Positions 1 to 32,387 of a DNA stretch of 32,387 nt are shown in pieces. Where the stretch lies: contig JAUVBY010000014.1 of the NCBI GenBank assembly GCA_030590945.1, positions 1-32,387 on the forward strand. Direction: 5' to 3'. How positions within the stretch are numbered: the stretch's first letter is position 1; each line of letters starts with the position of its first letter. The position numbers and the translations under genes were made by a program. A model generated the notes under the pieces. It ran no database searches, was not told where the DNA came from, and was given only the letters and a program-made list of their open reading frames with translations. This stretch comes from Gammaproteobacteria bacterium (GTDB taxonomy: Bacteria; Pseudomonadota; Gammaproteobacteria; Arenicellales; Poriferihabitantaceae).

Positions 1-208
1 ATAGATATTATTTATCCGGCTGGTAACAGGCTAACTGGCAATTACGATACCAACGCTTATATGAACCGTGAGAACATCATGCCCTGCCATTCATTGGCAT
101 TATTGTGTTTTCACACAGTCTGGGCCAACAGCAGACTCTTGAACGCAGGCCGAGGCGATGCCCTCTAGACTCGTAAATGAAGGCGAGCGCCTTTTTACCT
201 ACTCCAGG
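1..208. other. Left-edge stretch with no gene recognised
   Basis: This stretch lies downstream of the minus-strand methyltransferase. I see no convincing reading frame or RNA gene in it. Two weak inverted repeats are present, TGCCA/TGGCA with a 5-base gap near 86-100 and GTCTG/CAGAC at 118-136. Neither has a GC-rich stem with a T-run, so I do not call a terminator. Confidence 0.4.
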
Positions 209-1258
209 CTATGGTCGAGCTTCGAGGACCATATTGAAGGGTGTCTCGGCTGCCCGGCGAAAATGCGAAAAACCGCCTCCTTCAACAATAACCTCCCGTA
301 ATCGTTTCTCTCCTGCTTGTGCCCCCAAAGCGGTACCAACCTCTTGTGCCAGAGAGGTGGGAACACACACCATGGTTGACGCGGCATAGTAAAGACGCCC
401 GATTGGATTGATATTGTCCTGTATTGCGTCCTCAGCGATGGGTTCAACGACCATAAGCGTACCATCGGACTTTAGACGGCTTCGTATGTGCGCTGCTGCA
501 CCCGTTGGATCGCCCATGTCGTGCAGACAATCGAACATACATATCAGGTCAAATTCGCCATCGAAATCTTTAGCAAGTGCTGTTTGAAACCGTGCATTAC
601 CTAACTCGTGCTCATTGACGTGTTTGTTCGCCTCTGCGATCGAACCATCATGAAAATCGAACCCCACAAAATTAGAGTTCGGGAAAGCCTCCGCCATCAT
701 GATAGTTGATAGACCATGCCCACAACCGACATCAGCGACTGACGCGCCTTGCTCCAATTTTTCGACTACCCCATCGAGAGCTGGAAGCCAGTCTTGCATA
801 ATATGGTGCTGATAACCGGGTCGAAAGAATTTCGCCACAGCACAGAACAGGCACTCCGGCTGATCTCCCCAGCTTAACCCTTCTCCGGTCTTGAATACGG
901 CCTGGATCTTGTCCTGATTATGAATATTTGCAGCGGCACAACCAAATGCGGCAACCAAATAGACTGGGCTATTCTCGTCCGCAAAAATAGCAATTTGCTC
1001 CTCCGACAATGAAAACCTCTCGTCGCTGGTCTCATACGTGATGTATTTCGACGCAGCCATTGCAGACAGCCATTCTCGAAGATAGCGTTCAGCAAATCCG
1101 GTTTTATGAGCTAGTTCGTGTGATGTAAATGGACCTTCTTCAGCGAGTGTTTTGAACAAACCTAGTGAGTTACCTATTCGCACAAGCGGCACACTAAATG
1201 CCCCACCGAGGTCGATGAGCATTTGCCCGACAAGTTCATTGAGTTTTTCTTCATTCAT
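209..1258 (-). CDS. Class I SAM-dependent methyltransferase with N-terminal winged-helix domain
   Basis: The 349-residue protein is a probable S-adenosylmethionine-dependent methyltransferase of unknown substrate. Residues about 20-90 look like the winged-helix dimerisation domain of small-molecule O-methyltransferases and the Rv2258c-like group (LGLFKTLAEEGPFTSHELA). The Rossmann domain starts with a clear SAM-binding motif I, VADVGCGHG, at residues 174-182. An acidic FVGFDFHDGS follows at the end of strand 2, then LICMFDCLHDMGDP as motif IV and LMVVEP further on. There is no signal peptide or membrane segment. The gene diverges from a GlxA-type regulator with a 115-bp shared upstream region, so control by that regulator is plausible. 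The family is well supported; the substrate cannot be read from the sequence. Confidence 0.85.
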   Translation of the reverse strand: MNEEKLNELVGQMLIDLGGAFSVPLVRIGNSLGLFKTLAEEGPFTSHELAHKTGFAERYLREWLSAMAASKYITYETSDERFSLSEEQIAIFADENSPVYLVAAFGCAAANIHNQDKIQAVFKTGEGLSWGDQPECLFCAVAKFFRPGYQHHIMQDWLPALDGVVEKLEQGASVADVGCGHGLSTIMMAEAFPNSNFVGFDFHDGSIAEANKHVNEHELGNARFQTALAKDFDGEFDLICMFDCLHDMGDPTGAAAHIRSRLKSDGTLMVVEPIAEDAIQDNINPIGRLYYAASTMVCVPTSLAQEVGTALGAQAGEKRLREVIVEGGGFSHFRRAAETPFNMVLEARP

Positions 1259-1312
1259 ATTTGTTTCCCTCTTTACGATCTAGCCTACTGCCAATTTTAT
1301 TGACTGCGAAGA

Positions 1313-1356
1313 GGCAAATGATTCAATATGGTGGCAAATCGACCACTTTTTATAAT
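1313..1356 (+). promoter_or_regulatory. Direct repeat and -10-like element in the methyltransferase/GlxA intergenic region
   Basis: GGCAAAT occurs at 1313-1319 and again at 1333-1339, exactly 20 bp apart, so the copies face the same side of the helix. This is the geometry AraC-family proteins usually need for two half-sites. A perfect TATAAT lies at 1351-1356, only 17 bp before the regulator's ATG at 1374, which would give a very short or leaderless transcript if it is the true -10. No good -35 was found. Operator function is inferred. Confidence 0.3.
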
Positions 1357-1373
1357 AGGTACGCTCCAAGCAT

Positions 1374-2408
1374 ATGCCGAAACCTCTTAAAGTTAGCATC
1401 CTGGCAACGCCGGACACGTCGCCTTCCACCCTGTTCGGTATTTACGATGTTCTAAGTTCAGTCGGTGTGGGCTGGGAAATGTTCGTATCGGGAGAAAACG
1501 CCCTCCCCTGGTTTGATGTTCAAATTATCTCAGTGGAGAACAAACCTTTCTTGTGTAAAGGTTGTGGCGGCAGTGCATTAATCACACCCAATGCAAGCAC
1601 CGAGGAAGCCGACGATACCGATATCGCCATTTTGGCCAGTTTTGTGCCTAAAGATGCAGTGTCACTGCGAGACCACGATAAACGTGAGATCGACTGGATT
1701 TTACGGATGCACGATCGAGGCACTATTTTGGCGTCGATGTGTACCAGTACAGCTCTATTGGCAGAAGCAGGTATACTCGATGGGCTAGAGGCGACAACGT
1801 TTTGGGCCTATCGCGACTTAGTAAAGATTCGTTACCCGATGGTGCGGTGGTGTGTCGATAATAATTTGTGCGTCGCGGGCAAAGACTCGCAGGTTTTGAC
1901 TGCGGGTGGAGCAACGGTTTGGCAGGAGCTAGCTTTGTATTTGATCACTAGATTTTGTGGCTCAGAACAGGCGGCAAACGCTGCCAAACTCTGGGTGATA
2001 CCTGGTCGAGAAATGGGCCAGGCTCCTTTTTCAGTTAAAACACAAATTGCTCTGCACGACGACAGTATTATAAAAAAATGTCAAACGTGGGTTGCTGAAA
2101 ATTTTGCCAAACCCAATCCCATCGAAGGCATGACTCTACAAGCGGGGCTTCCATCAACCACATTTTCGCGCAGATTTAAACGAGCAACGAGTTACGGTCC
2201 AATGGACTACGTTCACCTATTGCGTACTGAAAAAGCCAAGAAGATGTTGGAGATAAACAAAGCGACAATTGAACAAATAGGATTTGAAGTAGGCTACGAA
2301 GATCCTGCTTCGTTTAGGCGAATATTCAAACGCAAGGTTGGTTTAACGCCGAGTATGTACCGGCACCGATTTAGCTACAGCGCGTTTGAGCGTTTTAACT
2401 TGCCATAA
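1374..2408 (+). CDS. GlxA-family transcriptional regulator (DJ-1/PfpI plus AraC HTH)
   Basis: The 344-residue protein has the two-domain GlxA layout. An N-terminal DJ-1/PfpI-like domain covers residues about 5-190, with a cysteine at the nucleophile elbow (ASMCTSTALLAEAGILDG, C123). A C-terminal AraC-type double helix-turn-helix covers about 235-332, with the typical ending IGFEVGYEDPASFRRIFKRK. Such regulators often control amine, betaine or amino-acid catabolism; here the effector is unknown. The start at 1374 gives the normal N-terminus of the family (MPKPLKVSILATP). It diverges from the methyltransferase, its most likely target, and repeated GGCAAAT boxes lie just upstream of its start. 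It converges on the RND operon, 96 bp away. Confidence 0.88.
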   Translation: MPKPLKVSILATPDTSPSTLFGIYDVLSSVGVGWEMFVSGENALPWFDVQIISVENKPFLCKGCGGSALITPNASTEEADDTDIAILASFVPKDAVSLRDHDKREIDWILRMHDRGTILASMCTSTALLAEAGILDGLEATTFWAYRDLVKIRYPMVRWCVDNNLCVAGKDSQVLTAGGATVWQELALYLITRFCGSEQAANAAKLWVIPGREMGQAPFSVKTQIALHDDSIIKKCQTWVAENFAKPNPIEGMTLQAGLPSTTFSRRFKRATSYGPMDYVHLLRTEKAKKMLEINKATIEQIGFEVGYEDPASFRRIFKRKVGLTPSMYRHRFSYSAFERFNLP

Positions 2409-2504
2409 ATTCTGTAGCGTAAAAATCCCGATATTGGCTTGATCAGTTAAGTAATGCAATTTTCCATAGTGTTGTCTCCTTGGTTAAGATCCCCGACTTA
2501 AAAA

Positions 2505-5500
2505 TTAATTTTTAATCTTCAGTAACTGCAACTCGTCAAGAAAGACGAAGAATGCAGGAACGAAGAAAAGCGAGGCGATAGTCGCCGTCAACAGGCCAAA
2601 GGCCAGACTGGCAACCAGGGGAATGAGAATTTGCGCCTGGGTACTCGTCTCGGTCAATAAAGGCAGCAAACCGGCCAGTGTGGTTAACGAAGTGATCATA
2701 ATAGGGCGGAAGCGATCCCTGGCAGCTAACCAGGCAGCCGTTTTCACGTCGATACCATCCCGTAATCGGTCCTTTACAAAACCGACAAGCAGAATATTGT
2801 CATTGACGACAATACCAGCCAGTGTCGCAAGCCCGATTAAACTGGGCATGGTGAGGTCTAGCCCCATAGCAAGATGCCCCCATACCACCCCGATAAATGC
2901 CATCGGAATCGCCAGCATGACAGCGAGCGGTTGAATGTAACTGCGGAACTGCAATACCAGAATCAGATAGACCCCTATTAAACCGACCAGTAGGTTAATC
3001 TGCAATGAGCTACCCGTTTCTGCAGTCTCCTTATCCTGCCCCTGAGAGACAAAGCGAATGGTCGGATAACGTTCCTTCAAACTGGGGAGGAAGCGTTTGG
3101 ACAAGAGTCCCATGACTTCACGTGCGTTGGCCTTAGCCGTGTCGAGGCTCGCCTGAACCGTTACGGTTCTTTGCCCGTTTATTCTATGAATACGTGCGTA
3201 ATCACGGCTTTGTTCGATATCGGCCACGGCGCCTAGCGGCACCAGCGTCCCGTCAGGCGCGCGCAGCCTGAGGGCAAGTAAGTCATCGAGACTATCGCGA
3301 TCAGTGCTGGCTAAGCGGATCGTCAGGGCATAGGTTTCATAACCGCGCAAAACTTCCAGGCTGGTATTGCCATAAATCGCCGTCCGTAATTCATCCGCCA
3401 CCGTGCGCGCGGTGATACCGAACACGCCCGCACTCTCCTTTAGGTGAACCCGAAACTCAGGTTTTCCAGGGCGTAGGTCATCCGATATATCGTCCAGGCC
3501 ATCGATGGTTGCGAGGAATGCTTTAATTTCCTCGGAAGCCGCCTTGAGCGTATCCAGGTTGCGTCCCTGAATACGCAGATCGATGGCCTTGCCGGCAATT
3601 CCGCGCTCTTTATCGGTGAACTTCAGGGAGATAACATCTGGAAGTTCGCCAACCAGAACGCGCCACCGGCCGAGCATTTCACTGACAGTACCGTCACGGG
3701 TACCAGCCGGCAGCAGGTCGGTACTAACCGTGGCTACATGCGCGCCGCTTTCGTTGGCATCGATATTGGTATTGAACAGCACCGAAACATTTCTTATCAG
3801 CGACTGCCCCTGCGGTTGCCTGGGTGTGAACTCTTCATCCAAAGTATGTAGCGCCTCGACCAGACGGGCGACCACCTCTTCGGTACGCGACAAGGGTGTT
3901 CCCTGGGGGAGAGTAATACGTGCCTGGATCACATCGCTTTCCAGATCCGGAAACGCCTGATACTTGAGTATGCCGGCAGGCAGGGTTGCCAGGGAAATAA
4001 GAACCAGCAACAGCATCATACCTATGGCAAGCTGCGGATTGCCGGTTACTTTTTCCACTACCGGTAGGAAGATAACATCGCGTATCCAGTTAAAGCCTTG
4101 CTGGAATTTTTGCTGAAAGCGGGAACGCCCCTCCTCGTGGAGGTGTTTCATCGAGTGGTTAAGATGCGCGGGAAGGATAAGAAAGGCCTCAACCAGGCTG
4201 ACCAGCAGGGTAATCAGCAACACGGCGGGAATGAACTTGAGGACATCCCCCATCTTGCCGGCCAGAAATGCCAGGGGTCCGACAATTACGGCGGTGGTAA
4301 AGAAAGACGAGAGGACACCTGGCATCACTTGACGAACCCCATCGATAGCAGCCTCCAGCGACTTTTTCCCCTGGCTCAGTTGGGCGGCAATGTTTTCCGA
4401 AATAACGATGGCATCGTCCATTAATAATCCGATGGCAACGAGCAGTCCAACCAGGGTCATCATGTTCAAGGTATAACCGAGCACATGCATGCCATAAACC
4501 GCACCCAGCAGTGATACCGGCAAGCCCATGGTGACCCAGAAACTGAAGCGCAGCGAAAAGAACAACCACATCGTTATAAATACAAGCACCAGGCCCTGAA
4601 TGCCGTTACTGGTCAGGATGCGCAGTCGGTCACGGATATTACTAGTTACATCCGAGCTTATCGCCAACTCGACACCCCTGGGTGCCACGGCACGTTCACG
4701 CTCGAGGTTTTCCCTGATCGCGTCCATAACCTTGAGACTGTCCTGGTCGTAGGTCTTGGAGATCTCCAAAAAGGCAGCACGCTGCCCGTTAAACAGCACC
4801 TTATCCTCCGGTCGTTCAAACAATGTGTCAATCCTGGCGATCTCGCCTAGGCGAACCCGGCCGCCACTCTTACCGGAAATAACAACCAGGTTAGCAAGCT
4901 CTTCTTCTGTTCTACGTTGACCGATGAAGCGAACGATTATGTCGCCGGATTTTGCCTGCAAGATGCCTGCTGGCAGATCCAGGCTTTGGCGCTCAACCGC
5001 CGCACGGAGATCAGAAAGAGTGATGCCGTATCGCTGAAGCACACCAGCAGGCAGTTCAATGACCAGGGTTTGATCAGAAAACCCCTGAACTCGCACCTGG
5101 GCAATACGTCGGTCTCGTTTCAGACGGCTCTTTACGCTTTCGGCATAGGCTTTGAGTCCCTGTGGCGACATCTCGCCGGTGATGGCTATGCTGGCAACAT
5201 TGGCGGTCCGTTCCAGCTTGATGATGGCAGCCTTTTCAACCTTGTCTGGAAAACCGGTAATGGCCTCGACCTGGGACTTAACATCGTTGAAGAAGGTATC
5301 CAGATTCGTACCGTCATACATCTGGGCAGTCGCGATGGCAATATTTTCACGCGCATCACAGCGGATCTCGCGTAGGCCGGCCACACTATCCAGGGTATCT
5401 TCGATACGTTGGCAGACCGAATCCTCGACCTCCGCAGGAGTGGCGCCAGGATAGCTTGCACGGATTTCAACCTCAGTTGTGGGTATTACCGGAAACGTAT

Positions 5501-5597
5501 CACGCTGTAATTTCGGGAGTGCGCTTAGCCCGAGAATGATGATCGCCGCCATTAAAACATTGGCTGCTGTCGGGTGACCGGCAAAGAAACGGATCAT
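2505..5597 (-). CDS. RND-family efflux pump inner-membrane permease
   Basis: At 1030 residues this is the usual size of an AcrB/MexB-like permease, and the two halves repeat the same topology. One membrane segment sits at the extreme N-terminus, followed by a large periplasmic loop, six helices, a second loop and five or more helices. The N-terminal half carries the proton-relay aspartates in GLLMDDAIVISENI near residue 400. In the second half the AcrB Lys940 region reads GIVVNDNILLV, so the lysine is replaced by Asn/Asp as in some divergent RND subfamilies. The protein should export hydrophobic compounds using proton-motive force together with the adaptor encoded just upstream; their coding regions overlap by 4 bp (ATGA). 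No outer-membrane TolC-like gene is in the window, so an unlinked one is presumably used. The stop codon lies inside an 18-bp AT palindrome at 2498-2515. Confidence 0.93.
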   Translation of the reverse strand: MIRFFAGHPTAANVLMAAIIILGLSALPKLQRDTFPVIPTTEVEIRASYPGATPAEVEDSVCQRIEDTLDSVAGLREIRCDARENIAIATAQMYDGTNLDTFFNDVKSQVEAITGFPDKVEKAAIIKLERTANVASIAITGEMSPQGLKAYAESVKSRLKRDRRIAQVRVQGFSDQTLVIELPAGVLQRYGITLSDLRAAVERQSLDLPAGILQAKSGDIIVRFIGQRRTEEELANLVVISGKSGGRVRLGEIARIDTLFERPEDKVLFNGQRAAFLEISKTYDQDSLKVMDAIRENLERERAVAPRGVELAISSDVTSNIRDRLRILTSNGIQGLVLVFITMWLFFSLRFSFWVTMGLPVSLLGAVYGMHVLGYTLNMMTLVGLLVAIGLLMDDAIVISENIAAQLSQGKKSLEAAIDGVRQVMPGVLSSFFTTAVIVGPLAFLAGKMGDVLKFIPAVLLITLLVSLVEAFLILPAHLNHSMKHLHEEGRSRFQQKFQQGFNWIRDVIFLPVVEKVTGNPQLAIGMMLLLVLISLATLPAGILKYQAFPDLESDVIQARITLPQGTPLSRTEEVVARLVEALHTLDEEFTPRQPQGQSLIRNVSVLFNTNIDANESGAHVATVSTDLLPAGTRDGTVSEMLGRWRVLVGELPDVISLKFTDKERGIAGKAIDLRIQGRNLDTLKAASEEIKAFLATIDGLDDISDDLRPGKPEFRVHLKESAGVFGITARTVADELRTAIYGNTSLEVLRGYETYALTIRLASTDRDSLDDLLALRLRAPDGTLVPLGAVADIEQSRDYARIHRINGQRTVTVQASLDTAKANAREVMGLLSKRFLPSLKERYPTIRFVSQGQDKETAETGSSLQINLLVGLIGVYLILVLQFRSYIQPLAVMLAIPMAFIGVVWGHLAMGLDLTMPSLIGLATLAGIVVNDNILLVGFVKDRLRDGIDVKTAAWLAARDRFRPIMITSLTTLAGLLPLLTETSTQAQILIPLVASLAFGLLTATIASLFFVPAFFVFLDELQLLKIKN

Positions 5598-6919
5598 TTT
5601 TTAAGGCCCTTGCCTGTTGCCTTCAAAATTATTCGTTGTCTGGTCTTTTTATCCTCCTGGGGTGCCAGCAGCATATCCTCCAGGGCTGTTATCAGATCAG
5701 AGGTGATGACTTGCTCACCTGGCTTTAGCCCTTTGGCGATAACAGAATATCCCTGCAACGAGAATTCAACCGTCACCTCGCGCAGCTCTAATCGTGATTC
5801 ATTATCCACGACATAGACCCTGCCGTCGTGCACGGCGCTCCAGGGCACAACGATTTGCTGCTCAATCGGCTCGGAACGCAATTCAACCTCAACAAAAGTG
5901 TCGCGTAACAATGGTGGACGTTCACCGGGACTCGCCGAGTCGTAGGGACGATCAACGACAACAATGACGCCAATGGTCTGGGTTAGCGGGTCAATACTGC
6001 CGGCTACCCGATCTACCCGGGCGGGCCATTCAACCGTGTGACTAGAGGAGCTCAGTCGAACCAAAGCATTGAGTTGGGTCGCCCCGGCACGGACATTGCT
6101 GTCATCCCCGGATGCCTGCTTTCTGATCAAAGGTCGTAGGATACCTACAGAAAACTGTGCCTCGATCTCTGCCACTTCGAGGCCATCGCCAGTAAACATT
6201 AACTGACCCTTATTAGCATACTGGGCAGTGCCAATATTGACTTTGGTAATGCGCACATCAAACGGCGCTATTTTCACTGTGCGTTGTAGATCCAACATTG
6301 CCGCTTCCCGCTGCGCTATCAAAGCCTGATGTTCAGCAGAGTTCAGAGCGAGTGAGTTTTGTAGTTCCTGAACTTGATTCTGCCCGGTCAGTACCTGCCG
6401 TTCACTGCTTTCCAGCACGGTTTTAGACACCGATCCCTGGGCAGACAGTTTTTGCTGTCGTTTGAATTCTGTTTGTAGAAGAGTGAAGTTTTTTTGCGCA
6501 ATAACCAGGGCATCCCTGGCAGTTTTTTGCTTCACTTCCGAGGACTGCAACTGTGCTTCAGCTTGAGCCAGGGCGAGGCGATAGTTGGCATCCTCGATAC
6601 GCAATAACTCCGTTCCAGCGGGAGCCACCCTGCCATCACGCAACTCATCTGCAATCCAGACAACCTGACCGGATACTTCCGCTACGGATTCCCAGGTTCT
6701 CCCGGGAGTCACTCGTCCAAATCCTGTGGAACGAGCCACCACATCCAGGATCGGTACTGTGATCGAGTGAACTTTAACCGCTTGCTCTTTCACAGGACTC
6801 TGTTTCGGAGGACTCTTCATTTTTGGAGCCAAAATCAGGAGTGCGACACCGAGCAGGATAGCGATGATCATCCCCAGTTTTCGTTTCCACCTGAATACAG
6901 GTGTTTGCTGTTCGCTCAT
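5594..6919 (-). CDS. RND efflux periplasmic adaptor (membrane fusion protein)
   Basis: The 441-residue protein has one N-terminal membrane anchor (about residues 14-31, MIIAILLGVALLILA) and then a periplasmic body. A lipoyl/barrel-sandwich half is followed by an alanine/glutamine-rich coiled-coil hairpin at about 130-220 and by beta-barrel segments. GFGRVTPGRTWESVAEVSGQV is the typical entry of HlyD/AcrA-type adaptors. It is anchored rather than lipidated, as no lipobox cysteine is visible. It links the permease to an outer-membrane channel. It starts 43 bp after the sensor kinase stop and overlaps the permease start by 4 bp, so all four genes are probably co-transcribed from upstream of the response regulator. 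Confidence 0.92.
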   Translation of the reverse strand: MSEQQTPVFRWKRKLGMIIAILLGVALLILAPKMKSPPKQSPVKEQAVKVHSITVPILDVVARSTGFGRVTPGRTWESVAEVSGQVVWIADELRDGRVAPAGTELLRIEDANYRLALAQAEAQLQSSEVKQKTARDALVIAQKNFTLLQTEFKRQQKLSAQGSVSKTVLESSERQVLTGQNQVQELQNSLALNSAEHQALIAQREAAMLDLQRTVKIAPFDVRITKVNIGTAQYANKGQLMFTGDGLEVAEIEAQFSVGILRPLIRKQASGDDSNVRAGATQLNALVRLSSSSHTVEWPARVDRVAGSIDPLTQTIGVIVVVDRPYDSASPGERPPLLRDTFVEVELRSEPIEQQIVVPWSAVHDGRVYVVDNESRLELREVTVEFSLQGYSVIAKGLKPGEQVITSDLITALEDMLLAPQEDKKTRQRIILKATGKGLKK

Positions 6920-6962
6920 AAGGCCATCCCTCTTCCAGTCAGGGCTATTATATACAGGGATT

Positions 6963-8342
6963 CTACACTGTGTTTACTGCCAGGTCTGATTCGGAGGCCA
7001 GTAATAGCTGGGCTTCATTGCCTCCACCCTGTCGAGGCTGGAGCGTAATCTTCCAGCCCAGCGCCTGACAAAGCTGGCGCACAATGGCCAGACCGAGCCC
7101 ACTACCACCCGTTTTCAGATTACGTGAACCCTCTAAACGATAAAACGGACGAAAAACAGCCTCGCGCTCTTTCTCGGGTATGCCGGGACCCCTATCCATA
7201 ATAGAAATAAGTGGATAATCTCCCTGAAGGCTTAACTCGATAGAGACGGGCTTATTATCACTGTAACGCAGCGCATTTTCGACAAGGTTACGTAAAATCC
7301 TTAAGAAACTTTGCTCTGGCAGGGGCCAGATCAAGCTGTTGTTGAGCGCACTGTCAGCTTGAAACATGATCTCGCATTCACTATCCGGATGCTGTAACAG
7401 GCATTCAGCCTCGAGCTGTGAGGCCAGGGTCGTTAGCAGTCTAACCAGGTCGCGTTGCTTCAGCGGCTCTTTCTTATCAATTCCTCGCGCAAGCAATAAA
7501 GCTTGCTCCAGCAGTTGTTCCATTTCTTCAATATTGTTCTCAAGCCCGGAACGGTATGTTGAATCTGTAGTATCAGTATTAATTTCCAGGGCGAGACGAA
7601 TACGTGTCAATGGGGTTCTAAGGTCATGTGAAATTCCCGCCAGCAGCGTTGTCCTGTTCTCCAGTAATTCAGTCACTTCATGCGACATACGATTGAAGTT
7701 ATGCGCCAGGTTAACCAGTTCATCAGGCCCGTTATTTTCGACAATAATAGCGTTTCCGCCTTTCCCCACTGTCGTCGTGGCAGAGGAGAGTACGGCAAGT
7801 GGACGGGTAATGCGCAGCGCAATTATGAGTGCAGTACCGACTGCTAGCACCACCATTGCTATGGCCATCGCCAGCAAAGCTACGGGAGGACGAGCTCCAA
7901 TGCGTTCTACCGATATGCCAAATTGAAGTGAATTCTCCACCGTGGGAAGCGTGATCCATAACCAGCCAGGCTGATTTTTTTCGGCACCCATGGTAACTCT
8001 TGTACCCCCACCGAGACGCTTCTCCAGAGCTTTTTGTAACAAGCGTTGGTAGATATAGAATTGCGGTCGCATAGGTGCGTCAAGCGGGCGCTCGGCTTTA
8101 ACTAGTTTGATGTTGTGCGCATGCATCAATTCCGTCTCAAAATCGGGGCGCGTTTCAGGCGGTAATTCTGCCCAGGTCTGGGATGCGAGCACCAGTAATG
8201 CTGCCAGATCATCTGCGGAACGTTTACCCACGGGTACGATAACAAAATAGGCGCTGCTTGCCAGGACAATGAGCGACAGCAGCAAAAAGGAAATAATTAA
8301 TGTAGAAGCTGTTCTGAAAAAAAGCGTATTGGGAATGTTCAT
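6963..8342 (-). CDS. EnvZ-like sensor histidine kinase
   Basis: The 459-residue membrane kinase has helices at about 12-37 and 153-177 flanking a periplasmic sensor loop of about 115 residues. A HAMP linker (about 178-230) leads to the H-box GISHDLRTPLTRIRL with the phospho-accepting His239, very close to EnvZ. The ATPase part shows the N box RNLVENALRYS, the G1 box DRGPGIP and the G2 box GGSGLGLAIV. It should phosphorylate the regulator encoded immediately upstream, whose stop codon overlaps this start (ATGA, 1 bp shared). Leading the pump genes, it probably senses an envelope or drug signal that tunes pump expression. The ligand is unknown, and the sensor loop contains no domain I recognise. 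Confidence 0.93.
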   Translation of the reverse strand: MNIPNTLFFRTASTLIISFLLLSLIVLASSAYFVIVPVGKRSADDLAALLVLASQTWAELPPETRPDFETELMHAHNIKLVKAERPLDAPMRPQFYIYQRLLQKALEKRLGGGTRVTMGAEKNQPGWLWITLPTVENSLQFGISVERIGARPPVALLAMAIAMVVLAVGTALIIALRITRPLAVLSSATTTVGKGGNAIIVENNGPDELVNLAHNFNRMSHEVTELLENRTTLLAGISHDLRTPLTRIRLALEINTDTTDSTYRSGLENNIEEMEQLLEQALLLARGIDKKEPLKQRDLVRLLTTLASQLEAECLLQHPDSECEIMFQADSALNNSLIWPLPEQSFLRILRNLVENALRYSDNKPVSIELSLQGDYPLISIMDRGPGIPEKEREAVFRPFYRLEGSRNLKTGGSGLGLAIVRQLCQALGWKITLQPRQGGGNEAQLLLASESDLAVNTV

Positions 8343-9118
8343 CAGGTATTTGAACTGGTGCCGGGGGTGAAGCGATAACCCTCTCCCCAGACGGTGCGAA
8401 TGAATCTTGGTTTTGCACTGCTATCGTCTAATTTACGCCGCAGGCGGGTAATCCGAACATCGATACTGCGGTCGAAGGCATCGACTTCTCCCGCATTCAT
8501 CATGTCCATCAACTGTTCGCGGCTGAGTACTCGATTCGGATGAGTAAGCAGAATGATTAGCAGTTCCGTTTCACCGCTGGTTAGTTCCACCTCGTTGCCA
8601 TTTCGCCACAGAATCCGGGTTTCCAGGTCGAGCGTGAACTCCCCAAAAAGAGTGAGGTTCTGCGAGGTTTCCGGTTGCCTTGTTGCGGTGGAATTATTAT
8701 TTTCAGAATCTTCTGCCAAAGTGGAGGTTGCAGGGGAGCCTCGACGGAGCACGGCACGGATTCTGGCCAGTAGCTCGCGGGGATTGAACGGTTTGGACAG
8801 GTAATCATCCGCTCCCACCTCGAGACCGATGATCCTGTCCAGCTCCTCACCACGAGCAGAAAGCATAATGATAGGTGTTGGCGAGCGGTGGCGTATTCGC
8901 CGTGCCAGGGACAGGCCGTCTTCACCAGGCAGCATCAGGTCAAGGATTATCAAATCAGGGGCGTGTTGATCAAGCCAGTGATCCATGGCATTGCCGTCGC
9001 CTACCGCAGAAGTGACATAACCCTGCTCAGTTAGATACCTGGTCAGCAACTGTTGCAGTTGAAGATCATCATCGACAATCAGAATTATTTCTTTTTGCTG
9101 GTTACCGGGCACGGGCAT
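8342..9118 (-). CDS. OmpR-family response regulator
   Basis: The 258-residue protein has a receiver domain at about 11-125 with acidic pocket DDD (16-18), phospho-acceptor Asp60 (LIILDLMLP) and Lys109 (LSKPFNP). A C-terminal winged-helix DNA-binding domain ends in TVWGEGYRFTPG. The linker is unusually long and polar, a Ser/Thr/Asn/Glu-rich stretch at about 128-158. It is the first gene of a probable four-gene operon with the kinase, adaptor and permease. An OmpR-style direct repeat sits 22 bp upstream of its start at 9141-9160, which suggests autoregulation. It could also act on the divergent exported-protein genes. Confidence 0.93.
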   Translation of the reverse strand: MPVPGNQQKEIILIVDDDLQLQQLLTRYLTEQGYVTSAVGDGNAMDHWLDQHAPDLIILDLMLPGEDGLSLARRIRHRSPTPIIMLSARGEELDRIIGLEVGADDYLSKPFNPRELLARIRAVLRRGSPATSTLAEDSENNNSTATRQPETSQNLTLFGEFTLDLETRILWRNGNEVELTSGETELLIILLTHPNRVLSREQLMDMMNAGEVDAFDRSIDVRITRLRRKLDDSSAKPRFIRTVWGEGYRFTPGTSSNT

Positions 9119-9140
9119 TTATTTAGGTTGGAGGGGACGT

Positions 9141-9160
9141 TGAAACATATTGTAACAATT
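9141..9160. promoter_or_regulatory. Putative OmpR-type binding site (10-bp phased direct repeat)
   Basis: TGAAACATAT at 9141-9150 is followed directly by TGTAACAATT at 9151-9160. The two share 7 of 10 bases in strict 10-bp phase. OmpR-family dimers bind head-to-tail repeats with this period, and the GAAAC/GTAAC core resembles known OmpR half-sites. It lies between the response regulator and the divergent small exported gene. Function is inferred. Confidence 0.4.
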
Positions 9161-9230
9161 AAATTGCCGGCAGAAATCATTGTGAAATATCTGCTCGGCA
9201 TAATGATTGCCATGATGAAGAGTTAAGCAG

Positions 9231-9840
9231 TTTCCTTCATTGAATAGATACATTTACAAATTCATTCAAGTCTCAACAGGGAGAAAATTATGAACATCAA
9301 AACCACATTAACTGGATTGCCACTATTGCTGGCCAGCGCTGTTATACAGGCGAGTGATATCACCGAGGTTGTCGATCCAACGATGGAGCAAACACGCATA
9401 CGAACCGAAATGCAAGTGATGGGCAGTGAAGATCAAGTGCGTAATCAGCAGTTCAATAGAAATGACATGGGTAAAGGTAACATGAATCGTAAAGGCGATG
9501 GTAGCGGTAATGGTTCCGGAAATAAAAACCGCAATGGAAAGAAGAAATAAGCAAATTTCTTCATTAATTAGATACATTAACAAATTCGTTCAAGTCTCGA
9601 CAAGGAGAAAATTATGACCATGAAAATTACATTAACAAGTTTGCCACTATTGCTGGCCAGCGCTGCTATACAGGCGAGTGATATCACCGAGATCGTCGAT
9701 CCCACAATGGAGCAAACGCGCTCACGAACCGAAATGAAAGTGATGGGGAGTGAAGATCAAGTGCGTAATCAGCAATTCAATAGAAATGACATGGGTGAAG
9801 ACGACGGTAGCGGGGATGGCTCAGGCAATAAATACCGCCA
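9231..9840 (+). repeat. Tandem duplication of promoter-leader plus small exported gene
   Basis: The segment starting near 9231 is repeated from about 9556, with the two ATG codons (9290 and 9614) exactly 324 bp apart. Similarity covers about 60 bp of leader, the ribosome binding site GGAGAAAATT, the signal peptide and some 60 mature codons. It then fades in the Gly/Asn/Lys-rich tails. The two copies differ mostly by single-base changes, so the duplication is not brand new. Confidence 0.85.
9290..9550 (+). CDS. Small exported hypothetical protein, copy 1
   Basis: The 86-residue precursor has a clear Sec signal peptide: MNIKTT, the hydrophobic core GLPLLLASAV, then cleavage probably after IQA before SDITE. 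The mature part is about 63 residues, acidic then basic, with DPTMEQTRIRTEMQVMGSEDQVRNQQFNRNDMG followed in order by a Gly/Asn/Lys-rich tail. It has no cysteines and no domain I recognise. The ribosome binding site GGGAGA is 8 bp upstream. It is a paralogue of the next gene, with nearly the same signal peptide and first 40 mature residues. A periplasmic or secreted location is inferred. It diverges from the OmpR-like operon and may answer to the same regulator. Confidence 0.75.
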   Translation: MNIKTTLTGLPLLLASAVIQASDITEVVDPTMEQTRIRTEMQVMGSEDQVRNQQFNRNDMGKGNMNRKGDGSGNGSGNKNRNGKKK

Positions 9841-10024
9841 TATAGAAAGGCATGAATATGGCTATGGGCAGGGCGTTATCGGTGGTTATGGATCAGGATA
9901 TGGTTCGCGTAATTTAGGTGGTGATGGATTAGGTGATGGTTCTGGCGGCGGTTCTGGCGGCGGTTCTGGCGGCGGTTCTGGCGGCGGTTCTGGCGGCGGT
10001 TCTGGCGGCGGTTCTGGCTCCTAG
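9614..10024 (+). CDS. Small exported hypothetical protein, copy 2, with Gly-Ser repeat tail
   Basis: The 136-residue precursor shares the signal peptide (cleavage probably after IQA) and the conserved core DPTMEQTR...SEDQVRNQQFNRNDMG with its upstream neighbour. It then gains a Gly/Tyr-rich stretch at about residues 70-105 (HEYGYGQGVIGGYGSGYGS) and a tail of GSGG repeats to the C-terminus. The ribosome binding site AAGGAG is strong. The low-complexity tail would be flexible and extracytoplasmic, possibly a spacer, matrix or anti-aggregation element; this is a guess. It is followed by a hairpin that may end the transcript. I do not recognise a family. Confidence 0.72.
   Translation: MTMKITLTSLPLLLASAAIQASDITEIVDPTMEQTRSRTEMKVMGSEDQVRNQQFNRNDMGEDDGSGDGSGNKYRHIERHEYGYGQGVIGGYGSGYGSRNLGGDGLGDGSGGGSGGGSGGGSGGGSGGGSGGGSGS
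9938..10021 (+). repeat. 12-bp in-frame minisatellite coding for Gly-Ser-Gly-Gly
   Basis: Six perfect copies of GGTTCTGGCGGC occupy 9938-10009, with a degenerate seventh unit at 10010-10021 that runs into the stop codon. Because the unit is four codons, slippage would change tail length without shifting the frame. The perfect identity of the copies suggests recent expansion. Confidence 0.95.
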
Positions 10025-10045
10025 TAACAGTATCCAGACCATGAT

Positions 10046-10073
10046 AGTGAAGGCCTGATACCTGGCCTTCACT
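10046..10073 (+). terminator. Probable intrinsic terminator after the exported-protein genes
   Basis: A perfect 10-bp stem, AGTGAAGGCC at 10046-10055 and GGCCTTCACT at 10064-10073, encloses an 8-base loop. It is followed by TTAATTATAATAAA, a weak T-tract. It lies 21 bp after the second small gene and 24 bp before the next one. Confidence 0.6.
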
Positions 10074-10097
10074 TTAATTATAATAAAGGGGATAGTT

Positions 10098-10514
10098 ATG
10101 CCTTACAAAATAGATAGACTTTCGATTGTTTTCAAGATGATGTCTCTAGTCGCCATTGTATTCGGCCTGGTTACAATCAAGGCTGGCGGTATGGTTTTGT
10201 TTACGCAGGGTGAGGCCCATCAGGCTGCAGGAAACTATGTTCCTTTTGTCTTATGGTTCAATTTTTTGACAGGTTTTGCTTACATTACGGTCGGCATCGG
10301 GCTTTGGCTGCAACGCAGTTGGGCGGCTTTATTCTCCCTGGTAATCGCTATACTCATCTTGTTGGTTTTCATCGCCCTGGGGGTGCATATTTACGCCGGG
10401 GGTGCTTACGAAATGAGGACTATCGGTGCGATGAGCATGCGCTCGATTATCTGGATGGGTATTGCACTGATCACTTTCATCATTGGCCGACATCATTCCC
10501 GATCGGCCGATTAA
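10098..10514 (+). CDS. Small four-helix inner-membrane protein, unknown function
   Basis: The 138-residue protein is mostly hydrophobic with four predicted membrane segments at about 10-35, 48-72, 75-101 and 112-131. Short polar loops (QGEAHQAAGN, YAGGAYEMRT) separate them. The ribosome binding site AAGGGGAT is 6 bp before the ATG. No catalytic or transport motif stands out, so no function is assigned. It is separated from the exported-protein pair by a hairpin, so it may have its own promoter. It converges on the ZIP transporter gene. Apart from an imperfect AACCGG/CCGGTT pair about 60 bp apart, the 88 bp between them holds nothing I can name. Confidence 0.75.
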   Translation: MPYKIDRLSIVFKMMSLVAIVFGLVTIKAGGMVLFTQGEAHQAAGNYVPFVLWFNFLTGFAYITVGIGLWLQRSWAALFSLVIAILILLVFIALGVHIYAGGAYEMRTIGAMSMRSIIWMGIALITFIIGRHHSRSAD

Positions 10515-10602
10515 AGGACGCATTTATCATTTTAACCGGTATCGAATATGAGGTTGAACATGACCCTGTAAATGCATGCCAGGCGGTCTAATCACTGCCG
10601 GT

Positions 10603-11340
10603 TTAAAACGCAATTTTTGCTACTAGAACCAGCGCCAGGCCCAACGTAAAAACCAGCAAGTTAGTCAGATTCACTCCAAGATCGCTATGTTTGTTAACTT
10701 CCGGCACCAGATCCGAGGCGCCAATATACAGAAAATTTCCTGCCGCAAAGGGAATCAGCCAGCTCACATCAATTTGAAACGACAGGCTATAAGCTAACAG
10801 GCCTCCGGCTAGAAATGTCAGGCCTGACAGGAAATTAAACAATAATGCTCGTGAATTAGACCAGCCACCGTGGACTAGCACGCCGAAATCCGCGAGTTCC
10901 TGGGGCACCTCGTGCGCAGCCGCTGCGAGCCAACTGATGATTCCCAGTCGAATATCAATCAGGAAGGTCCCGGCAATGGCGAGGCCGCCTAAAAAATTAT
11001 GCAAGCCATCCCCGATCAGTATGAGATAGGTCAGCGGCTGTTTGCAGTCGCTCCGGGCGCGATGGCAGTGGTGCCAGTGTAAGAATTGTTCCAGCGCAAA
11101 AAATGTAACGAAACCAGCAACGACTACTATGCCGATTGCGAGACTATTAACATTGTGCTCGAACGCCGCTGGAATCATGTGGAAGAATGCGCCGCCAATC
11201 ATTGAACCGGCCGCAAAGGACACCAGTGGCAGCAGCAGTCGATCCAGCGTGGCGGGTTTCAATATAAGAGTAACGCTGCCCACCATCGCTATCGCGCTCA
11301 TTAACACCCCGCTTGTGACGATCCACGCCAATGTACTCAT
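10603..11340 (-). CDS. ZIP-family divalent metal transporter
   Basis: The 245-residue protein has about eight membrane segments and the two ZIP signature helices: GDGLHNFLGGLAIAG at about 110-124 (His114) and HEVPQELADFGVLVHGG at about 143-159. These hold the metal-coordinating His, Asn/Asp and Glu residues of the binuclear site. A histidine-rich loop, HWHHCHR, at about 88-94 lies between helices 3 and 4, where ZIP proteins often have a cytoplasmic metal sensor. It probably brings Zn(II) or Fe(II) into the cytoplasm, but the metal cannot be decided. It is a single gene; no Zur or Fur box was recognised upstream. Confidence 0.88.
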   Translation of the reverse strand: MSTLAWIVTSGVLMSAIAMVGSVTLILKPATLDRLLLPLVSFAAGSMIGGAFFHMIPAAFEHNVNSLAIGIVVVAGFVTFFALEQFLHWHHCHRARSDCKQPLTYLILIGDGLHNFLGGLAIAGTFLIDIRLGIISWLAAAAHEVPQELADFGVLVHGGWSNSRALLFNFLSGLTFLAGGLLAYSLSFQIDVSWLIPFAAGNFLYIGASDLVPEVNKHSDLGVNLTNLLVFTLGLALVLVAKIAF

Positions 11341-11655
11341 TTCAATATACCCGCAGTTATGAAACTATGATGATCTCTGGATAACTAATCTGCTGTGTCC
11401 GTTTGTTGCGAAGAGTAGGGCTAATACACAGACACAGGATAACACTGGATCTGCGTCATCTACTGCGCAAAGTCTTTCCAGCTAAAGGATTTATCTGTGC
11501 GCAGATTTAGCTTCATTGTTTTCCTCGCTACCCCAGGGCTTGCGTTTACTGACCATTGGGACACTCCCAACCGACGAACGCCCTGCTTTCGTCAATATGC
11601 CCGCCAGTTCTAACGCAATTTCATAGGTAAACTCGAGGGGAACTATCTGCAACGC
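11341..11655. other. 315-bp gap between ZIP and agmatinase genes; faint reading frame only
   Basis: No gene is called here. On the minus strand the agmatinase frame stays open for 55 codons after its stop, down to the TAA at 11491-11493. It reads LQIVPLEFTYEIALELAG and then on to a polar end. It has no ATG near the start and no ribosome binding site, so it may be chance or a decayed gene end. A small palindrome, ATCTG-TGCG-CAGAT, lies near 11493-11506. Confidence 0.4.
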
Positions 11656-12573
11656 TTACTTTGATGCCGCGATCATATGTAGCATTTCAAGCCCTATAGT
11701 CGCTCCCGCCAGTGAGGTTATCCCTGCATGATCATAGGCTGGCGCCACCTCCATCACATCCATCGCGACAAAATTAAGCCCCTTTAATGCCCGAATTATC
11801 TGTAGCGTTTTATCAGAAGTTAAACCTCCCGCTACCGGCGTGCCCGTCCCCGGGGCAAAGGCAGGGTCGAGACAATCAATGTCCAGACTCAGATAGACAG
11901 GTGAATCGCCAACCGCCTCCCTTATTCGTTCAACAGTTTCGCTAACTCCATGGTTATTCGTCCAGGCAGCATCCAGAACGGTAAAAGGATGGTTAGCGTA
12001 ATCATATTCTGTACGAATACCGATCTGGATTGTTTTTTCAGGATCGATAAGCCCTTCGATGGGGGCATGATGAAACATCGAACCATGATAATGGCCCTCG
12101 ACGCTGGTTTCATTATCGGTATGAGCATCAAAATGAATCAGGGCCAGTTTTCCATGATAACTGGCTGCCGCACGCAACAGTGGCAAGGTGACATAATGAT
12201 CACCGCCAAGCGTAAGCAGCATTTTCCCGGCCGATAGAATCTTGCTGGCCTCTGCCAACACCAATTCATCCATATGCCCGTGCTTACCGAGATCAAAATC
12301 GAGATCGCCATAATCGATGACCCGCAGCCTGTCAGCTAATGCGAAGGTATATGGCCAGCGCTTTTCTTCCCAACGCAATTGCGCAGCGGCCTGGCGTATA
12401 CCCGTGGGCCCATAACGCGTACCTGGGCGAGCAGAAGTGGCCAGGTCATAGGGCACGCCCATCACGACTGCGTCAACCTGGTCGTCTAATTCACGAGTCA
12501 GGGGAAAACCCATGAAGGTGAATATATTGGTATATGTATTTGCGTTCCTACCCAGTAAGTTAGCGTCCGTCAT
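11656..12573 (-). CDS. speB: Agmatinase (ureohydrolase family)
   Basis: The 305-residue enzyme hydrolyses agmatine to putrescine and urea. Its length and motifs match E. coli SpeB closely. The binuclear manganese ligands are all present: GGDH with His126, DAHTD at 149-153 and SLDIDCLDP with Asp231 and Asp233. The specificity-loop region HYHGSMFHHAPIEGLIDPEKTIQIGIRTEYD is followed in order by FAPGTGTPVAGGLTSD and MDVMEVAPAYD. An AGGAG ribosome binding site lies 5-6 bp before the ATG. A promoter-like pair upstream suggests independent transcription from the aminomutase operon. Guanidinobutyrase or guanidinopropionase activity cannot be excluded, but the similarity to true agmatinases is strong. 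No arginine decarboxylase is in the window. Confidence 0.92.
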   Translation of the reverse strand: MTDANLLGRNANTYTNIFTFMGFPLTRELDDQVDAVVMGVPYDLATSARPGTRYGPTGIRQAAAQLRWEEKRWPYTFALADRLRVIDYGDLDFDLGKHGHMDELVLAEASKILSAGKMLLTLGGDHYVTLPLLRAAASYHGKLALIHFDAHTDNETSVEGHYHGSMFHHAPIEGLIDPEKTIQIGIRTEYDYANHPFTVLDAAWTNNHGVSETVERIREAVGDSPVYLSLDIDCLDPAFAPGTGTPVAGGLTSDKTLQIIRALKGLNFVAMDVMEVAPAYDHAGITSLAGATIGLEMLHMIAASK

Positions 12574-12597
12574 TAGGGCTCCTGGCTCAGTTAAAAA

Positions 12598-12625
12598 ATC
12601 ATATCGGGTTTATATTTTATGGAAA
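12598..12625 (-). promoter_or_regulatory. Candidate promoter for the agmatinase gene
   Basis: On the minus strand TTTCCA (12620-12625, -35-like) and TATGAT (12598-12603, -10-like) are separated by 16 bp, 25 bp before the ATG. It sits just past the broken SDR gene. The -10 is good and the -35 modest. Confidence 0.4.
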
Positions 12626-12642
12626 TAGGATTTACTTCCGCT

Positions 12643-12939
12643 TCACGGCGACAGGGTTTCGGCAGTGGATGAGGTAAACAGCAAAAGCCCATTACCCTGC
12701 GCCTTCATTATTTTGGCCGCACGTCGCGCTGTGAGGAAGGCGCCATCCAGATTTACCGCGAGGCAGGCGCGCCAGTCTTCGAACGTTATTTTTTCGATAG
12801 CATCTGGATGGGCGGCGGAAAAGTCAGCCAATGCCGCTTCGTCCACATCGCATATCGCGACTTGTGCACCCTGAGATAAAAATGCCTCAGCCATCGCCCG
12901 CCCGATTCCGGACGCGCCTGCAGTTACGGTAATACGCAT
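12643..12939 (-). pseudogene. Short-chain dehydrogenase/reductase with internal deletion and lost C-terminus
   Basis: The remaining 98 residues begin as a normal SDR: the cofactor loop TAGASGIG at 6-13, then VAICDVDEAALADF with the aspartate expected of an NAD-preferring enzyme. After AAHPDAI near residue 48 it jumps directly to EKITFEDWRACLAVNLDGAFLTARRAA, which in intact SDRs lies some 45 residues further on. The segment with the structural NAG motif is therefore missing in frame. The frame ends after LLLFTSSTA, just past the catalytic serine region and before the YxxxK motif and the substrate domain. A good ribosome binding site (GGAGAG) is still present, so a short product may be made, but it cannot be a working dehydrogenase. 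It is flanked by other gene debris. Confidence 0.85.
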
Positions 12940-12996
12940 GATAGGCTCTCCTGCTAATTAATCGAATTTAACACACCTGTGCCAATGGCTTCTTAA

Positions 12997-13116
12997 CTAT
13001 TCTGGCAGATAGTCCTCGCTCCAACTTTCCGATACCACGCCCTGACGAAATAAACTACCCCGCAGCAAGCTGACGGGGTAGTTTATTTCTTTCGAATATT
13101 TCTTTCTCGTTGTCAT
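12997..13116 (-). pseudogene. Chimeric 39-codon remnant: possible IS3 OrfA start joined to a CaiB-type CoA-transferase tail
   Basis: The frame has an ATG at 13114-13116 and a GAGG ribosome binding site 9 bp upstream. Its first ten residues, MTTRKKYSKE, look like the start of IS3-family OrfA transposases. Its last residues, GVVSESWSEDYLPE, match the C-terminus of the CoA-transferase encoded at 31153 in this window (GIVSESWSDDYLPE), including a 17-bp identical DNA core. The middle residues are encoded by the perfect hairpin at 13047-13089. I read this as debris from at least two lost genes, not a functional gene. The CaiB part is well supported; the transposase part rests on ten residues. Confidence 0.6.
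13047..13089 (-). terminator. Perfect 16-bp hairpin, probable bidirectional terminator
   Basis: GAAATAAACTACCCCG at 13047-13062 and its exact complement at 13074-13089 flank an 11-base loop. The core is GC-rich, with AAATAAA on one side and TTTATTT on the other, so either strand gives a stem plus U-rich end. It is the first strong hairpin after the thiolase gene, about 190 bp past its stop, and may end the aminomutase operon. It lies inside the chimeric remnant frame. Confidence 0.6.
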
Positions 13117-13276
13117 TTTTGCTTACCTCAGTTAAGTTCATTATCTCTTAACTGACTGGTAACAATCTATTGGATCACCTGTGGATCACAGCCCAGCGAT
13201 TTTTAGCAGTACTTTTCTTAAGAGTACCGGGGGATGGGGTTTAATTTAGATCCATTCGCTTATTTCTGGGCGAGTT
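13117..13276. other. Non-coding stretch after the thiolase gene
   Basis: No gene was found. It holds a GTTAAG/CTTAAC inverted pair near 13131-13152, a GTACT...AGTAC pair near 13208-13226, and the ribosome binding site of the remnant frame. If the IS3 reading is right, part of this would be the left end of the lost element, but I could not identify its terminal inverted repeat. Confidence 0.35.
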
Positions 13277-14476
13277 TTATTCCCTTTCCAGGATAACAGC
13301 GATACCCTGCCCTACCCCCACACACATAGTACACAGTGCATGTTTTTCACCGCTGCGCTGTAGCTGGCGCATAGCGGTAATGACCAGTCGAGCGCCACTC
13401 ATACCGAGTGGGTGCCCTAAAGCAATAGCACCTCCCTGAGGATTGATCCTGGGATCGTCATCAGCCAGTCCCAGTTGGCGCGTACAGGCCAGCGCCTGGG
13501 CTGCAAACGCCTCATTCAATTCCAGAAGACCCAGGTCATCCATGGTTAAGCCCAGGCGCTTAAGTAGTTTGTTAGTCGCGGGTACCGGGCCAATTCCCAT
13601 AATTCGGGGAGCAACACCTGCTACCGCCATGCCGAGTATACGCGCCACGGGCTCCAGCTTATGTCGCTTTATTCCATCCTCCGAAGCCAGCAACAAAGCA
13701 GCGGCACCGTCGTTTATACCCGATGCATTTCCCGCTGTTATAGTACCCTGTTTAAAAATAGGTTTAAGCTGAGCCAATTTATCGATGGTGGTGTCGCGCA
13801 GGTGCTCATCTCTATCAACGATCAAGGAATCGCCCTTACGTTGTGGAATATTAACTGAAACTATTTCATCGGCCAGGCAGCCACGCTGTAGTGCATCGGC
13901 CGCTTTAACCTGGCTTCCAAGTGCAAAGCGATCCTGGTCTTCACGGCTTATCACAAATTCATGGGCCAGGTTTTCAGCTGTTTTAGGCATAGCCTCCGTA
14001 CCATATAACTGATCCATTTGCTGGTTAACAAATCGCCACCCCATCGTCGTGTCATACATTTGTGATGAACGATCGAATGCCGAAGTGGCTTTAGCAATAA
14101 CAAATGGGGCACGAGACATACTTTCAACGCCACCCGCAATGATCAAATCAGCTTCACCAGACTTGATCGTATTAGCGCAGAGACCTACCGCATTCATGCC
14201 CGAACCACACAAGCGATTAATGGTACTGGCGGGTACTTCCTGGGGTAGTCCCGCAAGCAACGCGGCCATGCGTGCGACGTTGCGGTTATCTTCCCCTGAC
14301 TGATTGGCGCAACCGAGCATCAAGTCATCCACAGCTGCCCAGTCAACTCCGGGACTGCGATCCATTAATGCTTTAAGTGGAATAGCGGCCAGATCATCGG
14401 CGCGGATAGTGGACAGCGCACCGCCGTAACGACCGATTGGCGTACGAATTCCATCACAAATAAAAACGTCAGTCAT
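13277..14476 (-). CDS. pcaF: 3-oxoadipyl-CoA thiolase (PcaF/PaaJ type)
   Basis: The 399-residue acyl-CoA acetyltransferase closely follows PcaF/PaaJ: start [44 protein letters not shown], and nucleophile Cys90 in [11 protein letters not shown]. It continues with [31 protein letters not shown], His355 in [12 protein letters not shown] and Cys385 in [10 protein letters not shown]. PcaF-type enzymes split 3-oxoadipyl-CoA with CoA into succinyl-CoA and acetyl-CoA. It is the last gene of the five-gene operon, 24 bp after the aminotransferase, with a GAGG ribosome binding site. No ring-cleavage genes are in the window, so here the 3-oxoadipyl-CoA would come from the amino-acid route inferred from its neighbours. 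A broader beta-ketoacyl-CoA specificity is possible. Confidence 0.9.
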
Positions 14477-14500
14477 TACCTTGCCTCAGGTTCCAGGGAG

Positions 14501-15847
14501 TCATGCAGTTTTGTCTTTTGTTAATAATTCTTTGATTTTACGAAATCCAGCCAGCATTACATCAGCGAGAATATCGACCTCCTTTTCCGTCATCATCGTA
14601 GAAAGCGTGCCCGAGCAAGTATTAATCATCATAATGCCGTTATTAAACAAGTGATCCAACAACAGTTTAAGCCTTGTTGCTTCCTCGGGTGTTTGAAAAG
14701 CCGCACGATAATTGGCAGGTGGTTCAGATTTCATATGGACTCTGAACATTGAACCACCGCCCGTGACACAGGCAGGGATATCGCTTATGCGGATCGCCTC
14801 CGCGAGTTGAATGCGGGCGTAATCCGCCAACTGATTCAATCTCAATATTGCGGTCTGGTCAAACAATTCCATAGTGACAAGTCCGGCCATCATCGTAATC
14901 GGGTTAGCTGAAAAGGTACCTGAGTGCGGGAAAAGCACTTTATCTGCGAGTGGGTTCATCACATCCATGACCTCCGCTCGTCCAGCCAACGCACCTACCG
15001 GAAAGCCGCCGCCAATCATCTTACCCATCGCGGTCAGATCGGGACTGACCTGGTACCACTCCTGGGCGCCTCCATAAGCAGAGCGGAATGTTATCACCTC
15101 GTCATAAACCAACAGCGCGCCGTTATCACGAGTCCACTGATGTAATGCCTGCACAAATTCCTGCGAGGCGGGTAACAGGCCAACTCGATGCGGTAACAAG
15201 TCAATTAACACACAGGCCAATTCATCGGCATGTTGATCCAGAATAGCAACGGCTCGTTCAGCATCGTTAAACGGAATCACCACTACATCCTTCAGTGCCG
15301 AGGCAGGCGTTCCATGAGCAACGGCTACGCTGGCTGGTTTTTCCTTATCCCCCCAGTCTGCGGGTTTGGAGGTCTGGCTGACTTCCGCGTAGTCATAAAG
15401 ACCGTGGTAGGCACCTTCCACCTTGGCAATTTTAGCGCGCCCGGTATAGGCACGCGCTGCTTTTAGGCAGCTCATAACTGCTTCGGTGCCGGAATTCATA
15501 AAGCGGATTTTATCAAAGCCGGGATTCCGGCTACAGAGATGCTCGGCGTAATCGATTTCCACCTCGGTAGCCAGGGTAAAAGCCGTGCCTTTTTTTAACT
15601 GCTCGGTAACCGCCGACACCACCTCTGGATGCGCATGACCATGGATCAACGAGGCCATATTATTAGCAAAGTCGATGCGCCTGACGCCTTCGATATCGGT
15701 CACATAACAGCCCTTTCCACGCTCGGCATAAAGCGGGTGCGGTTTGCGCAGAACCGTATTACGACTACAGCCACCAGGCATAACTTTGAGGGCCCGCTGG
15801 TAAAGCGCAGCACTGGATGATTGCTCTATTAAAATGTCTTGTTGCAT
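14501..15847 (-). CDS. Class III PLP aminotransferase, probably beta-amino acid specific
   Basis: The 448-residue fold-type I enzyme is of the glutamate-1-semialdehyde-aminomutase-like branch. It shows MPGGCSRNTVL, a phosphate-binding NSGTEA at 118-123, the PLP-ring aspartate in VYDEV (Asp249) and the Schiff-base Lys276 in TAMGKMIGGGFPVGALAGR. A HemL role is unlikely given the operon and the altered substrate region (KPHPLY at the start, DLLPHRVGLLPAS near 217-227). This branch includes characterised beta-transaminases such as beta-phenylalanine aminotransferase. Next to an aminomutase that makes beta-amino acids and a CoA-transferase for 3-oxoacids, removal of a beta-amino group to give a 3-oxoacid fits best. 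That assignment is inferred. It starts 19 bp after the CoA-transferase beta gene. Confidence 0.82.
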   Translation of the reverse strand: MQQDILIEQSSSAALYQRALKVMPGGCSRNTVLRKPHPLYAERGKGCYVTDIEGVRRIDFANNMASLIHGHAHPEVVSAVTEQLKKGTAFTLATEVEIDYAEHLCSRNPGFDKIRFMNSGTEAVMSCLKAARAYTGRAKIAKVEGAYHGLYDYAEVSQTSKPADWGDKEKPASVAVAHGTPASALKDVVVIPFNDAERAVAILDQHADELACVLIDLLPHRVGLLPASQEFVQALHQWTRDNGALLVYDEVITFRSAYGGAQEWYQVSPDLTAMGKMIGGGFPVGALAGRAEVMDVMNPLADKVLFPHSGTFSANPITMMAGLVTMELFDQTAILRLNQLADYARIQLAEAIRISDIPACVTGGGSMFRVHMKSEPPANYRAAFQTPEEATRLKLLLDHLFNNGIMMINTCSGTLSTMMTEKEVDILADVMLAGFRKIKELLTKDKTA

Positions 15848-15866
15848 GGGATTACCTGCCTGTTCA

Positions 15867-16541
15867 CTACTGCCAACCAGCCACTATCAGTTCGCAGCCC
15901 GTTTTTTGCTGTACATAATCCGGGTCGATACCCGGGGCCAGCTCTACCAACTTCAATCCTTCAGACGTAACATCGATCACTGCCAGGTCTGTAAAAATCC
16001 GGCTAACAACTGCCTTCCCGGTCAATGGATAGGAGCAGGATTTCACCAGTTTCGGGTCGCCGGTTTTAGTGCAGTGCTGGGTAATGATGTAAATAGTTTT
16101 AACCCCTGCCACCAGATCCATGGCCCCACCCACCGCCGGAATCGCATCTGCCAAACCGGTTGACCAGTTAGCCAGATCACCGTTTTGTGACACCTGCATC
16201 GCGCCCAGTACGCAAATATCGATATGACCACCGCGAATCATCGAGAAGCTGTCCGCATGATGAAAATAAGCGGCACCGGGAATAGCGGTTACCGGCCTCT
16301 TCCCGGCATTAATAAGCTCGGGGTCGCCTTCGCCAACATCGGGTGGGACTCCCATTCCCAACAGGCCATTCTCGGTATGATAGATAACCTCTCTGCCCTC
16401 AGGCACATACTGCGCCACCTGTTCCGGGATACCAATTCCCAAATTGACATAGGCACCGTCGGGAATGTCCAGCGCTGCCCGCCTGGCCATCTGCTCCCGG
16501 TTCCAGCCCACTGATGCAGTTGACGACTCCCCGACTGTCAT
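15867..16541 (-). CDS. pcaJ: 3-oxoacid (probably 3-oxoadipate) CoA-transferase, subunit B
   Basis: The 224-residue beta subunit of a family I CoA-transferase carries the catalytic glutamate in HTENGLLGMG (Glu57), which forms the enzyme-CoA thioester. The stretches GAYVNLGIGIPEQVA, AYFHHADSFSMIRGGHIDICVLGAMQVS, GDLANWSTGLADAIPAVGGAMDLV and FTDLAVIDVTSEGLKLVELAPGID follow PcaJ closely. With subunit A it moves CoA from succinyl-CoA to a 3-oxoacid. The start overlaps the stop of subunit A (ATGA), as expected for coupled expression of a heteromer. Acetoacetate or another 3-oxoacid is an alternative substrate; the PcaF-like thiolase two genes downstream favours 3-oxoadipate. Confidence 0.88.
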   Translation of the reverse strand: MTVGESSTASVGWNREQMARRAALDIPDGAYVNLGIGIPEQVAQYVPEGREVIYHTENGLLGMGVPPDVGEGDPELINAGKRPVTAIPGAAYFHHADSFSMIRGGHIDICVLGAMQVSQNGDLANWSTGLADAIPAVGGAMDLVAGVKTIYIITQHCTKTGDPKLVKSCSYPLTGKAVVSRIFTDLAVIDVTSEGLKLVELAPGIDPDYVQQKTGCELIVAGWQ

Positions 16542-17248
16542 GGATAGGCCCTGCCATCATTCACGAGCACGGACTCAAGTGCGGGATTTGCCACGGTGAC
16601 GACACGATTTACAAAAATACCCGGCGTTACTACAACTTCCGGATCGATCTCACCTAGCTCCATCAGAGCGCTTGCTTGCACGATAGTAGTGCCTGCCGCC
16701 ATCGCCATAATCGGCCCGAAATTACGCGCAGTTTTATTAAAAACCAGATTCCCATATCGGTCGGCTCGGGCACACTTCAGCAGGGCAAAGTCAGCTTTCA
16801 GGCCATATTCCAAAACATAATCGCGGCCATCAAAGCTGCGCACTTCTTTACCTTCACCCAGAGGCGTACCAACCGAGGTGGCCGTGTAAAAAGCGGGGAT
16901 GCCAGCACCACCAGCCCTGATGCGCTCGGCCAAAGTCCCTTGCGGCACCAGCTCCAGCTCAATCTCACCACGGCGATACAAATCGGGAAAAACAGTGGAG
17001 TTCGCAGTCCGTGGATACGAGCAAACCATCCTGGCGACCTGGTGGTTCTCGATCAACGCAGCCAGACCGACATGCCCGCTTCCAGTATTGTTGTTGACCA
17101 CGGTAAGGGCTTTTGCGCCCAGATCGATCAGCGCATGAATTAATTCGATGGGGCTTCCGGCTTCGCCAAAACCACCGATCATAACCGTCGCGCCATCAAA
17201 AATGTCGGCAACCGCTTGCGCTGCTGAATCAACTCTCTTATCAATCAT
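16538..17248 (-). CDS. pcaI: 3-oxoacid (probably 3-oxoadipate) CoA-transferase, subunit A
   Basis: The 236-residue alpha subunit has the glycine-rich CoA-binding start GATVMIGGFGEAGSPIELIHAL, the family stretch ALTVVNNNTGSGHVGLAALI and IELELVPQGTLAERIRAGGAGIPAFYT. It ends its conserved part with FNKTARNFGPIMAMAA and PEVVVTPGIFVNRVV, resembling PcaI more than ScoA or AtoD. It forms the enzyme with subunit B. It starts only 6 bp after the aminomutase stop, with a G-rich ribosome binding site inside that gene's end, so translation is likely coupled. No signal peptide, so the enzyme is cytoplasmic. Confidence 0.88.
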   Translation of the reverse strand: MIDKRVDSAAQAVADIFDGATVMIGGFGEAGSPIELIHALIDLGAKALTVVNNNTGSGHVGLAALIENHQVARMVCSYPRTANSTVFPDLYRRGEIELELVPQGTLAERIRAGGAGIPAFYTATSVGTPLGEGKEVRSFDGRDYVLEYGLKADFALLKCARADRYGNLVFNKTARNFGPIMAMAAGTTIVQASALMELGEIDPEVVVTPGIFVNRVVTVANPALESVLVNDGRAYP

Positions 17249-17254
17249 TGCGGG

Positions 17255-18691
17255 CTAGCCCCCCACAACCTCATGCAGGGGGATGCTCTGCTCAGCAACA
17301 CCCTCGAATAAACCGGCTTCGTCGTAAAGCACACGATCATTATAACCACTGAACCAGATAGCATCCGGATTACGACCGAGAATCGTCACCTTGCCACGAT
17401 CGGGCGCATCTGCGGCTCCTCGCAACAGCTTCATGATGACGAAACCATTTTCACCGCCTGGCACTCCAGGCAACGGATCATTCGTCACCGCCGCCACTTC
17501 GGTTTTGCCCTTGTAGTGGGTGATCGACAGACGCGCATGGGTTTCTACGCCGGACAGTCCTTTTTGCGATTCGTTGAGAATATGCCAGGCTTCTTCAATT
17601 GGCACATTAAACGCCTTGTGGCCGATGATATCCCTGCCGCAAAAATAGTAATGGTTTTCCACACCGTTGCGCTTGAGTTCCCGCTGCTGGATACGCAGTG
17701 CATCCGCATCGTTATTAATGCCACGGATAATTGGCGCCTGGTTGTCGACATTAAGCCAGTTGCGGCTGCGCAGTTTCCTGACTGCCTGCCTGGTGCTATC
17801 CACCCACTGCAGGCCGCCTTCAAGGTCATCCATATAGTTCCCATCGGCGTCCTTCTTAAGAAATTCATCCGGATGGTTAAAATGAATCATGATCCTGACA
17901 CTGACGCCTGGATAAATTTCGTGAAACTTATCCATCATGTCGAAAAATGTATCGTCAAAACGATCCGGGTAAAAGCCGAGCTCCTTAGTTCCGATACGAA
18001 TATTCTCAACGCCAACTTCAGCTAAAGCAGACAACCACGCGCCAATATTTTTATTACTAAGCACCATGGGATCACCCCCGGACATCAGGATTTCACGCAA
18101 CTTTTCACGCCCGGTCTGTGGATGTTTACCGCCATTCTCTGCAACTACCCGGTTGTGCTCTTTTACATAGGCGACAATTTCACTAATCTGCGCCAGTCCT
18201 TTTGGCGCCACGGTACCGTCGGGACGCTCCACCTCTTTCCTTGCTATCAGTTCCTCGCGGTAACAAAACCGGCAGTGTGCCGAACAGGTCGAAGCGACAT
18301 AAATTAATCCTAATTCGTATTTATGAATCAAACCCTCTACCGGGCTGTAATCCATCTGTTTTCCCGGGTCGGGAGCGCCATCGAGATCATAGGTTTCTTT
18401 CGGGCTGGCTTTCACCAGCACTTGCAACGGCGTGCTATTTTTCGCCAACTCGAAATAATGGCGGGTCATTTTTACCGGCATGCGCGCCTCGACGTCGTTT
18501 ACCGTACCCTTCAAATCAGTCAACACTTTCAATTCATCAGCGCTGTAAAAAGACAGCATGTCTTCAGGCACCTTGCCGTCCACAAACTTTTTTAACCCCG
18601 TTACAATTTGACGGTCGTACTTGCCATTAGTGACCGAATCCAGAAATGCCTGCTCTTTTTCCGAAGGCTGGTACTTTGCTGCTGTTGACAT
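17255..18691 (-). CDS. kamA: KamA-family radical-SAM amino acid 2,3-aminomutase
   Basis: The 478-residue protein (ATG at 18691, chosen over a GTG at 18700 because AGGTG sits about 6 bp before it) is a radical-SAM, PLP-dependent 2,3-aminomutase. The [4Fe-4S] cluster motif CSAHCRFCYR gives Cys136, Cys140 and Cys143; the SAM contact reads ILMSGGDP near 202-208. The canonical lysine enzyme converts L-lysine to L-beta-lysine. Aligned by eye to it, the first substrate-binding aspartate (Asp293 of the clostridial enzyme) may be kept in YYFCGRD (Asp354). The second (Asp330) appears to be serine, and the PLP lysine is in THYKGKTEV (Lys396 or Lys394) instead of a GGGGK loop. The substrate may therefore be lysine or another amino acid such as 2-aminoadipate or glutamate. 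It heads an operon with CoA-transferase, aminotransferase and thiolase genes. Confidence 0.85.
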   Translation of the reverse strand: MSTAAKYQPSEKEQAFLDSVTNGKYDRQIVTGLKKFVDGKVPEDMLSFYSADELKVLTDLKGTVNDVEARMPVKMTRHYFELAKNSTPLQVLVKASPKETYDLDGAPDPGKQMDYSPVEGLIHKYELGLIYVASTCSAHCRFCYREELIARKEVERPDGTVAPKGLAQISEIVAYVKEHNRVVAENGGKHPQTGREKLREILMSGGDPMVLSNKNIGAWLSALAEVGVENIRIGTKELGFYPDRFDDTFFDMMDKFHEIYPGVSVRIMIHFNHPDEFLKKDADGNYMDDLEGGLQWVDSTRQAVRKLRSRNWLNVDNQAPIIRGINNDADALRIQQRELKRNGVENHYYFCGRDIIGHKAFNVPIEEAWHILNESQKGLSGVETHARLSITHYKGKTEVAAVTNDPLPGVPGGENGFVIMKLLRGAADAPDRGKVTILGRNPDAIWFSGYNDRVLYDEAGLFEGVAEQSIPLHEVVGG

Positions 18692-18708
18692 GTTAATCAC
18701 CTGTGTTA

Positions 18709-18748
18709 AGTATATTTAATATGCCTAAAACTCATGCATTTAGCATGA
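18709..18748 (-). promoter_or_regulatory. LysR-type box and -10 element upstream of kamA
   Basis: The perfect inverted repeat TCATGC-ATTTA-GCATGA at 18732-18748 has the T-N11-A layout of LysR-regulator boxes. On the minus strand a TATACT -10 element lies at 18709-18714, placing the box over and just upstream of a missing -35. This is the layout of an activator-dependent promoter. A divergent LysR gene starts 149 bp away. Confidence 0.55.
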
Positions 18749-18809
18749 CAGGCGCATCAAAACTGGAATTTTCGATCCAGCCTTTGGCTGGCTTGCATCG
18801 AGCATTCTA

Positions 18810-18837
18810 TTGATCTATCGATTACATAGTCTATATA
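18810..18837 (+). promoter_or_regulatory. Candidate promoter of the divergent LysR gene
   Basis: TTGATC at 18810-18815 and TATATA at 18832-18837 are spaced by 16 bp, 59 bp before the ATG at 18897. It is a reasonable sigma-70 match. Confidence 0.45.
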
Positions 18838-18896
18838 AAGCACTTTTTCGGGCAAACGACTTTAAATCACTAGCCCATGAGGTATAGTAATGGATT

Positions 18897-19802
18897 ATGC
18901 CCTATCAACGAAGACTACTACCCAGCACCAGCATGATGGCAGCATTCGATGCAGCCGCCCGGACGGGCAGTTTTACCGCTGCGGCCAGAGAACTAAGCCT
19001 GACCCAGGGCGCCATCAGCCGACAGATTGGCGCCCTTGAAAATCAACTCGATGTTGTTCTGTTTAAAAGAATCGGCAATAACATCCACCTGACAAATGCC
19101 GGGGAAATTTACGCCAGGGAAATCAATGCGGCCCTGCAGGCGATCCGCAACGCTTCTCTCAATGCCATGACCGATCCGAGGGTCGGTACCTTGAATCTGG
19201 CAATTCTGCCTACTTTTGGCACGCGCTGGCTGATGCCCCGGTTTCCCTTGTTCCTCAAGGAAAACCCCGACATTACGGTAAATTTTGTCTCCAGACTTTC
19301 ACCCTTCGACTTTCAAAACGAAGACTTGCACGCCGCTATACACTATGGTTCACCGGAATGGCCCGGCACCGACAGCTCCTTTCTGATGAACGAAAAAGCG
19401 GTGCCTGTTTGCTCACCAGGAATTCTCAGCCAGAATCCCCTGGAGAATGCCGAGACTTTAACGCGGTTGCCACTGCTGCATCTAGCTACCCGGCCCGATG
19501 CCTGGAGAAACTGGTTTCAGTCAAATGGGCTCGAGATGCCAAAGGGCCAGGGTATATTATTTGAGCAGATTTCAATTATTGCCCAGGCAGCGGTGGGGGG
19601 GTTGGGAGTGGCTCTGTTACCGAAATTTCTGATCCAGAGTGAGCTTGACCGGGGTGAGTTGGTGGTGATCGTCGATAAACCGCTACAAAGCGATGCTGGT
19701 TACCACCTTATCACGCCCGTCGATAAATCGGACTATGCACCCATGGTTGCTTTTCGCAGTTGGATTCTGAAAATGGCGGCCCTACAAACTACCTGCGACT
19801 GA
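18897..19802 (+). CDS. LysR-family regulator (GcvA type), likely controller of the aminomutase operon
   Basis: The 301-residue protein opens with a winged helix-turn-helix at about 12-70 (AAFDAAARTGSFTAAARELSLTQGAISRQIGALENQL). A periplasmic-binding-like effector domain follows, with GTLNLAILPTFGTRWLMPRFPLF and the GcvA-group stretch DLHAAIHYGSPEWPGTD. It diverges from kamA with an inverted-repeat LysR box between them, so it probably activates that operon in response to the amino acid or an intermediate. The ATG at 18897 gives the normal N-terminus; an ATG at 18890 is out of frame. A GAGG lies about 13 bp before the start. The effector is unknown. Confidence 0.88.
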   Translation: MPYQRRLLPSTSMMAAFDAAARTGSFTAAARELSLTQGAISRQIGALENQLDVVLFKRIGNNIHLTNAGEIYAREINAALQAIRNASLNAMTDPRVGTLNLAILPTFGTRWLMPRFPLFLKENPDITVNFVSRLSPFDFQNEDLHAAIHYGSPEWPGTDSSFLMNEKAVPVCSPGILSQNPLENAETLTRLPLLHLATRPDAWRNWFQSNGLEMPKGQGILFEQISIIAQAAVGGLGVALLPKFLIQSELDRGELVVIVDKPLQSDAGYHLITPVDKSDYAPMVAFRSWILKMAALQTTCD

Positions 19803-19974
19803 ACTTGGTGCTTAATCAATTTTTTGGGTGAAGAGAATTGAGTAGAAATTTTAAAATAAAGGAAGCCGCATAAGCCGACTAATTATTTTCACCCTGGCAT
19901 GAAAAAAGTTCCTTTGCGATGCGCGTCCAATCGTTGGATGATGCCGCTGGATAAAATAATTTGAGGATAGGGTT

Positions 19975-21498
19975 ATGTCGAGACGTAAACGCGGATCCAG
20001 GCGACGCAGCAACGATTCAATCGCACAAATCCCCCAGCTACCACGCTCCAACATCGTCAACCGTTTCCAGCCACTGGAAATACTGGACAACGCGTCACTG
20101 GATAAAATTCATAACACCGCCATGCGCATCGTAGAGGACCTCGGCGTGGTCTTTCAGGATGACGAAGCACTGACGATACTACGCCATAATGGAGCCAGTA
20201 TCGATGAGGCGGGTACCGTTCGGCTGGATGCCGAGACCCTGATGCACTGGATCGGCAAGTGCCCCTCCAGTTTTCAGCTGCACGCCCGCAACCCTGAACG
20301 GAACGTGACCATCGGCGGCAACAATATCCACCTCGCTCCTGTTGGTGGGCCACCCAACATCTCCGACCTGGATAACGGTCGTCGGGCCGGTACCTTCGAG
20401 GATCAGTGTAACCTGATCAAGTTGGGTCAGAGCCTGAACATTCTCTCCCTGGGCGGTGCGGCTCCAGTTGAGGCGATCAACCTACCCGCCGAGACGCGTC
20501 ATCTCGACTTCTATCATGCCCAAATCACCCTCACCGACCGGGCCTGGAACGCCAGGGCCATCGGCGCCGAACGGGTCACCGACGCGCTGGAGATGGTAGC
20601 CATTGCCCGCGGCATCGATCGCCAACAACTCATGCGCGAGCCTAGCCTGCTCAGTGTGGTGAACATCAACTCACCTCGCATCATGGACGGTGAGATGCTA
20701 ACCGGTCTGATGGAAATGGTGCGCAATGGTCAGCCTTGCATCATTACGCCCTTCACCCTGGCGGGTGCCATGAGCCCAGTAACTCTGGCTGGCGCTCTGG
20801 CCCAGCAGACCGCCGAGGCACTGCTGGTAATTGCCTTTACCCAGATGATCAACCCCGGTTGCCCAGTGGTGTTTGGCGGCTTCACCTCCAATGTCGACAT
20901 GAAGTCCGGCGCACCCGCATTCGGCACCCCGGAATACGCCCAGGCGATCCTGATTGGCGGCCAGCTGGCCCGCCGCTACGGCCTGCCTTATCGCACCAGC
21001 AATGTCAACGCATCCAACGCCGTTGATGCCCAGGCTACCTACGAAACCATGATGTCCCTGTGGGCCGCCATGATGGCCCACGCCAACATCATCAACCACG
21101 CGACCGGCTGGCTGGAGGGCGGTCTAACTGCCTCTCTGGAAAAATACATCCTCGATGCGGAAGTTTTACAAAACCTCAAGCAACTACTGATCCCGCCTAA
21201 GGTCGATGAGGATAGCCTGGCCTTCGAAGCAATCCGGGCAGTACCCCCAGGGGGCCACCACCTGGGCTCCGAACACACTATGGCCCGCTTCAAAACCGCC
21301 TTTTACGCACCGATACTGTCAAACTGGCAGAACTTCGAATCCTGGCAGGATGACGGCGCAAAGACCGCGACTGAAAGAGCTAACGCCATCTGGAAGGCCC
21401 TGCTCGCGGAATACAGCCCTCCACCCCTGGATTTGGCGATCCGACAACAACTCGATGAATATATTACCATGCGCAAGGAGCAGATTCAGGCCGCCTGA
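19975..21498 (+). CDS. Trimethylamine methyltransferase family protein (MttB-like, non-pyrrolysine)
   Basis: The 507-residue protein belongs to the MttB superfamily. Family-like segments include LDKIHNTAMRIVEDLGVVFQDDEAL, IHLAPVGGPPNISDLDNGRRAGT, a long run of barrel strands, TPEYAQAILIGGQLARRYGLPYRTSNVNASNAVDAQATYE and HEDSLAFEAI-like later helices (here VDEDSLAFEAIRAV). The frame has no in-frame amber codon, so it lacks the pyrrolysine of true trimethylamine enzymes. It thus groups with MttB-like proteins such as glycine betaine, proline betaine and carnitine methyltransferases. The basic N-terminus (SRRKRGSRRRS) is unusual. No corrinoid protein or reactivase gene is in the window. A GAGG ribosome binding site lies 9-12 bp upstream. 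Substrate is unknown; a quaternary or tertiary amine is likely. Confidence 0.82.
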   Translation: MSRRKRGSRRRSNDSIAQIPQLPRSNIVNRFQPLEILDNASLDKIHNTAMRIVEDLGVVFQDDEALTILRHNGASIDEAGTVRLDAETLMHWIGKCPSSFQLHARNPERNVTIGGNNIHLAPVGGPPNISDLDNGRRAGTFEDQCNLIKLGQSLNILSLGGAAPVEAINLPAETRHLDFYHAQITLTDRAWNARAIGAERVTDALEMVAIARGIDRQQLMREPSLLSVVNINSPRIMDGEMLTGLMEMVRNGQPCIITPFTLAGAMSPVTLAGALAQQTAEALLVIAFTQMINPGCPVVFGGFTSNVDMKSGAPAFGTPEYAQAILIGGQLARRYGLPYRTSNVNASNAVDAQATYETMMSLWAAMMAHANIINHATGWLEGGLTASLEKYILDAEVLQNLKQLLIPPKVDEDSLAFEAIRAVPPGGHHLGSEHTMARFKTAFYAPILSNWQNFESWQDDGAKTATERANAIWKALLAEYSPPPLDLAIRQQLDEYITMRKEQIQAA

Positions 21499-21524
21499 AA
21501 CAGCGAATCAACGCAGGCGAGCCG

Positions 21525-22418
21525 TTAGGGCGCGTGTCCACTCTCAGCCAGCAACCAGTCCCTGAATTTCACCACGTTCTCGTAACCTGCATGGTGTTCG
21601 GGGTAGACCAGGTAATAGCCCATAGCCGAGCGCATGCGCATGTGATAGGGGTCGCAAACACGATTGCTCTCGATGTAATCGTTGGTGAAGGGGGTGCGGC
21701 CGATGGCGATACCTAGCCCTTCGGTCACCGCGTCCAGCACCAGCGAGCGGCTGCCCAGATCCATGCGATGTTTAATCTCGAGTTCATCGCTTCCTGCCAT
21801 CTCGAACCACTGCTGCCACTCGTCGGGGTGATGGCTACAGTGTATCAGGGTGTGTTCAGAAAGCTCGTGCAAGCGGTCGGGCGGCGGCAGTTTGGTAACC
21901 TGCAGGGGGCTGCAGATAAGAAATAGCTCGTCATAAAACAGAAAGTCGCTGCACAAACCAGTCCAGTTACCACTGCCATAGCGAATGGCCAGGTCGATAT
22001 CGTCGGAACTGAATTCGAGCGGTGAAAAGGAACCCAGCAGTTTTATATCCACATCCGGATTGGCCGCCTGGAACACCGGCAAACGCGGTAGTAACCAGCA
22101 GGAGGCCATGGATGGAAGCAGATTGACTACTAGCGAACAACGCTTGCCTCGTTTGGAAATTTCACGGGTCGCGAGGTCAAGTTGATCGAAAATTTCCTGG
22201 ATTTTATCCAGATAGTCGGCACCGGCGCCGGTCAATTTGATCTTGCCTTTCTCACGACTAAACAGGTTCACCCCCAATTGCTCTTCGAGGGAGCGAACCT
22301 GATGACTTATGGCGGATGTGGACAGGCAGATATCTTCCGCGGCTAACTTGAAACTGTTGTGCCTTGCGGCTGCCTCAAAGGCGCGTAACGAGGCAAATGG
22401 AGGTATATTACGACGCAT
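21525..22418 (-). CDS. LysR-family regulator (GcvA type), second copy
   Basis: The 297-residue protein has a helix-turn-helix at about 8-65 (ASLRAFEAAARHNSFKLAAEDICLSTSAISHQVRSLEEQL) and an effector domain with CSLVVNLLPSMASCWLLPRLPVF and DDIDLAIRYGSGNWTG. It is similar in plan to the regulator at 18897 but clearly diverged. It converges on the MttB-like gene (26 bp apart) and diverges from the dimethylglycine-dehydrogenase-like operon across 169 bp. That operon is therefore its most likely target. A GCGATG/CATCGC inverted repeat in the shared region is a candidate operator. Confidence 0.88.
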   Translation of the reverse strand: MRRNIPPFASLRAFEAAARHNSFKLAAEDICLSTSAISHQVRSLEEQLGVNLFSREKGKIKLTGAGADYLDKIQEIFDQLDLATREISKRGKRCSLVVNLLPSMASCWLLPRLPVFQAANPDVDIKLLGSFSPLEFSSDDIDLAIRYGSGNWTGLCSDFLFYDELFLICSPLQVTKLPPPDRLHELSEHTLIHCSHHPDEWQQWFEMAGSDELEIKHRMDLGSRSLVLDAVTEGLGIAIGRTPFTNDYIESNRVCDPYHMRMRSAMGYYLVYPEHHAGYENVVKFRDWLLAESGHAP

Positions 22419-22524
22419 TGTTTCGACAATCGATGGGCTGGGGGCTGCTCAGGTTCGCCGATTTCAGAACAATTGTCCACAAATCCAATTCAATCGGGGT
22501 TGAAAGTATTTCATTTGCTCTGTT

Positions 22525-22546
22525 GCGATGGTTGTCACATCATCGC
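22525..22546. promoter_or_regulatory. Inverted repeat, candidate LysR operator
   Basis: GCGATG at 22525-22530 and CATCGC at 22541-22546 are exact complements with a 10-bp gap, 42 bp before the flavoprotein start and about 107 bp before the LysR start. The position suits activation of the plus-strand operon. Binding is inferred. Confidence 0.35.
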
Positions 22547-22587
22547 TTTCACACCTAAACCCATAAAATCTGAAGGCCGACCCGGTT

Positions 22588-25047
22588 ATGAAATCATCCG
22601 TCAAGATCGCCGTCATCGGCGGTGGCATTGTGGGATGCAGTATCCTTTATCATCTGGCCCGTCGAGGTTGGAGCAATGTCGTCATGCTCGAGCGCCGTGA
22701 GTTAACTGCGGGTTCTACCTGGCACGCCGCCGCCAGTATGCACCGCCTGCATGGCAACCCAAACATTGCCCGCCTGCAAGTTTACAGTAACGCGCTATAC
22801 CGAAAACTGGAAGAGGAAACGGGGCAAAGCTGCGGTATCCATACCCCGGGTGGCCTCTATCTGGCTTCGAGCAAGGCTCGCATGCAGGAGTTAAAGATTC
22901 AGCACTCTCGATCCAAATACCTGGGCTTCGACGTCCAGTTATTGAGCGTGGACGAGATCAAGCAATTTAACCCGTTGGTAGATACCGAGGGCCTTTACGG
23001 CGGCATGTGGGATCCCGAAGATGGTCATGTCGATCCATCGGGTGTTCCCCATGCACTGGCCAGGAGCGCCCGAGACAACGGTGCCGAAATCTATCGCAAC
23101 ACCGAAGTGCTGGCTACTCGCCCGGTCGAAGGAGGCTGGGAGATCGAAACCAATAACGGAACTTTGTTCGCCGAGAACATTGTCAATGCCGCCGGCCTTT
23201 GGGCACGTGAGGTGGGCGAGCTGGCCGGGATTAAACTCCCACTGCTGCCGATGGAGCATCAGTATCTGGTGACTGAGTCAATCGACGCGGTCAGAGGCCT
23301 TGGTCACGAAATGCCTCTCACCCGAGATTATGACCGTGGTTTCTATATGCGCCAGGAGGGCGAGGGACTGTTGGTCGGTGCTTATGAAAAACACGGTGTT
23401 CCGTGGTCCGAATTTGGCACACCCAAAAATTTTGGTGCCGAACTGTTGACGCCGGATATTGATCGCTGGGAAAGTAACCTGGAACAGGCGATGATTCGTG
23501 TGCCCTGTTTTGGCCAGGCCGGGATACGTCAAGTGATCAACGGCCCGATGGTTTTTAGCCCCGATGGCCTGCCCCAGTTGGGTCCGGTTCAGGGGTTGAA
23601 AAACTACTTTGTGGCGGTGGGCATCATGGCCGGCTTTTCCCAGGGGGGTGGCATCGGCAAGATTATGTCCGACTGGATCATCGACGGCAATCCCGACATG
23701 GAGCTATTCCCGTTAGATGTCACCCGCTTTGGCGATTTCGCCACGCCAGCCTATACCAAAGCCAAGGTGCTGGATAACTACGGACGCCGCTTCGGTATCC
23801 ACTACCCCAATGAAGAGCGTCTGGCCGGCCGCCCCAGCCGGGTGCTGCCGATCCATGAGTTACTGCTCGAAAAAGGCGCAGTGATGGGGTCGGCGCACGG
23901 CCTGGAGCGCCCGCTGTGGTATCGCCCTGCGGGATCTGACCTGCAGGACACTCCCAGTTTTGAGCGTAACGCCGTGTTCGACGTAGTCGGCGAAGAGTGC
24001 CGCGCGCTGCGCAGTGGTCTGGGGCTACTGGAGCTCAGTTCCTTCGGCCAACTGATTGTCAGCGGCCCCGACGCCACTCGTTTCCTCGGCTATATATTTG
24101 CCGGTAAACTACCGGGAAAGACCGGTGTCATGAGTATTTGCCCGATGCTAAACGATAGGGGTGGTATCATCGGCGACTACACCGTTACCCTATTGGAGGA
24201 TGGCTCCTATTACCTGACCGGTGCTTCCAACGCCGAAGCTTACCATTTTCGCCACTTCGAAAAGCATCGGAGAGATCTGGACGTAGAATGGCACAGTCTG
24301 ACCAGGAATCATGGCGTATTAGGCATTGCCGGCCCTCATTCTCGGCTATTAATGGAACGGCTGACCGGTGCCGACATGAGCAATGAGGCGCAACCCTTTT
24401 TCCGTATGCGGGAACTGATGATCGATGACATCCCGGTTCGAGCTTTTCGCGTCTCCTTTACTGGAGACCTCGGTTACGAGTTGCACTTTGCCGACCAAAA
24501 TCAGCCCGCGTTATTTGCACGATTGCTCGCCGAAGGACAGGATCTGGGACTGCACCTGGTCGGAGCCCGCGCTCTGGACAGCCTGCGGCTGGAAAAAGGT
24601 TATCCTCGCTGGGGACTGGAACTCACTGCCGATACGCTGCCCGGGCCAGCCGGAATGGCTCGTTTCCTGGATCAGGATCGGAACTATATAGGGCACACTG
24701 CGTTGCAATCTCACTCAAAGAGTGACAATTCATGGTGCCTGGTGACCCTGACGGTTGACGTTGAACTGGCTGACGCCGTGGGTAACGAACCGGTGATTAT
24801 GGATGGCCAGGTCGTTGGAATCGTCACCTCAGGAGGTTACGGTCACAGCGTCGATAAGAGCATTGCCCTGGCCTACCTGAAACCCGAATGCTGCCGCGAG
24901 GGTCTTGTGTTGAGCGTTGATATTATCGGTTATCACTGTCCGGCCCAGGTTCATCTCAACCCGTTATTCGACCCCCATGGCTACCGGCTCCGCGGTGTAG
25001 AACCCCGGGGGGAACCACGGGCATCGATCAATATGATGCATAAATAA
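22588..25047 (+). CDS. Dimethylglycine/sarcosine dehydrogenase-like flavoprotein with C-terminal GcvT domain
   Basis: The 819-residue protein has an N-terminal FAD-binding DAO domain starting with KIAVIGGGIVGCSILYHLA (GGGIVG at 11-16). The next motif is TAGSTWHAAAS, whose His46 matches the histidine that carries covalent FAD in dimethylglycine and sarcosine dehydrogenases. The linker domain spans about 375-430, and a GcvT-like folate-binding region fills 430-819 (LLELSSFGQLIVSGPDA, SFTGDLGYELHFAD, RLEKGYPRWGLEL). Such enzymes oxidise an N-methyl group and pass the carbon to tetrahydrofolate as methylene-THF. The closest function is demethylation of a dimethylated or monomethylated amino acid, but the substrate is uncertain. 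It is the first gene of a four-gene operon and lies close to an MttB-like gene. Confidence 0.87.
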   Translation: MKSSVKIAVIGGGIVGCSILYHLARRGWSNVVMLERRELTAGSTWHAAASMHRLHGNPNIARLQVYSNALYRKLEEETGQSCGIHTPGGLYLASSKARMQELKIQHSRSKYLGFDVQLLSVDEIKQFNPLVDTEGLYGGMWDPEDGHVDPSGVPHALARSARDNGAEIYRNTEVLATRPVEGGWEIETNNGTLFAENIVNAAGLWAREVGELAGIKLPLLPMEHQYLVTESIDAVRGLGHEMPLTRDYDRGFYMRQEGEGLLVGAYEKHGVPWSEFGTPKNFGAELLTPDIDRWESNLEQAMIRVPCFGQAGIRQVINGPMVFSPDGLPQLGPVQGLKNYFVAVGIMAGFSQGGGIGKIMSDWIIDGNPDMELFPLDVTRFGDFATPAYTKAKVLDNYGRRFGIHYPNEERLAGRPSRVLPIHELLLEKGAVMGSAHGLERPLWYRPAGSDLQDTPSFERNAVFDVVGEECRALRSGLGLLELSSFGQLIVSGPDATRFLGYIFAGKLPGKTGVMSICPMLNDRGGIIGDYTVTLLEDGSYYLTGASNAEAYHFRHFEKHRRDLDVEWHSLTRNHGVLGIAGPHSRLLMERLTGADMSNEAQPFFRMRELMIDDIPVRAFRVSFTGDLGYELHFADQNQPALFARLLAEGQDLGLHLVGARALDSLRLEKGYPRWGLELTADTLPGPAGMARFLDQDRNYIGHTALQSHSKSDNSWCLVTLTVDVELADAVGNEPVIMDGQVVGIVTSGGYGHSVDKSIALAYLKPECCREGLVLSVDIIGYHCPAQVHLNPLFDPHGYRLRGVEPRGEPRASINMMHK

Positions 25048-25114
25048 GAAACGCAATTTGAAAAACCCGGATTGGATTTTCACTAAAAAAATTCTTTATT
25101 TTAAGGTCAGGCGA

Positions 25115-26779
25115 ATGGTAACCAAACGAACTGGTGGACGGGTACTGGTACAGGCACTCGAAAACAACGGTATTGATCACATCTTCGGCGTTCCGGGCGA
25201 AAGCTACCTCGAGGTATTGGATGCCCTGTATGATGCCGGGGAAAAAATCCGTTATATAACCTGTCGTCAGGAAGGCGGTGCGGCCTTTATGGCAGAGGCC
25301 TACGCCCGTTTAACAGGATTACCTGGCATTTGCTTCGTAACGCGAGGCCCTGGCGCCACCAATGCATCGATTGGCGTTCATACTGCCTTTCAGAGTTCCA
25401 CCCCATATATCCTCCTGATCGGACAGGTTCCACGCCAGAATACCGACCGTGAGGCTTTCCAGGAAATCGACTATCGGCGCATGTTCGGCCAGATGGCAAA
25501 ATGGGTCGCCCAGATAGAAGACGCCGCTCGTATCCCGGAATACATTAATCGCGCATTTCAAACCGCCCTGTCAGGCAGGCCAGGCCCGGTGGTTCTTGCG
25601 CTGCCGGAAGATATGTTGCGCGACGTGATCGAGGTCGAGGACCTGGAACCGGCTAGTCCCGTTCGCACTTATCCGGGACCCCAACAACTGGAGCAGCTCC
25701 ATAACATGCTGGAAAAATCGCAGCGCCCCCTTTTCATCGTCGGTGGCAGCATCTGGACCGACCAGGCACGCCTGGCTTTTGAGGCCTTTGCCAGCTCCAA
25801 TAACCTACCGGTCAGCGTGGCGTTCCGTCGTCAGGGAATTTTTGACGGCAATCATGACAGCTACTGTGGCGACCTGGCCTGGGGACCCATTCCCAGCCTG
25901 CGTACCGCGGTCGAGGAAACCGATTTGATCATTTCCTTCGGTGCCCGGCTAAACGAGGGGACTACCTCCAAATACACCCTGCCGCAAGCTCCAAAGCCGA
26001 AACAAACCCTGGTTCATATCTATGCCGATGCCGAGGAACTGGGCCGCGTATACCAGGCAGACTTAATGATTCATGCCAGCGTTTGCGAAATGGTTGAGGC
26101 GTTTACCGCAATGACCGTGTTGACGGAAAATAAGGATCGGGCGAAATGGTGCAGGAAATTACGCGCTGATTACCTTGGGGCATTGGATGCCGGACCGCAA
26201 CCCGGTGATCTGGACATGAATCTGGTGATGGACTACCTACGTAAAAACCTGCCGAAAGACACTATTGTTACCACCGGCGCCGGTAACTATGCCGATTGGC
26301 CAAACCGGATCTACCAATATTGTGGTGTTGATACAAACCTGTCACCAATCAGTGGAGCTATGGGTTATAGCGTCCCAAGCGCGGTTTGCGCCAGCATCAC
26401 CCGGCCAGACCGGGTTGTCATCGGTTTTGCCGGCGATGGCGACTTCCTGATGAACGCCCAGGAGTTAGCCGTTGCTCAGCAATATGGTGGTAAACCGATT
26501 ATAATCGTGGTGAACAATAATCTCTATGGCACCATTCGCATGCATCAACAGCGCCGCCATCCGGGCAGGGTTAGTGGAACTGAATTATGGAATCCGAATT
26601 TCGCGTCTTATGCCGAGGCATTCGACGGCTATGGCGAGGTGGTACGGACAACCGATGAATTTGTGCCGGCCTTCGAACGCGCCCGGGCTTCAGGGAAGCC
26701 TGCAGTACTCGAACTGCAAATCGATCCTGAATGCATTTGCTACGGCATGCCGGGACTTAGTCAACTTCCACCGATCTAA
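25115..26779 (+). CDS. Thiamine-diphosphate-dependent enzyme, acetolactate-synthase-like
   Basis: The 554-residue protein (ATG at 25115, chosen over a TTG at 25058 because homologues begin at MVTKRTGGRVLVQAL and AAGG lies about 8 bp upstream) has three domains in order. The N-terminal PYR domain has catalytic Glu53 in CRQEGGAAFMAEAYARL, a central domain spans about 190-330, and the C-terminal ThDP domain has the motif GDGDFLMNAQEL to NNN (440-469). The family includes acetolactate synthase, sulfoacetaldehyde acetyltransferase and 2-oxoacid decarboxylases. No regulatory subunit gene is adjacent, so a biosynthetic acetolactate synthase is unlikely. Before an aminotransferase it may act on the 2-oxoacid that enzyme makes. 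Exact reaction unknown. Confidence 0.85.
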   Translation: MVTKRTGGRVLVQALENNGIDHIFGVPGESYLEVLDALYDAGEKIRYITCRQEGGAAFMAEAYARLTGLPGICFVTRGPGATNASIGVHTAFQSSTPYILLIGQVPRQNTDREAFQEIDYRRMFGQMAKWVAQIEDAARIPEYINRAFQTALSGRPGPVVLALPEDMLRDVIEVEDLEPASPVRTYPGPQQLEQLHNMLEKSQRPLFIVGGSIWTDQARLAFEAFASSNNLPVSVAFRRQGIFDGNHDSYCGDLAWGPIPSLRTAVEETDLIISFGARLNEGTTSKYTLPQAPKPKQTLVHIYADAEELGRVYQADLMIHASVCEMVEAFTAMTVLTENKDRAKWCRKLRADYLGALDAGPQPGDLDMNLVMDYLRKNLPKDTIVTTGAGNYADWPNRIYQYCGVDTNLSPISGAMGYSVPSAVCASITRPDRVVIGFAGDGDFLMNAQELAVAQQYGGKPIIIVVNNNLYGTIRMHQQRRHPGRVSGTELWNPNFASYAEAFDGYGEVVRTTDEFVPAFERARASGKPAVLELQIDPECICYGMPGLSQLPPI

Positions 26780-26798
26780 TGTCCGGGAATCATCAATC

Positions 26799-28001
26799 AT
26801 GGCAAAACTAGCTCAAATACTGGATCATTTTAAACCGTCTGCGATCAACGAGATTTTTACACTCGCCAACCAACTGAAGGCGAAGGGGCAGGATATTCTG
26901 GATCTGAGTATTGGCGAGCCGGACTTTCTGACGCCGGATCACATCAAGCAGGCTGGCATTTCAGCGATCCGGGAGGATCTTACCAAATATACAAATGTTG
27001 AAGGCAATCTCGAACTCAGACAGGCCATTTCCGCCAAGTTCAAACGCGACAATGAACTCGACTATAGCCCGCAGCAGATTGTCGTCGAATCGGGGGCAAA
27101 ACCACTGTTAATGCACGCCATGCAGGCAATGTTAAGCAACGGCGACGAAGTGATCATTCCAACCCCGTGCTGGACATCCTATCCCGGCATGGTGACCTTG
27201 TGTCATGCGACCTGCACTTTTGTTGCCTGCCCCGAAGACAAGGGATTCAAATTGCAGCCACAGGAGCTTGAAGCCGCGATCACCGCGAAGACCAGACTTA
27301 TCTTGATCAACTCCCCTAGCAATCCCACCGGTGCAGCCTATTCCCATTCTGAAATGAAGGCCCTCACCGACGTTTTGCTACGTTATCCCGACATCTGGAT
27401 ATTGGCGGATGATATTTACGAACACATCACCTATGACGGGTTCAAATTTTGCACACCGGCCCAGGTAGAGCCCTTGCTGCATGACCGTACCCTGACATTG
27501 AACGGTGTTTCGAAAGCCTATTCGATGACCGGGTGGCGAATTGGCTACGCGGCGGGGCCGCAAAAACTGATCGATGGCATTATTAAAATTTTGTCGCAAA
27601 GTACCGGTAACCCCTGCTCGATCAGTCAGGCGGCAGCAATCGCCGCGCTGGAAGGCCCTCATGATTTTCTGCGTGAGCGAGTGGAAATATTTCGCCGACG
27701 CCGCAACTTTATGTCCGCACGCCTGAACGAGATAGCAGGGTTAAGCTGCCATATCCCGGAAGGTGCATTTTATCTCTATCCATCCTGTGCGGGACTCATC
27801 GGCAAGACCACGCCGGATGGAGTGGAAATTCAGCAGAGTAAAGATTTTGTAAAATACCTGCTGACGTCCCAGGGTGTTGCCGTGGTGCCGGGCTCGGCAT
27901 TTGAATACGATCCGAACTTTCGCCTGTCCTATGCGATATCGATGGAAACGTTGGAACAAGCCGCGGAACGGATTGAAACCTCCTGTAAAGCACTGATATG
28001 A
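26799..28001 (+). CDS. Class I aminotransferase (aspartate aminotransferase-like)
   Basis: The 400-residue fold-type I PLP enzyme starts at the ATG at 26799; a longer upstream frame only overlaps the preceding gene. Family markers are DLSIGEPDFLTPDHI, NSPSNPTGAAYS (NPTG at 175-178), ADDIYE with Tyr207, and the Schiff-base Lys239 in NGVSKAYSMTGWRIGYAAG. A substrate-carboxylate arginine near the end lies in FRLSYAIS. It resembles Aspartate aminotransferase Ib and related alpha-amino acid:2-oxoglutarate transaminases. It follows the ThDP enzyme by 19 bp and overlaps the next gene by 4 bp, so it belongs to the same operon. The amino acid used is not evident. Confidence 0.88.
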   Translation: MAKLAQILDHFKPSAINEIFTLANQLKAKGQDILDLSIGEPDFLTPDHIKQAGISAIREDLTKYTNVEGNLELRQAISAKFKRDNELDYSPQQIVVESGAKPLLMHAMQAMLSNGDEVIIPTPCWTSYPGMVTLCHATCTFVACPEDKGFKLQPQELEAAITAKTRLILINSPSNPTGAAYSHSEMKALTDVLLRYPDIWILADDIYEHITYDGFKFCTPAQVEPLLHDRTLTLNGVSKAYSMTGWRIGYAAGPQKLIDGIIKILSQSTGNPCSISQAAAIAALEGPHDFLRERVEIFRRRRNFMSARLNEIAGLSCHIPEGAFYLYPSCAGLIGKTTPDGVEIQQSKDFVKYLLTSQGVAVVPGSAFEYDPNFRLSYAISMETLEQAAERIETSCKALI

Positions 28002-29356
28002 ATATTCCTTTTTACGACTTCATCCAGACACTTTCATACCAGGCACTGCCAGTCGACGTTGTCGCGATCATGAAGCGTAGCCTGCTCGATACTATCGGCG
28101 TCGGCGCCGTCGGTAGCACAACAAAAATGTCCACTATCACGCGGCAATTTGCCTGTGAGCATATGCCCGCAGGGATCAATGGGCCGAGTGCACGATTGCT
28201 GTTTGACGGTCGATGCGTCAGTCCTATGGGCGCTGCCATGGCCGGTGCCTTCACCATCGATTCAATCGATGCCCATGACGGCTATTCGGCGGTAAAAGGC
28301 CATGCCGGTTCGGGAGTTCTGCCTGGCGTGCTGGCATTTGCTGAAGATCTGCAGCGTAGCGGCAAAAAAATTTCCGGCCAGGAGTTGCTGACCGCCCTGG
28401 CAATCGGATACGAGATCGCCTATCGATCAGGCCTCGCCATGCACGCGACCTGCACTGACTATCACACCTCTGGTGCATGGACTGCGGTGGGTGTGGCAGC
28501 GGCGGGTGCCAGGCTGCTGGGACTGGATAGAGACCGACTGCGTCACGCCATGGGTATCGCGGAATATCATGGGCCCCGCAGCCAGATGATGCGCTGCATC
28601 GACCATCCCAGCATGCTGCGAGACGGCGTCGGTTGGGGATCGCCAGCTGGCGTCAGCGCCGCTTACATGGCGCAAATGGGGTTCACTGGAGCACCCGCGA
28701 TTACCGTCGAGGGCGAAGATGAGGTAACACGCCAACATTGGGCGGATCTGGGGCAGCGCTGGGAAATCACCAATACTCACTATAAGCCGTATCCGGTTTG
28801 CCGGTGGGCACACTCCTCCATTGAAGCCGCCGATGAATTGATGCTTCGACACAATCTAACCAGCGCCGACATTAAGGCTGCACGCATCCGCACATTCCAT
28901 TACGCCAGTCGTCTTGCCGGCCATGAACCACAAACCCTTGATGAGCTGACCTATGCGCTGGCTTTCCCGATGGCGATAATGATCGTCAAAAGGCGGATCG
29001 GTGCTGAAGAGTTAGTCGAAGAAATCCTTCACGATCCAGAAATTCTGCGTATCAGCAAGGCCACTGAAATCGTCGACTCCGATCACTACACAAAGATCAG
29101 TACCCGCCAGCGCTGGGCCGATGTAACGCTATATCTGCAAGACGGTCGTGAAATTCAATCGGAGCCCACTACACCGAGGGGGGATCCGGAAGACCCTCTT
29201 TCAGACGAGGAAATCAGCGCAAAATTTCACCTGCTGTCGGACCCAGTAATCGGCAAAAAACGCGCCATCTCTATCGAGCAACGGGTTAGCCAGGTCGATG
29301 ACACCGATTTTGATCTGGAACAGCTGTTAGAACTGGTTCTGGCACCGACTGAATAA
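27998..29356 (+). CDS. MmgE/PrpD family protein
   Basis: The 452-residue protein has the MmgE/PrpD layout: a long all-helical domain (DTIGVGAVGS, FTIDSIDAHDGYSAVKGHAGSGVLPGVLAFAED, TALAIGYEIAYRSGLAMH) and a smaller C-terminal domain (KPYPVCRWAHSSIEAADEL). Characterised members are 2-methylcitrate dehydratase, cis-aconitate decarboxylase and iminodisuccinate epimerase, so the chemistry is elimination, decarboxylation or epimerisation on a polycarboxylate or amino-dicarboxylate. No prpB or prpC is near, so a propionate role is not supported. Translation is coupled to the aminotransferase through an ATGA overlap. Likely the last gene of the operon. Confidence 0.88.
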   Translation: MNIPFYDFIQTLSYQALPVDVVAIMKRSLLDTIGVGAVGSTTKMSTITRQFACEHMPAGINGPSARLLFDGRCVSPMGAAMAGAFTIDSIDAHDGYSAVKGHAGSGVLPGVLAFAEDLQRSGKKISGQELLTALAIGYEIAYRSGLAMHATCTDYHTSGAWTAVGVAAAGARLLGLDRDRLRHAMGIAEYHGPRSQMMRCIDHPSMLRDGVGWGSPAGVSAAYMAQMGFTGAPAITVEGEDEVTRQHWADLGQRWEITNTHYKPYPVCRWAHSSIEAADELMLRHNLTSADIKAARIRTFHYASRLAGHEPQTLDELTYALAFPMAIMIVKRRIGAEELVEEILHDPEILRISKATEIVDSDHYTKISTRQRWADVTLYLQDGREIQSEPTTPRGDPEDPLSDEEISAKFHLLSDPVIGKKRAISIEQRVSQVDDTDFDLEQLLELVLAPTE

Positions 29357-29417
29357 ACTTCGAACTCAAGGATTCAAGTTGGTTAAAGGACGGGAAACTA
29401 GAGCTGGCCGTTGACTG

Positions 29418-29451
29418 ATTCCCTTGCCTTTTTCGGTAGAGAAAAGGGAAT
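29418..29451. terminator. Candidate terminator between convergent operons
   Basis: ATTCCCTT at 29418-29425 and AAGGGAAT at 29444-29451 form an 8-bp stem around an 18-base region that contains a further T-run/A-run pair. It lies between the ends of two convergent transcription units. No long T-tract follows on either strand, so confidence is modest. Confidence 0.4.
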
Positions 29452-29479
29452 ATTCTAACCTTTGCCCCGAGAACTCCGC

Positions 29480-31117
29480 TTACCGATGTTTCAAAAACCG
29501 GCTCAAAACATTGCGGGTTACCCTTTCCACCTGTGGATCATGGCGCAGCAATCCCGCTACCCACTCGCAACTGCCGGCATGAAATACTTCACCCAGCCCT
29601 TTCTTAAACGAGACAACCATTCCAGAGCCTCGACCGGCAAGTGCGGTGGTTTCATCGGTGACTTCGCCATACAGAATTTCTGCCAGAAAGTCACAGTCAT
29701 CTGAGCCCAGGAATAGCTCCGACCGATCGACACCTCGCGAAACTTCGATGTTGGAAGCAAGGCCTAGCCCCAGAATTTCAATACCGGCGGGCACTTCCTC
29801 TGCTCCAGAGGGAAACGGTAATCCGTGTCGAATAATATAATCGAGGCCATCGACTTCATACGCCAATATTCGGCTTTCGGCACCGAGGACGTCACCATAA
29901 CCGAGACCAGTCCCTTCGAAGGCCCAGTGCTCGGGTCGATAAATCGGAAAGCCTCCCGCTCCGAAAGCGGCGCATCCTCCCCAGCCGGCGTAAAATCCCC
30001 GAGTCGCGTTCAAACCAAAAGTAAGCGCTCCTGGTCGCGCAATTTCAGAAGCTTCCCATGCGGTGCTTACCCTGGGCGTATCACGCAGCGGGTCTTCGCT
30101 ACGGGCCCGGTATTTGTAGCAAACCTGCCGTTGCCCCTCCGACTCGAGGCGAGTTTGCCACATGAAGTTTCCGGCGAAGCGCGCTACTTTTCCGCCACCT
30201 TCTACATAGGCGTCAACGGTATCACGCATCTCCCAGGACCAGTACTCGTCATGACCTATGAATACCAGGCAGGTATAATCCGCGATTATTTCTGGCCGGT
30301 ATTGCAGATCATATTGCGAAGCGATATCGACCTGAAATCCAACTCCTGAAGCCCAGTTCATGAAGTGCCGCTCGTAAGAGGCCCAGCCAGCCGATGCATA
30401 TTTCTTTGAGTATCCATTTTCATATGCCCAATCCATGTGGGGGTAGGAAACCGGCTCGTCGTGACGAGGTCGGGCTGCCAGCGCTGCGCGTGGTGCATGC
30501 TCCGGTAAAACCACGAATCCCCGCGCCCACGGGCGTTCAAGAGAAAGGATCGGGGAATAGCCGGTGCCTTCCAGCCCGGTAATACCTTCGTAGTGGTTCG
30601 AGCCACCCCAGTCATTATAAGCGGTCCATGTTCCCGCTGCGGCGACTAGCAGTAGCCGTCCTTTCTTTGAACCCTTGCCTGGTCGCAGCAGAAACACGTG
30701 GTCATATTGAAGAATCGATCCATCTGCGGCGGTTGCGGTCAACTCGACTACATAACCACCCGATGACCAATTACCTTCAATAGAAATTTCCAGTGATACC
30801 GGCCAATCGCAGCCATTAATCGAGCAATCTGTCGGTGTATGGTGAAAACTTCCTGGTATCTGATTTTGCTGCAATACAATTTTCTTTTTCGCACCGTCTC
30901 TATAAACCACCATGTCAAACGTTGCCGCCGTCGTATTTACATGCAGGGATGCAATCTCACCAGGCGCATAGGATCGATCATCCATATAAGCCCACAATTG
31001 TGGAACATCGGGGTCATTGCTGGCGCACTGGTAATAGCAACTATGGGCTGCGGCAGGATTCCCTGGACGACAGTATCCACCCCACAAAGGCCCTCCTGTC
31101 GATCTTGCACTTGTCAT
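29480..31117 (-). CDS. N,N-dimethylformamidase large-subunit-like protein
   Basis: The 545-residue protein resembles the catalytic part of the N,N-dimethylformamidase beta subunit. After an N-terminal Ig-like beta region (about 40-145) comes a glutamine-amidotransferase-like fold with YNDWGGSNHYEG at 168-179 and IADYTCLVFIGHDEYWSWEMRD. In that family an iron ion is held by tyrosines plus a His-x-Glu pair; His289 and Glu291 of HDEYW match the pair. There is no signal peptide. The known enzyme is about 760 residues with a lectin-like insert and works with a small alpha subunit. Here the protein is shorter and no small-subunit gene is visible. The start has AGGA about 9 bp upstream. It lies 35 bp after a CaiB-type gene, probably co-transcribed. 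A mononuclear-iron amide hydrolase of unknown substrate is the best reading. Confidence 0.75.
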   Translation of the reverse strand: MTSARSTGGPLWGGYCRPGNPAAAHSCYYQCASNDPDVPQLWAYMDDRSYAPGEIASLHVNTTAATFDMVVYRDGAKKKIVLQQNQIPGSFHHTPTDCSINGCDWPVSLEISIEGNWSSGGYVVELTATAADGSILQYDHVFLLRPGKGSKKGRLLLVAAAGTWTAYNDWGGSNHYEGITGLEGTGYSPILSLERPWARGFVVLPEHAPRAALAARPRHDEPVSYPHMDWAYENGYSKKYASAGWASYERHFMNWASGVGFQVDIASQYDLQYRPEIIADYTCLVFIGHDEYWSWEMRDTVDAYVEGGGKVARFAGNFMWQTRLESEGQRQVCYKYRARSEDPLRDTPRVSTAWEASEIARPGALTFGLNATRGFYAGWGGCAAFGAGGFPIYRPEHWAFEGTGLGYGDVLGAESRILAYEVDGLDYIIRHGLPFPSGAEEVPAGIEILGLGLASNIEVSRGVDRSELFLGSDDCDFLAEILYGEVTDETTALAGRGSGMVVSFKKGLGEVFHAGSCEWVAGLLRHDPQVERVTRNVLSRFLKHR

Positions 31118-31152
31118 CGTATTTTTCCTGAAATCAAAAACCAGGGGATGTT

Positions 31153-32387
31153 CTATTCGGGTAGATAATCATCGCTCCAACTTTCCGAAACTATACCCTT
31201 AGCCAACAGTTCTTCTACTGCCTGATTATCGTATTCAAGCATAGCAAGGATCTTACGTGTGGAAGCACCATACTTCTGTGCCGGGGGGAAGACCTTGATG
31301 CTCCCCAATTGTGGGCGAATTGCGCAAGGCTCGAACAACTCTACCCAGCGATCGGCCCCGGCGATGTCATGCCGCGTAAACTGGTAGGTTCCACCATCTT
31401 TCCTGATCTGGGGATCTCCGTATTGAGTATATTTGTCACGCAGGCCCGCAATAGAGGACGGAGTAACAACTCCTATATCCAATGCCGTGAGCTGCTGAAG
31501 GCAGTCCGCGAGGAGAAGGCCTGAAAACTGTTTTTCGAGGAATTCGGCTTTATTTTCAGTCTCGGTAATGTCGCCAAACCCGGGTATAGAGGCCAGCCGA
31601 GCAAGCTCTGTTTCGTCAGCGCAGGCAAGGAAAAACCAGCCGTCACTGGCTTTGTAGAACCGATAATGAGCACCGTTTCCGAGGACGTGGCGACCGCTCG
31701 GCTCATCAAAGGAAGCACGACCAGGGTAATCATACATGAAGGGCATCTGGATAAGTTCTCCAGCCGCCATGAGGGAGCTGCGTGCTCGAGCTGGCTGACC
31801 CGTCTTTTCACGACGAACCAGGGCAGCGGCGGCGGCCATAGCGGCGCAAAAACCACCTAATACGTCGATTGTTCCAAAATGGGCGTGCTCCTCTGGCGTA
31901 TCCCGCGCTCCGCCAAACCGGATCATAACCCCGGTTGCGGCCTGGACTGTATCGTCATATCCCAGGTGGTCGCTCATCGGTCCGCGATGAGGTCCACCAA
32001 AAGCATCAACCTGACACAGGATGGCCCTGGGATTGATCTGTCTTAAAGACGCCTCATCCAGACCCAGTTCTTCGACCTGTCGGTCAACCGCATTGATGGT
32101 AATTATATCTGCCCAATTTAGAAGCTTGTGAAAGATTTCCTTACCTTGCGGTCTCTTGATATCTGCCAGCAAGCTTTCCTTACCTCGCCCAGCGTGCATT
32201 CCAAAGACAATAGTGTTCCACGGGTCAAATGTTGATTTTATTGGGTCGAGTTTCACCACCTGCGCACCAAAGCGGGATAGAAATGATGCGATCGTCGGCC
32301 CCGCTATGACATTCGTCATATCCAGAATTTTTATACCAGACAGCCATGCTTGCCCCTGTTGTGAAGGAAATTTTGGGGTCTGAGGTG
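31153..32387 (-). CDS. CaiB/BaiF family CoA-transferase, 5' end beyond the window
   Basis: The frame is open from the stop at 31153 to the right edge, so the start lies outside. An internal ATG at 32319 would cut off the first strand. The visible part holds one whole family III CoA-transferase domain: LSGIKILDMTNVIAGPTIASFLSRFGAQVVKLDP, then WADIITINAVDRQVEELGLDE, LCQVDAFGG and GYDDTVQAATGVM, whose first Asp aligns with the catalytic aspartate. It continues with FGTIDVLGGFCAAMAAAAALVRREKTGQ. About 20 polar residues precede the domain (TPKFPSQQGQAW), which looks like the linker of double-domain members of the family. The C-terminus SESWSDDYLPE recurs in the remnant at 12997. The enzyme would move CoA between carboxylic acids; substrate unknown. 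Confidence 0.85.
   Translation of the reverse strand, partial: PQTPKFPSQQGQAWLSGIKILDMTNVIAGPTIASFLSRFGAQVVKLDPIKSTFDPWNTIVFGMHAGRGKESLLADIKRPQGKEIFHKLLNWADIITINAVDRQVEELGLDEASLRQINPRAILCQVDAFGGPHRGPMSDHLGYDDTVQAATGVMIRFGGARDTPEEHAHFGTIDVLGGFCAAMAAAAALVRREKTGQPARARSSLMAAGELIQMPFMYDYPGRASFDEPSGRHVLGNGAHYRFYKASDGWFFLACADETELARLASIPGFGDITETENKAEFLEKQFSGLLLADCLQQLTALDIGVVTPSSIAGLRDKYTQYGDPQIRKDGGTYQFTRHDIAGADRWVELFEPCAIRPQLGSIKVFPPAQKYGASTRKILAMLEYDNQAVEELLAKGIVSESWSDDYLPE

Follow-up and report, generated by a model that had tools for sequence, protein, structure and literature searches.

A KamA-like gene of a gammaproteobacterium (assembly GCA_030590945.1, contig JAUVBY010000014.1) quite probably encodes a radical-SAM, PLP-dependent 2,3-aminomutase of L-2-aminoadipate. 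The gene lies in the window, by which we mean the whole analysed stretch of 32,387 nucleotides (positions 1 to 32,387 of the forward strand of the contig), and opens a minus-strand operon in which it is followed by CoA-transferase subunits A and B, a class III aminotransferase and a 3-oxoadipyl-CoA thiolase (Table 1). It is probable that this aminomutase joins the aminoadipate branch to 3-oxoadipate thiolysis, in an undescribed lysine catabolism that would convert lysine to acetyl-CoA and succinyl-CoA without carbon loss and whose genes horizontal transfer would have carried into several phyla and to a conjugative plasmid.

Table 1. The aminomutase operon and the adjoining regulator gene in the window.
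Feature	Position	Strand	Assignment or basis
Aminomutase (radical SAM/PLP, KamA-like)	17255..18691	-	proposed 2-aminoadipate 2,3-aminomutase
3-Oxoacid CoA-transferase subunit A (PcaI/ScoA family)	16538..17248	-	TIGR02429, 346 bits (cut-off 128.5)
3-Oxoacid CoA-transferase subunit B (PcaJ/ScoB family)	15867..16541	-	TIGR02428, 297.6 bits (cut-off 243.6)
Class III aminotransferase, glutamate-1-semialdehyde/beta-amino-acid transaminase group	14501..15847	-	structure relatives
3-Oxoadipyl-CoA thiolase (PcaF)	13277..14476	-	TIGR02430, 678.2 bits (equivalog cut-off 597)
LysR-type regulator, GcvA-like, divergent	18897..19802	+	adjoins aminomutase in 15 orthologous loci

The aminomutase reading frame is intact on the minus strand from 17255 to 18700 and comprises 481 aa counted from GTG 18700 or 478 aa counted from ATG 18691. 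The ATG, which is Met4 of the 481-aa frame, is preceded by AGGTG and seems the likelier start, with the GTG being possible; residue numbers given here count from the GTG. The protein scored below the cut-offs of the general KamA family (TIGR00238; 103.4 bits, cut-off 199.2) and of the models for lysine (TIGR03820; 78.2 bits, cut-off 525.4), glutamate (TIGR04368; 90.6 bits, cut-off 650) and arginine 2,3-aminomutase (85.2 bits, cut-off 600). A Pfam search gave no match, and a search of PDB sequences returned the lysine 2,3-aminomutase (LAM) 2A5H as the sole relative. The AlphaFold model (pLDDT 78, pTM 0.82) also had 2A5H as its top PDB fold match (E 8e-13), followed at far weaker scores mostly by other radical-SAM enzymes; the superposition on 2A5H is globally loose (TM 0.53-0.62, rmsd 7.5), and the structurally aligned residues are about 19% identical. 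The aminomutase is a KamA-fold radical-SAM/PLP enzyme, distant from every named family.

The active-site residues were then compared with those of LAM, in which we take Asp293 and Asp330 to bind the lysine side chain. The protein contains the radical-SAM motif CSAHCRFC, whose cluster cysteines C139-C143-C146 (CxxxCxxC) are invariant across the alignment, and it retains R134 and Q258 of LAM as R148 and Q321. Profile alignment (hhalign, probability 99.4%) of 43 aminomutase sequences with a lysine-aminomutase set including 2A5H paired YYIYQCD293LSLGLEHF of LAM with HYYFCGR356DIIGHKAF of the aminomutase in an ungapped stretch. The Asp293 position is therefore R356, which is invariant (43/43). The preliminary description, made from the window sequence, had an aspartate kept near Asp293; that reading was out of register by one residue, the aspartate being the neighbouring D357, also invariant (43/43). 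The Asp330 position falls on S392 when a single-residue gap is placed upstream and on I393 when it is placed in the loop, and the segment A389-R-L-S-I-T-H-Y396 contains neither Asp nor Glu, in keeping with the serine proposed there earlier. In place of the GGGG loop ahead of the PLP lysine stands THYKGKTEV, as had also been noticed. K399 in GKTEV corresponds to the lysine of GKTPV in 2A5H, and the segment alignment pairs it with LAM K337. Since K399 is invariant (43/43), whereas its rival K437 is lysine in just 40 of the 43 sequences, K399 is the likely Schiff-base lysine for PLP. Pairing of LAM K337 with K437, obtained across long gaps in a full-protein MAFFT alignment, was rejected because K437 is not invariant and the segment alignment favours K399. 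The structural model is weak in the key loop (pLDDT < 50 at 354-360). The earlier suspicion that the substrate may not be lysine is strengthened, given that both recognition aspartates are gone, with an invariant Arg in the place of one of them.

R356, S392 and K399 are invariant across Alpha- and Gammaproteobacteria, Planctomycetes, Bacteroidetes and Acidimicrobiia at 66-92% identity, so the pattern is more than chance. The pocket looks made for a carboxylate side chain. Five glutamate-aminomutase-like sequences (L070-L074; 618-637 bits against the TIGR04368 cut-off of 650) have Lys at the Asp293 position and Ser at the Asp330 position, which upholds the analogy with glutamate 2,3-aminomutase drawn before; a sixth candidate, L075, was dropped, having Asp at both positions and clustering with 2A5H. 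The glutamate 2,3-aminomutase of Clostridioides difficile (Eam) has Lys and Asn at the two positions. Judged by these residues, the Arg/Ser pattern resembles an acidic-substrate aminomutase, unlike the lysine enzyme. The pair alone would indicate an acidic side chain at most and not 2-aminoadipate as such, since a sister clade of uncharacterised proteins has the same pair.

This relationship was seen in a tree of 67 sequences, in which the 44 close orthologues formed a single clade (support 99/99), separate from the lysine and glutamate aminomutases. Their sister is the uncharacterised clade with Arg at 293 and, mostly, Ser at 330, possibly another acidic-substrate aminomutase. Its members L077, L078, L079, L081, L084 and L085 are KamA-like proteins of 440-480 aa found in several groups of bacteria; they show motifs such as VERDTGA and GLARTxRGPSMSAxPGKV, and their gene surroundings are different. 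Within the orthologue clade, Bacteroidetes copies are nested among proteobacterial ones; moreover, this genome alone among 60 nearby genomes has the gene, and a conjugative Mesorhizobium plasmid carries a copy annotated as a hypothetical protein. On these grounds the aminomutase gene appears to spread horizontally. The plasmid gene order is aminomutase, ferredoxin FdxA, aminotransferase and CoA-transferase subunit. A BREX phage-defence system (pglX, pglZ, brxL; L076:1-6890) and a thiamine-diphosphate enzyme (L076:22028-23740) each lie within a few kb of the plasmid aminomutase genes.

In the window, the nearest named PDB relatives of the operon PcaF are the beta-ketoadipyl-CoA thiolases 6pca-6pcd, and no other PcaF scored above the cut-off in this genome (99% complete). 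PcaD was likewise not found above its cut-off, so there is no sign of an aromatic branch in this genome; HglS was not found in it either. The best solved relatives of the operon aminotransferase are the class III aminotransferase 6k8h, ForI and GSAM, followed by the beta-transaminases 2yku and 4ao9, and we propose that it is a 3-aminoadipate transaminase. The divergent LysR-type regulator likely controls the operon. Judged by their families, the operon enzymes would convert a 3-amino dicarboxylate to a 3-oxo acid, its CoA ester and then two acyl-CoAs, which counts for 2-aminoadipate; the aminotransferase and CoA-transferase families would leave the chain length unfixed, which counts against specificity for it.

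Several other genes were noted in the window. An agmatinase-family ureohydrolase above its cut-off (11656-12573, minus strand) lies 0.7 kb past the operon and was not encountered in the orthologous loci that we inspected. Between them, a 98-aa ORF (12643-12939, minus strand) matches two separate parts of a short-chain dehydrogenase (about model residues 1-40 and 93-143) and appears to be what an internal deletion left of an SDR gene. On the plus strand, a methyltransferase of the MttB superfamily (19975-21498; 273 bits against 525) is near a GcvT/FAD fusion oxidoreductase (22588-25047), and a thiamine-diphosphate enzyme of the PRK08199 type (25058-26779) is a few kb distant from the aminomutase gene. 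A single minus-strand gene run (2505-9118) encodes, by sequence reading, an RND-type efflux transporter, an HlyD-like membrane-fusion protein, a sensor kinase and a response regulator.

We compared 42 related loci (aminomutase identity 66-92%). The aminotransferase recurs in 30 and the CoA-transferase subunits in 23-24; a LysR gene is present in 15, and FdxA directly follows the aminomutase in six. Orthologues of both the aminotransferase and the CoA-transferase adjoin the aminomutase in Alpha- and Gammaproteobacteria, Bacteroidetes and Acidimicrobiia. Two loci besides the window have an adjacent PcaF that shares over 65% identity with the window's copy. In Planctomycete loci the CoA-transferase pair is more distant, and the thiolase does not score as PcaF.

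L-Piperidine-6-carboxylate dehydrogenase produces 2-aminoadipate. A gene of this family neighbours the aminomutase, directly or at a short distance, in seven of the 42 loci (L004, L017, L031, L034, L036, L037 and L042), and the two copies tested against NF050084 (cut-off 730) scored 796.5 (L042) and 765.4 bits (L036). The linkage occurs in five gene orders; therefore, the association has outlasted rearrangement. Position alone would predict 0.17 such neighbours, and seven were observed (P ~6e-10, an optimistic value that assumes independent loci). Four of the seven loci additionally contain a gene of the saccharopine/lysine-dehydrogenase family related to 3ABI, which we take to be a lysine dehydrogenase, and three contain an Lrp-type regulator. 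A thiamine-diphosphate enzyme of the PRK08199 type was also seen between a lysine-dehydrogenase-like gene and the L-piperidine-6-carboxylate dehydrogenase gene (L066:2652-4337).

The same dehydrogenase was found above the cut-off in 37 of 43 carrier genomes and in 26 of 184 further genomes sampled from the class (Fisher P ~2e-19, which ignores kinship and the wider taxonomic spread of carriers and is optimistic). One of these 26, G358, had been sampled irrespective of the aminomutase and has an aminomutase itself (67% identity), together with CoA-transferase A/B, PcaF and a different class III aminotransferase, the dehydrogenase being elsewhere in the genome; G358 repeats the gene set out of sample. 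In the genome of the window, the dehydrogenase (789 bits, NF050084) is on another contig, next to another class III aminotransferase; identification of the latter as an L-lysine 6-transaminase found little support, at just 52 of 521 bits. HglS was not found in 38 of the 43 carrier genomes. Among the cultured carriers are Hoeflea poritis E7-10 and Cucumibacter marinus DSM 18995, the latter with an HglS of its own. These points also speak against the 2-aminoadipate reading: the dehydrogenase is off the window contig, six of the 43 carriers are without a dehydrogenase above the cut-off, and the Planctomycete thiolase is not PcaF. The operon and the orthologue neighbourhoods favour 2-aminoadipate, the alternative substrate named in the preliminary description.

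The same enzyme classes could serve a glutamate 2,3-aminomutase, with glutamate passing through beta-glutamate, 3-oxoglutarate and 3-oxoglutaryl-CoA to acetyl-CoA and malonyl-CoA, or with beta-glutamate acting as an osmolyte, and the basic residue at 293 with Ser at 330 is like that of the glutamate-aminomutase-like sequences. We consider this unlikely. The aminomutase falls far short of the TIGR04368 cut-off and lies outside the glutamate-aminomutase clade in a tree with well-supported clades, it is recurrently linked with L-piperidine-6-carboxylate dehydrogenase and the lysine-dehydrogenase-like gene, and the operon thiolase is a 3-oxoadipyl-CoA thiolase by a curated cut-off; the osmolyte variant is further disfavoured by the presence of the aminotransferase, CoA-transferase and thiolase. 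It is thus because of the gene context that 2-aminoadipate is preferred over glutamate. A 2,3-aminomutase of another acidic amino acid, such as a hydroxylated or methylated derivative of glutamate or aminoadipate with the same downstream steps, would agree with the Arg/Ser pocket, with the same pair in the sister clade and with the CoA-transferase and thiolase families, which tolerate some variation; it is very improbable, given that plain 2-aminoadipate suits all linked genes, the dehydrogenase included, with no extra steps. Also very improbable is a lysine (or arginine/ornithine) 2,3-aminomutase whose pocket has been rearranged, forming beta-lysine, 3-oxo-6-aminohexanoate, its CoA ester and finally acetyl-CoA and 4-aminobutyryl-CoA: the nearest solved relative is a lysine 2,3-aminomutase and an agmatinase-family gene lies downstream of the operon, but both lysine-recognition aspartates are missing, one being an invariant Arg, the lysine and arginine models give only 78 of 525 and 85 of 600 bits, and the thiolase type and the linkage to a 2-aminoadipate-producing dehydrogenase speak against it.

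For the preferred 2-aminoadipate route, we infer the substrate, the product and every reaction with its direction from protein families and gene context. Lysine would be converted via aminoadipate semialdehyde to 2-aminoadipate, the last step by the L-piperidine-6-carboxylate dehydrogenase encoded elsewhere in the genome. By a LAM-type mechanism, a 5'-deoxyadenosyl radical would take a hydrogen from C3 of PLP-bound 2-aminoadipate, and the nitrogen would migrate via an azacyclopropylcarbinyl radical to give 3-aminoadipate. R356, with S392, may grip the distal carboxylate where Asp293 and Asp330 of LAM grip the epsilon-ammonium group, and FdxA, where linked, is a possible electron donor for SAM cleavage. 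The class III aminotransferase would then form 3-oxoadipate, the CoA-transferase 3-oxoadipyl-CoA, and PcaF acetyl-CoA and succinyl-CoA, so that the whole route would proceed without decarboxylation.

Almost all annotated lysine-degradation pathways terminate at glutaryl-CoA (PMC5653290). Literature searches on 3-aminoadipate, on an aminoadipate aminomutase and on aminoadipate with 3-oxoadipyl-CoA, which left most subscription papers outside their reach, yielded no account of such a route. Neither the fold nor the chemistry is new; the predicted substrate and pathway appear undescribed in the searchable literature, and an earlier description is possible. If the 2-aminoadipate reading is true, the aminomutase family gains a new substrate, and lysine degradation can bypass 2-oxoadipate, glutaryl-CoA and both decarboxylations, with amino-acid catabolism joined directly to 3-oxoadipate thiolysis; in carriers, four-carbon units of lysine could reach the TCA cycle intact. 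Genes annotated as hypothetical proteins in marine, symbiotic and soil bacteria would receive a function, and the family would offer a test case for two residues switching aminomutases between cationic and anionic side chains.

With lysine 2,3-aminomutase (KamA/AblA; 2A5H), the aminomutase has in common the fold, CxxxCxxC, the Arg after the cluster (R134/R148), the Gln (Gln258/Q321) and the PLP-lysine in GKTxV. Where LAM has Asp293, Asp330, Arg112, Arg116 and Arg136, it has Arg, Ser/Ile, Lys, Gly and Glu, respectively; THYKG takes the place of the glycine loop, and there are extra insertions. Glutamate 2,3-aminomutase (TIGR04368) shares the basic residue at the Asp293 position and the uncharged one at the Asp330 position; here, however, the basic residue is Arg and not Lys, the clade is another, and the gene belongs to a catabolic operon that also encodes a CoA-transferase and a thiolase. 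The beta-ketoadipate pathway (PcaIJ, PcaF) shares CoA activation and thiolytic cleavage of 3-oxoadipate and is fed by aromatics, whereas the proposed route would be fed by lysine via an amino acid. The known 2-aminoadipate routes (2-oxoadipate to glutaryl-CoA; HglS to D-2-hydroxyglutarate) likewise take 2-aminoadipate from L-piperidine-6-carboxylate dehydrogenase; in contrast to these, the proposed route would move the amino group and not first remove it, and would keep all six carbons.
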